This document shows positions 1-56,749 of a stretch of 56,749 nucleotides of DNA, one piece after another; within the stretch, counting starts at the first letter, position 1; each line of letters starts with the position of its first letter. Below the pieces are notes generated by a model. The model was given only the letters and a program-made list of their open reading frames with translations. It searched no databases and was not told where the DNA came from. The stretch is from Actinomycetes bacterium. Lineage in GTDB: Bacteria; Actinomycetota; Acidimicrobiia; Acidimicrobiales; Poriferisodalaceae. The stretch covers positions 1 to 56,749 of the forward strand of contig JAAETH010000637.1 in NCBI GenBank assembly GCA_024228575.1. The letters are read 5' to 3'. A program made the position numbers and the translations under genes.

Positions 1-136
1 CAGTAGCAACACCACCCGACGCCTCAGCCAACACCTTCGTGATAGCCGCCGTCAACGTCGTCTTCCCATGATCAATATGACCCATCGTCCCCACATTCAC
101 ATGAGGCTTCGTCCGCTCAAACTTCTCTTTCGCCAT
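1..136 (-). CDS. tuf: Elongation factor Tu, 5' part (runs off the window start)
   Basis: This is the N-terminal 45 codons of EF-Tu, the GTPase that delivers aminoacyl-tRNA to the ribosome. Translation begins [14 protein letters not shown] and contains the P-loop GHIDHGKTT, where most EF-Tu proteins read GHVDHGKTT. The ATG is at 136-134; the rest of the gene lies before position 1. It sits directly downstream of tRNA-Thr and tRNA-Met on the same strand, so the three are probably one transcript, as in the tufB-type arrangement of other bacteria. Codon choice is odd: of the codons ending in a pyrimidine, 16 end in T and one in C, whereas neighbouring genes nearly always use C. Confidence 0.95.
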
Positions 137-267
137 GGGTTCTCTCGCTTCTGCTATTGAAGACTGCTCCTCGGGCCTTGTGCCCGAAAGATGCAAGGAT
201 GGAGCGCCGACGATCGACGCCTCTGCCCGGAGCGTAACCGGACGGTGTCCCCGGTTGACCGGGTCCG

Positions 268-341
268 TAGCGGGGACGGGGATCGAACCCGTGACCTCAC
301 GATTATGAGCCGTGCGCTCTGACCAGCTGAGCTACCCCGCC
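268..341 (-). tRNA. tRNA-Met (CAT), elongator
   Basis: The reverse complement folds as a 74-nt cloverleaf with acceptor stem GGCGGGG paired to CCCCGCT (one G-U at the end), anticodon loop CTCATAA, and T-loop GGTTCGATCC. The anticodon stem CACGG/TCGTG lacks the three consecutive G-C pairs of an initiator tRNA, so this is the elongator Met species. A tRNA-Ile read by lysidine at CAT is less likely. The 3' CCA is not encoded. It lies 27 nt downstream of tRNA-Thr and about 130 nt upstream of tuf. Confidence 0.93.
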
Positions 342-368
342 AAGGGGATCGAGCCAATAGGCTCGTCG

Positions 369-441
369 AGCCCCGTGCCGGAATCGAACCGGCGACACCA
401 GCCTTACCATGGCTGTGCTCTACCGACTGAGCTAACGGGGC
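369..441 (-). tRNA. tRNA-Thr (GGT)
   Basis: The reverse complement gives a 73-nt cloverleaf: acceptor GCCCCGT paired to ACGGGGC, D-arm GCTCAGTCGGTAGAGC, anticodon stem-loop CAGCC ATGGTAA GGCTG with anticodon GGT, and T-arm with GGTTCGATTCC. The discriminator is T, and CCA is not encoded. It is the first gene of the probable tRNA-Thr, tRNA-Met, tuf unit. Confidence 0.95.
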
Positions 442-603
442 TGGCATACCGTTCGGCAGCAGCTGCCAATGTTAGCGAAACCGAGAAGGCTTCGTGCGCG
501 TTTTCTGTATCATCGCTGCGAGTTCGCGACCTCCGGTCGCTCATGCGCAGATCGACCGACGCCGCTCCTAGCCGACGGCTCGTCGCTATGGAGGCAGTCT
601 CTC

Positions 604-1113
604 GTGCTCGTTCGTTTGGCCACCGTTGACGATGCGGCAGCGATTGCCGAGATCTACAACCACGAGGTCGAAAACTCGACCGCAACATTCGACCTGCGGC
701 CGCGGACCGTCGATGGGCAACGCCGCTGGCTGGCCGAGCGGTCCGGCGCCTACGCCGCGGTCGTCGCCGAGATCGATGGCCAGGTAGCAGGCTTCGCTTC
801 ACTCTCGCCCTATCGACAACGCCCTGCGTACAACACCACCGTCGAGAACTCGATCTACATCAGCACGACCCACCGGGGTCTGGGCGTCGGCGATCGGCTG
901 ATGGCCGAGTTGTGCGCCGTGAGCGACCGCCACGGGTTCCACTCGATGGTCGCACGCATCGGCGATGCCAACACCGCGTCCATCGCCCTCCACAACAAAC
1001 ACGGATTTGTGCACGTGGGTGTCGAACGTGAGATCGGACGCAAGTTCGGACGATGGCTGGATGTCAACGTGATGCAACGTATTGCCACCACTCCACGACC
1101 GATGGATCGATAG
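604..1113 (+). CDS. GNAT-family N-acetyltransferase (phosphinothricin acetyltransferase-like)
   Basis: A 169-residue single-domain acetyltransferase of the GNAT fold, which transfers acetyl from acetyl-CoA to an amine. The start MLVRLATVDDAAAIAEIYNH has the classic beta1-alpha1 pattern of the bar/pat subfamily. The acetyl-CoA pyrophosphate loop appears as HRGLGVGDRLM near residues 90-100, and the C-terminal NKHGF segment matches the usual N-x-x-x-G-F motif. I chose GTG 604 because upstream sequence in this frame does not resemble the family. Related proteins acetylate methionine sulfoximine, phosphinothricin or similar amino acid analogues; the true substrate here is unknown. It stands alone before tRNA-Tyr. 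Confidence 0.85.
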   Translation: MLVRLATVDDAAAIAEIYNHEVENSTATFDLRPRTVDGQRRWLAERSGAYAAVVAEIDGQVAGFASLSPYRQRPAYNTTVENSIYISTTHRGLGVGDRLMAELCAVSDRHGFHSMVARIGDANTASIALHNKHGFVHVGVEREIGRKFGRWLDVNVMQRIATTPRPMDR

Positions 1114-1156
1114 CGGTTTCGAATTGCCGCCAAAGGCGGTATCTTCATCCAGCGCT

Positions 1157-1242
1157 GGGTCGGTGCCCGAGCGGCCAATGGGAACGGGCTGTAAACCCGT
1201 CGGTTCACACCTACGGAGGTTCGAATCCTCCCCGGCCCACCA
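1157..1242 (+). tRNA. tRNA-Tyr (GTA), class II with long variable arm
   Basis: Acceptor GGGTCGG (1157-1163) pairs with CCGGCCC (1232-1238), followed by discriminator A and an encoded CCA (1240-1242). The D-arm begins TGCCCGAGCGG, the anticodon stem-loop is CGGGCTGTAAACCCG with anticodon GTA, and a long variable arm precedes the T-arm GGAGGTTCGAATCCTCC. The encoded CCA contrasts with the tRNA-Met and tRNA-Thr upstream, which lack it. Confidence 0.95.
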
Positions 1243-1245
1243 GCG

Positions 1246-1275
1246 AAACCCCCGAAGCACAAGCTTCGGGGGTTT
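1246..1275 (+). terminator. Hairpin terminator after tRNA-Tyr
   Basis: A perfect 13-bp inverted repeat, AAACCCCCGAAGC then loop ACAA then GCTTCGGGGGTTT, starts 4 nt after the tRNA CCA end. The 3' arm ends in a short T run. Position and symmetry make it the likely intrinsic terminator of tRNA-Tyr. It ends about 30 nt before the yajQ start, so yajQ probably has its own promoter or depends on read-through. Confidence 0.8.
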
Positions 1276-1305
1276 GTCGCGTGCTGGGACGGTAGCTTCT
1301 GAGGC

Positions 1306-1794
1306 ATGGCTTCGTTCGACGTGGTTTCCCAGATCGACATGCAAGAGGTCCGCAACGCTGTGGACCAGGCTTCACGAGAGATCGTGAACCGCTACGACTT
1401 CAAGAACACGAACACCTCGATCGACCTGGGCGAGGACTCGATCACCATCTCCTCGGTTTCCGCGGACCGGCTGGCTGCGGCACGGGTCGTGCTCGAGGAG
1501 AAGCTCGTACGGCGCAAGGTCAGCCTCAAGGCCCTCGACTATGGCGACGAACAGGACGCTGCCGGCGGCACCGTCAGACAAGAGGTGCGCCTGAAGGCCG
1601 GCATATCGTCCGACGACGCCAGGTCGCTCAACAAGTTCATCAAGAGCCTCGGCCTCAAGGGTGTGCAGTCACAGACCCAGGGGGATCAACTTCGAGTCAA
1701 CTCGAAGAAACGCGACGACCTGCAGTCGGTCATCGCCGCCGTCAAGGAGGGCCCTTTCGAGCTGCCGTTGCAGTTCGAGAACTTCCGCGACTGA
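1306..1794 (+). CDS. YajQ-family nucleotide-binding protein
   Basis: A 162-residue protein that matches the YajQ/DUF520 family over its whole length, from MASFDVVSQIDMQEVRNAVD to the typical C-terminus LPLQFENFRD. The family has two ferredoxin-like alpha-beta domains. Members bind nucleic acid or nucleotides, and in Xanthomonas a member has been reported to bind cyclic di-GMP and act as a regulatory partner. Conserved blocks visible include NRYDFKN and the RQEVRLKAGIS/DARSLNKFIK region in the second half. It follows the tRNA-Tyr terminator and stands alone. Family assignment is firm; the cellular role in this organism is not. Confidence 0.93.
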   Translation: MASFDVVSQIDMQEVRNAVDQASREIVNRYDFKNTNTSIDLGEDSITISSVSADRLAAARVVLEEKLVRRKVSLKALDYGDEQDAAGGTVRQEVRLKAGISSDDARSLNKFIKSLGLKGVQSQTQGDQLRVNSKKRDDLQSVIAAVKEGPFELPLQFENFRD

Positions 1795-1801
1795 CAGGCA
1801 C

Positions 1802-2839
1802 CTACTCGCCCGGTGGCAACTCGTGGCCGAACGGGAAGGCAAACATGCCGGGCTGCACCTCGAGCACCGGCAGGATCTCGCCTCCTGTCAGCCAGAACAA
1901 CTCGTCGGTCAGGGGCCCGGGTGCTTCGGCATAGGTGTCAGCGGCAAACTGCCCCATGATTCCGGCGATGTCGGTGAGGATGGAGCGATCCTCGAGAACG
2001 TGGACGACCATGATGTCTCTTCCCGGCAGAGCGATCAGGTAGCCATAGGGCGCCTCGGCGTCGATGATGGCCTCTGGGAACAAGAGGAAGCTGCTCGAGA
2101 AGTAGTCCGCTGTCACCAGCGTCAGGTAGGTCCCGTCGAACACCTCGACCTCTTCGAACTCGACATCCAGCGCCCTGGTGTTGGCCCGGGCACGCTCGAA
2201 CAGCTCATCCGCCTCGAGCTCCCACTCGCCAAGGTCGTCGCTGGTCACGTACCTGACCGCTTCTGGCGAGTCGACCACGACCGCCTCGACGAGTCCGATG
2301 CCCAGGTCGTTTCTCACGACTGGTACGCCGCCGAACTGATCTGGATCTCTGACCACCACCCTGAGGTCGGCCTGCACCAACTCGTAGGCCTCCGACGTCT
2401 CGTCGCTGCCCAAGTCGGTGAACAAGGTGACGAAGCGATCGACTTCTGATTCCCAATCATCCTCGGGTATCCCAGCGAGGGATCTGAGCAGGTTGTCGAG
2501 GTTCAGAACGTTGTCTCCGAACGTGACCTGACCATCAACTATCGGCGCGTCAACGCCCTCGGCGGCGAGTGCTTCCTCGATGAGATCGAGCGCATCGTCC
2601 AAATGATCTCGAGACCAGCCCGCTGGGGCCCACCCGGGAACAGGGACGGTCGTCGTGGTCGTCGCGGGCGCATCGCTTGTCGGCACAGCGCTGGTCTGGG
2701 ATGTGCTCGTCGGGGATGTGCTCGTCGACGAAGCCGTCGCCACCGTCTCCTCGTTCGGGGAATCCGAACTCGAACAGGCCGAGCCCAGGACAATCACGAA
2801 CAACACCAGAAGTACAACCCGAGATTCTGTCCCACTCAT
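1802..2839 (-). CDS. Predicted lipoprotein, possibly DUF1444-like
   Basis: A 345-residue secreted protein. The N-terminus has a hydrophobic signal segment ending in the lipobox LGSAC with Cys22 as the lipidation site, followed by a Ser/Thr-rich, low-complexity linker up to about residue 65. The rest is an acidic soluble domain. Its pattern (a stretch of DLGIGLVEAVVVDSPEAV, then A-x-x-NTRAL, then GYLIALPGRDIMVVHV) reminds me of the DUF1444/YtpQ family, but I cannot confirm this without a profile search. The ATG at 2839 is divergent from the MFS gene with about 115 bp between them. No enzymatic motif is evident. Confidence 0.75.
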   Translation of the reverse strand: MSGTESRVVLLVLFVIVLGSACSSSDSPNEETVATASSTSTSPTSTSQTSAVPTSDAPATTTTTVPVPGWAPAGWSRDHLDDALDLIEEALAAEGVDAPIVDGQVTFGDNVLNLDNLLRSLAGIPEDDWESEVDRFVTLFTDLGSDETSEAYELVQADLRVVVRDPDQFGGVPVVRNDLGIGLVEAVVVDSPEAVRYVTSDDLGEWELEADELFERARANTRALDVEFEEVEVFDGTYLTLVTADYFSSSFLLFPEAIIDAEAPYGYLIALPGRDIMVVHVLEDRSILTDIAGIMGQFAADTYAEAPGPLTDELFWLTGGEILPVLEVQPGMFAFPFGHELPPGE

Positions 2840-2953
2840 GGACGAGCTATCGGCAACTCAAGAGCTGCCGTGAGGGCCCGGCCGGAACAGGGCCAACAAT
2901 GCGCTGAGCCACCGCTGACTTGTACTGTCGGCGTCCATGATCGACTCGCCCCA

Positions 2954-4159
2954 ATGACGCGGCCACGAACTATGCTCACCACCTTCGTGGCAGCCCATGT
3001 TGTCAACGACTTCTACGCGACCGTCATGCCGGCGTTCCTACCCGCCCTGGCCGACGAGTTCAACCTCGACTACACCGAGCTTGGGATCCTGTCGTTGGCG
3101 GCCACCTTGTTGAGCGGTGTCTTGCAGCCATCACTTGGTCACTACGCCGATCGTCATGGGCGGCATCGGTTTGTGCTGTCGGCCGGATTTCTGGTGGCTG
3201 GGATCGGATTCCTGGCCATGGCACTGGCTCCGACCTTCTCGTTCATCGTCATCGTCAGCTTGCTGGTCGGTCTCGGCGCCGGCACATACCACCCACAGGC
3301 GACAGCATTTCTTGTTCGCTCATATCCGACAGCTCGCGGTCGAACCCTTGGCATCCATGGCTGGGGTGGCTCGATCGGTCATTTCGCTGCTCCCGCCCTG
3401 GTCACCCTCATGGTCGCCTGGATCGACTGGCGGGCGGCCATGGTCATGATCGCTGTTCCGCTCCTGATCACGGCGGGTCTGCTTCGATCTCAGCTGGACG
3501 AGGCAGAGCCAAATCCCGACGCCAGACTGCGAGGTGCAATCAGCGCCCAACTCGTGCTGGTGGCGATTGTGTTCGGCTTGTTGGGCCTTGTCCTTCGCAG
3601 CTTCTTGACCTTCACGGTCAAGATGCTCGTCGATGAAGGGTGGGCAGATACCAGTGCCGGAACAGCGTTGACCGTGATCCTGCTCGTCGGCGCTGTGGCT
3701 CAACCGATCGGTGGTCGGGTCTTCGACAGGGTCGGAGCCCAGATCGTGTTGGCGGGCGCATGTATCGGGTCCAGCGCTGCAATCGGTGTCTTCGCCGCAA
3801 CCGACGGGACGGCGTCGTTGATCGCCATCGGCTTCATCGCCCTATTCGGGTTCTCGCTGTTCCCGGTCGGCCTCGCGGTCGCAAGCCAGATCGCGTCCGA
3901 TGACCAGACGGGAGCAGCTGTTGGGGTCATCTTCGGAGTCTCCGGTCTCATGTCGGCCGGGGCGCAGCCCATCGTCGGCGCCCTGGGAGAGAGCCTCGGA
4001 GACATCAGGCTTGCGCTCAGCTGGACCATCGTGGTCACCTTGCTGGCCATCCCGATGACCGGATTCATTCAGAGCGGCCACGTCGGCGACGACGACCCCG
4101 TCGAACCCGTCGAACCCGAGCCCACCGACCCTCGGTCTTCAGAAACCGCGTCTGGCTGA
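2954..4159 (+). CDS. MFS transporter, fosmidomycin-resistance (Fsr)-like
   Basis: A 401-residue integral membrane protein with about twelve hydrophobic segments in two halves. The loop motif GHYADRHGRHR after TM2 is the major facilitator signature, and GLGAGTYHPQATAFL in TM4 resembles the Fsr branch of drug efflux carriers, which exports fosmidomycin and similar small compounds by proton antiport. The start ATG 2954 (MTRPRTMLTTFVAAHVVNDF) was chosen because the open frame upstream overlaps the divergent lipoprotein and lacks membrane character. The C-terminus carries an acidic, proline-rich tail. The substrate cannot be deduced. Confidence 0.85.
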   Translation: MTRPRTMLTTFVAAHVVNDFYATVMPAFLPALADEFNLDYTELGILSLAATLLSGVLQPSLGHYADRHGRHRFVLSAGFLVAGIGFLAMALAPTFSFIVIVSLLVGLGAGTYHPQATAFLVRSYPTARGRTLGIHGWGGSIGHFAAPALVTLMVAWIDWRAAMVMIAVPLLITAGLLRSQLDEAEPNPDARLRGAISAQLVLVAIVFGLLGLVLRSFLTFTVKMLVDEGWADTSAGTALTVILLVGAVAQPIGGRVFDRVGAQIVLAGACIGSSAAIGVFAATDGTASLIAIGFIALFGFSLFPVGLAVASQIASDDQTGAAVGVIFGVSGLMSAGAQPIVGALGESLGDIRLALSWTIVVTLLAIPMTGFIQSGHVGDDDPVEPVEPEPTDPRSSETASG

Positions 4160-4180
4160 TTGCCGATATCTCGGGAACGG

Positions 4181-5026
4181 TTACGCCCAGCTGCGGTCGC
4201 GGAGGCGCCGAATCCGGTCGTCCATCGCCGGATGGGTTGAGAACAGGCCCCGAAAGCTCATCTGACGACCGGCCAACGGGTTGGCGATGTACATCTGCGC
4301 CTGCGCCGGGTCGGCAATGCCAGCCACTCGTCGAGTTCCGACGTCGAGCTTCTCGAGGGCTCGGGCAAGGGGTTCGCCATCTCCGATCATGCGGGCGGCA
4401 GACCGATCGGCCTGGAACTCCCGAGACCTGCTGATCGCCATCTGGAGGACCATCGCAGCGATAGGGGCCAAGAAGATCAGGGCGAGCTCGGCGATCGGGT
4501 TCCGGTCGTCGTCTCGCCCTCCTCCGCCGAAGATCGCGGTGAACTGGGCCATGCGAGCCGCAAACGTGATGCCGGTGGCGATGGCAGCGGCCACCGATCC
4601 GATGAGGATGTCGCGGTTCTTGATGTGTGCGAGTTCGTGGGCGAGCACCCCCCTGATCTCGTACCATTCGAGATGCTGAACAAGCCCCTGGGTGATACAA
4701 ACAGCCGCATTGCTCGGATTGCGACCGGTGGCGAATGCGTTGGGCTGAGGGTCGGGGCTGATGTAGAGACGGGGCATGGGCATGCCCGCCTGGTGGGTGA
4801 GCTCGGTCATGATCGACCAGTACTCGGGAAGTTGTCCCGCCCGAAGTTCAACGGCGCGTGCCGACCTGATCGCCAGCTTGTCGCTGAACCAGTACGACCC
4901 ACCGACCATGACCAGCGCTATGGCAAGACCCAGGATGAGGCCTCCGCTGCCCCAGAAACTCGACGCGGCCATGATGAGGCCGCCCAGACCCGCCAGGAGC
5001 ACCGCTGTTTTTGCTGTGTTCTTCAT
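4181..5026 (-). CDS. htpX: Membrane zinc metalloprotease HtpX
   Basis: A 281-residue M48 peptidase that degrades misfolded membrane proteins, with its active site facing the cytoplasm. Two N-terminal membrane helices (about residues 8-45) precede the conserved NAFATGRNPSNAA block. The zinc-binding HELAH is near residues 130-134, the third ligand lies in SREFQADRSAARM, and further hydrophobic segments occur around 145-195. The start MKNTAKTAVLLAG matches the family N-terminus; an open frame 29 codons longer exists but is not HtpX-like. It is convergent with the MFS gene (21 bp apart) and downstream of acs on the same strand. Confidence 0.93.
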   Translation of the reverse strand: MKNTAKTAVLLAGLGGLIMAASSFWGSGGLILGLAIALVMVGGSYWFSDKLAIRSARAVELRAGQLPEYWSIMTELTHQAGMPMPRLYISPDPQPNAFATGRNPSNAAVCITQGLVQHLEWYEIRGVLAHELAHIKNRDILIGSVAAAIATGITFAARMAQFTAIFGGGGRDDDRNPIAELALIFLAPIAAMVLQMAISRSREFQADRSAARMIGDGEPLARALEKLDVGTRRVAGIADPAQAQMYIANPLAGRQMSFRGLFSTHPAMDDRIRRLRDRSWA

Positions 5027-5185
5027 CACCAGGTGAACGCCGATGGTCGCCCGATAGTTCCTCGCGGACGTCTCGGCCGTGGATACCGCCGTGGATGTTC
5101 CGTGGGTCGCCATCGCTGGTCCAAGCGGGCAGATCCCCGCACCGACAGCGGCGCATAGCCCACTCGATGGCTCGAGGAATCGGGG

Positions 5186-7174
5186 TCAGTCCTCCTGGGG
5201 CGCTTCGGCGGCGCGATCGCGAATCTCGTCGACCACCGATGCATCGGCGAGTGTTGTCGTGTCGCCGAGATTGCGGCCTTCGGCGACATCGCGAAGCAAG
5301 CGACGCATGATCTTTCCCGAACGGGTCTTGGGAAGATCGGGTACGAGGAAGACGGCCCGCGGTCGGGCGATGGCTCCGAGCTTGGTAGCCACGTGTCCCC
5401 TGATCTCCTCGGCCAACTCTGCCGAAGCCTCATTGCCACCGCGCAAGATGACGTAGCCGACAATCGCCTGACCTGTCGTCGCGTCGGTAGCTCCGACCAC
5501 CGCCGCTTCGGCAACCGAAGGGTGATCGACCAGGGCCGATTCGATCTCGGTGGTCGAGATGCGGTGGCCCGAGACATTCATGACGTCATCGACACGTCCG
5601 AGCAGCCACAGGTACCCCTCGTCGTCGATCTTGGCACCATCGCCCGCGAAGTAGCGACCCTCGTAGGTGCTCCAGTACGTCTCCTTGTACCGCTCTGGAT
5701 CGCCCCAGATTCCACGCAACATCGCCGGCCATGGTTCGCTGATGGTGAGGTAGCCGCCGCCGCGTTCGATCGGATTTCCCGCGTCGTCGACAACTTCGAT
5801 GTCGACCCCAGGGATGGCGCCCACGGCGGATCCGGGCTTGGTTGTGGTGACCCCGGGCATGGGGGTGATCATGTGGCCACCGGTCTCGGTCTGCCACCAC
5901 GTGTCGACGATGGGACAGGTCTCGCCACCGATGTAGGTGTGGTACCACATCCACGCCTCGGGGTTGATCGGCTCTCCGACCGTACCCAGAACCTTGAGCG
6001 AGGACAGGTCGTGGGGCTCGACCTCCTGAGCCCCCCACTTCATGAACGTCCGGATGGCTGTAGGAGCCGTATACAACTGGGTAACGCCATAACGCTCGAT
6101 GATGTCCCACAGGCGGTCCTTGGGCCACGAGGCCCGGTCACCTTCACGGTGTTCGGGCCGCGGCGTGTCGGGCGTCCCCTCGTACATGACCGACGTACAG
6201 CCGTTGGCGAGCGGACCGTAGACGATGTAACTGTGCCCGGTCACCCAGCCGATATCGGCCGCACACCAGTAGACATCGTCGTCGGGGTGAAGATCGAACA
6301 CGTACTTGTGGGTGAACGCAACCTGGGTCAGGTACCCGCCGGTGGTGTGCATGATGCCCTTGGGTTTGGCCGTCGTACCCGAGGTATAGAGCAGATAGAG
6401 GAGGTCTTCGGAGTCGAGCGACTCGGGCGGACAGTCGGGCGAGGCATCGGCCATGAGGTCGTGCCACCACACATCGACGTCGTTCCATGCGACATCTTGT
6501 CCCGTGCGCTGAACCACAACGACATGTTCGATGCTGTCGGTCGCAGCGACAGCCGTGTCGGCGGTGCCTTTCAAAGCAAAGGGATCGCCACGACGGTATC
6601 CACCATCGGAGGTGATGAGGACCTTCGCCTCGGCATCGTTGATGCGGTCCGCCAGCGCGTCGGACGAAAATCCGCCGAACACGATCGAGTGTGGCGCACC
6701 TATTCGCGAACAGGCGAGCATCGCGACCGGCAATTCGGGGATCATCGGCATGTAGATACACACCCTGTCGCCCTTGTGGACCCCGAGGTCCTTGAGGACG
6801 TTCGCGAAGCGCGACACCTCGTCGAGAAGGTCGGCATAGGTGATGGTTCGTGTGTCGCCTGGCTCGCCCTCCCAATGGAAGGCGACCCTGTCGCCCTTGC
6901 CGGCCTCGACATGACGGTCGAGGCAGTTGTACGACATGTTCAGCTTGCCGCCGACGAACCACTTGGCGAAGGGCAGCTCCCATTCGAGAACCGTGTCGAA
7001 GTCCTCGAACCAGGTGACCAGTTCGCGGGCCTGGCGGGCCCAGAATGCAAGGCGATCGGCTGCCGCTTCCTCGTAGAGGGACTGGTCGGCCGTCAAGGCC
7101 TGGGCGACAAAGTCGGCCGATGGTGCAAACTTGCGATCCTCGGAGTAATAGTCCTCGATCGTCGGTTCGTTCAT
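5186..7174 (-). CDS. acs: Acetyl-CoA synthetase (AMP-forming)
   Basis: A 662-residue enzyme that converts acetate, ATP and CoA to acetyl-CoA through acetyl-AMP, allowing acetate assimilation. The ATP-binding motif [11 protein letters not shown] is present, as are the middle WWQTETGG substrate-pocket motif and the C-terminal [10 protein letters not shown]. The catalytic lysine in that last motif (around residue 621) is the one that protein acetyltransferases modify in other bacteria. ATG 7174 ([16 protein letters not shown]) is preceded by GAGGTG at good spacing; the longer frame is ignored. Length is normal for Acs. It follows ppgK on the same strand. Confidence 0.96.
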
Positions 7175-7239
7175 TGCGCACCTCGCTTGTTGAAGGGGTC
7201 GGTACCGACAATACTCACCGCCCACACAGCTCGGTTACG

Positions 7240-7992
7240 TCAACTGGCCCGCGCCGCCAGAAGGGCTGCTCCGATGATGCCTGCATCGTTGCGCAGCTGG
7301 GCGGCAACGATCGGCGTACGCGTGTCGAGGTATGGGAAGAAGCGCTCGTGTTTCCTCGAAACACCCCCACCGATGATGATCAGCTCCGGCCAGACAAGAC
7401 GCTCGACGCGACAGAGGTACTTGTTGACCCTGCCACCCCATTGTTTCCACGTGAGACCGTGGGCATTGCGCCACCGCGAAGCTGCCCGGGTCTCGGCATC
7501 GACGCCATCGATTTCAATATGTCCCAACTCGGTGTTGGGCACGAGGGTTCCATCGACGAACAACGATGTGCCGATGCCCGTGCCCAGCGTGACGATGAGG
7601 ACAGTGCCCTGGCGCTCGCGTCCGGCGCCGAACTCCATTTCGGCGACACCGGCGGCATCGGCATCGTTCACGACCAAGACGGGATGTCCCAGCTTGTTCG
7701 AGAGTACATCCGCGGCGTTCGTACCGATCCAGCTGCGGTCGACATTTGAGGCGGTGACAACGGTGCCCCCTTGGACGACGGCCGGGAAGGTACACCCGAT
7801 CGGCCCTTCCCAGTCGAAGTAGGTGACAACCTCGCCCACAGCCCTGAGGACGGCCTTTGGCGTAGCGGGCTGAGGTGTCTCGACCCTGTGTCGAAGCTCG
7901 GCGAACTCGCCACGGTCGAGATCGACAGGAGCACCCTTGATGCCCGACCCACCGATGTCGATGCCCAACATCAGGCCCTCGTGTCCGATCAT
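7240..7992 (-). CDS. ppgK: Polyphosphate glucokinase
   Basis: A 250-residue ROK-family kinase that phosphorylates glucose using inorganic polyphosphate, usually also ATP; this enzyme is characteristic of actinobacteria. The phosphate-binding motif DIGGSGIKG begins at about residue 11, LGTGIGTSLF lies in the middle, and LGHIEIDG is the ROK substrate motif. The ATG at 7992 has a strong GGAGG ribosome site 5 nt away, which decides it over the internal ATG seven codons later. It lies between the methyltransferase gene and acs on the same strand and may be cotranscribed with acs. Confidence 0.93.
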   Translation of the reverse strand: MIGHEGLMLGIDIGGSGIKGAPVDLDRGEFAELRHRVETPQPATPKAVLRAVGEVVTYFDWEGPIGCTFPAVVQGGTVVTASNVDRSWIGTNAADVLSNKLGHPVLVVNDADAAGVAEMEFGAGRERQGTVLIVTLGTGIGTSLFVDGTLVPNTELGHIEIDGVDAETRAASRWRNAHGLTWKQWGGRVNKYLCRVERLVWPELIIIGGGVSRKHERFFPYLDTRTPIVAAQLRNDAGIIGAALLAARAS

Positions 7993-8022
7993 CTCGCCTC
8001 CAGTTGGTTCGCCGCTGCGCCG

Positions 8023-8048
8023 GCCCCGAGGCTAGCGAGCATCGGGGC
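8023..8048 (-). terminator. Weak hairpin between midA and ppgK
   Basis: A 7-bp inverted repeat, GCCCCGA and TCGGGGC with a 12-nt loop, lies in the 116-bp gap after the methyltransferase stop and before ppgK. It has no T run, so it could be a weak terminator of the nuo1-midA transcript or simply chance in GC-rich DNA. Confidence 0.3.
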
Positions 8049-8108
8049 ACCACAGTTCCTGTCGACACCCAGCCAAGAACTTCATCGACAACGCTGGATT
8101 CTGCTCCC

Positions 8109-9080
8109 CTAGCGGGTCCACGAGGCGGCCGTGAATGCGCCCATGCCGGAACGATCGACGATCGCCCGATCACCATGTGAGGTCGGTGATCGCAACGATG
8201 CCACACGATGCTCGAGCCATTGCGCCTGCGTGGTGAGTTGAGGCCGGCCCGGAAGCTGATCGAACGGCACATCGCACGTGATGTCGGCACCACCCTCGGC
8301 GGTATCTGCGATGTTCACGCGGCGCTGCCCACGGTAGAAACGCAACCAGCCTCGCTCCGGACGGGTCGCCAACTCCGAGGTCGTCGCGCCATAGTCGAAC
8401 AGAATCATGCGTCCACCAGACGAGAGTCTGTCGAGCGCTGCCCAGGTCCACGCAACAGCCCGGTCCGCCAAGGGGAACTCGGTGCCGACATCGACGAGGC
8501 GCCCATGGTGTGAGGCCCGATGGAGGTCGTTGCCCCCGAGGGCAACCCAGTGTTCGGTGTCGGGCCGCACGGGATCGACGTATAACTCCTCGAACCGGTC
8601 GAGCGTCACCCTTCGAATTACTCGAACCGCCAGATTGTCGAGAAGCTCGTTCGCCAGGATGAGGTGCACCTTGTTGCCCGCGCCGATCTGTCGAATGTCG
8701 GTGACGTAGCTGACGCGCTCGTCGATCAACAGCCCGGCCCGGTCGAGGCGCACGATCGCGGTGTCGCGCAGCGCCTGCGAGATCTCGAGCATCACCCAGT
8801 GAACGGCTCTGACGGCTTCGGAGTCCGCAGCAAGACAGTGAAGAGCGAGGGTTCCGACACCAGACCCCCCTTCGACGAGATCCAGGCGTTCGGGTCGACC
8901 GAGCGCCTCCCAAACCGATTCGATCTCGACGACGACAGCCTCGGCAAACGATGTTGATGCCTCAACAGCGGTGACAAAATCGCGCATCAGCCCGGCAGCA
9001 CCACCACGTTGATAAAAACCACGCCGACCGTACAGCACTTCGTGTTGGAACCGGTCGAAACGTACCGGCGCGGAGCTCAC
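8109..9080 (-). CDS. SAM-dependent methyltransferase, MidA/NDUFAF7-like family
   Basis: A 323-residue protein resembling the COG1565 methyltransferases. FYQRGGAAGLMRDFVTA near residues 22-38 is the family entry motif. LVEGGSGVGTLAL (68-80) is the SAM-binding loop, EISQALRDTA follows, and LANELLDNLAVR matches the conserved N-E-x-x-D segment. In mitochondria NDUFAF7/MidA methylates an arginine of NDUFS2 (NuoD) and is needed to assemble complex I. The GTG start at 9080 is 13 nt after the nuoN1 stop, so it is probably the last gene of the nuo1 operon, which fits an assembly role. Its actual substrate is inferred. Confidence 0.8.
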   Translation of the reverse strand: MSSAPVRFDRFQHEVLYGRRGFYQRGGAAGLMRDFVTAVEASTSFAEAVVVEIESVWEALGRPERLDLVEGGSGVGTLALHCLAADSEAVRAVHWVMLEISQALRDTAIVRLDRAGLLIDERVSYVTDIRQIGAGNKVHLILANELLDNLAVRVIRRVTLDRFEELYVDPVRPDTEHWVALGGNDLHRASHHGRLVDVGTEFPLADRAVAWTWAALDRLSSGGRMILFDYGATTSELATRPERGWLRFYRGQRRVNIADTAEGGADITCDVPFDQLPGRPQLTTQAQWLEHRVASLRSPTSHGDRAIVDRSGMGAFTAASWTR

Positions 9081-9093
9081 TGCGGGTTGCGCG

Positions 9094-10584
9094 TCAAAGA
9101 GCCAGCGACGTGGAGATGTCGCCGAAGCGTGCTGCCCACTGGGGATAGATGCCGAACGCCAGGGTTGCGATGATCGTCAGGACTATCGCGGCCTTGAGGG
9201 CACGAGACACGGTGAAGTGAGGTTCGGTGACCTCTGGGGCGTCACTCATCCACATCTCGCGCATGATCCGGCCGTAGTACCCGAACGCGATGACAGCATT
9301 GACCGCCACAACAACAGCCAGGAGTGAACCCTGGGGTGAGGAGGCATCGAGCAGGGCGTTCCAGATGAGGAACTTGGCGAACCAGCCACTGACCGGCGGG
9401 ATACCCGCGAGACCGGCCAGGAACACGGTCATGGCAACCGCCAGGCCAGGCGAACGGTGGAAGAGACCCGAGTAGGACGAGATCTCACCGCTGTTGGTCC
9501 TGGCGGCCACCGCCAGCACGACGGCGAAGGCGCCGAGGTTCATGAAGACATAGATGATGAGGTAGGTCACCACCGCCTTGATGGACTGCTCTGGTGCATC
9601 ACCGACGACGGCAAACGGGGCGAGCATGAACCCGCCTTGGGCAACGCCGGAGTAGGCGAGCATTCGCACGATGTTCGTCTGGCGTAGCGCAAGCAGGTTG
9701 CCCACGGTCATGGTCAGGGCAGCCATGATCCAGAAGAACGGCTCGACCACGTCCTCGCGAGTGGGGAACGCCACATAGACCAGCTGCAACAAGGCAACAA
9801 AACCCGCCGCCTTCGACGCGACCGCTAGAAAGGCCGTGACCGGCGTTGGAGCACCCTCATAGGTGTCGGGCGCCCAGGTGTGGAACGGTACCGCCGAGAC
9901 CTTGAAGCTGAAACCGATCAGCACGAACAACACACCGAGGATGGCCATACCCGACGGGTCCGGACCGGCGAGAGCGACCCTGATGTCGTCGAAGGCGGTC
10001 GAGCCGGCCATACCGAACAGCAGCGACATGCCGTAGAGCATGATCGCCGAGGCGAAGACACCCATCAGGTAGTACTTGATGCTCGCCTCGTTCGAGGTGG
10101 CTCCGCCCTTGCGCCATCCGGCCAGCATGTAGGCCGGAATGGACAACAACTCGAGCGCCATGAACATCGTGATGAGGTCGCGCGACGACGCTAGGAGAAC
10201 CATGCCCAACAGTGATGAGAGCAACAACGAGTAGTACTCGTTCTCGTGGTAGTCGCCGTTGCGGATGTAGTCGACCGAAAGAAGCACGACCAGGTATCCG
10301 GCGATCAGGAACAGGGCCTTGAGCACCAGCGAGAGGTCGTCGATGACGTAGGCGCCACCGAACATCACCCTGTCGGTTCCGTCGACGGCCAGCGTCAGGA
10401 TCGGAATCAGTGTGGCCAAGAGTCCCGCACCGGCGAGTGTTGGCATCAGGGGTCGAATGCGTTCGGTCCAGATCAGATCGGCGAGCGTGATGAGGCTGCC
10501 GACGACCAGCAGGGTGAGTTCGGGCGCGATCGCGTGCCAGTCGATCGGTGGTCTCTCGAAGGCGAGCAGTGTGGCCAAGCTCAT
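9094..10584 (-). CDS. nuoN: NADH-quinone oxidoreductase subunit N (operon nuo1)
   Basis: A 496-residue membrane subunit of complex I, one of the three antiporter-like proton channels. It has about 14 hydrophobic helices. FMALELLSIPAYML carries the conserved glutamate of TM5, GFSFKVSAVPFHTWAPDTYEGAPTP is the lysine-bearing TM7-8 region, and MLAYSGVAQGGFML contains the TM10 signature. It starts 3 nt after nuoM1 and is followed by the MidA-like gene. It differs clearly from nuoN of the second operon, so the two are not a recent duplication. Confidence 0.96.
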   Translation of the reverse strand: MSLATLLAFERPPIDWHAIAPELTLLVVGSLITLADLIWTERIRPLMPTLAGAGLLATLIPILTLAVDGTDRVMFGGAYVIDDLSLVLKALFLIAGYLVVLLSVDYIRNGDYHENEYYSLLLSSLLGMVLLASSRDLITMFMALELLSIPAYMLAGWRKGGATSNEASIKYYLMGVFASAIMLYGMSLLFGMAGSTAFDDIRVALAGPDPSGMAILGVLFVLIGFSFKVSAVPFHTWAPDTYEGAPTPVTAFLAVASKAAGFVALLQLVYVAFPTREDVVEPFFWIMAALTMTVGNLLALRQTNIVRMLAYSGVAQGGFMLAPFAVVGDAPEQSIKAVVTYLIIYVFMNLGAFAVVLAVAARTNSGEISSYSGLFHRSPGLAVAMTVFLAGLAGIPPVSGWFAKFLIWNALLDASSPQGSLLAVVVAVNAVIAFGYYGRIMREMWMSDAPEVTEPHFTVSRALKAAIVLTIIATLAFGIYPQWAARFGDISTSLAL

Positions 10585-10587
10585 CGA

Positions 10588-12126
10588 TCAGCCTCCGGTG
10601 GACTTGGCGACGATATCTGCGATGTTCACGACGGCGTCATCGGTCACCGAGAACAGCAGGTTCGGATAGACACCGAAGACGACGATGGCAAGGAGGAATG
10701 GAGTCCAGGCGATCCACTCGAACGTGCCCACATCGTCGATCTCGGTGTCGGCCCATTCCTCGCTGGGCTCGCCGAACGACGTGCGCTGATACATCCACAG
10801 CAGGTATCCGGCGGCCAGCACGGTGCCGAGTGCGGCGATGACCATATAGGTGCGGAACGTCTCGACGGGAAGGCCGTCGGCGGGCTGGTAGGCCGCGAGG
10901 ATGGCCGGGAACTCGCCCCAGAAACCTGCCAGGCCAGGCAGGCCGAGTGAAGCCATCGATGCAAAGCCGAGAATCCAACCCAGGCGGGGCGCCGACACGA
11001 GCAGACCGCCAAGGCGACTGATCTCGAGCGTGTGGTAGCGCTCCTTCACCGAACCTGCGATGAAGAAGAGCATGCCGGTGATGAGCCCGTGGGCGACCAT
11101 GCCGAACACGGCGGCATTCATACCAAAATCGGTGAGGGTCGAGATACCCAACATGACGTAGCCCATGTGGGCAACCGACGAGAACGCTATGAGGCGTTTC
11201 ATGTCGGTCTGGGCCAAGCAGCCGAGCGCGCCGTAGATGATGCCGATGACCGCCAGCAAGCCGATCCATGGGGCCCACTCGGCCGCCGCCTCTGGCAGGA
11301 TCGGGATGGCGATACGGATGAAGCCGTAGGTGCCGAGCTTCAACAGCACGGCGGCCAGGATGACCGAACCGACGGTTGGCGCCTGGGTGTGGGCGTCGGG
11401 CAACCAGGTGTGGAAGGGAAACATCGGCACCTTGATGCCGAACCCCATGAACATGCCTCCGAAGATCCAGATGGCCGTGGTGCTGTGGATGCCCGCCGCG
11501 GCCTCTGGGAGGATCCGCATGTCGAAGGTCTGAACATCGGACAAGAAGAACAGCGCCAGGAAGCTGAGGATCATCAGCGCCGAGCCGAACAGGGTGAAGA
11601 GGAAAAACTTGAGCGATGCGTACTTGCGCTCGGGGCCTCCCCACACACCGATGAGGAAGTACATCGGCAGCAGCACGACCTCGAAGAACACGAAGAAGAG
11701 GATGAGGTCGTGGGCGACGAACGTGCCGTTCATGCCGGTAGCGAGCACCAACAACAAGATGAGGAACGCCTTGGCATTGCCCGGCTCTGGAATGTGGTCC
11801 CAGCTGTAGATGATGCACAGCGGCACGACCACCAGCGACAGCATGAACATCGGCAACGACAGGCCGTCGAGAGCGATGATGTAGCGACTGTTGATGACAT
11901 CGATCCAGCTCTTGTCGACGACGAACTGGAGGGTTCCCGCGTTGTCGTAGTCGAATCGGGCGAGAATGAATACTCCCGCTATCAGTGCGGCAAGCGACGA
12001 CGCCAGAGCGATCAGCTTGTGAAGGTCCTCCTCTTCCTTGGGTATCGCCATCATGACGAGGGCACCCAGCAGCGGGAGGAATACGGCCAGGCTGATCAGC
12101 CAGGCGTTGGATCCTGTTGCTTCCAT
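10588..12126 (-). CDS. nuoM: NADH-quinone oxidoreductase subunit M (operon nuo1)
   Basis: A 512-residue antiporter-like proton-pumping subunit. FFEVVLLPMYFLIGVWGG holds the functional TM5 glutamate, GIKVPMFPFHTWLPDAHTQAP is the TM7-8 signature shared by all NuoM proteins, and IAFSSVAHMGYVML is the later helix motif. GGGAGAA lies upstream of ATG 12126. It lies 13 nt after nuoL1 and 3 nt before nuoN1. Confidence 0.97.
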   Translation of the reverse strand: MEATGSNAWLISLAVFLPLLGALVMMAIPKEEEDLHKLIALASSLAALIAGVFILARFDYDNAGTLQFVVDKSWIDVINSRYIIALDGLSLPMFMLSLVVVPLCIIYSWDHIPEPGNAKAFLILLLVLATGMNGTFVAHDLILFFVFFEVVLLPMYFLIGVWGGPERKYASLKFFLFTLFGSALMILSFLALFFLSDVQTFDMRILPEAAAGIHSTTAIWIFGGMFMGFGIKVPMFPFHTWLPDAHTQAPTVGSVILAAVLLKLGTYGFIRIAIPILPEAAAEWAPWIGLLAVIGIIYGALGCLAQTDMKRLIAFSSVAHMGYVMLGISTLTDFGMNAAVFGMVAHGLITGMLFFIAGSVKERYHTLEISRLGGLLVSAPRLGWILGFASMASLGLPGLAGFWGEFPAILAAYQPADGLPVETFRTYMVIAALGTVLAAGYLLWMYQRTSFGEPSEEWADTEIDDVGTFEWIAWTPFLLAIVVFGVYPNLLFSVTDDAVVNIADIVAKSTGG

Positions 12127-12139
12127 CGAGCAGTTCTCC

Positions 12140-14383
12140 CTAGATGACGATCATGAAGATGATGGCCAGGACGGCTGTGGCGCCGAACAACAATGCGCCG
12201 TATCCCTGGACCTTTCCGGACTGGATCACACGAAGCCCCTCACCTGAAGCTCCGGCGGCGGTGCCAGCACCGTTCACGGCACCGTCGACAACCGCCTGAT
12301 CGATGTGGGTGTACACCCACTGACCGCCGTCGCGAGCCGACTCGCCCGCCGTGTCGACGATCTTGTCGAGAACGTTCTGGTTGAACCAGTACGCCGCCTT
12401 GGCCAGAGGCCACTTCACGAAGGCGACGATGACGTTCTCGTAGAGGTGATCGAGGTAGTACTTGTTCTCGAGGAGTGTCCGGCCCTTGCGGGCCAAGACG
12501 TTGCGCTCGGTCAACCCGTGCGGGCCCATGTTCTTCCAGAAGAACAGGTAGGTGACCACGGCTCCACCCACGGCGAGAGCCAGACCGACGAGAGCCATGA
12601 CCAGCGATGGATCGGGGTGGATGATGCCCAAGGGTCCGAGGAAGTTGGACGGTTCGGCATAGGTCTGAAGGCGATGAGCGAAACCATCGGCGCCGAATAC
12701 TTCGACGACCGGACCTGGCAGGTTGGCCAGACCGGCGAGAACGGCTCCCGCGGCCAAGATGATGAGCGGGATCGTGATGGCCTTGGGCGACTCGTGCGGC
12801 TCGGCGTGATGTTCCTCTGTGTGTGTTTCGACTGGATCGTGGCCGCCGCCGTGGTGGTGCAGCTCGCCCCGGAACTCGCCGTGGAACGTGTACCAGATGA
12901 CCCTCGTCATGTAGGCGGCCGTCATGGCGGCGACAGCACAACCGAAGATCAACATCAGCGGGTAGCCGTTCTGTTGGCCCTCGAGCGATCCGAGAAGGAT
13001 CTCGTCCTTGGACCAGAACCCGGCGAACGGGAAGATGCCCGCCAGGGCCAACGAACAGATCACAAACGTCCGGTAGGTCGTCGGCATGTGCTTCTTCAAG
13101 CCACCCATCTCTCGAATGTCGAAGGTGTGGCCGGCCGAGTGGCTGACCGAACCGGCGCCGAGGAACAGGCCCGCCTTGAACAGGGCGTGGGTGAACAGGT
13201 GGAAGACCGCCGCGGTCCAGGCGCCAACGCCGAGAGCCATGACCATGTAGCCAAGCTGCGACACCGTCGAGTAGGCGAGCACCTTCTTGATGTCCCATTG
13301 GACGAAGGCAAGCGCCGCTGCCATCAGGGCCGTGAAGCCACCGACAAGAGCCAACAAGTTGATCGACGACGTTTTTATGGCGAACCCTTCATAGAACACC
13401 GGATAGAGGCGAGCGATCATGTACACACCGGCAACGACCATGGTGGCCGCGTGGATGAGAGCCGAAACCGGGGTGGGGCCCGCCATGGCATCTGGCAACC
13501 AGGTGTGCAGCGGGAACTGACCCGACTTGGACATGGCGGCGGCAACCAGGCACGTGGCCGCGACAACAAGTAGGAAGTGGCGAACCAGACCGTGGGCGAT
13601 CATGTCGTTGATCGTGAAGATGTCGAACGTGCCCGTCGCGAAGAACAGGGTGACCATGCCGATCAGCAGGCCGATGTCGCCCACTCGGTTGGTGAGGAAG
13701 GCCTTGAGTGCAGCGTTGCTGTTCGCTCCGTCCTCCCACCAATGACCGATGAGTGCGAACGAACAGACACCGACGAGCTCCCAGCCAACGATCATCTGCA
13801 GGATGCTCGACGACAAGACGAAGAACAACATCGACGCCGTGAAGAGGCTGAGGAACGCGTAGTAGTGCACATAACGCCGGTCGCCGCGTACGTACTCGGA
13901 CGAGTAGATGTGGACCAGCAGGGCAACCGTCGAGACGACGACCAGCAGGATTGCCGAAAGACCGTCGACGTAGGTGCCAGCCTTGTGTTCGACACCACCG
14001 ATTTGCAGCCAGGTGATCTGTTCGATGACCGGATCGGCGACGACGGAACCGTGGTCGTCCTCTTCGGCAGCACCCAAGAGCGTTCCTGAACCGAGATCGC
14101 TGGACCCGAATCCGAGGCCTTCCTCGTGGGTGTCGGTCTCTTCTGAATGGCCCTCGTCCTCGACATGAACCTCTTCGGTGCCATGATCGGCGGCCGACGC
14201 AGCATCGTCGGTGCGGCTGATCCACTGCACGGCGATGACCAGCGACAGCACAAAGCTGACGCCTACCGCAGTGATTCCCACCCAATGGACGGCGGATCCG
14301 CCCTTGACCCTCTTGCCGAACAACAAGATGACAACAAAAGAGATCGCCGGCAGCAGCGGTACCAGATATGCGTTTTCGAGCAT
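12140..14383 (-). CDS. nuoL: NADH-quinone oxidoreductase subunit L (operon nuo1), with His/Glu-rich insertions
   Basis: A 747-residue membrane subunit, about 120 residues longer than the nuoL of the second operon (626). Core motifs are normal: GWELVGVCSFALIGHWW, SGQFPLHTWLPDAMAGPTPVSALIHAATMV, and FWSKDEILL. The extra length comes from an acidic, histidine-containing insert at about residues 57-120 between the first two membrane helices, a His-rich loop at 501-531 (HHHGGGH and EEHHAEPHE), and a longer C-terminal region. The C-terminal amphipathic helix and final membrane helix are present. It lies between nuoK1 and nuoM1. Confidence 0.95.
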   Translation of the reverse strand: MLENAYLVPLLPAISFVVILLFGKRVKGGSAVHWVGITAVGVSFVLSLVIAVQWISRTDDAASAADHGTEEVHVEDEGHSEETDTHEEGLGFGSSDLGSGTLLGAAEEDDHGSVVADPVIEQITWLQIGGVEHKAGTYVDGLSAILLVVVSTVALLVHIYSSEYVRGDRRYVHYYAFLSLFTASMLFFVLSSSILQMIVGWELVGVCSFALIGHWWEDGANSNAALKAFLTNRVGDIGLLIGMVTLFFATGTFDIFTINDMIAHGLVRHFLLVVAATCLVAAAMSKSGQFPLHTWLPDAMAGPTPVSALIHAATMVVAGVYMIARLYPVFYEGFAIKTSSINLLALVGGFTALMAAALAFVQWDIKKVLAYSTVSQLGYMVMALGVGAWTAAVFHLFTHALFKAGLFLGAGSVSHSAGHTFDIREMGGLKKHMPTTYRTFVICSLALAGIFPFAGFWSKDEILLGSLEGQQNGYPLMLIFGCAVAAMTAAYMTRVIWYTFHGEFRGELHHHGGGHDPVETHTEEHHAEPHESPKAITIPLIILAAGAVLAGLANLPGPVVEVFGADGFAHRLQTYAEPSNFLGPLGIIHPDPSLVMALVGLALAVGGAVVTYLFFWKNMGPHGLTERNVLARKGRTLLENKYYLDHLYENVIVAFVKWPLAKAAYWFNQNVLDKIVDTAGESARDGGQWVYTHIDQAVVDGAVNGAGTAAGASGEGLRVIQSGKVQGYGALLFGATAVLAIIFMIVI

Positions 14384-14393
14384 TGGCGGTGCC

Positions 14394-14693
14394 TCAGCCG
14401 CGCATCAAGTCGAGTTCGTCGACATTGATGCTGGCGCGGTTGCGATAGATGAGCAGGATGATGGCCAGGCCTACGGCGACCTCGGCGGCGGCTACAGCGA
14501 TGATGAACAAGGCGAATACCTGACCCGAGACGGCGTTGTGCAGATATCCGAAGGTGAGGAGGTTGATGTTGACCGCGTTGAGCATCAACTCGATCGACAT
14601 GAGGACCATGACGGCATTGCGCCGGGCTAGGACACCGTAGACCCCGGTGCAAAAGAGGAATGCACCGAGCAACAGGAACTGGTTCACCAGCAT
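14394..14693 (-). CDS. nuoK: NADH-quinone oxidoreductase subunit K (operon nuo1)
   Basis: A 99-residue, three-helix membrane subunit linking the quinone end to the antiporter-like subunits. The conserved glutamates of the proton path are visible in [11 protein letters not shown] (about residue 35) and [10 protein letters not shown] (about residue 70). Length is exactly typical. It starts 2 nt after the nuoJ1 stop and ends 10 nt before nuoL1. Confidence 0.96.
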
Positions 14694-14695
14694 GA

Positions 14696-15190
14696 TCAGT
14701 CCTTCCTGGCCAAGACGATTGCGCCGATGAGCGCTGCCAACAGGAGTACCGAGGCCGCCTCAAAGGCGATCAGATAGGTGCTGAAGATCTCGTCTCCCAC
14801 ATCGGCGGTCCGGAATACGACCGGATTCTCGGACAGCTCGTCCGAACCGAACTGGTCGAGTAGCGCCCAGGTGAGAGCACCAGCCAGAATGGCAGCCACC
14901 CCGAAAGCGACGGGCCACGATGTGGCGGTCAATGACTGAGTCTCGCCGCCAGGGGCCCTGGTGAGCATGACGCCGAACAAGAACAGCACCATGACGGCAC
15001 CGATATAGACCAGGAACTGGGTCGTCGCGACGAACTCGGCCGTCAGCAGTACGTAGAGGGCACCGAGACTGGCGAGCACCGCCACGAGGTACAAGGCGGC
15101 GTGCACGACGTTTCGGGTGGTGACCATCAAGACGGCACTGACGGCGGTGACCGTGGCGATGATCCCGAATGCGATGTTCTGAGCAATCAT
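14696..15190 (-). CDS. nuoJ: NADH-quinone oxidoreductase subunit J (operon nuo1)
   Basis: A 164-residue membrane subunit with five hydrophobic helices. [20 protein letters not shown] is the conserved TM3 with the flexible pi-bulge region. The ATG at 15190 overlaps the nuoI1 stop codon (ATGA), a sign of translational coupling, so the much longer open frame upstream is not used. Confidence 0.95.
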
Positions 15191-15723
15191 CAGCGCGGCA
15201 CCTTCTTGACCTTGACTTCGGCGCCGTCCTCGTAGGGCTCGAAATCGGGAACGGTCTCGAACCACTCGGTCAGGCGCCGCTTGTCGTGGAGCAAGTCGGC
15301 GATGTGTGGCTCGCAGTACTCGTACTCGGGCGACCAGAACAAGGCAGCGAAGGGACAGACCTCGACACAGATGCCGCAGTACATACACAACGAGTAGTCG
15401 ATGTCGAAACGGTCGAGCTTGTTGACGCTACGGGCCTTGCCGCCGGCACGCCGGGGCGGTGCCTTGACCTTGTGGCCCTCGATGTAGATACACCAGTCGG
15501 GGCAGCTGCGGCTGCACAACATACAAGCGGTGCACTTCTCCTCGACAAGGCTGATGACCCCACGCGACCGCGGAGCTGGTTCGTCCTTCTCGTGTGGGTA
15601 CTGCACCGTCACCGAACCCTTCACGGGCGATGGTGGCCTCTTGAGTCCGTTGGGGAACATGGTGCGCATCGCTGTGCGCGCCGTGACCCTGAGGCCCTTC
15701 ACGTATCCGGAGATGCCTGCCAT
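15190..15723 (-). CDS. nuoI: NADH-quinone oxidoreductase subunit I (operon nuo1)
   Basis: A 177-residue ferredoxin-like subunit carrying clusters N6a and N6b, which pass electrons from the peripheral arm to NuoB. Both CxxCxxCxxxCP motifs are intact: [12 protein letters not shown] and [12 protein letters not shown]. The linker between them is longer and more basic than usual ([14 protein letters not shown]). The C-terminus ends in a charged, lysine-rich tail. The start [10 protein letters not shown] at 15723 overlaps the nuoH1 stop by one base. Confidence 0.95.
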
Positions 15724-16760
15724 CAGAAAGCCACCTTGAACACGCCGGTGAACACGATGTTGGCCAGGGCAGCCGGGATGAGCAGCTTCCAGGCGAACTT
15801 CTGGAGCTGATCTTCGCGCAACCGTGGGTAGGTGAATCGGACCCAGAAGATGATCATGGACAAGAACAGGATCTTGGCGAGCATGACGCCCGGTCCGACG
15901 ATGTTCAGCCAATTGGCTGTCGGGTCGACGAACGGAAGTGACCATCCGCCGAGGAACAGCACCGAAGCGATCGATGCAAAAGCAAATGCTGTACCGAACT
16001 CGGCCATGAAGAACAGCAGGAACCGAAACCCCGTGTACTCGATGTGGAAACCACCAACCAGTTCGGTCTCGGCCACCGGCATGTCGAACGGGGTCTGGGT
16101 CAGCTCGGCCTGGGCGGCGACCATGAAGATCGCGAAACCGATGCCCTGGGTGACGATGAAGGGCATGCCAGATCCGATGCCGAAGATCTCCCAATTCGCT
16201 TGAGCGTGAACGATGCCCTGAAGCGACAGGGTCTCGGCCTGGATGACAACACCCACAACAGCGAGTACCAAGGGCAACTCGTAGGCGATGAGCTGGCCAG
16301 CTGCACGCAGGCCTCCGAGGAGGGCGTACTTGTTGGCCGATGCCCAGCCGGCCATCAACACACCAAGCGCAGAAAGTGAGGACACCGCCATGGCGTAGAA
16401 GATGCCGGTATCGAGGTCCTCGACCACAAGATCGGGACCCACGGGCAAGACCACATAGAGGAGGAAGGTCGACATCAACACGATGATCGGTGCCAGCGCG
16501 AAGACGTGTTTGTCGGCGTTGTCGGGATGGATGTCTTCCTTCTGGAGGAACTTGAGGGCCTCGGCGATGAGCTGGAGCGAACCGTGAGGACCCGCCTCCA
16601 TGGGGCCGAGACGGCTCTGCATAAAAGCCATCATCTTGAACAAGAAGACGTACACGAGGATCAGCGAGGTGAGAGGGATGATCAACATGACCACGGCGAG
16701 CTTGATCGCCGTGGATACGGCGTAGTCCGAAAAGATCCAGAAGCTGAGATCGGCGATCAT
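15723..16760 (-). CDS. nuoH: NADH-quinone oxidoreductase subunit H (operon nuo1)
   Basis: A 345-residue membrane subunit that forms the quinone entry channel with NuoB and NuoD. It shows eight hydrophobic helices, the [11 protein letters not shown] loop, [18 protein letters not shown], and the acidic loop [20 protein letters not shown] typical of NuoH. ATG 16760 overlaps the nuoD1 stop codon (ATGA). Confidence 0.96.
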
Positions 16761-17929
16761 CGATCTATGTCTCCGAGAACGAAGTAGAGCGAGCCGAGGA
16801 TCGTGATGACGTCGGGCACAAAAACGCCGCGCAGCACCCACGAAACAATCGCGATGTTGTTGAACGACGGTGTTCGGATCTTGACCCTGAACGGTCCGAC
16901 GTCGCCCTTCGACACGATGTAGTAGCCCATCTCGCCGAGAGGGTTCTCTGTCGAGATGTAGGCCTCACCCGCTGGCACCTTGATGATGCGGGGCACCTTG
17001 GCCATGATCGGGCCGCTGGGCAGACCATCGAGCAGCTTGTCGACGATGAGTGTCGCCTCGCGGGTCTCCTGGAGTCGGACCCAGAAGCGGGCGAATGAGT
17101 CGCCGTCGGTATGGGTCCACACCTTCCAGTCGATCTGATCGTATGGAAGCGGCGAGTCGACATCGCGGCGTAGATCCCAGTCGACACCCGATGCACGAAG
17201 GTTGGCTCCAGAGAGGCCATAGCCGAGCGCCACATCGGTCGGAATGACACCGATGCCACGGCAGCGCGCCTGGAAGACCGGGTTGCCCAACAACAGATCC
17301 TCGACCTCGTCACAGAAGTTCCGCATGGTCTCCATGCAGTCCTTGGTCTCGGCGATCCAACCCTTGGGTAGGTCGTCCTTGAGACCACCGATACGGTCGA
17401 AGTTCGGGTGGAACCGACCGCCCGTGACCGCCTCGATCTGGTTCAACACACGCTCGCGGTCGCGGAAGGCGAAGAAGACGGGAGTGAGAGCACCAAGCTG
17501 TACACCCATGTCGCCGAGGAACAACGAGATGTTCGCGATGCGAGACATCTCGAACAGGATCGTCCTGATCCACTGGGCCCTCGGCGGAGCCTCGACTTCC
17601 ATCAACCTCTCGGCTGCAAGAACGAAGGGCACCTCGTTGGCGAAGTTGCCGACCCAGTCGATGCGGTTGACCAGGGTTGTGATCTGCCGGTAGGTGCGAA
17701 CCTCGGTGAGCTTCTCGTAGCCGCGATGCATGTACCCGGGAATCGGGTCGGCCTTGACGACCAGCTCTCCGTCGAGCTGGGTGGCGATGCGCAGTGTGCC
17801 GTGGGTGGCCGGGTGCTGTGGGCCGATGTTGAGGATCATGTCGCCCGTGTCGAGCTCGACGTTGACCCGCGCTTCGGCCGCCTGGGAAGCGACGTAGGCG
17901 TGCCGTTGTTGATCTGAGGTAGCGGTCAT
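16757..17929 (-). CDS. nuoD: NADH-quinone oxidoreductase subunit D (operon nuo1)
   Basis: A 390-residue 49-kDa-type subunit that forms the quinone site with NuoB and is homologous to [NiFe] hydrogenase large subunits without the metal site. The quinone-binding histidine region appears as [12 protein letters not shown] near residues 36-47, followed by [12 protein letters not shown] and NRIDWVGNF. The C-terminus ends LGDIDR. It lacks the nickel-binding cysteine motifs, so it is not a hydrogenase. Its start overlaps the nuoC1 stop. A neighbouring MidA-like methyltransferase could modify it. Confidence 0.96.
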
Positions 17930-18630
17930 GCCCCGCCTTCCTCGGCCTCAAAGGCAGCCATGACTTCGGCTTCGAGTTGTGCCTCGAGATGTTCTGGGAT
18001 CTCCTCCATGTCGACGATGCCTGGCCACGGTTTCACGACCCTGGCGAGCAGGGGATAGTCCTTGCGCAACGGGTGACCTTCGAAACCGCTGGGAAGGTAG
18101 AGATTCCGCAACCGGGGGTGGCCGGCGAATGTGACACCAAACATCTCCCACGCCTCACGCTCGTGCCAGTCGGCGCCCGGATAGACGCCGGTCCAGGTGC
18201 CGATCGTCATCGAGTCGTCGATGTCGGCTTTGAGCGTCACACCCAAACCTTCTGTGATCGAATGAACCCGGGCGAAAGCCTGGAAACGGGTGTCGCCGCC
18301 GGCCACTCCAGTGGCTTCGGGAACGCTCGAGATCGATTCGCCGTCATCGCCGGTATCGAAGTCGGCGTCCTCGTAGCGACCCTCGGGAGCGATAGCCCAG
18401 TCGATGATGGAGAGGAAGCCGAAGTAGGCGAAGTCCATGGTGTGAAGCGCCCGAGCGGCATCCTGCCATCGATTGCCGTCGACCCTGACCCACACGTCGG
18501 CTCCCGGTTGGACATGACTCTCGACCACACCGTCGCCAAGGACCTCGGTGAGGCGCTCGACCACACTGTCGCGGGCCTCGTCGGCTAGTACTTCTGCGGG
18601 AGTGTCGTTGTCTGTGGTCTCGTCGGCCAC
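17926..18630 (-). CDS. nuoC: NADH-quinone oxidoreductase subunit C (operon nuo1)
   Basis: A 234-residue 30-kDa-type peripheral subunit that scaffolds NuoD and NuoI. The signature WHEREAWEMFGVTFAGHPRLRNLYLP and the following GHPLRKDYPL are clear. It is about 70 residues longer than the copy in the second operon because of an acidic N-terminal extension and an inserted acidic loop around residues 75-95. GTG 18630 is 7 nt after nuoB1; its stop overlaps the nuoD1 start (ATGA). Confidence 0.95.
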   Translation of the reverse strand: MADETTDNDTPAEVLADEARDSVVERLTEVLGDGVVESHVQPGADVWVRVDGNRWQDAARALHTMDFAYFGFLSIIDWAIAPEGRYEDADFDTGDDGESISSVPEATGVAGGDTRFQAFARVHSITEGLGVTLKADIDDSMTIGTWTGVYPGADWHEREAWEMFGVTFAGHPRLRNLYLPSGFEGHPLRKDYPLLARVVKPWPGIVDMEEIPEHLEAQLEAEVMAAFEAEEGGA

Positions 18631-18637
18631 TGGTTCC

Positions 18638-19126
18638 TCACTCGGCGACGACGATGGGATCGCCGCGCCACTTCTCGCCCATGTCTTCGTTGAGAATGCG
18701 GTCCTGCAACATCACGAAACCCTCGAGTAGGGCCTCGGGCCGCGGGGGGCACCCGGGAACATAGACGTCTACGGGAATGATCTGGTCGACTCCCTTGGTA
18801 ACCGAGTAGCTATCCCAGTAGGGACCCCCACTGTTCGAACATGACCCCATCGAGATGACGTACTTGGGTTCGGGCATCTGTTCGTAGAGACGCAGGACGA
18901 CCGGTGCCATCTTGTCGGTGACGGTGCCGGCGACGACAAGGAGGTCCGCCTGACGGGGACTGGCTGGAAAGGGGATGATTCCCAGACGCATGGCGTCGTA
19001 GCGCGGCGAGCCGATTGCGGCACCCATCTCGATAGCGCAGCAGGCAAGACCCCACTGGTACATCCACATGGACCGCGAGCGCCCGAAGTTGAGCAACTTC
19101 TGGAGGGGGCCCTTCGCGAGGCCCAT
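18638..19126 (-). CDS. nuoB: NADH-quinone oxidoreductase subunit B (operon nuo1)
   Basis: A 162-residue subunit holding cluster N2, the last electron carrier before quinone. The four ligand cysteines are in [20 protein letters not shown] and [10 protein letters not shown] chose ATG 19126 because it follows the nuoA1 stop by 5 nt with a GGTGGG ribosome site. An ATG 12 codons upstream (19162) would overlap nuoA1 by 31 nt and has no ribosome site. The family typically starts with a short helix like [13 protein letters not shown]. Confidence 0.95.
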
Positions 19127-19131
19127 CTCTA

Positions 19132-19497
19132 CTAAGCCCACCGAAGTACTCCCTTGCGCCATGCGTAGCCGAGGCCGAGAGCGAGGATGGCGATGAAGAT
19201 ACCCATCTCGACCAGTCCGAACAGGCCGTAGTCCTCCAGCTGGATGGCCCACGGGAAGATGAAGACCGCCTCGACATCAAACACAACAAACAGAACGGCG
19301 AAGACGTAGTAGCGGACCTGACTCTGGACCCATTCGCTGCCGGAAGGGTCTACACCGGACTCGTAGGCGATGAGTTTCTGGCGCGTGGGTCGGGTCGGAC
19401 GCAAGAAACGGGCGAGCCCGAGCATGACGGCCACCATGCCCACGGCAGCGACGCCGAAGAGGGCAACAACTAGATAGCTACGGACGAGTTCGGACAC
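19132..19497 (-). CDS. nuoA: NADH-quinone oxidoreductase subunit A (operon nuo1)
   Basis: A 121-residue membrane subunit with three helices. YESGVDP is the conserved first loop (usually YECG; here the cysteine is replaced by serine), and [22 protein letters not shown] is TM2. GTG 19497 ([11 protein letters not shown]) gives the usual family length; the longer open frame upstream runs antisense to the serine hydrolase. It is the first gene of nuo1, with a promoter expected in the 135 bp shared with the divergent serine hydrolase. No nuoE, F or G follows. Confidence 0.93.
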
Positions 19498-19632
19498 GGC
19501 GGGAGAGGCTGATGATCGTTTCCATGAGCCAGCAAGCCCCGCTTGTCGCCTCTGGTGAGGATGCCAACACCTACAAGCTACTCGCTCTGGAACCGTCACC
19601 GGGGAAATGGGCGCAACAGGTGCCAAGCTGGC

Positions 19633-20667
19633 GTGGTGTCGATCGATCGAATCACCGCTTTGGGAGCAGACGTGTTGCTCGCCGCGCAGAACCAACACTT
19701 CTCGGGCGTGGTGGTGATCCATCATCGAGGACATCTGGTCGTGGAGTACTCCGGCGGCTTGGCCAACCGTGCGGGACCAACACCCATGACGGTCACCACT
19801 CGCCTTGCTACCGCCAGTGGAACCAAGGGGTTCACCGCCCTTGCCGTGGCGTCGCTGATCGAGGAAGGGGTGCTCGGGTTCGACACCCCCCTTTTCGACG
19901 TGATCGGCAACGATCTTCCCTACGTCGATCGTGCAGTAACGATCGCCCATCTGCTGGGACACACATCCGGCGTCGGCGACTACCTCGACGAGGAGCAACT
20001 CGGCGACATCGACGACCATGTTCTCGATGTGCCCGTTCACCTGCTCGAGGGACCCCAGGACTATGTGCCGATCCTCAACCGGTACAAGCAGCGCGGTTCG
20101 CCTGGCAGCCACTTCGCCTACAACAACAGCGGATACGTGATGCTGGCGTTGGCGATCGAACGTTCGACCGGGTCGCGATATCACGACGAGGTACGCAGAC
20201 GGGTGTTCGAGCCTGCATCGATGGAGGCAACCGACTTCCTCCGCAGCGATCGATTGCCCAGCGGGACCGCGCTCGGCTATCTGGCCGACGGCCGAACAAA
20301 CGTGTTTCACCTCCCCGTGATCGGAACCGGCGATGGAGGGGCGTACACCACCGCGCCAGACATGATGCGATTCTGGGACACCCTCTTCGCCGGGCGTATC
20401 GTCGACCACTCGCTGGTCGCGCGGATGACAACGGCTACCGGCCAGGCTTCTCAGGACCGGACGTACGGCCTCGGCTTCTGGATCGGGCACGACCGCACCA
20501 CGGTGCAGCTGGAGGGGATGGACGCCGGAGTGTCGTTGCGTTCGGGATCAAACCCCAAGACCGGCTTGTGTCATTGCATCATCGCCAACAACTCCTCCGA
20601 CGTGTGGCCGCTGGCCAGGATCATCGACAACCACCTCAAGAGTGAAGACGAGACGCGGACCAGGTGA
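19633..20667 (+). CDS. Serine hydrolase of the beta-lactamase (class C-like) family
   Basis: A 344-residue protein of the serine beta-lactamase/penicillin-binding-protein fold (COG1680). The catalytic SxxK is SGTK at residues 62-65 and the second motif YxN is YNN at 163-165. GHTSG around 110 and the GDGGAYTTAPDM segment are also typical. Members are esterases, peptidases or true beta-lactamases; nothing here decides which. No signal peptide is visible, so it may be cytoplasmic. The start is uncertain: GTG 19633 or 19636 fits the family, while TTG 19543 or ATG 19561 would add an unlike N-terminus. It stands alone between nuo1 and the hyp genes, on the opposite strand. Confidence 0.85.
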   Translation: MVSIDRITALGADVLLAAQNQHFSGVVVIHHRGHLVVEYSGGLANRAGPTPMTVTTRLATASGTKGFTALAVASLIEEGVLGFDTPLFDVIGNDLPYVDRAVTIAHLLGHTSGVGDYLDEEQLGDIDDHVLDVPVHLLEGPQDYVPILNRYKQRGSPGSHFAYNNSGYVMLALAIERSTGSRYHDEVRRRVFEPASMEATDFLRSDRLPSGTALGYLADGRTNVFHLPVIGTGDGGAYTTAPDMMRFWDTLFAGRIVDHSLVARMTTATGQASQDRTYGLGFWIGHDRTTVQLEGMDAGVSLRSGSNPKTGLCHCIIANNSSDVWPLARIIDNHLKSEDETRTR

Positions 20668-20681
20668 ACCCGACGACAGGG

Positions 20682-21725
20682 TCAACAGATGCGGGGAAGT
20701 TGCTCGCCGAGGGGACGGTCGACCACATAGGTCGAACCGAGGGCGGTCCTCGCGATCACCATGCCGGGGCGTCGTTCGACCATCTCACCGATCGAGCTCG
20801 CCTCGGCACCTTCTGGACGTGATCTCATCACTTCGAGCACTGCCTCGGCCCGATCTGCCTCTACCACCCCTACAAGCACACCTTCGTTGGCTACATGTAG
20901 TGCGTCGAGACCCAACATCTCGCACGCGCCGCGCACCTGTGGCGGCACCGGAACCACCTCGGCGTCAAACTCGACCCCAAGGCCGGCATCTGTCGCGATC
21001 TCGTACAGGACCCCGGCCAATCCCCCACGGGTTGCATCGCGAAGACACCGGACTCCGCCGACTTCGAGCATCGCGGCAACCAGTCCGGCAAGGGGGGCAC
21101 AGTCGGACTCGATTGTTGTTTCGAACTCGAGCCCTTCTCGAAGACTCATCACGGCGACACCATGCCGGCCGATCGGCCCGCTGACGATCACAACATCGCC
21201 CGACTCGACCTGAGTCGGCCCGAGTTCGACCCCGTCGGGGATGAACCCCACACCAGAAGTTGTGATGTACATGCCGTCGGCGCGACCCAGCTCGACGACC
21301 TTGGTGTCGCCCGCAACCAGTTCGACATCGGCGATGGTCGCGGCGTGCCCCATCGCCGTCGCCACCAGACCCAATACCTCGAGATCGAGGCCCTCCTCGA
21401 GCACAAAGGCCGTCGACAACGCAAGAGGCACGGCCCCCACCATGGCCAGATCGTTCACCGTTCCGTTGATCGCGAGATCGCCGATACAGCCGCCCGGGAA
21501 GAACAGGGGATGAACCACGAAGCTGTCCGTTGTGAACGCGAGCCGGCCCTCCCCCAGGTCGAGAACTGCGGAGTCGAGTCCGTTCGCCTCGGCTGCCGCG
21601 CCGCCAAAGGCGGGGATGAACAGATGGTCGACCAACTCCGATGTCAGGAGACCTCCTCCGCCGTGGGCCAATGTCACGCGCGGGTGATCACGCAACGGCA
21701 GTGGGCAGCTCCAGCCGTCAACCAC
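20682..21725 (-). CDS. hypE: Hydrogenase maturation protein HypE
   Basis: A 347-residue ATP-dependent dehydratase that converts the thiocarbamate on its C-terminal cysteine into thiocyanate, the source of the cyanide ligands of the [NiFe] site. HGGGG near the N-terminus, the [17 protein letters not shown] block, and the terminal PRIC with the acceptor cysteine are intact. GTG 21725 overlaps the hypD stop by 8 nt. It is the last gene of the hydrogenase operon and ends 14 nt from the convergent serine hydrolase. Confidence 0.95.
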
Positions 21726-22818
21726 CCGACACCCCCGCGGGGCGATAACGGAAGTAGGCAGCGCAAGCCCCTTCGCTCGACACCATCGGCGCACCGAGCG
21801 GGCGACGAGGTGTGCACCCGATGCCGAACGCCGGACACTCGTTGGGTTTGATGATCCCCTGGAGTACTTCGCCCGCCCTACAGTCGGGCGACTCGGGTAC
21901 GTTCAGTTCGGGGACATCAAAACGAACCTCGGCGTCGAAGTCGCGAAAGGTCTCGGTCAGGCGCCAACCGCTGGCCGGCAGTTCACCCATACCGCGCCAG
22001 GCCCGATCACAGGGCTCGAACACACGGTCGAGCAGATCTCTGGCCACCCGATTCCCCTCAGGCTTGACCATCCTCGTGTAGGCGTTCTCGACCCGCGCTT
22101 CACCGGCCTCGAGCTGAACCACAGCGCGCCGAATACCTTCGAGAAGGTCGAGCGCCTCAAAACCCGTCACGACGATCGGTACGTTGAAACGTTCGACCAA
22201 GGGTTCGTACTGTGTCGTGCCCATCACGGTACATACGTGACCAGCAGCGAGGAAGGCGTCTATCTGGTTGGTCGGGCTGGAAGCGATAGCAGCGATGGCC
22301 GGCGGAACGAGCACATGGCTGACGAGCACCGAAAAGTTCGTGATGCCGCGCGATCGAGCGGTCTCGATAGCCATCGCATTGGCCGGTGCCGTGGTTTCGA
22401 ACCCGACACCAAAAAAGACGATCTCACTATCGGGAAGCTCCTCGGCGAGTTTCAAGGCATCCATCGGCGAGTACACGACCCTGACGTCGGCCCCCTCGCT
22501 CCGCTTTCTCATCAGATCGGATTCGGTCGCCGGCACGCGCAACATGTCGCCAAATGTGCAGAACACAACTCCGGGCAACGAGGCAATATGGAGTGCAGCC
22601 TCGATCATCGAGATCGGGGTCACACACACCGGGCACCCCGGACCGTGGACCAGGCGGATCTCCTCTGGCAACAGCTGGTCGAGCCCGTTTCGCACGATCG
22701 AGTGAGTCTGCCCACCACACACCTCCATCAGCGACCACGGTCGGGTGGTCACCCGCCCGATGCCTGTCAGGAGACGGCGGGCCAGATCGGCGTCGCGAAA
22801 TGTTTCGGGACCGCTCAC
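21718..22818 (-). CDS. hypD: Hydrogenase maturation protein HypD
   Basis: A 366-residue iron-sulfur protein that, with HypC, carries the Fe(CN)2CO unit during assembly. Conserved motifs are [38 protein letters not shown] and the [4Fe-4S] cysteines of the C-terminal domain in [21 protein letters not shown] with IGCTP. GTG 22818 overlaps the hypC stop as GTGA. Length is typical. Confidence 0.96.
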
Positions 22819-23075
22819 CTTGCACCCTTCGCGCCTCGGTCGGCGACATCGATCTCGTCGATCTCGCGCAACAGGGCAAGGGTCTCGCCGGCCGCTTCCT
22901 CGTCAACAACCGCTATTGCGAACCCCGCGTGCACCAAGACATATTCACCAATCTGGGCTTCGGGCAACAGGGCGAAACAGACATCCTTGCGAACACCCTC
23001 GACGTCGATGACACCAACAGCTGTGCCACGATCGTCACCCAACTCGACCAGCCGGCCGGGAACAGCCAGGCACAT
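22815..23075 (-). CDS. hypC: Hydrogenase maturation chaperone HypC
   Basis: An 86-residue HypC/HupF chaperone. The mature N-terminus begins with the essential cysteine in MCLAVPGRL, which binds the iron centre and later the large-subunit precursor. The conserved small barrel is followed by an acidic helix ([17 protein letters not shown]). ATG 23075 lies one base after the hypF stop, and the gene overlaps hypD. Confidence 0.96.
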
Positions 23076-23076
23076 A

Positions 23077-25359
23077 TCAGGACCTCCTCATGCTGCGCGC
23101 CGCAGCAATCCACGCCTGCCCCAGAGACAGGCCACCATCGTTGCTGGGCACGAGCCGATGGATCATCGGTTCGAACCCTGCATCCTCGAGCTTCGCCGAG
23201 CAGGACTGCGTGAGCAGAGCGTTCTGGAAGACACCTCCGACGAGAGCAACCCTGCTGATAGCACGGACCTTGTGAATCTGCTGAACAGCATCGACCACCA
23301 TTGAAGCCACGGTCTCGTGAAAACGCCAGGAAATCTCGGCTGGCGTTCGCCCTGCAGCCAGGTCCGAGACCACGGAACGAACAACAGGCCCGGCGTCGAT
23401 GACTCCATCGACCGTCTCAAACCGGTAGGGATGCTCACCTCCTCCGAGGGCGGAAAACTCGAGCAGGACAGGGCCCTGGGCCTCGTATGTGATCTCGTGA
23501 CACAGGTTGAGCAGCGAAGCCACAGCATCAAAAAGTCGGCCCATACTCGACGTCGGAACCGTTCCGATGCCGCTTTCCACCTGACGTTTCAGGAAGGTGA
23601 GTTCACCCTTGTCGAAGTACCTGACCGGCGCGAGGTCGTCGAGCAACTCGACACCCGCCGAGAGCAGGTGAGCTACCGCGGAGCGGGCGGGAACTCGAAC
23701 AGAGGCATCGCCACCTGGCAACGGGACATACCCCAGGTGGGCCATCCGCTCGAATCCGAACGCATCGGCGATCATGAACTCGCCGCCCCAGATCGCTCGG
23801 TCGCTTCCATAACCCGTTCCGTCAAATGCCACACCGATGATCGGCTCGTCCGGTTCCAGGCCCGCCTCGGCGGCCATGGCACACACATGGGCGTGATGAT
23901 GCTGGACCGTCTCGACACGAACGCCAGCAGTGTCCCCATAGGAGCGACCCCACCGAGAACCGTGATAGCCGGGATGGGCGTCAACGGCCACAACACCGGG
24001 CGACAACCGGTACATCTCGGCGAATTGTCGAACGCCCGCCGACAACACGTCGAGTGCATCGGGACTGTTCAGTTCACCGACATGTTGGCTGGTCCAGAAC
24101 CAATCACCCGACCCCACGGAGAAGGTGTTCTTCTGATCGGCACCGGCAGCGACAACGTCGTCGACCCGACCACACATCTTTGAGGGCACAGGCACCGGCA
24201 TGGGGGCATGGCCACGCCCACGCCTGATCGGCATCGCCGCGCCTGCGACAACCCGCACGACCGAATCGTCGGCAGGCGTGTGTATGGGTCGATCGTGGCC
24301 AAGGACGCCGTCGGCCAACATCAGCAGAGGGTCGAGATCGTCGCTGTGGAGAATGGGCTGGCCCGACAGGTTTGCGCTTGTCATGACCAGCGGCGGAGCA
24401 CCCGCAGCGAACAACAGATGGTGAACACCCGTGTATGGCAATAGCAGACCGACCAGGGGGTTTGCCGGCGCGACCGAGGGCGAGAGGTCGCTCGATTCGC
24501 GGCGCCCCACCAGAACGATCGGCCTCGCACACCCGCTCAACTCCTCGGCCTCGACGTCGTCGAGGTGGGCACGGGCCCTCGCCTCACCGAGCGACGCCAC
24601 CATGACCGCAAGTGCCTTGTCCGGGCGGTGTTTGCGACCGCGGAGCGAAGCGATCGCCAGATCGGAGCGAGCGTCGCACACGAGGTGGTAGCCACCGACA
24701 CCCTTGAGTGCGATCACTCCCCCGTGTCGCAATACATCAACTCCGAGTCCGAGAGCCTCGTCGCGTTCGGCGTCGGCTCCGGCGCTGTCGGCCCACCACA
24801 ACACCGGTCCGCACTCGTGACACGAGACGGGTTGGGCGTGAAAACGACGATCGAGTGGGTCCTCGTACTCGCGACGACAGGAGGGGCACATCTCGAAGTG
24901 CTCCATGGTGGTGTTCGGTCTGTCGTAGGGAAGGCTGCCGATGATGGTGAACCGTGGACCGCAGTCGGTGCAGGTGATGAACGGGTGCCGATAGCGGCGA
25001 TCCGACGGGTCAAACATCTCGTCCACACACGTATCGCACGTTGCCGCATCCGGCGGCACCAGGGTGGATGCACCCTCGGCCCGGCGGCTCTCGACGATGT
25101 GGAACCCGCTGGTATCGATCGGGTTCGTCACCGGTGTGCGGGTCAACGAGACCACCCTGGCAAGAGGAGGTGGTTCGTCGATGATCCGCTCCGCCAACCG
25201 ACAGACCGAGTCGGTCGATCCGACGACCTCGATGATGACCATCGTCGAGTCGTTCCACACCCGCCCCACCAGACCGAGGTCGTTGGCCAGACGAGCCACG
25301 AAGGGCCTGAACCCCACACCCTGCACCACCCCTGTCACTTCGATGCGTTCGGCATTCAC
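23077..25359 (-). CDS. hypF: Carbamoyltransferase HypF
   Basis: A 760-residue enzyme that makes carbamoyl-AMP from carbamoyl phosphate and ATP and transfers the carbamoyl group to HypE. Domains in order: acylphosphatase-like (VVQGVGFRPFVARLA, about residues 10-22); paired zinc fingers (CDTCVDEM, CTDCGPRF, CPSCRREY and CHECGPV, about 100-180); YrdC-like (KGVGGYHLVCDA, HRPDKALAVM); and Kae1-like (HHHAHVCAMAAE, FDGTGYGSD). All hallmark residues are present. GTG 25359 overlaps the protease stop codon as GTGA; the longer frame upstream is not HypF-like. Confidence 0.96.
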   Translation of the reverse strand: MNAERIEVTGVVQGVGFRPFVARLANDLGLVGRVWNDSTMVIIEVVGSTDSVCRLAERIIDEPPPLARVVSLTRTPVTNPIDTSGFHIVESRRAEGASTLVPPDAATCDTCVDEMFDPSDRRYRHPFITCTDCGPRFTIIGSLPYDRPNTTMEHFEMCPSCRREYEDPLDRRFHAQPVSCHECGPVLWWADSAGADAERDEALGLGVDVLRHGGVIALKGVGGYHLVCDARSDLAIASLRGRKHRPDKALAVMVASLGEARARAHLDDVEAEELSGCARPIVLVGRRESSDLSPSVAPANPLVGLLLPYTGVHHLLFAAGAPPLVMTSANLSGQPILHSDDLDPLLMLADGVLGHDRPIHTPADDSVVRVVAGAAMPIRRGRGHAPMPVPVPSKMCGRVDDVVAAGADQKNTFSVGSGDWFWTSQHVGELNSPDALDVLSAGVRQFAEMYRLSPGVVAVDAHPGYHGSRWGRSYGDTAGVRVETVQHHHAHVCAMAAEAGLEPDEPIIGVAFDGTGYGSDRAIWGGEFMIADAFGFERMAHLGYVPLPGGDASVRVPARSAVAHLLSAGVELLDDLAPVRYFDKGELTFLKRQVESGIGTVPTSSMGRLFDAVASLLNLCHEITYEAQGPVLLEFSALGGGEHPYRFETVDGVIDAGPVVRSVVSDLAAGRTPAEISWRFHETVASMVVDAVQQIHKVRAISRVALVGGVFQNALLTQSCSAKLEDAGFEPMIHRLVPSNDGGLSLGQAWIAAARSMRRS

Positions 25360-25820
25360 GAAGCAAACTCCTGGGCGAGTTTGTCGATGAGGGGGTCGAT
25401 AGCCGCCGAAACACTCGGGGTCAGCTCCTCGCCGAACGAGACATCGGCCCACTCGACGCCGTAGACAACCAGACGAGCGGGCATGACCTCCAGCACTTCG
25501 GCCAGGGCGACCGCCTCGGCCACGCCGGCTCCATGTGTGCTGTGCGAACCCATCCAGCCGGGCAGTCGATCGACACCCACCTCGACCCGATGAATCGATC
25601 CGGCCTCGCCGCCCGCCTTCATGGCGTCGACAATGACTACCAATGACCTGTCGCGCCAAACATCGACGAGTCGTGTCGGCTCTCCATCGAGTGATACGAG
25701 GTCAACACCCGGCCCGAGGCGGCCGGTCGAAACGAGCCTCTCGACCACCCGCAGCCCCAAGGCGTCGTCGGTTCGCATCGCAGCGCCCACCCCGATGACG
25801 GCGTCAGCCTCCTCGTTCAA
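25356..25820 (-). CDS. Hydrogenase maturation protease (M52, HycI/HybD-like)
   Basis: A 154-residue endopeptidase of the HycI/HybD family that removes the C-terminal tail of the large subunit after nickel insertion. The family start VIGVGAAMRTDDALGLRVVERL is present, as are an aspartate in VIVDAMKAG and a histidine in STHGAGVAEAV, matching the three nickel-sensing ligands of HybD (Glu/Asp, Asp, His). The TTG start at 25820 overlaps the large-subunit stop codon as TTGA; the in-frame region upstream lies inside the large subunit. Its target should be the neighbouring HyhL. Confidence 0.9.
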   Translation of the reverse strand: MNEEADAVIGVGAAMRTDDALGLRVVERLVSTGRLGPGVDLVSLDGEPTRLVDVWRDRSLVVIVDAMKAGGEAGSIHRVEVGVDRLPGWMGSHSTHGAGVAEAVALAEVLEVMPARLVVYGVEWADVSFGEELTPSVSAAIDPLIDKLAQEFAS

Positions 25821-27121
25821 CGCCGATCTACGGTCAGATCGAGGAAGTGTGTCGCACAGCTGATGCACGGATCGTGATTTCGAATGGTGACCTCGGCCCG
25901 TCGGCGCAGTTCGTCGTCGGGCATGTCGATGTTGTCCTCGACATAGTGGAACAGGTCGTGTTCGATGCTGGCCTGGCTCTGGGATGTGGGCGGGGTGATA
26001 ACGGCGCTGAGCACCGTGCCCCCCTCGTCGATCTCGTAGCGGTGATACAGCAGTCCTCGAGGAGCCTCGGTGACACCGTGGCCGATACCGGCTCTCGGCG
26101 CGACCGGCACCGCAGGCCGTTCTGGCGCCTCGTACCGATCGATGATGTCGATGGCGGTTGCGAAGGCGTGAACCACCTCGACGGCTCGCACGATGATGCT
26201 TCTGAACGGATTGCGGCACACGGGTTCGAGCCCGACCGCCCTCGCCACCTCACGCGCCGCCGGAGCCAGCAGCTCACCTCGCAGTGCATACCTCGCGAGC
26301 GGTCCGACCAGGTAGTTGCCCCTCTCGATGATGTGGGCGTGTAGTGCGGTCGAGTGTTCGACGTGTTCCTCGGCGATGTGATCGAGAAACTCGGCGACCG
26401 GGATGTCGAGTCCACGATCGGAAACAACACGCGACCCGAGGATTGGGTACCTATCGCCGTCGTCGGCCGACACGAGCTCGTGAGGAGACTCGAGATGCGG
26501 GAAATCAAAACCCGAGACCAACTCGACAACCTGGACCGAGAGTTCGAGACCGACCTCGAGCTTGGTCCTCAGATCGAGCAGCTCTCGCCGGGTCGGGGTC
26601 TTGTAGAACCCACCGACCTGCACATTGATCGGATGGATCGCCCTTCCACCGAGGACCTCGAGGATCTCATTGCCGATCTTCTTGATCTTCAGGCCCCGCT
26701 CGACCACGTCGCGGTGGTCCTTTGCCAGGTCGATGGCGCTGTCGTAGCCGAGGAAGTCTGGGGCGTGGAGCATGTGGATGTGCAGGGTGTGGCTCTCGAT
26801 CCACTCACCGCAGTACAGCAGCCGGCGCAGATCGAGCAGCGGGCCATCGACAGTGACCCCGATGGCATCCTCGATCGCGGCGCACGCACTCATCTGGTAG
26901 GCGACCGGGCAGATGCCACAGATGCGAGCGGTGATGTCGGGAGGCTCGGTGTAGCGCCTGCCGCGCAGGAATCCCTCGAAGAAACGGGGCGGCTCGTAGA
27001 TGTTCAGCTGGACATCCACGACATGACCATCCTCGATGCGAACGTGCATCGCCCCTTCACCCTCGACACGTGACAGCGCACCCGTGTCCAGCGTCCTGCT
27101 CCCAGATGCACGATGGGTCAC
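25817..27121 (-). CDS. hyhL: [NiFe] hydrogenase large (alpha) subunit, group 3b-type
   Basis: A 434-residue subunit carrying the Ni-Fe(CN)2CO site. The N-terminal cysteine motif is RICGIC at residues 66-71 and the C-terminal motif is DPCISCATH at 417-425. Only nine residues follow the histidine, giving a very short tail for the maturation protease to remove. Length and the order of neighbouring genes match NADP-linked sulfhydrogenase-type (group 3b) enzymes of archaea and many aerobic bacteria. GTG 27121 overlaps the small-subunit stop (GTGA). Confidence 0.94.
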
Positions 27122-27909
27122 GGCTTCCTCCCGGTGAGGTGGACGGGGACGCTCCTGAAGGGCTCGGACCACGCTGTGAAGGTGTGGAACAGCCTCTCGA
27201 TATCGATCGAGGCCATGCCGGTTTCGGCCAGGCGCTCGGCCATCGACTCGGCGTTTGCGTCCTCGGAAGGGCCAAAGCAACCGAAACAACCGCGGTGGTA
27301 TGTCGGGCACAACGCCCCACATCCGGTATGGGTGACGGGCCCCAAGCATGGCGTCTGCTGGGCGACCAGCACACACTGGTTGCCCTTCCGTTTGCAGTCG
27401 ATGCAGAGGCTGTGGGTGCCGATGTTTGGCCTGCGTCCAGCGAGCAGTGCACCGATGAGCTCGAGCAGCTGGTAGCGGTCGATGGGACAACCTCGCAACT
27501 CGAAGTCGACGGCGACGTGATCGGAGATCGGTGTCGATGTGTCGAGCGTCGAGAGGAACGAGGGTGTTGCGTAGACAACCCTTATCAGCTCCTCCACGTC
27601 GGTGAAGTTCCGCAGTGCTTGGATGCCACCAGCCGTGGCGCAGGCCCCGATGGTGACGAGGAGCTTCGACTGGGCTCTGACCTCTTGGATGCGTTTGACG
27701 TCGTCGGCAGTTGTGATCGAGCCTTCGACCAGCGATACGTCGTAGGGCCCCTCGGAAACCGCACTGGTTGCTTCGAGGAAGTACGCGATGTCAACCTGTT
27801 CAGCGACATCGAGCAACTCGTCCTCACAATCGAGCAGCGTCAGCTGGCAGCCATCACAACTGGCGAACTTCCATACGGCCAGCGACGGCTTGGTCTTGAT
27901 CGCGGTCAC
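27118..27909 (-). CDS. hyhS: [NiFe] hydrogenase small (delta) subunit, group 3b-type
   Basis: A 263-residue cytosolic subunit without a Tat signal. Proximal-cluster cysteines are C18 and C21 (SCDGC), C90 (IGACATAGG) and C141 (RGCPID). Two further [4Fe-4S] sites are expected from C169, C172, C179, C188 and C197, C201, C208, C211. The absence of a signal peptide and of a membrane anchor places the enzyme in the cytoplasm. GTG 27909 overlaps the gamma-subunit stop (GTGA). Confidence 0.94.
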
Positions 27910-28733
27910 AACGACCTCACCCTCAAGAGTGGTTCGGAACGGTCCCAAGAGATGACAGGACCGTCCTTGCACACGAAGTGTGGCCCGATCTGGCAGTGAC
28001 CGCAGTGGCCGACGGCGCAGTGCATATTGCGCTCCAACGACAGCTCGATCGACGGGGCCGCTACCCCTCGATCGACGAGGGCGACCGCGGCGAACCGCAT
28101 CATCACTTCGGGTCCACATACGTAGGCGATGGTGTCCGAGGCGTCGAACTCGGCTCGCTCGACGAGCATCGTGACAAGGCCCACGTTGCCACGCCATCCT
28201 TCGGTTCCGACGTCGACGGTCGTTTGGACGTCGACCCCTGAGTCGGCCCAGCGATCCATGTCGTCGGCGTAGAGAAGACCTTCGGGGGTTCGAGCTCCCA
28301 CCAGCAGGACGACCCTCCGCTCGCCGGAATCGACAAGTGAGTCGATGAGGGGCCGCACAGGCACCAGGCCCAGGCCCCCGGCCACCACAACAGCATCGCC
28401 GCTGCCCAGATCGTTGCACGACCACCCGGTGCCGTATGGGCCGCGAAGACCGAGCTCGTCCCCGACCTGAAGGTCGCACAGGGTGTTGGTGACCGCACCA
28501 ACACGCCGGATGCTGTGCAAGAGCACATCGCCCTCGATTCCGGCAAGTGAGATCGGCGCCTCCCCCACCCCAAACGACCACAACATGTTGAACTGGCCCG
28601 GCTCGGGAGGGTCGATGCCGGCGTCGCGGGCAGCGATGGCCAGGGTCACCACCTCGTCGCTCTCGACATGCCTGTCCACCACACGGTGGACGAGCGGGGT
28701 CATCGGAAATGGTTGCACGGTCTCAGTCGACAT
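27906..28733 (-). CDS. hyhG: Hydrogenase gamma subunit, FAD/NAD(P)-binding reductase
   Basis: A 275-residue ferredoxin-NADP reductase-like flavoprotein that exchanges electrons between the iron-sulfur chain and NAD(P). The FAD-binding barrel includes PISLAG and LRGPYGTGW, the nucleotide fold has [16 protein letters not shown] and CGPEVMM, and the C-terminal [17 protein letters not shown] resembles the [2Fe-2S] site of dihydroorotate dehydrogenase B subunits. ATG 28733 overlaps the upstream gene by 11 nt; an internal ATG ten codons later is also possible. Whether NADP or NAD is preferred cannot be read from the sequence. Confidence 0.9.
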
Positions 28734-29187
28734 TGAGTGAGTAAAGATCGAGAAGGCGGATACGGGCAGACTGAAGTCGTTGTCGGATGACACCCGAGAA
28801 CCGTTGGTACATCGAATAGCCGAGGGCCGGATCCGCATCACACTTGGTACGAATACAAACAGCATCGAATCGGATCGCGCTGACCTCACCCCCTGCTCTG
28901 GCGTCGAAGGTGTTCTTGTACGGCGGGATCAGCCACGAAACACCGAGCACATCGCCGGGCCCCAATGCTTCGAGCACAACCCCGCCTCGACCGGGCAGGT
29001 CGACCTCGACAAAGACGTTTCCCTTGCGGATCAGGTAGAAGTGGTCGGCGGGCCCTCCCTCCGTGAGCACGAGCTGGTCTTCGCCATAGTGAACATTCTG
29101 GGCGCATCCGGCCAGCAGATCGAACGAGGTCTGGTCCATCCCGTCGAGCAGCGGCGCTTCGGCCATCAGGTCAGATATCGACTGCAT
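28723..29187 (-). CDS. Cyclic nucleotide-binding-fold protein without a DNA-binding domain
   Basis: A 154-residue protein that is a single CRP/FNR-type sensor domain. MAEAPLLDGMDQTSFDLLAGCA and DHFYLIRKGNVFVEVDL are the characteristic N-terminal and beta-roll parts, and PGDVLGVSWL occupies the place of the phosphate-binding cassette. It ends in a long helix (FSGVIRQRLQSARIRLLDLY) like the CRP dimer helix, with no helix-turn-helix after it. The usual Gly-Glu and Arg of a cAMP site are not evident, so the ligand is uncertain. GGAGGAGGG precedes ATG 29187. It lies between the beta and gamma hydrogenase genes and is probably a partner or regulator of the enzyme. Confidence 0.85.
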   Translation of the reverse strand: MQSISDLMAEAPLLDGMDQTSFDLLAGCAQNVHYGEDQLVLTEGGPADHFYLIRKGNVFVEVDLPGRGGVVLEALGPGDVLGVSWLIPPYKNTFDARAGGEVSAIRFDAVCIRTKCDADPALGYSMYQRFSGVIRQRLQSARIRLLDLYSLNVD

Positions 29188-29192
29188 CTGAC

Positions 29193-30344
29193 TCAACCCT
29201 CCTCCCTGGCCACAGCGGCCAGCTTCTTCACCTCGTCGGTGATATCGATGCCGGGTGGACACCAGGTGATGCACCGGCCACAACCCACACAACCCGACGA
29301 TCCGAACTGCTCGTGCCACCGGTCGACCTTGTGGAGCAACCATTGGCGGTAGCGCGAGGCCGTGGTATGACGAACCGCTCCACCGTGGATGGCTGTGAAG
29401 TCGTTGGTGAAACATGAATCCCACGACCGCCACCGTTCGCTGGTCGTGCCAGTCAGATCTGTGGTGTCGAAGGTCGTACTGCAAAAACAGGTTGGACAGA
29501 CCATCGTGCAATTGCCACATGACAGGCACTGTTTTGCGATGTCGTTCCAGAGTGTGGCCTCGGGGACAGACGCAGCCAGCGACGGGTCGGCTGGATCGAT
29601 ACCCCTGGTCATGGAGGCTGCTGCTTCGTGGTGGATCGCGTCGATCGCCGAGAGATCGTCGGTGGTTGCAGCGCGCGAGTCGATCCCGTCGAGCACACCG
29701 TCCCCCTCGGTCGATCCCGCTGCGATGACAAACTCGTGGCGCTCGGCCTTGCAGATCTCGTGTACGACGAGGTCGTAGCCTGCTGTCGGGGTTGGGCCCG
29801 TGCTCATCGATCCACAGAAACACGTCGCCGATGGTTTGGCACAAGCCACCGCGATGACAAAGGCCTCCCGACGACGCGCCGAGTAGGTCGGATCGAAAAC
29901 ACCGTTGTGTCGACCGGCCGAATCGCCGACCGCATCATCGAGAACACCCATGGCGGCCAGATCACACGATCTGACCCCAAGAAACACGGTCGGTGGTGCC
30001 TCCGGTTCGGGTTGCTCGATCGTGATCGTCTTGTCGGTCGTCCGGCTGGCCCGGATGAGCAGCGTAGGTTCGGGCATCAGGAATGGCTTCCACGACGCAG
30101 CGGTGCTCGCGAAACCGAACAGGCTTGTGTCGGACGACTCGAGTGTGTAGCTACCCGGGGCCTGCTGATCGCGAAGACCCTTGGGAAGGTCGGCTACCGA
30201 TGTGACATCGGAGTACGTGATGACACCGTCGGTTGCGACGGGTCCGAGGACCCTACGCCCTTCCTCGACCAGCGAATTGATCAGCGCCTCAAAGCCGCTG
30301 AGCGACAGGACACGATGACCTGAGAGACGCGCGTGTGGATCCAC
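29193..30344 (-). CDS. hyhB: Hydrogenase beta subunit, 4Fe-4S electron-transfer protein
   Basis: An approximately 383-residue subunit that extends the electron chain between the small and gamma subunits. Two ferredoxin-type motifs near the C-terminus are complete: CLSCGNCTMVCP (with a following CFC) and CVGCGRCITWCPPGID. The central part has FLGVRSCDLAAMGVLD and a CFCGSM segment like anaerobic sulfite reductase A and other sulfhydrogenase beta subunits. The start is uncertain: GTG 30344 or TTG 30356, with no good ribosome site for either. It begins about 35-47 nt after the nuoN2 stop and heads the hydrogenase genes. Confidence 0.9.
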   Translation of the reverse strand: MDPHARLSGHRVLSLSGFEALINSLVEEGRRVLGPVATDGVITYSDVTSVADLPKGLRDQQAPGSYTLESSDTSLFGFASTAASWKPFLMPEPTLLIRASRTTDKTITIEQPEPEAPPTVFLGVRSCDLAAMGVLDDAVGDSAGRHNGVFDPTYSARRREAFVIAVACAKPSATCFCGSMSTGPTPTAGYDLVVHEICKAERHEFVIAAGSTEGDGVLDGIDSRAATTDDLSAIDAIHHEAAASMTRGIDPADPSLAASVPEATLWNDIAKQCLSCGNCTMVCPTCFCSTTFDTTDLTGTTSERWRSWDSCFTNDFTAIHGGAVRHTTASRYRQWLLHKVDRWHEQFGSSGCVGCGRCITWCPPGIDITDEVKKLAAVAREEG

Positions 30345-30390
30345 CCAGCAAGTCAACCAGGTTGGCTGGAAGGCCCGAAAGAGTCCTTCG

Positions 30391-31890
30391 TCAGTTGCCG
30401 GCGACGAGAGCGGGAACAGCGTCGCGGGTGAACTCTATGAGCGAATCGGGGATGATGCCGTAGACCAGGGTGATGGCAACAGCCGCGGCGACCACAAAGG
30501 CCGTGGCGGGTGCAACTGCGAGGCGTGGAGCATCGTCGACATCGGCATCGCGGGCCCACATCGCCATGACGATGCGCAAGTACATGAACGCCGTGATGAC
30601 CGAAGCCACCATCGCCAGGATCGCCAGCCAGTAGATCTCCTCGGCCACGGCAGACTTGATGACCAGGAACTTGGCCACGAACCCGGCTGTCATGGGCACA
30701 CCCGCCTGGGCGAGAAGGAACACGGTGAATGCTCCCGCCAACCATGGGCGACGCTTTGCCAGACCCTCGTAGCGCTCGATCGGATGACCGTTGTCCCACC
30801 CGATGACAGACACAACAGCGAAGCTGCCGATGACCATAAACGTGTAGGCGAACAGGTAGAAGAGCGCCGAAGACATGCCTTCGGCCGTGGCAGCCTGAAC
30901 ACCGACCAGGATGTAGCCGGCATGGCCGACCGACGAGAACGCCAGCATTCGTTTGACGTCGTTCTGTGTGATCGCCATGACGGCACCGACGATGATCGAG
31001 ATCGCCGACAGAACAGCCAGAGGAACGGCCCAATCGCCTTCGTTTGCGCCGAGGGCCACGACCACAACACGCAGCAGACCGGCGAATGCAGCGGCCTTGG
31101 CGACCGACGCCATGAAGCCCGACACCGGGCTGCCCGAACCCTCGTAGACGTCGGGCGCCCAGAAATGGAACGGTGCGGCTGCCACCTTGAAGGCGAAGCC
31201 GACGAGCAACAAGGCGATGCCGACGATCAGTAGCTCCGAAGGCGAAACCATCGCTCCGAGGCTGGAGGTTCTCTCGCGGATGACGATCAGGCTGGTGGAT
31301 CCTGTCGTTCCGTAGACGAGGGCGATGCCATACAACAAGAACGCGCTCGAGAAAGCTCCCAGCACAAAATACTTCATCGCTGCTTCGCGGCCGTGAGGCC
31401 GACGGAACTGCATGGCTGCCAGGATGTAGAGCCCGATCGACAGCGACTCGAGGCCGATGAACATGACCACGAGATCGTTGGCCGAAGCCATGACGATGGC
31501 ACCCGTAGCCGCGGTCAACAGCAGTGCGTGGAACTCAGGCGCTGCGATGTGTTCTCTGCGCACATAGGCGTCGCCAACCAGGGCGGTGGCGATGACGCCC
31601 AACGATACGAGCACGGTGAAGAACAGCGAGAAGCCGTCGATGCCGATCGCGTCGGAAACCGTCGAATACGGACCCGACTCGCGCACGTCGTTCCACAACA
31701 CCATCGCGACAACAGCCGCGCCCGCTGAGGCAGCTACCGAAACCGCAGTCGAGAACCAACCGGGGATCGGGCGAGGCGAAAGAGACGTCACCAACATGAT
31801 GACCACAGCCCCGCCGACGAGAATGAACAGTGGTGTGAGGGAGAAGAAGTCGACCGGTGGCGACTCAAATTGGGTGAGCTGAGCAAACAT
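30391..31890 (-). CDS. nuoN: NADH-quinone oxidoreductase subunit N (operon nuo2)
   Basis: A 499-residue antiporter-like subunit with about 14 membrane helices. Motifs: MFIGLESLSIGLYIL (TM5 glutamate), FAFKVAAAPFHFWAPDVYEGSGSP (TM7-8), and MLAFSSVGHAGYILVG. ATG 31890 overlaps the nuoM2 stop by one base. It is the last complex I gene; the hydrogenase beta-subunit gene follows at once with no visible terminator hairpin in the gap. Confidence 0.96.
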   Translation of the reverse strand: MFAQLTQFESPPVDFFSLTPLFILVGGAVVIMLVTSLSPRPIPGWFSTAVSVAASAGAAVVAMVLWNDVRESGPYSTVSDAIGIDGFSLFFTVLVSLGVIATALVGDAYVRREHIAAPEFHALLLTAATGAIVMASANDLVVMFIGLESLSIGLYILAAMQFRRPHGREAAMKYFVLGAFSSAFLLYGIALVYGTTGSTSLIVIRERTSSLGAMVSPSELLIVGIALLLVGFAFKVAAAPFHFWAPDVYEGSGSPVSGFMASVAKAAAFAGLLRVVVVALGANEGDWAVPLAVLSAISIIVGAVMAITQNDVKRMLAFSSVGHAGYILVGVQAATAEGMSSALFYLFAYTFMVIGSFAVVSVIGWDNGHPIERYEGLAKRRPWLAGAFTVFLLAQAGVPMTAGFVAKFLVIKSAVAEEIYWLAILAMVASVITAFMYLRIVMAMWARDADVDDAPRLAVAPATAFVVAAAVAITLVYGIIPDSLIEFTRDAVPALVAGN

Positions 31891-33497
31891 CAGTGATCCT
31901 CCTCCTCGGACTCGGATTCGTCGACGTGCTCATCGGACGAGTCGGGCTCGTCGGAGGGAACGATCACAACATCCTCGGGGCGCTCGTAGTCGGTGTGTTC
32001 CTCGAGGTGGGTGACCAGAGCGTCGACACTCGGCTCGATGCGCTCGAGAAGTGGCTGTGGGTATACGCCGAGGAACACCATCGCTGCGATGAAGGGGAGC
32101 ATCAACAGGGCTTCGCTTCCGCGCATCTCTGGTGTTTCGAGATCGGCGTCGGTCGGTTCGCCGTGGAACACCCTCTGATAGGCCCACAACAAATAGAGGG
32201 CGGCCAAGATGACGCCGGCCGCGGCTACAACGGTCCACCAGCGGCGGGTTTCGAAAGAGCCGATGAGGATCAGGAACTCACCCGCGAAACCGTTCAGGCC
32301 GGGAAGCCCGACCGACGACAACATCGAGACGGTGAACACCGCTGCAAAGATCGGAGCGGCCTTCTGGATGCCTGACAACTCGTCGATGGCACGGGTCTTT
32401 CGCCGTTCGTAGAGCATGCCGACCAGGATGAAGAGTGCGCCGGTGCTGACACCGTGGTTGACCATCTGCAGCACACTGCCGGAGATTCCCTGGGTGGTGA
32501 AGGCGAAGGTTCCCAGAACGATGAAGCCCATGTGGGCCACCGAAGAGTAGGCGACCAGGCGCTTCAGGTCGCCCTGGACCGTGGCGACTATTGCTCCATA
32601 GATGATGCCGATGACACCAACGGTGACCAGCAGCGGGGCGAAGTGGACCGACGCCTCGGGAAACAGGTAGAGGCCGAAACGCAGCAGCCCGTAGGTGCCC
32701 AACTTCAACATGACCGCGGCCAGGATGACCGAGCCACCGGTCGGCGCCTGGGTGTGGGCATCGGGGAGCCAGGTGTGGATCGGTGCGACCGGAACCTTGA
32801 TTGCGAACGCAAACGCGAACGCGAGGAACAACCAGCGAGCCGTGTTGACACCGAGCGCCTGACGCTCGGCTAGCGCGACGAGGTCGAACGTGAGCCCGCC
32901 ATCGCCGGCGCTGAGCGACACGAGGGTGAGCATGGCGACCAGCATCAGGGCCGAACCGAACATGGTGTACAGGAAGAACTTCGTGGCCGCGTACTTGCGA
33001 TCGGCGTAGCCCCATCCCGAGATCAACATGTACATCGGGACCAGGACGATCTCGAAGAACACGAAGAACATGAAGAGGTCGAGAGCCAGGAATGCACCAA
33101 ACGACCCGGCCTGAAGCATCAGCATCCAGGCGGTGTACGACTTCTCGTCACCGTGGGGATCGATACCGGCCAACACGATCGGGAAGATCAGGCCGGTCAG
33201 GACCACCAACCACAGCGAGATGCCGTCGACGCCGACATGCCATGAAATGCCAAGGGTGGGAATCCACTCCTGGATCGTCTCGAACTGAAAGCCCGAGCTG
33301 TGGGTGTCGAACTGGGTGGCAACGTAGATCGACAACCCGGCGGCGCCTCCCGAGAACAGGACACCGAGCTGGCGGTGCAGACCCGGCATCGATTTCGGAA
33401 GAATCGCTATCAGCGCGGCACCGACGGCCGGCAGGAGGATCAGCCAGGTGAGGATGGGCATCGACGAAGTCGCCGACGATGCGAACATGGTCATCAC
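31890..33497 (-). CDS. nuoM: NADH-quinone oxidoreductase subunit M (operon nuo2)
   Basis: A 535-residue antiporter-like subunit. FFEIVLVPMYMLISGWG, IKVPVAPIHTWLPDAHTQAPTGG and VAYSSVAHMGFIVLG are the standard NuoM blocks. The C-terminus carries an unusual acidic tail of about 30 residues, rich in Asp, Glu and Ser (SDEPDSSDEHVDESESEEED). The start is GTG 33497 or ATG 33494, both overlapping the nuoL2 stop codon. Confidence 0.96.
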   Translation of the reverse strand: MMTMFASSATSSMPILTWLILLPAVGAALIAILPKSMPGLHRQLGVLFSGGAAGLSIYVATQFDTHSSGFQFETIQEWIPTLGISWHVGVDGISLWLVVLTGLIFPIVLAGIDPHGDEKSYTAWMLMLQAGSFGAFLALDLFMFFVFFEIVLVPMYMLISGWGYADRKYAATKFFLYTMFGSALMLVAMLTLVSLSAGDGGLTFDLVALAERQALGVNTARWLFLAFAFAFAIKVPVAPIHTWLPDAHTQAPTGGSVILAAVMLKLGTYGLLRFGLYLFPEASVHFAPLLVTVGVIGIIYGAIVATVQGDLKRLVAYSSVAHMGFIVLGTFAFTTQGISGSVLQMVNHGVSTGALFILVGMLYERRKTRAIDELSGIQKAAPIFAAVFTVSMLSSVGLPGLNGFAGEFLILIGSFETRRWWTVVAAAGVILAALYLLWAYQRVFHGEPTDADLETPEMRGSEALLMLPFIAAMVFLGVYPQPLLERIEPSVDALVTHLEEHTDYERPEDVVIVPSDEPDSSDEHVDESESEEEDH

Positions 33498-35374
33498 ACC
33501 ACCCCTGTCAGGAGCCAGATCACCAGGGCGAGCCCACCGAGAGCGATGCCTATCGCGTACTGGCGCATGTATCCGCTCTGGGCGGGCTGGATGAATCGTC
33601 CGACCATCTGAACGACGCGACCGGCGCCGTTGACGGCTCCGTCGACCACGTTGCTGTCGAATGCGGCGAACATGTCGAAGCCCTTCTGGCCCGGACCGCC
33701 GACGACCTTTGCATAGGCCGCGTCGACGTACATGGCATTCTCGAGGAACTCGGGTTCCAGCTTGTTGGTTGAGATCTTGCGCAGGAGCCAGGCACCGGCG
33801 GCGAAGCTAATGCCGATGAGTCCGGCGACCACCGACACAACCGCCAGTCCGACCTTGGTGCCGGTCGACGAGGTGAAGTGATGCAGGTGCCCGTGTTCGA
33901 ACACGGGCTCGAGGAAGTGTTCGAGCACGAGCCAGTCGGCGACAAGAGGCAGGTTCATAGCACCACCGGCCACAGCAGCAACTGCGAGAACGGCGAGCGG
34001 AACCCACATCGTCCACGGCGACTCGTGAGGATGCACCGGATGGTCGCCCTCCTCGGACCAGCGCGCCTCGCCGAAGAACACCAGGAAGACCTGGCGGCTC
34101 ATGTAGTAGGCGGTCAACAGTGCTGTGACGAGACCGACGACCCACAACACGGGCGACTTCTCCCAGGCGGCGAGCAAGATCTCGTCCTTTGACCAGAAGC
34201 CGCTGAACGGGGGAACGCCCGCGATGGCAAGCCAGCCGACGATGAAGGTCCCCGCCGTGATGGGCATGAGTGCTCGCAGAGCGCCCATCTTGCGCATGTC
34301 CTGCTCGTCGTGCATCCCGTGGATGACCGAACCCGAGCCGAGGAACAACAAGGCCTTGAAGAAGGCGTGGGTGATGACGTGGAAGATGGCAGCCACATAG
34401 GCGCCGGACCCGATGGCCAGGAACATGTACCCAAGCTGGCTGACCGTCGAGTAGGCCAGCACCTTCTTGATGTCATGTTGGGCCACCGCTGACAGTGCAG
34501 CGAACAGGGCTGTCGCTGCACCAATTATGGCCACGACGGTGAGAGCGTCATCGGTCAGGACCGGATTCAGGCGCACCAGCAGGTAGACACCCGAAGTGAC
34601 CATCGTCGCGGCATGGATGAGCGCCGAGACGGGTGTCGGGCCCTCCATGGCATCGGGCAACCACACATAGAGCGGAAGCTGGGCCGATTTGCCGGCCGCG
34701 GCCACCAGGAACAGCAACGAAACGGCTGTGCCCGTCGTGCTCGTCAGGGCGTGGGCGGCGGGGCCGATCTCTGCGTAGGTGACAGTGCCGATGGTGGTCC
34801 ACAGCAGGAACGTGCCGACCATGAAGCCCCAGTCGCCGACGCGGTTGGTGACGAAGGCCTTCTTGCCTGCGACCGCCGCCGACTCGCGGGTGTGCCAGAA
34901 CGAGATGAGCAGGTAGGAACACGCGCCGACACCTTCCCATCCGAGGAAGGTGATGATGAGGTTGTTCCCGAACACGAGCATGAGCATCGAGAACAGGAAC
35001 AGGTTCAGGTAGATGAAGAACTTCGAGAACTTCTCGTCGCCGTGCATGTACCCGATCGAATAGAGGTGGATCAGGCTGCCGACGCCGGTGATGAAGAGCG
35101 CCATCGTGATCGACAAGGGGTCGACCAGGAATCCAGCCTCGACCTTGAGAGATCCGAGCGGGATCCAATCGAAGAGCACCTGCTGGAACTGACGGCTGTG
35201 GCCGTCCTCTCCGAGCAGGCCGATGAATACCAGAACGGTCGCGATGAACGAGCCGCCGGCTGCCGCAGTGGCCAACCAACCGGCAAGCGGCTCGCCGAGA
35301 CGGCGGCCGAACGCGACCAGGGTCAAGAAACCGGCGAGTGGCAGTGCCGGTACTAGCCAGATGAGTTCGAGCAC
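33494..35374 (-). CDS. nuoL: NADH-quinone oxidoreductase subunit L (operon nuo2)
   Basis: A 626-residue antiporter-like subunit of standard size with the long C-terminal amphipathic helix. GWEGVGACSYLLISFWH, SAQLPLYVWLPDAMEGPTPVSALIHAATMV and FWSKDEILLAAWE identify it. It lacks the His-rich insertions of the nuo1 copy. GTG 35374 is 4 nt after the nuoK2 stop. Confidence 0.96.
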   Translation of the reverse strand: MLELIWLVPALPLAGFLTLVAFGRRLGEPLAGWLATAAAGGSFIATVLVFIGLLGEDGHSRQFQQVLFDWIPLGSLKVEAGFLVDPLSITMALFITGVGSLIHLYSIGYMHGDEKFSKFFIYLNLFLFSMLMLVFGNNLIITFLGWEGVGACSYLLISFWHTRESAAVAGKKAFVTNRVGDWGFMVGTFLLWTTIGTVTYAEIGPAAHALTSTTGTAVSLLFLVAAAGKSAQLPLYVWLPDAMEGPTPVSALIHAATMVTSGVYLLVRLNPVLTDDALTVVAIIGAATALFAALSAVAQHDIKKVLAYSTVSQLGYMFLAIGSGAYVAAIFHVITHAFFKALLFLGSGSVIHGMHDEQDMRKMGALRALMPITAGTFIVGWLAIAGVPPFSGFWSKDEILLAAWEKSPVLWVVGLVTALLTAYYMSRQVFLVFFGEARWSEEGDHPVHPHESPWTMWVPLAVLAVAAVAGGAMNLPLVADWLVLEHFLEPVFEHGHLHHFTSSTGTKVGLAVVSVVAGLIGISFAAGAWLLRKISTNKLEPEFLENAMYVDAAYAKVVGGPGQKGFDMFAAFDSNVVDGAVNGAGRVVQMVGRFIQPAQSGYMRQYAIGIALGGLALVIWLLTGVV

Positions 35375-35378
35375 GCTG

Positions 35379-35684
35379 CTATCCCTTCATCACGCTGAGG
35401 TCGTCGGCGGTCGCGCCGGGCGAGCGTCTGACTATGGCAACAACGATGCCCAGGCCGACCACCACTTCGGCGGCAGCGACCACCAGCACGAAGAACACGA
35501 CGGTCTGGCCGGCAACATCGCCGAGAATCCGAGAGAAAGCGACGAACGTCAGGTTGACGCCGTTGAGCATCAGCTCGACACACATCAACATCACGAGGGG
35601 GTTGCGGCGCAGCAACAACCCGATCCCTCCGATGATGAACAAGAGGGCACCCAGAACGAGGTACCAGCCTTCGGTGACCTCCAT
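35379..35684 (-). CDS. nuoK: NADH-quinone oxidoreductase subunit K (operon nuo2)
   Basis: A 101-residue, three-helix subunit. The conserved proton-path glutamates are in [11 protein letters not shown] and [10 protein letters not shown]. The start overlaps the nuoJ2 stop by one base (ATGA-type junction). Typical length. Confidence 0.96.
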
Positions 35685-36232
35685 CAGGATTCACCCCCCT
35701 GCGATTCCTCGAGCTCGGGTCGTGGCTTGCGACTCAAGATGACCGCTCCGATGACAGCGATTATGAGCAACACCGAAGTGAGCTCGAAAGCGAATACGTA
35801 CTGGTCGAACAACGAATGTGCCAACTGATTGATATCGGGTGTGTTCGGATCGATGGGGGTGCCGGCAGGTTGAGATGTGATGCCGTCTTCGACCCTGGTC
35901 ATCAAGAAGACCAGAACCCCGAGACCGACGACACCAAATGCCGCAGCCGCGACCCGTTGGCCCTTCAGGCCTCCCAAGTCGAGCTTCGTGTGCACATCAA
36001 CACCCAACAACATGATGACGAACAGGAACATCACGACTATTGCGCCGGCATAGACGATGACCTGGACCGCGGCCAGGAAGTGGGCTTCCTGTGCGACGAA
36101 GTGCACGGCAATTCCGAACAATGTCATGACGAGCATCAGGGCGGAGTGAACCGGGTTCCTGGCGACCACAACACCAACAGCACCGACCAGGCAGATCGCA
36201 GCAGCGACCAAGAACACGATCAGGTCGATCAT
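35684..36232 (-). CDS. nuoJ: NADH-quinone oxidoreductase subunit J (operon nuo2)
   Basis: A 182-residue membrane subunit with five helices. [20 protein letters not shown] is the conserved TM3. ATG 36232 overlaps the nuoI2 stop. The last helix ([15 protein letters not shown]) is followed by a short charged tail. Confidence 0.95.
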
Positions 36233-36849
36233 GCGCCCTCCTCCGAGCTAGCGGTTGCCGACTGGCCGACCTCGGGACTGCGAACACCATGTCCGAGTTC
36301 GCCGCTCCAACCTACGACACCTTCGTATTCGACTCGTCCCGCAGATGAAGTGGCCCGCATCCAGCCCGAAGTGTTCAGGTCGTCGCCTTCATGCCATAGC
36401 TCCCACGGCTGCTTCCGGGGCTTGCCCTCGTCGTCGACGACGAGCTCGGATTTGGTGTAGATGGCGTCGCTGCGATTCGTGAACGAGAACTCGAAGAGTT
36501 TCGACTCGGTGATCGCCTGGGTGGGACAGGCCTCGACACACATGTCGCAATGGATGCACCGAAGGTAGTTGATCTCGTACACGAACCCGAAGCGCTCGCC
36601 GGGCGACACCGGGTCTTCGACGGGATTGTCGGAGCCTCGTACATAGATGCACTTGGCTGGACAGACACCGGCGCACAATTCACAGCCGATGCACTTCTCC
36701 ATGCCGTCCTCGTGGCGGTTGAGAACGTGACGACCATGAAAGCGCTCGGGTTTGGGCCGCTTCTCTTTTGGGTATTCGGTGGTCACGCGTTCATCGAAGA
36801 GGCGTTCGAAGGTGACCTTAAAGCCTCTGACGTAGTCGAGCATGCCCAT
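36229..36849 (-). CDS. nuoI: NADH-quinone oxidoreductase subunit I (operon nuo2)
   Basis: A 206-residue two-cluster ferredoxin subunit. Motifs CIGCELCAGVCPAKCIYV and CIHCDMCVEACPTQAI bind N6a and N6b. The C-terminus is extended by about 50 residues of low-complexity, acidic sequence beyond the usual end. MGMLDYVRGFKVTFE is the usual N-terminal membrane-contact helix. It starts 2 nt after nuoH2. Confidence 0.95.
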   Translation of the reverse strand: MGMLDYVRGFKVTFERLFDERVTTEYPKEKRPKPERFHGRHVLNRHEDGMEKCIGCELCAGVCPAKCIYVRGSDNPVEDPVSPGERFGFVYEINYLRCIHCDMCVEACPTQAITESKLFEFSFTNRSDAIYTKSELVVDDEGKPRKQPWELWHEGDDLNTSGWMRATSSAGRVEYEGVVGWSGELGHGVRSPEVGQSATASSEEGA

Positions 36850-36851
36850 GA

Positions 36852-38066
36852 TCAGCCTCCGACCTCGTCCTTGATTGTGTTTTCACGCTCGTAGGCCCTG
36901 TCACCGGCCGAGAAGGCCGCCATGAGCAGAGCCGTGGCTCCAATCGCCAGGACGAGCCCGACCACGATGGCGACAGCTGTATCGACATTGTCGAGGCGGT
37001 GTTGGCGAATGGCGGCAAACACCAGCAGCCAGCCGAGCATCATCGGGATGAGGACTTTCCATCCCAGGTGCATGAGCTGGTCGTAGCGCAGGCGAGGAAG
37101 TGTGGCCCTGAACCAGACGAATACGAACAAGAACACGAGCACCTTGGCGAAGAACCAGACGGTGGGCCACAACCAATCGAGACCGAAGAAGATCGGTCCG
37201 GCGGGGCCGCCGAAGAACAGGGTGACCATGATCGCCGACATCGTGATGACGTTCATGAACTCGGCGAGGAAGAACAGGGCAAACCGAATCGACGAGTACT
37301 CGGTATGGAAACCGCCGACGAGTTCCTGTTCGGCTTCGACCAGATCGAAGGGCGGGCGATTCAGTTCAGCGGTCGCAGCGATGAGGAACACACCGAACGG
37401 GACAACACCGGTCGCAAGCCAGAACCACGATCTGAGACCACCGGCTTGCTCGGCGACGATGCCGTGGGTCGACAGCGTTCCCGCCAGCAGAACAACGGCT
37501 ACCACCGACAGGCCGAGGGCGGCCTCATAGGAGATGGCCTGGGCCGATGCACGAACCGAGCCGAGCAGTGGATACTTCGAACCAGAGGCCCAACCCGCAA
37601 GCATGACGCCGTAGACGGCGATCGATGAAACCGCCAGCAACAAGAGGATGCCGATGGGCGGGTCGGCGACCTGGAGATAGGTTTCCTTGCCGAAGAGGGT
37701 GACCGTTCCCGTGTCGATCTCACCCTCGCGAAACACTCCGCCGACCGGCACGATCGCAAAGGCCACAAAGGCCGTGACCGCAGACAGGTAGGGCGCCAAC
37801 CGGAAGATCAACGGATCGGAATTGGCGGGCTTCAGGTCCTCCTTGAAGAAGAACTTCACACCGTCCGCGAACGTCTGGAGAAGACCCCAGGGTCCGGCGA
37901 CGTTGGGGCCGATGCGGTTCTGCATGTCGCCGACGACCTTGCGCTCGAACCACACCATGAACATGGTGGCCACGAGGAGGAACACGAAGGCCAGCAAGAC
38001 CTTAAATCCCATGAGGGCGACGTCGCCCCAGTCGACTCCGTCTCGATAGATCGGATCACCGAACAC
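36852..38066 (-). CDS. nuoH: NADH-quinone oxidoreductase subunit H (operon nuo2)
   Basis: A 404-residue quinone-channel subunit with about eight core helices. NRIGPNVAGPWGLLQ, LAGWASGSKYPLLGSVRASAQ and NRPPFDLVEAEQELVGGFHTEYS are the diagnostic loops. It is some 60 residues longer than the nuo1 copy owing to N-terminal and C-terminal extensions, the latter with an extra hydrophobic segment. GTG 38066 has a GGGAGGGC ribosome site and follows nuoG by 30 nt, the largest gap in this operon. Confidence 0.95.
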   Translation of the reverse strand: MFGDPIYRDGVDWGDVALMGFKVLLAFVFLLVATMFMVWFERKVVGDMQNRIGPNVAGPWGLLQTFADGVKFFFKEDLKPANSDPLIFRLAPYLSAVTAFVAFAIVPVGGVFREGEIDTGTVTLFGKETYLQVADPPIGILLLLAVSSIAVYGVMLAGWASGSKYPLLGSVRASAQAISYEAALGLSVVAVVLLAGTLSTHGIVAEQAGGLRSWFWLATGVVPFGVFLIAATAELNRPPFDLVEAEQELVGGFHTEYSSIRFALFFLAEFMNVITMSAIMVTLFFGGPAGPIFFGLDWLWPTVWFFAKVLVFLFVFVWFRATLPRLRYDQLMHLGWKVLIPMMLGWLLVFAAIRQHRLDNVDTAVAIVVGLVLAIGATALLMAAFSAGDRAYERENTIKDEVGG

Positions 38067-38096
38067 GGTTGCCCTCCCGGGAGATCTGGATGGCGG

Positions 38097-40661
38097 TCAT
38101 CGGGTCTCGATCCTGATCTCGGTGACCGGTTCTCGGTGGTCGATCAGCTCAGCCGCCGAAATTCCGGGCTGGTTGAAGCCCATCGACGCAACACCCCTTG
38201 GCACCGACTCATCGGCCGTGACCTGCAACACGATGGTTGCGCGAGCGGTGGTGACGTTGATCCTTGAACCCGACTCGACTCCCAGGGAGCCGAGTTCGGC
38301 GGGGTGCACGCGCAGCGTCGAATCGTCGGCGAGTGCTGCGAGGCTGGATGCCTGGGAAGTGTGAACGGCCGCATCGTAGAGACGCCGGCGAGCGACGAGG
38401 CGAAGTGCGTATCCGTCGACAGCGGGCGGGTCGACAAGGGCTGGGGCTGACCACGAGACGGAGGCGGGCACCGAAGGGGCTTCGACGACCGCGGCGGCAC
38501 CCTCGGCCTGTTCCTCATCGACCTCGGCCTCCGAGGTGTCGGCCTCCGAAGTGTCGGCGTCGTCGTCTGCGATCTCGTCTGGCTCTGGAACAGCGACCAC
38601 GGGAAGCGGCACCAAAACACCCTCACTGTCGGCCGAGAGCATCGATGGGGAACACCGCGCATGGCTCGGAGCGACTGCTTCGATCTCTGCCCAGATGCCG
38701 GGCAGCGACTCGAGTCCGAGGTCGGCATCGAGGCGCCACGCCAGTTCGGCGGCGATGGTCCAGTCATCGCGTACGGTGCCCGGTCCTGTGACCATTCGCC
38801 CGAGGGTGCTGATGCGACCCTCGAGATTGGTGGTTGTGCCACCCGACTCGGCGAAGGCCGTCGTGGGCAACACCACGTCTGCCCGCTTGACCGACGCGGT
38901 CGCGAACGTGTCGACGGCCACGATCTTTGCCACGCCGGCAAAAGCTCGTTCGACCAGATCGCGGTCGGGTACATCGGCGAGCGGATCGGCGCCTATGAGC
39001 AACAGGGTGTGGAGCCGACCCGACGCAGCCGCCTCGAGCATGGCGATGGTGTCCATGCCACGTTCGGTCGGAATCGACCCCCAATGGGTGTCGATCCAGG
39101 CCTGCGAAGAGCCATCGTTGGCGATCCGTCCCGGCAACACTCCGGGTGCCAGACCCATGTCGAGGGCGCCCAGGACATTGCCTCGTCGCAAGGCGGGAAG
39201 GAAGGTTGCCTCGGGAAGGAGACGTTGGGCCACACCCACCGCAGCCTCTACCTCGCCGGGCGAGTCTGCCAGCGATGGACGGCCGATGACCACCACGGTT
39301 CGACCCGAACGCATGGCGTCGCCCGTCGCTCCGCCGAGCAGTTCGTCGAGGGCTTGCCCCATCTCGCCGGGTCGGTAGCCGTGGGCCGCTGATGTGTATC
39401 GGGTGAGGCCGGTCGGAGCGGGTGCGAGCTCGATCAGCTTGGTCGAACCCTGCGAAGCGCCGCGCAGACGTAGATACAGGACGGGGAGTTCTTCCTTGAG
39501 ATCCGGTGCCAGAAGAAGGACGTGGTCGGCGGTGGCCGCGTCGTCGATGGTCGCCCTTGGAAGCGACATGACCATCTCGGCACAAAGACCGTCGCCCAAC
39601 TGAGCGTCGACATTGTCGGTGCTCAGAACCGTACGAGCGAACTTCGACCAGGCGTAGGCGTTCTCGTTCGACAGGCGAGCCCCACCGATGACACCGACAG
39701 ACGACCCCGAAGCCGCCTTAAGCGCCGAGGCCGCTGCCTCGAGTGCTGTGTTCCAGTCGGTTCCAACCAGCTCGTCGGGGTTGGAATCACTGCGCACGAA
39801 CGGTGTGCCGAGACGCTCGTCAGAGTTGACGGCCTCAAAACCGAACCTGCCCTTGTCGCACAACCAGCCGTGGTTGACCGAGTCGATGTCGACGCCTTGG
39901 TAGCGCAACAGCTCGCCGCGGCTCGACTGCACGTTGATGCGACAACCGACCGAACAAGTCGTGCAGGTCGATTCGACTTCGGAGAGATCCCAGGGGCGTG
40001 CACGGAAGCGATAGGGCTTTGCCGTCAGAGCGCCAACAGGGCAGATCTGCACCGTGTTGCCCGAGAAGTACGAGTTGAACGGATCGTCGGGGAAGGTCAG
40101 GACCTGGGTCTGGTTCCCTCGCTGCATGAAGTGAATGAGGGGATCGCCGGCGACCTCTCTGGCGAACCGGGTGCACCGGTCGCACAGCACGCAGCGTTCC
40201 CGATCGAGATAGACCAAGTCGCTGATGGCGATGGGCTTCTCGTAGTGGCGCTTCTCTTCGATGAAACGCGACTCGACGGGACCGAAGGTGAGCGTCTGAT
40301 CCTGGAGGGGGCACTCGCCTCCCTTGTCGCAGACCGGGCAGTCGAGCGGATGATTGATGAGAAGCAGCTCGAGGATGCCCTCCTGGACCCTCTTGACCCC
40401 CTCGGACTCGGTGTCGACGACCATTCCCTCCGACACCGGCACCATGCACGAGGGCTGAAGGCCAGGGCCCCTGCCGGTGTCGATATCGACGAGGCACTGA
40501 CGGCACACACCGACCGAGCTCATGCGAGGGTGATAGCAGAAGCGGGGAATGTGGGCACCGGCGCGTTCGGCGGCGTCGATGACAAGATCGCCAGGCTGGA
40601 CGGAGATCTCCATGCCGTTGATGGTGACCATCACACCCTCGGAAGCTGTTTCGTTGCTCAC
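38097..40661 (-). CDS. nuoG: NADH-quinone oxidoreductase subunit G
   Basis: An 854-residue subunit of the NADH-oxidising module with several iron-sulfur clusters and a molybdopterin-enzyme-like domain that carries no metal cofactor in complex I. N-terminal [2Fe-2S] cysteines are C42, C53, C56 and C72. The N5 site is HPLDCPVCDKGGEC, N4 is CVLCDRC with QICPVGAL, and CTTCSVGC plus a later WLCDKG gives the extra N7 cluster. An acidic linker (about residues 693-727) separates the last two domains. GTG 40661 overlaps the nuoF stop as GTGA. Confidence 0.95.
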   Translation of the reverse strand: MSNETASEGVMVTINGMEISVQPGDLVIDAAERAGAHIPRFCYHPRMSSVGVCRQCLVDIDTGRGPGLQPSCMVPVSEGMVVDTESEGVKRVQEGILELLLINHPLDCPVCDKGGECPLQDQTLTFGPVESRFIEEKRHYEKPIAISDLVYLDRERCVLCDRCTRFAREVAGDPLIHFMQRGNQTQVLTFPDDPFNSYFSGNTVQICPVGALTAKPYRFRARPWDLSEVESTCTTCSVGCRINVQSSRGELLRYQGVDIDSVNHGWLCDKGRFGFEAVNSDERLGTPFVRSDSNPDELVGTDWNTALEAAASALKAASGSSVGVIGGARLSNENAYAWSKFARTVLSTDNVDAQLGDGLCAEMVMSLPRATIDDAATADHVLLLAPDLKEELPVLYLRLRGASQGSTKLIELAPAPTGLTRYTSAAHGYRPGEMGQALDELLGGATGDAMRSGRTVVVIGRPSLADSPGEVEAAVGVAQRLLPEATFLPALRRGNVLGALDMGLAPGVLPGRIANDGSSQAWIDTHWGSIPTERGMDTIAMLEAAASGRLHTLLLIGADPLADVPDRDLVERAFAGVAKIVAVDTFATASVKRADVVLPTTAFAESGGTTTNLEGRISTLGRMVTGPGTVRDDWTIAAELAWRLDADLGLESLPGIWAEIEAVAPSHARCSPSMLSADSEGVLVPLPVVAVPEPDEIADDDADTSEADTSEAEVDEEQAEGAAAVVEAPSVPASVSWSAPALVDPPAVDGYALRLVARRRLYDAAVHTSQASSLAALADDSTLRVHPAELGSLGVESGSRINVTTARATIVLQVTADESVPRGVASMGFNQPGISAAELIDHREPVTEIRIETR

Positions 40662-42091
40662 GAGGCTTCCTCCCCGGTCGGGTTGCTCGAGATGGCGACA
40701 GGGACTCCGATCGCCCCCGCCGCATCGTCGTCGATCAATCTGTCCTCGAATTCGCCACGGAACAACGTCAACGCAGAGTGGATGGGAGCAAACGCCGACG
40801 GTCCGACGAAACAGATGGTGGTCATCTTGTAGGGGAACGGCGTCGCATCGAGGCCGAGATCGGAAGACGACGCATGTGGGAAGTCGCCTGGGCAGATGGT
40901 CGCTCCGACCTCGAGCAACAGATCGAGGTCGCGGCTGGTGCCTCGACCCTGCACCACGCGGGTGAGGATCTTCTCGAGCCAGGTTCCGCCCTCGCGACAC
41001 GGAACACACTTGCCACACGACTCGTGGGCATAGAAACGCGTCAGCGACAAGGCCGCAGTCGGGATGTCGGTGGTCTCGTCCATGACCATGATTGCGCCGG
41101 AACCGAGCATCGATCCAGCCGCCGAACACTCGCGCCCTTCGAAGGGAACGTCGAGTTGCTCTGGTGTGAACCACGGTGCACTTCCGCCACCCGGAACGAA
41201 CGCCTTGAGTTCGTTGTCGTCGCGGATGCCCTGGCAGTAGTCCTCACCGTAGAGCAGGTCGCGAAACGTCGTGGTGCCGTTGACGATCTCGAACACACCC
41301 GGACGTTTGACGTGGCCCGATACCGCCACCACCCGTGTGCCGGGCGACGACTCAGTGCCGATAGCGGTGTACGCCGCGGCCCCGTTTGTCAGGATCCACG
41401 GCAGGTTCGACAAGGTCTCGACGTTGTTGACGATGGTCGGTTGGCCATAGAGACCAATGGCAGCGGGGAAGTACGGGGGCTTGAGACGAGGCATGCCCCG
41501 CTTGCCCTCGAGCGACTCGATGAGGGCTGTCTCCTCACCTACGACATAGGCGCCTGCCCCCCAATGCAAGATGATGTCGAGGCTGAAGTTGGTGCCCTGG
41601 ATGTTCTTGCCGATGAGGCCATCGGCGTAGGCGTCGTTCAGGGCCTGGGCAATTCGTTCGTGTGCGAGAGGCATCTCGCCGCGGACGTACAGAAAACACT
41701 GGGACAACCCGGTGGCATACGCGGCGATCAGGCAGCCCTCGATGAGCTGGTGTGGATCGCGCTCCATGAGCAGCCGATCCTTGTAGGTACCGGGCTCGGA
41801 CTCATCACCGTTGACAACCAGGTAGCGCGGCCACACGGTGGGCGGCATGAAACCCCATTTGACACCGGCCGGGAAGCCGGCACCGCCACGACCCAGGACC
41901 GTCGCGGCACGAACTTCGTCGTGGACCTCTGACGGGGTGCGGGTAAGGGCCGTCTTGAACCCCTCGTAGGCGCCGGTTGCCATCGCCCGCTCGAAGGTGT
42001 AGCCGTCCTCGTAGTCGAAGCGCTGGGTGACGACTCGCGGGGTTTCGCTGGCGAAGAATCCAGGTGCGTGTGGAATAGAAGTTGCGGTCAC
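40658..42091 (-). CDS. nuoF: NADH-quinone oxidoreductase subunit F
   Basis: A 477-residue flavoprotein where NADH is oxidised by FMN. GRGGAGFPAGVKWGF and NGDESEPGTYKDR form the NADH/FMN pocket, GAGAYVVGEETALIESLEG is the second signature, and ESCGKCVPCREGG with the later ICPGDF holds cluster N3. GTG 42091 lies 5 nt from the nuoE stop with a purine-rich ribosome site. It is the only nuoF in this window. Confidence 0.96.
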   Translation of the reverse strand: MTATSIPHAPGFFASETPRVVTQRFDYEDGYTFERAMATGAYEGFKTALTRTPSEVHDEVRAATVLGRGGAGFPAGVKWGFMPPTVWPRYLVVNGDESEPGTYKDRLLMERDPHQLIEGCLIAAYATGLSQCFLYVRGEMPLAHERIAQALNDAYADGLIGKNIQGTNFSLDIILHWGAGAYVVGEETALIESLEGKRGMPRLKPPYFPAAIGLYGQPTIVNNVETLSNLPWILTNGAAAYTAIGTESSPGTRVVAVSGHVKRPGVFEIVNGTTTFRDLLYGEDYCQGIRDDNELKAFVPGGGSAPWFTPEQLDVPFEGRECSAAGSMLGSGAIMVMDETTDIPTAALSLTRFYAHESCGKCVPCREGGTWLEKILTRVVQGRGTSRDLDLLLEVGATICPGDFPHASSSDLGLDATPFPYKMTTICFVGPSAFAPIHSALTLFRGEFEDRLIDDDAAGAIGVPVAISSNPTGEEAS

Positions 42092-42095
42092 TGGT

Positions 42096-42734
42096 TCACG
42101 CCCCTTCCTGTGGGAGCCACGCAGGTGGGCCATCGACCTCTTCGGGCGGAACCGCACCAACAGCACGGTTGGCTGGGATCTCCTGGCGGATGCGGGCCAG
42201 GGTGCCGTGGGCTGGAATGTCGCCGTCGCGCCTTCCGGCGGTCAGGTCGTCGACCAGGCGATCGAAGTCGTCGGTGGTGACCCGGTACTCGTGGCGATAG
42301 TTGACCTGCAGGGTCGGTGCCTCGGTACAGGCAGCCTGACACTCGGCGTGTTCGAGGGTGAACAGCCCGTCTTCGGTGGTCTCGCCAACGGCCACGCCCA
42401 GCTTCTGCTCGGCGTGGTTCATCAGTTCGTCCGCACCCATCAACTTGCACGACATGGTGCCGCAGATGTTCACGACGTATTTGCCGACAGGGTGGAACTT
42501 GAACATCTCGTAGAAGGTGCCCGTGCCCTTGACCTCGGCGGGCGTGGCGTCGACGAGATCGGCGATCTCGATCATGGCGTCGTCGCAGATCCAGCCGTGT
42601 TGCTCCTGGGCGAGGTGCAACAATGGGATTGTCGCCGAGCGCCGTTTGGGGTAGCGCGCCACGATCACGTCGGCCAGGCGCCTGTTCTCGGTTGTGAAGA
42701 AGCTCATCTGTGTCTCATCGGATTGTGCCGCCAT
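42096..42734 (-). CDS. nuoE: NADH-quinone oxidoreductase subunit E
   Basis: A 212-residue thioredoxin-like [2Fe-2S] subunit (cluster N1a). Ligands are C91 and C96 (CGTMSC) and C132 and C136 (CQAAC). An added proline-rich C-terminal extension of about 45 residues follows the normal domain. The start overlaps the nuoD2 stop by one base. It is the only nuoE in the window. Confidence 0.95.
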   Translation of the reverse strand: MAAQSDETQMSFFTTENRRLADVIVARYPKRRSATIPLLHLAQEQHGWICDDAMIEIADLVDATPAEVKGTGTFYEMFKFHPVGKYVVNICGTMSCKLMGADELMNHAEQKLGVAVGETTEDGLFTLEHAECQAACTEAPTLQVNYRHEYRVTTDDFDRLVDDLTAGRRDGDIPAHGTLARIRQEIPANRAVGAVPPEEVDGPPAWLPQEGA

Positions 42735-44038
42735 CAGCGGTCGACCTCGCCCATGATCGGATCTACGGACGAGATGACGGCGACCGCATCGGCAATGAGG
42801 CCGCCCTGGAGGACGTGGGGAAGGGTCTGGAGGTTCACGAAACTCGGTCCGCGAATATGCATGCGCTGGGGTTTGGGTGACCCGTCGCTGACGATGTAGC
42901 AGCCCAACTCGCCGCGGGGCGACTCGACGGCTGCGTAGACCTCACCTTCGGGAACGGTGTATCCCTCGGTGAAGATCTTGAAGTGGTGAATGAGTGCTTC
43001 CATCGACTCGTCGATACGAGCGCGAGGCGGCGGCGTGACCTTGCGGTCGTCGGTGCGATAGTCACCGCTCGGCATCCGTTCGAGGCATTGCTCGACGATA
43101 CGCATGGACTCGCGGATCTCATTCAGGCGGATTGCGAAGCGGTCGAATGTGTCGCCGTAGGTGCCAACCACCACGTCGAAGTCGACATCGGGATACGCCA
43201 GATACGGCATGTCGCGGCGCAGATCCCAGGCATATCCAGTCGAGCGCAGGATCGGCCCGGTCGCACCGAGGGCCACGGCATCTTCGGTCGAGATCACACC
43301 GATGCCCTGGGTGCGGTCACGCCAGATCGGCTGACCGGTCATGAGGATGTCGAACTCGTCGAGCCGCTTGGGCAGGCCGGCCAGCAGACGCGCCACACCG
43401 TCTTCCCATCCGTCGTGCAGGTCGGCTGCTACACCACCCGGGCGGATGTAGTTGTGGTTCATACGCAGGCCGGTGACACTCTCGAAGAAGCGCAGAACGT
43501 CCTCGCGTTCCTTCCATCCGTACAACATCATGCCGACCGCACCCAGGTCCATGCCGTTCGTGGCCAGGAACAACAGATGTGAACTCATCCGGTTGAGCTC
43601 GGTCATCAGCATGCGGATCCAGGTGGCCCGTTCGGGGATCTCGAGACCCAGGAGCTTCTCGACGGCAAGCGAGAACGACAGCTCGGTGAACAGATTCGAG
43701 GCGTAGTCCATGCGGGTGACGTTCGTGCACCCCTGGAGGTACGACAGGTCTTCGGCCGTCTTCTCCATGCCGGTGTGCAGATAGCCGATGATCGGCTTGC
43801 TGCGAACAACGGTCTCGCCTTGCAGTTCGAACATGATTCGCAGCACGCCGTGAGTCGACGGGTGCTGAGGACCCATGTTGATGATCATGCGTTCGTCGTC
43901 GATGTCGCCGGCGACCTGTTCGGCATCGATCTCGGACAGGCGGAGCACCTTGCCGTCGTCGAGAAGCCGTCGACGGGAGGCGATCATCTCGTCGGTGTCG
44001 ACGTCGACTTCGACGGGAGCTGATTCGGTTGCAGTCAT
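42734..44038 (-). CDS. nuoD: NADH-quinone oxidoreductase subunit D (operon nuo2)
   Basis: A 434-residue 49-kDa-type subunit. GPQHPSTHGVLR and GYLHTGMEKTAEDL flank the quinone-binding histidine, TNVTRMDYASN and the C-terminal SVDPIMGEVDR are family hallmarks. It is followed directly by nuoE. It shares the overall plan but not close sequence identity with the nuo1 copy. Confidence 0.96.
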   Translation of the reverse strand: MTATESAPVEVDVDTDEMIASRRRLLDDGKVLRLSEIDAEQVAGDIDDERMIINMGPQHPSTHGVLRIMFELQGETVVRSKPIIGYLHTGMEKTAEDLSYLQGCTNVTRMDYASNLFTELSFSLAVEKLLGLEIPERATWIRMLMTELNRMSSHLLFLATNGMDLGAVGMMLYGWKEREDVLRFFESVTGLRMNHNYIRPGGVAADLHDGWEDGVARLLAGLPKRLDEFDILMTGQPIWRDRTQGIGVISTEDAVALGATGPILRSTGYAWDLRRDMPYLAYPDVDFDVVVGTYGDTFDRFAIRLNEIRESMRIVEQCLERMPSGDYRTDDRKVTPPPRARIDESMEALIHHFKIFTEGYTVPEGEVYAAVESPRGELGCYIVSDGSPKPQRMHIRGPSFVNLQTLPHVLQGGLIADAVAVISSVDPIMGEVDR

Positions 44039-44039
44039 C

Positions 44040-44528
44040 TCAACCTCCCTGCGGTGCGTCTTTGAATTGGACGGGGATACGACCCATCGAGAAATCCTTG
44101 CGGAGGGGATGCCCCACCCAGGTCTCGGGCAGAAGGATCCTCGTGTGGTCGGGGTGTCCGTCGAACGTTATGCCGAACATGTCGAAGGCCTCGCGCTCCA
44201 TCGCCTCGGCGGCGGGGTGCAGATCGACGATCGATGGAATCGGCTGGCCATCGTCGAGCTGAACCCGCAGGCGCAGGCGGCGGCGGCCAGCCATGTCGAG
44301 CAGGTTGACGACAAGCTCGAAACGCCTGGGTTCGACGCCATCGGCCACCGATCGGCCCTCACGGTCGAGGTAGTCGACGGCCGTCAGATCTGCACACATG
44401 GTGTATCCCACCGCCATACATGCCACGACGGTGTCACGGTAGTTGTCCGAGTTCGGGTGCAGGACCTTCTGGCCCCGCGATGAACTGGTTGTGATGCCGA
44501 GGGCGTCGATGTCGATCGGGGCGCTCAC
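44040..44528 (-). CDS. nuoC: NADH-quinone oxidoreductase subunit C (operon nuo2)
   Basis: A 162-residue 30-kDa-type subunit of compact size. [27 protein letters not shown] and [10 protein letters not shown] are the family signature. GTG 44528 overlaps the nuoB2 stop as GTGA; its stop is one base from the nuoD2 start. Confidence 0.95.
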
Positions 44529-45094
44529 TTCGAGGATCCCGAGGTGATGATCACGGGGGTCGGCTGTTCCTCGATGTGGATGGCCGCACCGCCACCGTTC
44601 TCTTCACGCCGCTGGGTCAACTCGCCGGTGCGGATCTTCTCGTGCAACGTCAAGATGGCGTGGAGCAGGGTCTCGGGTCCGGGTGGACACCCCGGGGCGT
44701 AGACATCGACCGGAACGACCTGATCGACACCTTGCACTATGGCGTAGTTGTTGAACATCCCGCCGCTCGACGCACAAACACCCATCGAGATCACCCACTT
44801 GGGTTCCATCATCTGGTCATAGACCGTACGAAGGACAGGCGCCATCTTCTGGCTGACCCGTCCGGCGACGATCATGAGGTCGGCTTGACGAGGCGACGCA
44901 CGGAAGGTCTCCATGCCGTAGCGGGCCATGTCGTAGTGAGCGGCGCCTGTCGCCATCATCTCGATGGCACAGCAGGCCAAGCCGAACGTCGCAGGCATCA
45001 GCGAGCGGCGTCGAGCCCACTTCACCAGCTCCTCGATCGGTGCAGTGAAGACGTTGTGTTGCAGGCCCTCGAGGCCGTCGTCGAGGAATCCCAT
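44525..45094 (-). CDS. nuoB: NADH-quinone oxidoreductase subunit B (operon nuo2)
   Basis: A 189-residue subunit with cluster N2. Ligand cysteines are in [21 protein letters not shown] and [11 protein letters not shown]. The N-terminal segment [15 protein letters not shown] and a short C-terminal tail ([13 protein letters not shown]) flank the core. The start overlaps the nuoA2 stop by one base. Confidence 0.96.
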
Positions 45095-45570
45095 CAGGCC
45101 GCCTCACCTTCAGCGGGTCGGTCCATCACAGGCAACCGGCCTTCCAAGCCGACCTTGCGGATGGTGCTCGTGGTGGTGCGCTCGGGTGAACGGGCCGGAT
45201 CGAGGCGTTGTTTGCCTGGGCCCCAGTTCAGAGCGCCGACTGCGAGGGCGTACACAAATGCCGCGAAGAACAACCCGCAGAAGATGAGCATGTCGATGAG
45301 GCCGAAGAGGCCGAGCTCGGCGTTTGCGACCGCCCACGGATAGAGAAAGACGATCTCGATGTCGAACATGATGAACAACATCGCGACCAGGTAGAACTTG
45401 ACCGGGAACCGCTCGGGGGCGTCGACGGTATCGGTGATTCCACACTCGTACGGTGCGGACTTGATCGTCGTCGCTCTATTGGGCGCGAGGAGACGGGAGG
45501 CGACAATACTCCCCAATACAAAAACGACCCCCAGTACCCCCAGCGTCAGAATCGGCAGGTACTGCTCCAT
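45094..45570 (-). CDS. nuoA: NADH-quinone oxidoreductase subunit A (operon nuo2)
   Basis: A 158-residue three-helix subunit. [12 protein letters not shown] keeps the conserved loop cysteine (serine in the nuo1 copy), and [22 protein letters not shown] is TM2. A hydrophilic C-terminal extension of about 40 residues makes it longer than usual. ATG 45570 opens the 14-gene nuo2 operon; the promoter should lie in the 707-bp region upstream. Confidence 0.95.
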
Positions 45571-46277
45571 CGATGATGTCCTTTGGTCTCGGGGTCACGT
45601 CGGGCCATGATGGCCAGATCGTGACGATGCAACTGGTGAGCATCCGGTACGGGCAAGGCTCCCGGGCATGCGTTCGGCGTGAACAAAGATGCAGGCGGCC
45701 GTGCCGACGGTGAGTGCCACGATTGGTGCGACCACGCTCTACGCCTTCCTTGCGAATCCGGACTTGTATACCGACGGGCGTCGGCACGTGAATGAAGCAG
45801 CGCTCGTGACTTCAACCACAATGTAGCCGACCCCCCACGGCACGCGAAAGATCGACGAGATGTCTACTACGTCGCGGGGTGCGAACTCAAGGCTGCGCTG
45901 GCCCGCCACCCGGACAGGCTACGCCACCTGAGAGCGCGACTTGACCATTCGGTCTCCATGCCGTGACTTCTACCCAACCGCTCACAGGTGCCACACTGTC
46001 AACCGAGGATCTCTCGAGCCCCTGGTGTGTGTTGGCCAGGCTCGCGCGACGAGGTCACCAAGCGAGAGGCGGGCCCGTGGGCCCGACCGCCCCTGGCGAA
46101 GGAATTCGTGACGGAAGCACCCAACCACCCGTGGAAACGTTCGCGTGAACGTCGCCGCGCGCCCGGACTTCTAGGCGACGACGCCGCTGCGCAGGCACCG
46201 GCAAACGGTGACTCTTTGCCGCGAGCGGCGGGTACCGATCCGAGGTATCGCCCCACACCCGTGATCCAGGACTCTCG
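45571..46277. other. Divergent intergenic region between nuoA2 and the FAD reductase
   Basis: About 707 bp with no convincing coding sequence. The short open frames inside are arginine- and proline-rich out-of-frame readings typical of GC-rich noncoding DNA. It must hold the promoters for nuo2 (minus) and the reductase (plus). I did not find a clear operator palindrome or riboswitch by eye. The reductase ATG has AGGAC upstream. Confidence 0.6.
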
Positions 46278-47498
46278 ATGACTCCCCCCAGAGCCGACGT
46301 CGTGGTTGTTGGTGGCGGTATCGCCGGCGCTGCTGTCGCGATCGACCTCGCCTCCAAGGGCGTCGCTGTGGTGGTCCTCGAAGGGCGAGCGGAAGACGCT
46401 CCAATCGAGGGCAACGTCGCGCTGACGCCGCACGCAATCGACGCCCTCACCCGGCTGGATGCCCTGCCGGAGTCGAACCACATGGTGACCGGGGTGCGCG
46501 TTCTTGCTCACGGTCGGTCGACCGAAATCCCGTTTCCCGAGTCGCTCACGGGTGCAACGGTCGCTCGCCGCGACCTGATGCGCTCTCTCGCCGACTCCGC
46601 GGTCGCCGCAGGGGTCGACTGGCGCTGGTCCACCAGCGCCACCACGCCGATCCTGGACGACGGAACTCCAATTGGCTTCGAAACCGAAGACGGTCAAGTC
46701 GGGTTCAAGTTCGCGGCGATCGCGGACGGTTCGCTCTCACACATAGGCCGCAAACTCGGCACGTCTCGCCGACGAACCCGACCGCAGGGAATCGCTGCGG
46801 CGAAGACGGTGCCGTCAGAGGCAAGCGATCGATCCTGGCTCGATGTTGCAATCGATCTGCACGATGGTCGCGGGGAAACAGTCCCCGGCATGGCATGGGT
46901 ATTCCCCACAGGAACCGCGGACATCGACATGGGCGTCGGCGTGCTCAGCACCTACCGCGACTCCGATTCGGTCATCATCAGCGATCTGCTCGACCACTGG
47001 TGCGAGCACCTTCCCGGCCACTGGAACGTCGACCCCGACGACATCACCAACGCTCCGGTCATCGCCGGTCGTGTCCCGCTCGGAGACAGCGTGTGGCCGC
47101 GCACCGGGCCGAACTGGCTTGCCATCGGCGATGCAGTCGCGATGACCAGCCCTTTGAACGGTGCCGGAGCCGCTGCCGCCCTCGGCACTGCCAGGCTGGC
47201 CGTCGGACCGATCGTGGCCGGGTTGCGAAACAACGACGGCCTTGCGTTGAGGCGCTACGAGATGTTGCTCGACGAGGCCTACGGCGATCAGTTGCGAATC
47301 GCCCGGCTGGTCGCCAGAGGCCTGGCAAACCCACGGTTCGCCTCGACGCTCACCAGGGTGGCGGTGTGGACCGAGGGCAACCTCGATCTGGCCATGCGCC
47401 TGGCCACCAGCCATGGCCGAAGCGATCGGACGGCCCGCATCGAACGTGTGGTCGGCCAGCTGGCACGCCTGGTTCCCGAACCACCCGAACACCACTGA
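46278..47498 (+). CDS. FAD-dependent oxidoreductase, geranylgeranyl reductase family
   Basis: A 406-residue flavoprotein. VVVVGGGIAGAAVAIDLA near residues 8-25 is the FAD-binding Rossmann motif, GATVARRDLMRSLADSA is typical of this family, and WLAIGDAVAMTSPLNGAGAAAAL is the second FAD contact. Family members reduce isoprenoid double bonds; in mycobacteria MenJ reduces one double bond of the menaquinone tail. Placement divergent from nuoA supports a quinone-related role, but substrate is inferred. It converges with hemL. Confidence 0.85.
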   Translation: MTPPRADVVVVGGGIAGAAVAIDLASKGVAVVVLEGRAEDAPIEGNVALTPHAIDALTRLDALPESNHMVTGVRVLAHGRSTEIPFPESLTGATVARRDLMRSLADSAVAAGVDWRWSTSATTPILDDGTPIGFETEDGQVGFKFAAIADGSLSHIGRKLGTSRRRTRPQGIAAAKTVPSEASDRSWLDVAIDLHDGRGETVPGMAWVFPTGTADIDMGVGVLSTYRDSDSVIISDLLDHWCEHLPGHWNVDPDDITNAPVIAGRVPLGDSVWPRTGPNWLAIGDAVAMTSPLNGAGAAAALGTARLAVGPIVAGLRNNDGLALRRYEMLLDEAYGDQLRIARLVARGLANPRFASTLTRVAVWTEGNLDLAMRLATSHGRSDRTARIERVVGQLARLVPEPPEHH

Positions 47499-47517
47499 TT
47501 GGGCCAGGGAAGTCCGA

Positions 47518-48783
47518 CTATCGGGCTGCGACGACCTCGGCGGCGGCGTCGCCGGCTGCTGCGACGATCTCATCGACGACCTCGTCGGTGTGAGCAAGTC
47601 CGGGGAACAAGATCTCGTAGGCCCCCGGAGCGAGGGCCACACCACGTCTCAACATGGCGTGGAACAGGGCTGCGTAGCCTTCCTCGTCGGTGGTTCTGGC
47701 ATCGTCGTAGTTGTGTGGTAGCTGCTCTCCGCAGAACAAACCAACCAGGGATGTGACCCGCGGAACCTTTGCCGTGAAGCCGGCGGAGTCGAAGGCCTGC
47801 TGAAGGCCGCTGGCCAGACGGTCGGCGGTGGCCTCGAGCTGGACATAGGCCTCTTCGTCGAGAAGTGAAAGTGCTGCCGCACCGGCTGCGGTGGCCAGGG
47901 GGTTACCCGAGAGGGTTCCGGCCTGGTAGACGGGCCCTAGGGGAGCAAGGTTCGCCATGATTTCGCCACGGCCGCCAAAGGCACCGATCGGAAGACCACC
48001 ACCGATGATCTTGCCGAAGCAGACCAGGTCTGGCTCTACACCCCAGTATTGGGCGGCGCCGCCGAGGGCGAGTCGAAACCCGGTGATGACCTCGTCGAAG
48101 ATGAGCAGTGCGCCGACTCGGTTGCATTCGGACCTGAGTTGGTGAATGAAGCCCGCGTCGGGAACAACAAGGCCCATGTTCGCCGCGACCGGTTCGACTA
48201 TGACACACGCGATCTCATCGTCGAGTTCCGGGATCTGGTCGTAGGGAGCGACGATGGTGTCTGCGACCGCTGCGGCCGGCACACCCGCAGAACCGGCCAG
48301 CCCGAAGGTCGCCATGCCGCTGCCACCGGCCGCCAGCAACATGTCGGCGTGGCCGTGGTAGTTCCCGGCGAACTTCAGGATTCGATCGCGACCGGTGTGG
48401 CCGCGCGCCAGTCGAATGGCACTCATGGTGGCCTCGGTTCCGGAGTTGACCAACCGCACCTGATCGACGACATCAACACGATCACAGATCATCGACGCGA
48501 GCTCGATCTCGTTGGGCGTTGGCGCTCCGTACGAAGTCCCCTTCCTCGCAGCTTCGGTGATGGCTTCGACAACAACCGGGTGGGCGTGTCCCAGAACGAT
48601 CGCTCCGTATGACTGGACGAGGTCGATGAGGCGCCTGCCCTCGGCGTCCCAGACGTAGGGCCCCTCAGCACGCTCGACGAAGTAGGGGGTGCCACCGACG
48701 GCACCAAACGCGCGGACCGGCGAGTTGACTCCACCTGGAATCACGGATTGGGCCCGATCGAAGAGGCCGTGGTTCGAGGTCAT
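47518..48783 (-). CDS. hemL: Glutamate-1-semialdehyde 2,1-aminomutase
   Basis: A 421-residue PLP enzyme that converts glutamate-1-semialdehyde to 5-aminolevulinate, the second committed step of the C5 heme pathway. The Schiff-base lysine is K258 in VCFGKIIGGGLPIGAFGG. RLVNSGTEATMSAIRLAR and NYHGHADMLL are conserved. It starts 40 nt after hemD and is the last gene of the hemACDL unit. Confidence 0.96.
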   Translation of the reverse strand: MTSNHGLFDRAQSVIPGGVNSPVRAFGAVGGTPYFVERAEGPYVWDAEGRRLIDLVQSYGAIVLGHAHPVVVEAITEAARKGTSYGAPTPNEIELASMICDRVDVVDQVRLVNSGTEATMSAIRLARGHTGRDRILKFAGNYHGHADMLLAAGGSGMATFGLAGSAGVPAAAVADTIVAPYDQIPELDDEIACVIVEPVAANMGLVVPDAGFIHQLRSECNRVGALLIFDEVITGFRLALGGAAQYWGVEPDLVCFGKIIGGGLPIGAFGGRGEIMANLAPLGPVYQAGTLSGNPLATAAGAAALSLLDEEAYVQLEATADRLASGLQQAFDSAGFTAKVPRVTSLVGLFCGEQLPHNYDDARTTDEEGYAALFHAMLRRGVALAPGAYEILFPGLAHTDEVVDEIVAAAGDAAAEVVAAR

Positions 48784-48823
48784 CTGATCTCCGGAGGGTG
48801 AGGTGTTGGGCGACCAGACGATC

Positions 48824-49552
48824 CTATGACGACGTTCCGGCCAACCCGACGACGGCGGCGATCAACCCGTCGACATCGTGGGTCGCGGCCTCTGCCGCGA
48901 CCGCGAGCCCGATCGATTCGGCGACACGTGTTGTCGAGGGACCGATGCTCACCCCTGGCACCTCCTCACCGCCGGCCGCCCTCCACCCCTGAGCCGTCGA
49001 GCCCGAGGTGAACGTGACCCAGTCGCACCGCGCGGCAGCGTTCATCGCGGCCGCGTCGGGGGTGATGAGTTCGGTTCGGTAGACGTCGTGACGATCGACC
49101 CTCCAACCGTTGGCTTCCAGACCCCTCTCGAGATCGGGTCCTGCGGCGTCGGCGGCAACAAACACAACCCGTCCACCCCCACGACCGATGGTCGAAGCGA
49201 GGTTGGCGGCGGTCTGGCGCTCGGGCACGATTGCTGCTGCCAAGCCGTTCGACTCGAGTGCAGCCGCCGTCGCTCGTCCAACCGCGGCCACCGCACAGGC
49301 GGGCTCGACACCACTACGAACGAGGGCCTCGACTCCATTTGACGACGTGAGCGCCACCAGATCGCCGGGGCCGAGGGATCGGAGTGCAACGGCCAGTTCT
49401 GGCGAATCGAGGAACGTTGTCGCCAGAACTGGAGCGGCCACTACGGACGCTCCGAGGTCTACGAGGCGGTCGACCAGCTCCGGCGAACGATCGGAGGAGC
49501 GCGTCACGGCGATCCTTCGACCGGCCAGAGCAAGTGTGCTCGTCCGCGCCAT
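48824..49552 (-). CDS. hemD: Uroporphyrinogen-III synthase
   Basis: A 242-residue HemD-fold protein that cyclises hydroxymethylbilane. Sequence conservation in this family is low, but IAVTRSSDRSPELVDRLVDLGA, LVALTSSNGVEAL and DWVTFTSGSTAQGW are recognisable, and its position after hemC supports it. ATG 49552 overlaps the hemC stop by one base (TGATG-type); a TTG one codon earlier is less likely. Confidence 0.88.
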   Translation of the reverse strand: MARTSTLALAGRRIAVTRSSDRSPELVDRLVDLGASVVAAPVLATTFLDSPELAVALRSLGPGDLVALTSSNGVEALVRSGVEPACAVAAVGRATAAALESNGLAAAIVPERQTAANLASTIGRGGGRVVFVAADAAGPDLERGLEANGWRVDRHDVYRTELITPDAAAMNAAARCDWVTFTSGSTAQGWRAAGGEEVPGVSIGPSTTRVAESIGLAVAAEAATHDVDGLIAAVVGLAGTSS

Positions 49553-50451
49553 CAACTCGACTCGAGCAGGCTGTGTCCACCCATCAGGTCGAGAACCTCG
49601 TGGGCGGCTTCGGCGCCGACTGCCTCGGGATCACGACCCGTGGCAATGCCCCTCAGTGCCACCGAACCATCGAGGGCACAGAGCACCACCTGGAGCTGTA
49701 TCTCGCCACCCTCCCACGATGCGAGCCCACCGACGGGGAGTTCACATCCGCTACCGAGAACCCTGAGCCATGCGCGCTCGGCCTCGACCAGTGATCGCAC
49801 GGCCGGATCGTCGATGGAGTTCAAAACGTCGAGCGTCGCGGTGTCATCGTCCCTGCACTCGATCGCCAGGGCACCTTGACCGACCTGGGGAAGAACGATG
49901 TCGGTGTCGAGGTACTCGGCGATATCGGATTCCATCCCCAGACGCTGAAGTCCTGCAGCAGCCAGCACAACAGCGGCGACACCACCGACGCCGGCCTTGG
50001 CCACACGCGAGGGGACATTTCCGCGCAGTTCGACGAAGTTCAGGTCGGGCCGCGCGTGCGCGAGCTGGGTCCTTCGACGAACCGATCCGGTTGCGATCGT
50101 GGCCCCTGGTCGCAGGTCGCGGAGCTCGGCTCCGATCAGAACATCTCTGACGTCTGCCCTGGCGGGGAACGAACCGATCGTCAAGCCACCGGGCGGCGTC
50201 GAGGTGAGGTCCTTGGCCGAGTGCACGGCGATGTCGGCGCGGCCGTCGAGCACCGCGGCCTGGACCTCCTTGGCGAACACACCTCGACCACCGATGGCTG
50301 AGATCGGTGAGGTCTGATCCCTGTCACCGCCGGTTGTGACAACAACAAGCTCGGCCGTCGCGTCGGAGCGAACCGATTCGACACGTTCGGCGACGAAACG
50401 GGCCTGCCACAATGCGAGGTCGCTGCCTCGAGTCGCAATACGCAATCGCAC
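49552..50451 (-). CDS. hemC: Porphobilinogen deaminase (hydroxymethylbilane synthase)
   Basis: A 299-residue enzyme that polymerises four porphobilinogens on a dipyrromethane cofactor. The cofactor cysteine is C236 in LGSGCELPVG. RIATRGSDLALWQA at the start, VHSAKDL around 77-82 and GSVRRRTQL are the other family motifs. GTG 50451 is 4 nt from the hemA stop. Confidence 0.96.
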   Translation of the reverse strand: MRLRIATRGSDLALWQARFVAERVESVRSDATAELVVVTTGGDRDQTSPISAIGGRGVFAKEVQAAVLDGRADIAVHSAKDLTSTPPGGLTIGSFPARADVRDVLIGAELRDLRPGATIATGSVRRRTQLAHARPDLNFVELRGNVPSRVAKAGVGGVAAVVLAAAGLQRLGMESDIAEYLDTDIVLPQVGQGALAIECRDDDTATLDVLNSIDDPAVRSLVEAERAWLRVLGSGCELPVGGLASWEGGEIQLQVVLCALDGSVALRGIATGRDPEAVGAEAAHEVLDLMGGHSLLESS

Positions 50452-50455
50452 CGTT

Positions 50456-51715
50456 CTAGAGCCCGAAGAGGTCGCGGAGGCTGTCGGCGAGGCGATCCCC
50501 CCTGGGGGTGCCCGCAGCATCTTTCACGTTGATGGTGGGATTGTGAAGGAGTTTGGCCACCAAACGCTGGCTCATGTTCTCGACGGAGGCGAGCTGTTCG
50601 GCGCTGAGCTCGCTCAGGGCAAACGAGGCTCTCTCGATTTCGCGACGCCTGATCGCTTCGGCCTCGGTTCTCAGAGAGGTCACGAGTGGGGCAACCTCGC
50701 GCGCCGAGCGAACGTCGGCGAATCGGCTGACCTCGGCAGTGACGATCGTGTCGACCGCGGCGATCTCCAGACCACGTTCGCGCCGCCCGACCGCAGCGAA
50801 CTCGGAAAGATCGTCCATGTCGAGCAGGGTCACACCGGGAAGGTCGGACACGGAAGGGTCCACATCGCGGGGAACGGCGACATCGACGATGACCAGGGGG
50901 TGGTCGCCGCGACCTTCGACCGCTGCAGCGAGACCGGCGTGGTCGACGATTATTGATGTCGCACCCGTGGATGTGAGCAAGACATCGACGTCGGCAAGCT
51001 CGGGTCCCAGGTCAGGAAGGCTGATGGCCCGTCCTCCGACTCGCGACGCAAGATCGGCGGCACGTTGTGCAGTCCGATTGGCGATGAGGAGCTCGGCCGC
51101 ACCTGCACCTGCGAGTGACTCGAGCATGCCGGTTGCCATCTCGCCGGCACCCACAACAAGAATCTTGGTTGCGTCGAGCGTTCCGAGTCGTTCGGTCGCC
51201 ATCGCCACGGCGGCCTGAGAAACCGAGGCGATGTTGCGCCCGATGCCGGTTTCGGTGCGAGCGCGTTTCCCGCACTCGACGGCATGCCTGAACAAGAGGT
51301 TGAGTGTGGACGCTGCGGTCTCGTTTGCCCGAGCGATCTCCCACGATGTCTTGACCTGGCCGAGGATCTCGGACTCGCCGAGAACGGCCGAGTCGAGCCC
51401 GGAAGTGACCCGAAACAGGTGACGGACCGCTTCGTCGTCGTAGTAGACGTAGAGGTGATCGACGAGTGCATCGTCGGCGAGCCCAACACGATCGGAGAGA
51501 ACGTTGCGAATATCGTCGAACGCGCCGTGGAATCGCTCGGCGACCGCGTAGACCTCGGTGCGGTTGCAGGTCGACAAGACGACGACCTCGCCGACGTTGT
51601 CGCACTGGAAGAGGCCGTGAAGGACCTTGTCGATGTCGTCGTCACGGATCGCGAGACGCTCGAGCAGGTCGAGTGGCGCGCTTGCGTGATTCAGTCCGAT
51701 GGTGAGAATTGACAC
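50456..51715 (-). CDS. hemA: Glutamyl-tRNA reductase
   Basis: A 419-residue NADPH-dependent enzyme, the usual control point of C5-pathway heme synthesis. The catalytic cysteine is C50 in STCNRTEVYAV. GLNHASAP at the start, GESEILGQVK, the nucleotide fold VVGAGEMATGML, and the C-terminal dimerisation helix ending near RDLFGL are all present. It starts at GTG 51715. The 30-bp tandem repeat lies 40-150 bp upstream, where regulatory sites would be. Confidence 0.95.
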   Translation of the reverse strand: MSILTIGLNHASAPLDLLERLAIRDDDIDKVLHGLFQCDNVGEVVVLSTCNRTEVYAVAERFHGAFDDIRNVLSDRVGLADDALVDHLYVYYDDEAVRHLFRVTSGLDSAVLGESEILGQVKTSWEIARANETAASTLNLLFRHAVECGKRARTETGIGRNIASVSQAAVAMATERLGTLDATKILVVGAGEMATGMLESLAGAGAAELLIANRTAQRAADLASRVGGRAISLPDLGPELADVDVLLTSTGATSIIVDHAGLAAAVEGRGDHPLVIVDVAVPRDVDPSVSDLPGVTLLDMDDLSEFAAVGRRERGLEIAAVDTIVTAEVSRFADVRSAREVAPLVTSLRTEAEAIRRREIERASFALSELSAEQLASVENMSQRLVAKLLHNPTINVKDAAGTPRGDRLADSLRDLFGL

Positions 51716-51756
51716 GGTTCAAAACAACCTAGGCCGACAACACCCAGAGCCTATCG

Positions 51757-51869
51757 GCGCGGGTACACGTAGCGCCATGGGCAACAGCGCGGGTACACGT
51801 AGCGCCATGGGCAACAGCGCGGGTACACGTAGCGCCATGGGTGACAGCGCGGGTACACGTAGCACCACG
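51757..51869. repeat. Tandem repeat, 30-bp unit, about 3.8 copies
   Basis: Copies start at 51757, 51787, 51817 and 51847. The core GCGCGGGTACACGTAGCGCC is identical in the first three copies and is followed by ATGGGCAACA (GTGACA at the end of the third). The last copy is partial and diverged (CACCACG). It lies in the 196-bp gap between hemA and the upstream cytochrome c gene. There are no spacers, so it is not CRISPR. Possible protein-coding readings of it are simple iterations and have no support. Confidence 0.9.
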
Positions 51870-51911
51870 ATCGTCTTCACGCCTGACGTCGTGGCGGCGA
51901 GATGACCTGGC

Positions 51912-52373
51912 TCAGCCACCCACCATGTCGCGCCAGCCCGGGACAGAGGGAGCTGTGGGCTCCCAGTTCCGAATGAAGACCTGAAGCGCTCGGATCTGGT
52001 CCGATGTGAGCGGACCACCGTGCTCCTGGCTGTAGGCACTCATCGGCGAGCCGGGAACCCCGGTAGAGGTCAGGCCAATGATCTGGGCGTCGGTCGCTGC
52101 CTGGAGGAACTCCTCGGAGTTCAACGCCGGACCACTGAGGCCCTCGCCCACAGGCCCGTGACACGACGCACAGTTGTCGCCCCACAACTCTTCACCCGTC
52201 GATGCGAAAGACTCCAGAGTCTCTTCGAGAGAGGTCTCCCGGTTGTCCGACTCGACCCAGCGGTAAAGCGGGAAGGCCACGACCATGGCGAGCATGAGCA
52301 CACCACCCCACAACATCCACATGTTGGTGGACTCGTTCAGTTCGTCGTCGCCCTGGTACTTGTAGCCGGCCAT
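51912..52373 (-). CDS. Membrane-anchored monoheme c-type cytochrome
   Basis: A 153-residue protein with a membrane helix at about residues 19-39 and a periplasmic cytochrome c domain. The heme site is CASCH (C68, C71, H72); a distal methionine could be in GSPMSAY. It is the last gene of the Rieske/cytochrome b cluster and overlaps the Rieske stop by one base. It probably accepts electrons from the Rieske protein or passes them to an oxidase. Confidence 0.9.
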   Translation of the reverse strand: MAGYKYQGDDELNESTNMWMLWGGVLMLAMVVAFPLYRWVESDNRETSLEETLESFASTGEELWGDNCASCHGPVGEGLSGPALNSEEFLQAATDAQIIGLTSTGVPGSPMSAYSQEHGGPLTSDQIRALQVFIRNWEPTAPSVPGWRDMVGG

Positions 52374-52882
52374 CAGTGGGCCTCCTCGGTGCAGCGCGGA
52401 CCGATGGGAGGCGCGTCGACGGTTGAGGTGCCTGGCGGATTGCCATCGATCGAGTGGCCCGTGTCGATGTAGACCAGACCGTCGTCGCCGATCTCGACAG
52501 CGAAGAAGTCCATGCCCCGAGGAGCGGCACCCTTCACGTGGTCACCTCCGCGATTGAACACCGATCCGTGGCACGGACACTCGAACTGTCCGGACGATTC
52601 GCAGAAGGGCACACGACATCCGAGGTGTGTGCATTTCTGCGACAACGCGATGACCTCATCGTCCACCCGGACCAGGTAGGACCTGGCCGTGGCGACCTCG
52701 ACGACGCCACCCTCGGTGACAACCTCGGGTTTGACAGCCCTGATCACACCGCCGAAGCCGGTCGAGGGCAATGGGTTGATCAGGTCCCAGGTGGTCCAAG
52801 CACCAGCACCCGCGATGAACGCAGCTCCCGTCTTCCAGAGATTGGAGAGGAAGCGGCGTCGCTTCATCAGCTCAGTCGTCAT
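52373..52882 (-). CDS. Rieske iron-sulfur protein of a cytochrome b/Rieske complex
   Basis: A 169-residue protein with a high-potential [2Fe-2S] cluster. Ligands are C84, H86 (CTHLGC), C102 and H105 (CPCHGS), with C89 and C104 as the stabilising disulfide. The N-terminus MKRRRFLSNLWKTGAAFIAGAG carries a twin-arginine-like motif and one membrane helix. ATG 52882 overlaps the subunit IV stop as ATGA. It delivers electrons from quinol to a cytochrome c. Confidence 0.94.
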   Translation of the reverse strand: MTTELMKRRRFLSNLWKTGAAFIAGAGAWTTWDLINPLPSTGFGGVIRAVKPEVVTEGGVVEVATARSYLVRVDDEVIALSQKCTHLGCRVPFCESSGQFECPCHGSVFNRGGDHVKGAAPRGMDFFAVEIGDDGLVYIDTGHSIDGNPPGTSTVDAPPIGPRCTEEAH

Positions 52883-53445
52883 AGTTCTCCATGCCATTCA
52901 TCCCAAGGCCAGACCCAACCCCAGCTCGGCCCGCGGAACGCAAAGCCGATGACGGTCAGGATCAGCCAGATCACCAGGAACACCGTGAAGGTCGTGACCG
53001 CCACCTTGCGGTGATTGCGCTGGACGTAGTCGCCCCTGTCCACGAAGGGAAGGGCGATCAGCCCGAGGACGATCGCGCCGGGCACGAGGACACCGGCGAT
53101 GAGCGGGTGGAACCTAGCCAGCAGCTCCTGGAGCGCAGCGAAGTACCAGGGGGCCTTCTCTGGGTTCGGCGTCAGATTGGGGTTGGCGACGTCGCGCAAC
53201 GGGGCGTCGAACAACACCGCTATGACGAGTACCACGACACACGTGACAATCGCCGCCACACCATGGCGCACGAGAAGGTGCGGCCAGACCATGACCATGT
53301 CGTTGTCGGCGGGGTCCTTGCTTTCGCCCGCAACCGGCTTGCCCGGAACTACGCCCATCACGCGCCGGCCGTCGACGACGGCCGGATTCGAGTACGGCTG
53401 GATCGGAACTTCTGTACTGGTTGCATCGAGGTCTTGGTCAGACAT
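52879..53445 (-). CDS. Cytochrome b C-terminal subunit (subunit IV-like)
   Basis: A 188-residue membrane protein with about three helices. TPNPEKAPWYFAALQELL is the b6f subunit IV/cytochrome b C-terminal motif that precedes the quinol site. A long hydrophilic N-terminus (about 50 residues) precedes the first helix. ATG 53445 with GGAGTGAG upstream overlaps the cytochrome b gene; a GTG three codons earlier is possible. Confidence 0.92.
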   Translation of the reverse strand: MSDQDLDATSTEVPIQPYSNPAVVDGRRVMGVVPGKPVAGESKDPADNDMVMVWPHLLVRHGVAAIVTCVVVLVIAVLFDAPLRDVANPNLTPNPEKAPWYFAALQELLARFHPLIAGVLVPGAIVLGLIALPFVDRGDYVQRNHRKVAVTTFTVFLVIWLILTVIGFAFRGPSWGWVWPWDEWHGEL

Positions 53446-54220
53446 CGGGCTCACTCCTTGCCGTCTCGAGCATCGAGTCCTTGCGCCAACGCCACAGGTG
53501 GAAGGTCAACAAGAACACGATCATCAGTGGAAGCACCGCCACGTGGAGCACGTAGAAGCGAAGCAGGGTGCTGGCACCGACCACCGGGCCGCCCAGCATG
53601 ACCTCGCGGACCGAGTCGCCGACGAAGGGCACAAAGGCGGCCATCTCGGTGCCGACCGTCACGGCCCAGAACGCCAGCTGGTCCCACGGGAGCAGGTAGC
53701 CGGTGAACGACATCAGCAATGTGGTGGCCAGCAGGCCAACACCGATGATCCAGTTGCCCTCGCGAGGGGGCTTGTATGCACCTCGGTAGAACATCTTGCA
53801 CATGTGTGCCACGACGGCGAGCACCATCAGGTGTGCCGACCAGCGATGAACATTGCGGAGGTACTGACCGAACGTGATCTCGTTCTGAATGGTCTGCATG
53901 TCGGCGTACGCCTGGTCGGGCGATGGCACGTAGAAGAACATCAAGTACACGCCCGATATCACCAGCGACCCGAACAGGACGGTCGAGATGACTCCCAGAT
54001 ACCACGAGTACTTGAAGGCGATTTGTTCGCGCTTCATCTTCACCGGGTAGATGTGCATGGCGAAACTCGACCAATGCGCGGCTGCTCGATCGCGGGGCGT
54101 CACACGACGTGGAGAACGCCAGATCGTGCGTCCCACGGGTGTGTCGCGGATCCGGTCGAACAGGTCGGGTTTGCTGCCCGTCTGCTCGGCCTCGGTGGGC
54201 CGATCCTCGGCAAGGGTCAT
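53438..54220 (-). CDS. Cytochrome b N-terminal subunit (b6-like)
   Basis: A 260-residue di-heme cytochrome with four helices. Heme histidines are H125 and H139 (NVHRWSAHLMVLAVVAH) and H226 and H241. The second pair has 14 residues between, as in b6f-type proteins, while mitochondrial-type bc1 has 13. No N-terminal cysteine is present, so the extra covalent heme of b6f complexes is unlikely. ATG 54220 overlaps the upstream gene as ATGA. Confidence 0.93.
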   Translation of the reverse strand: MTLAEDRPTEAEQTGSKPDLFDRIRDTPVGRTIWRSPRRVTPRDRAAAHWSSFAMHIYPVKMKREQIAFKYSWYLGVISTVLFGSLVISGVYLMFFYVPSPDQAYADMQTIQNEITFGQYLRNVHRWSAHLMVLAVVAHMCKMFYRGAYKPPREGNWIIGVGLLATTLLMSFTGYLLPWDQLAFWAVTVGTEMAAFVPFVGDSVREVMLGGPVVGASTLLRFYVLHVAVLPLMIVFLLTFHLWRWRKDSMLETARSEPDV

Positions 54221-55962
54221 TTCGGTACTCCCGTTCCTGTCCACATTCCGACGGACAGGGCGTTTGGCGGACAACGCTCGACACACATGGCGCAGCGGAT
54301 GCAGCGCTCCTCGTCGAGCAGCAGGGCCGTGCCGGCATCTGGGCCGAGCGACGGATCGACCTCGTTGGCCGGAATGAGCGAGATCACGTCGACAGGACAT
54401 ACGTCGGCACACAGAGCGCACAACACACACTTCTCGGGTTCGAGCAAGATGTTGGCGAAACACCGCAGGCACCGACTGGCCTCGCAGCGAGCTTGTTCTT
54501 CGGTGAACCCCGTCTCGACCTCTGTGAGGCCGATTCGACGGTCGCTCGGAATCGTGGGCACCTCTGTGCGGTCGATCCGATCGTAGTGGTCGTCGAGACG
54601 GTGAAACTGCCGGAGCTTCACCATCTTGCCCGGGGTTTCGGTCTTGACGCCACCACCAAATGAACGGTGGATATCGGCCGCCGACCTGCGTCCGTCGGCG
54701 ACTGCATCGATGAGGGTCCTTGGTCCCTTGGCAGCGTCTCCACCCGACCAGACACCGTCGAGCGATGTTGCCCCGGTGTCCCAGTCGATGTCGATAGTGC
54801 GTCGTGGGCTCACCTCTGGCCCCTCGTCACCGAGGGCTTCGAGGTCGATTGCCTGCCCGATGGCCAGAACGATCGTGTCGGCCTCGAAGCTGGTGAGGTC
54901 GGAGTCGTCGAAGGTAGGAGCAAACCGACCCTCTTCGTCGAATACCGAGGTCACACCAACGGTCTCCATGCCGACCACGGCACCGTCTCGGGTGAGGACT
55001 CGTTTCGGACCCCGTCGGGGGGAGAACTCGATTCCCTCCTCCGTGGCCTCTTCGACCTCGAAATCGTGAGCGGGCATCTCCTCGCGCGACTCGAGCGACA
55101 TGACGCGCACCTTGCGGGCAGTGCCGCTCGTCGATGCTTGTTCGTTACCGCCGTAGACGTCGGCGCGAAGCGCGGTGCGCGCTGCATCCATGGCAACGTC
55201 GCCACCGCCGACGACAAGGACCCGCTCGCCGACATCGACGGGCATCCCTCGGTTCATGGCGATGAGGAACTCGATGGCCTTGTACACCCCATCTGCTTCG
55301 GCGCCCTCGATGGGGAGACCACGCCCGAGGGTGGCTCCGATGCTCAAGAACACTGCGTCGTATTCATGGCGGAGCTGATCGAGGGTGATGTCCTCGCCCA
55401 TCCGGGTGTTGTACCTGACCTCGACGCCCAGATCGATGATGGCTTGCATGTCGCCTGCCAGCACCGAGCGGTTGAGCCGGTACTCCGGGATGCCGAGCCA
55501 CGTCGCGCCACCGAGTTTGTCGGTCGCCTCGTACACCGTGACGCCATAACCCAACCGTCGCAGATCGTGAGCCGCAGCCATGCCGGCGGGCCCACCTCCA
55601 ACTACGGCGATGTGTTGCGGACGGTCCTCGGCCGGTGCTGGCACAACGGCGTCCCAAGGGGCGGGGCCGTCGTCGCCCGCAGACCTGGACTCGGGGCCGT
55701 ATTGTTCGGTGACGAAACGTTTCAGTGCCCGAATGGCAATGGGACGATCGATCGTGCCCCTGCGACAGGCTTCCTCACACGGAGCCGCACACACACGTCC
55801 ACACACCGACGCGAATGGGTTGGGCAGGCGCGCTGTCAGATAGGCGAGCTCGTCGTCGCCATCGGCGATGGCAGCCACGTACATGCCGGCATTGGTGTGC
55901 ACGGGGCACGCCGCCAGGCACGGGATGTTCTCGTCGTAGAACGACAGCGGGTCGGCAACCAT
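54217..55962 (-). CDS. GltD-like FAD/NAD(P) oxidoreductase with C-terminal ferredoxin domain
   Basis: A 581-residue flavoprotein resembling the glutamate synthase small subunit. Order: N-terminal cysteines C15, C19, C54, C58, C62, C66 (4Fe-4S region); FAD site VVGGGPAGMAAAHDL (about 120-134); second nucleotide site VLVVGGGDVAMDAAR (about 248-262); and a C-terminal two-cluster ferredoxin, C512/515/518/522 and C554/557/560/564. It sits between a cytochrome c and cytochrome b, with ATGA overlaps on both sides, so it should act with that complex. It is not accompanied by a glutamate synthase large subunit. Confidence 0.9.
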   Translation of the reverse strand: MVADPLSFYDENIPCLAACPVHTNAGMYVAAIADGDDELAYLTARLPNPFASVCGRVCAAPCEEACRRGTIDRPIAIRALKRFVTEQYGPESRSAGDDGPAPWDAVVPAPAEDRPQHIAVVGGGPAGMAAAHDLRRLGYGVTVYEATDKLGGATWLGIPEYRLNRSVLAGDMQAIIDLGVEVRYNTRMGEDITLDQLRHEYDAVFLSIGATLGRGLPIEGAEADGVYKAIEFLIAMNRGMPVDVGERVLVVGGGDVAMDAARTALRADVYGGNEQASTSGTARKVRVMSLESREEMPAHDFEVEEATEEGIEFSPRRGPKRVLTRDGAVVGMETVGVTSVFDEEGRFAPTFDDSDLTSFEADTIVLAIGQAIDLEALGDEGPEVSPRRTIDIDWDTGATSLDGVWSGGDAAKGPRTLIDAVADGRRSAADIHRSFGGGVKTETPGKMVKLRQFHRLDDHYDRIDRTEVPTIPSDRRIGLTEVETGFTEEQARCEASRCLRCFANILLEPEKCVLCALCADVCPVDVISLIPANEVDPSLGPDAGTALLLDEERCIRCAMCVERCPPNALSVGMWTGTGVPK

Positions 55963-56749
55963 CAAATCCGCCGATCGCGATAGGCGTACCAGAGAGCCCC
56001 GAGTCCTACGAGTAGACCACCGGTCCAGAGGCCGACGCCGATGACGTTCTGGCCGAAGTCGTTGAGGTCGGCGACGAAGTCGGTCTTGAGGGCCAGGTCC
56101 GGGATGTACACCGTGAGCACGATGAAGCCGATGACGATGACAGCGGCCTTGAGCCAGGCATCGAACCACGGCATCTCGAGACGATCGACCCGGCCGAGGA
56201 TGCGCGACCTGAATACATAGGACCCGACCACCAGCACAACGAGTACGACCACCCAGAAGATCCAGCCCGATTGTGAACCGGAATCGTCGTCGGCGACGGT
56301 CTCTACCACCTCGACCGCGGGGGTAGCGAACCCGTTGGTGATGTAGACCACAAGCGCATCGACGTCTTCGGAAGCCATTGTCGCGAACGGCGGCATGATC
56401 CCGTCGTAGGAAACCCCGTTCACCTCTATGGCGCCCTGCTTGCCGTCCACGATGACCTGGCGAACATAGTCAGCGTCGGTCACGTTCGGGTTGTCGACGA
56501 GTGGCGGGAAGGTGCCTTCGATGCCCGCACCGCCGGCCTGATGACACGACGAACAGCTGGTGCCGTAGACGGTTGCGCCCTGCCTGAGTGTGTCGTCGGA
56601 GACACCGGGAACGGTTTCGCTCTCTTCTTCGGTGGTGTCACTGTCCTCGGCAGTGGCGACATCTTCGTGTTCGACGCCGAGGGGCGCCTCGGCCATTGCT
56701 GCTGGGGCTGACAGACCGAGCACCACAACGGCTATCGCGACTATGGCCG
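55962..56749 (-). CDS. c-type cytochrome with signal peptide and C-terminal membrane helices (5' end beyond window)
   Basis: The frame stays open to the last base of the window, and the first residues here are already inside a hydrophobic signal sequence ending APAAMA|EAP, so the start lies past 56749. An acidic linker leads to a cytochrome c domain with CSSCH, and three hydrophobic helices close the protein. The stop overlaps the start of the GltD-like gene (ATGA). It is probably a subunit or redox partner of the Rieske/cytochrome b complex. Confidence 0.88.
   Translation of the reverse strand, partial: AIVAIAVVVLGLSAPAAMAEAPLGVEHEDVATAEDSDTTEEESETVPGVSDDTLRQGATVYGTSCSSCHQAGGAGIEGTFPPLVDNPNVTDADYVRQVIVDGKQGAIEVNGVSYDGIMPPFATMASEDVDALVVYITNGFATPAVEVVETVADDDSGSQSGWIFWVVVLVVLVVGSYVFRSRILGRVDRLEMPWFDAWLKAAVIVIGFIVLTVYIPDLALKTDFVADLNDFGQNVIGVGLWTGGLLVGLGALWYAYRDRRI

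Follow-up and report, generated by a model that had tools for sequence, protein, structure and literature searches.

We identified the gene at positions 8109-9080 (reverse strand) of the 56,749-nucleotide stretch of DNA analysed here (the window) as midA, which encodes an intact SAM-dependent methyltransferase of the MidA/NDUFAF7 family (COG1565, PF02636). Its family membership and predicted fold are confirmed, and its activity is predicted. The gene closes the operon nuo1, which encodes a complex I that lacks the NADH module. We propose, with a probability of roughly 0.8, that MidA methylates Arg69 of NuoD1, beside cluster N2, during assembly of this NADH-module-less complex. Judged from the genomes, the case for a link between MidA and NuoD1 is strong; catalysis, product and assembly effect are predictions.

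In the proposed mechanism, MidA would be expressed as the last product of the nuo1 operon and would bind newly made NuoD1. It would then methylate Arg69 of the HRGYE loop, which would lie beside N2 where NuoD meets NuoB. This step would precede or accompany the association of NuoD1 with NuoB1. By analogy with Arg85 of NDUFS2, the product is probably symmetric dimethylarginine. The modification may help NuoD1 to join NuoB1 and to seat N2. Our searches of the open-access literature turned up no data on methylation of an actinobacterial NuoD.

The nuo1 operon and its last gene

The nuo1 operon occupies one strand (reverse) upstream of midA and consists of nuoA1 (19132-19497; PF00507), nuoB1 (18638-19162; PF01058), nuoC1 (17926-18630; PF00329), nuoD1, the predicted MidA substrate (16757-17929; PF00346, motif HRGYEK), nuoH1 (15723-16760; PF00146, E 3.1e-98), nuoI1 (15190-15723; Fer4 domains and position), nuoJ1 (14696-15190; PF00499), nuoK1 (14394-14693; PF00420), nuoL1 (12140-14383; NF005141, 584.7 bits), nuoM1 (10588-12126; TIGR01972, 545.3 bits) and nuoN1 (9094-10584; TIGR01770, 386.5 bits). 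The starts of nuoA1, nuoB1, nuoH1, nuoI1 and nuoJ1 are inferred, those of nuoH1 and nuoJ1 with the list of start codons. As nuoE, nuoF and nuoG are absent, this is an 11-gene, NADH-module-less operon. The nuoN1 stop codon (9094-9096) is separated from the GTG start of midA by 13 nt (9081-9093), the spacing given in a preliminary description of this DNA made from its sequence. The same description had called the gene a MidA/NDUFAF7-type methyltransferase and the last gene of nuo1, an assignment upheld by PF02636, by the fold and by the conserved end of the block.

The midA reading frame is intact and encodes 323 amino acids. Its product scores 83.2 bits with PF02636 (E 2.5e-23), above the curated cut-off of 23.3, and no NCBIfam family matched at E 0.001. 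The top sequence match in the PDB is 5ztz, ‘NDUFAF7 homolog, mitochondrial’ (E 5.6e-10), which we take to be the Dictyostelium protein. An AlphaFold2 model built with 35 sequences has a mean pLDDT of 94.1 and a pTM of 0.92. The first six Foldseek matches and the first five VIA-align matches are all MidA/COG1565 structures; in VIA-align these score Z 28.2-31.0 over 298-313 aligned residues at an rmsd of 2.6-2.8, and the runner-up fold reaches a Z of 15.3.

No promoter-like site was found between 7900 and 9200, and the one terminator-like match in that interval lies inside midA; shuffled sequences give as many. We infer that nuo1 and midA form one transcription unit. The gene that follows midA encodes a ROK kinase and was re-found in 5 of 131 loci, which represent three genomes, two of them represented twice (many of the stretches searched extend only ~1.2 kb beyond midA). 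We rejected the ROK gene as a member of the conserved operon because it is not conserved; conservation of the nuo1 block ends with midA.

A second nuo operon, at 30391-45570, is complete, with 14 genes including nuoE, nuoF and nuoG. In the assembly (6.15 Mb in 960 contigs, 96.9% complete, 3.47% contaminated), PF02636 occurs once and nuoD twice, and all three genes lie in the window. The region between the two operons (20682-30356, reverse strand) carries hypE-, hypD- and hypF-like genes, the large and small subunits of a [NiFe]-hydrogenase, and Fe-S and cNMP-binding ORFs. NuoD1 and NuoD2 are 25.8 kb apart in the window and 14.8-30.9 kb apart in 28 genomes (>20 kb in 6), so the intervening stretch varies between relatives.

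The acceptor arginine and the NuoD/NuoB residue switch

NuoD1 reads GYMHRGYEK, and its Arg69 (codon 17723-17725, reverse strand) is the predicted methyl acceptor. NuoD2 of the 14-gene operon (42734-44038, reverse strand) reads GYLHTGMEK, with threonine at the same site (codon 43772-43774), and therefore could not be modified by MidA there. Within the window, the acceptor arginine is thus restricted to the complex whose operon has midA.

The partner subunit NuoB differs in a matching way. For NuoB, we place the switch at the residue of VAG[RT] that varies, an assignment made from the motif and from known sequences. NuoB1 has threonine here (VAGTV; codon 18923-18925, reverse strand) and would be the switch partner of NuoD1 Arg69; NuoB2 has arginine (VAGRV; codon 44858-44860, reverse strand), opposite the threonine of NuoD2. 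Among 108 distinct NuoD/NuoB pairs (122 before duplicate removal) from loci with both genes readable, 68 are Arg/Thr, 39 are Thr/Arg and one is Ser/Arg, with no mismatches. At locus L141 of genome G060, serine (HSGME) replaces threonine in a nuo2-type NuoD. Because its arginine sits in NuoB2, the 14-gene complex would be exempt from MidA.

The preliminary description had stated that NDUFAF7 methylates an arginine of NDUFS2; the residue is Arg85 (PMC3829151), and knock-down of NDUFAF7 in human cells lowers Arg85 methylation and impairs assembly (PMC3829151, PMC9006661, PMC8042128). Dimethylation of the HRGxE arginine is known from Paracoccus too, and Thermus has threonine in its place (PMC3750175, PMC8042128). 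In Thermus, R83 of NuoB fills the space of the missing NuoD arginine; Yarrowia has threonine at that NuoB position (PMC8042128). In Escherichia coli the HRGxE arginine is present and unmodified (PMC3750175), and we found no PF02636 match in an E. coli control genome.

Distribution of MidA and arginine-type NuoD

We surveyed 61 genomes of the order, including that of the window, and found PF02636 in 52 and PF00346 in 60. MidA adjoins NuoN1 in 49 of the 52 MidA-bearing genomes (a count that includes split contigs and genome G047, in which MidA is split in two), adjoins NuoN2 in one and lies at a contig end in two. Adjacency at this frequency excludes chance placement. The gaps between MidA and NuoN1 range from -157 to +546 nt, measured with inferred starts. 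In 33 of the 34 genomes with MidA and a nuo1-type NuoD on one contig, the two share a strand and MidA lies 7.7-9.0 kb downstream; in the remaining one, G052, it is placed between nuo2 and nuo1. The nuo1-type NuoD has arginine in all 51 readable cases (52 found, one cut off), and the nuo2-type has threonine in 38 and serine in one of 39 readable cases (40 of 61 matches fetched, one cut off).

Nine genomes of the order lack MidA. Three have a single, Thr-type NuoD (G044, G057, G058), two have a Thr-type NuoD and a distant homologue of ~100 bits reading HRG[IL]E (G051, G056), and one has no NuoD (G039). The remaining three (G001, G016, G027), which are 74-85% complete, have an Arg-type nuo1 NuoD. 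In G047 (L091, 714-1741), the two pieces of the midA frame lie beside an intact Arg-type NuoD1, reflecting either decay or an assembly error. The preliminary description had asked whether midA adjacency tracks 11-gene nuo operons in other genomes; across the order it tracks the operon lacking nuoE, nuoF and nuoG (EFG-less), and MidA is missing where the operon is missing.

A scan of GTDB contigs gave a similar picture. In the 80 of 474 confirmed loci that were inspected, which overlap the order survey and so are not independent of it, and which were retrieved with a search pattern derived from nuo-linked MidA, MidA follows NuoN1 within 700 nt in 67 and at 0.7-7.2 kb in seven, and there is no strong NuoN1 in six. 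NuoD1 has arginine in all 44 readable cases (two were not readable). Most of these 80 loci carry the title Acidimicrobiales, Acidimicrobiia, Ilumatobacter, Microthrix or simply Actinomycetota, and a few carry others.

Across 246 genomes of the class that are at least 90% complete, 186 have both MidA and the arginine motif, 41 have neither, 9 have the motif only and 10 have MidA only, counts that were tallied by reading listings and that rest on a pattern that also admits serine codons and matches outside complex I. Only 19 of the 246 are discordant (Fisher P 2e-28, ignoring kinship among the genomes), and two of the motif-only genomes (G288, G330) have motifs unlike the nuo1 type. Distances were compiled for 97 genomes with both, a set that omits at least five genomes of the order (G042, G045, G050, G054, G055). 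The two genes are on one contig in 74, always in the same orientation with MidA downstream, within 10.5 kb in 62 and at 10.6-57 kb in 12; they are on different contigs in the other 23.

At the level of the phylum, 62 of 197 genomes have MidA and 135 do not; kinship is ignored in these counts as well. An Arg-type NuoD is present in 60 of the 62, in 47 by the pattern GYMHRG[YAHF]E and in 13 by reading of the gene. The pattern GYMHRG[YAH]E is accompanied by MidA in 46 of 48 genomes, and GYMHRGFE in 1 of 14. The arginine pattern nevertheless also turns up where MidA is missing: 28 of 135 such genomes match it (13 of them with GYMHRGFE), and another six have HR[AS]FE. MidA thus nearly always implies an Arg-type NuoD, and the reverse does not hold. 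The order, class and phylum surveys rule out the pairing of MidA with NuoD1 as an oddity of a single MAG. We also rejected the apparent combination of MidA with a Thr-only NuoD in family f39, as a second NuoD, reading HRAAEK, had escaped the motif pattern; in G067, G107, G118, G129, G140 and G151 it is on the contig of MidA, 0.2-6.9 kb away.

Arg-type NuoD without MidA exists, and MidA is therefore not universally required. Some complexes of the MHR[GAS]FE group are Arg-type and EFG-less and have no MidA, and in one genome that is 98% complete (G198), with an Arg-type NuoD1 on a 4.8-kb contig, MidA was not found. The MHR[GAS]FE group and E. coli rule out a general requirement for MidA in complexes with the NuoD arginine. 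Loci L373-L378, L383 and L384, of the group with the NuoD motif MHR[GAS]FEK, have an Arg-type NuoD and no PF02636 gene, except in genome G099.

The preliminary description had suggested a bacterial version of the eukaryotic assembly step, which it called essential for complex I assembly, and had tied that step to the NADH-module-less complex. The assembly step is favoured by an acceptor arginine found only in NuoD1, by the NuoB switch and by the position of MidA near detached NuoD genes (below), but its essentiality cannot be assumed. The tie to the complex holds as an order-wide link with the operon. Mitochondrial and Paracoccus complexes I have an NADH module. Because the modified arginine is known from both (PMC3750175), what MidA is linked with is the Arg-type NuoD and not the absence of the module as such.

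Several genomes have separated NuoD from the rest of the operon. In ten large-genome or related actinobacteria (several of 7-10 Mb), MidA lies 0.9-7.9 kb from the arginine motif. We found no other nuo genes near the NuoD-MidA pair in the 12-20 kb examined at L315-L320, L332, L387 and L388, in searches in which the NuoI probe was NuoI2. On two shorter contigs, the pair has no other nuo gene (L321) or has a NuoC-like match ahead of NuoD (L322). In Nonomuraea gerenzanensis, MidA is ~3.5 kb from a NuoD reading HRGAE, with no other nuo match in 16.7 kb. Genome G083 (L382) has a nuo2 cluster with nuoB, nuoA, nuoC, nuoI, nuoH and nuoJ-N and no nuoD in 20 kb; it has two NuoH and two NuoD, and its Arg-type NuoD is beside MidA ~200 kb away. 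The NuoB of this nuo2 cluster has the threonine state of the switch.

That MidA lies near the detached NuoD and away from the remaining nuo genes points to NuoD as its partner. It also weighs against the alternative that the main substrate of MidA is something else, for example NuoB1, other proteins or nucleic acid, with the operon site serving co-expression only. DNA methylation by Wolbachia MidA produced in E. coli has been reported (PMC12455994), several families carry MidA away from nuo genes (none were found at the MidA loci of families f33 and f68: L324, L326, L328, L330), and the two exceptions among the 62 MidA-bearing genomes of the phylum (G148, G254) have a Thr-type NuoD only. With an Arg-type NuoD in the other 60 genomes, and with MidA lacking in the genomes of the order that lack nuo1, we consider a different main substrate unlikely.

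Conserved motifs of MidA

In the alignment of 35 sequences, G72, G74, G76, N144, E145, D148, D229 and Y230 are invariant, and E99 is at least 90% conserved. The window protein keeps the glycine-rich loop (G72/G74/G76), N144-E145-L-L-D148-N (NELLDN) and D229-Y230 (DY). We take the SAM site and active site to be formed by the glycine-rich loop, the acidic residue after strand 2, NE-x-x-D and DY. The invariance of the glycine-rich loop, NELLDNL and DY argues against a protein whose main role would be that of a chaperone or assembly factor binding NuoD1, with weak or dispensable methylation. Such a role would accord with the contact between Dictyostelium MidA and NDUFS2 in yeast two-hybrid assays (PMC3829151) and with the occurrence of Arg-type NuoD without MidA, but a methyltransferase-deficient Dictyostelium mutant fails to rescue (PMC9006661), and we regard it as quite improbable.

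The window MidA is among the more divergent copies (83 bits against PF02636, compared with up to 143 in relatives) and lacks a segment of ~20 residues near the C-terminus that is present in most relatives. Decay or inactivity of this one copy, in a family that otherwise behaves as described, is nonetheless very improbable given its full-length open frame, its conserved motifs, its confident and complete predicted fold, and a near relative (L134) with the same C-terminal shortening.

Relation to known systems and two complexes in one cell

The methylation reaction and the MidA family are already known. Human NDUFAF7 and Dictyostelium MidA belong to the same Pfam family and share the fold over the whole length (5zu0 and 5ztz, Z 30.8 and 30.5), and their target motif HRGxE is also present in NuoD1. 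Compared with these proteins, the window protein is 24% identical in the structural alignment, its gene is in an actinobacterial nuo operon, it faces a complex without an NADH module, and its methylation activity is predicted. COG1565 proteins of Proteobacteria (1zkd, 4f3n, 4g67) also have this fold (Z 28-31), and their PDB titles name no substrate. The origin of MidA has been described as alphaproteobacterial (PMC9006661) and its role in prokaryotes as only inferred in silico (PMC12455994).

The 11-gene nuo cluster of Candidatus Actinomarinales is likewise a second, EFG-less cluster near a complete one; the text covered of the report on it mentions neither MidA nor the NuoD arginine (PMC7771536). 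F420 has been proposed for Actinomarinales (PMC7771536), and candidate electron donors for the EFG-less complex include F420H2 and ferredoxin. In the window, the exchange of Arg and Thr affects the NuoD position known from the ‘intersubunit residue switch’ of Yarrowia and Thermus (PMC8042128), but both states occur in one genome, in paralogous complexes, and only the Arg-in-NuoD state comes with MidA. In the open-access papers listed by our searches, we saw no description of MidA as a standing part of the EFG-less nuo operon, of side-by-side Arg and Thr complexes in one genome or of the detached NuoD-MidA pair.

Methylation of NuoD1, as proposed, would make an EFG-less complex I of Actinomycetota a further likely carrier of this arginine modification. 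A cell that combines a single MidA with two complexes I, of which just one has the acceptor arginine, is a natural control. Mutants of Yarrowia left the role of the modification near cluster N2 undecided (PMC8042128); Ilumatobacter nonamiensis (L187), Nonomuraea and probably Streptomyces offer cultivable test beds for it.

More tentatively, and with odds well below even, MidA and the NuoD/NuoB switch may together act as a sorting lock in two-complex cells, with MidA licensing the NADH-independent complex separately. Methylated Arg69 would fit only the threonine of NuoB1, and the threonine of NuoD2 would need the arginine of NuoB2. If these fits are exclusive, the isoforms could not exchange their N2-bearing subunits. 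In genomes like G083, NuoD and MidA might form a two-gene unit acting in trans on a nuo cluster without nuoD.

The two NuoB types also differ at the site corresponding to the hydroxylated arginine of mammalian PSST, where NuoB2 reads FRASPRQ (44885-44905) and NuoB1 reads FPASPRQ (18950-18970). Among 80 distinct NuoB sequences, arginine is found at this site in 33 of 33 with the arginine state of the switch and in 0 of 47 with the threonine state.
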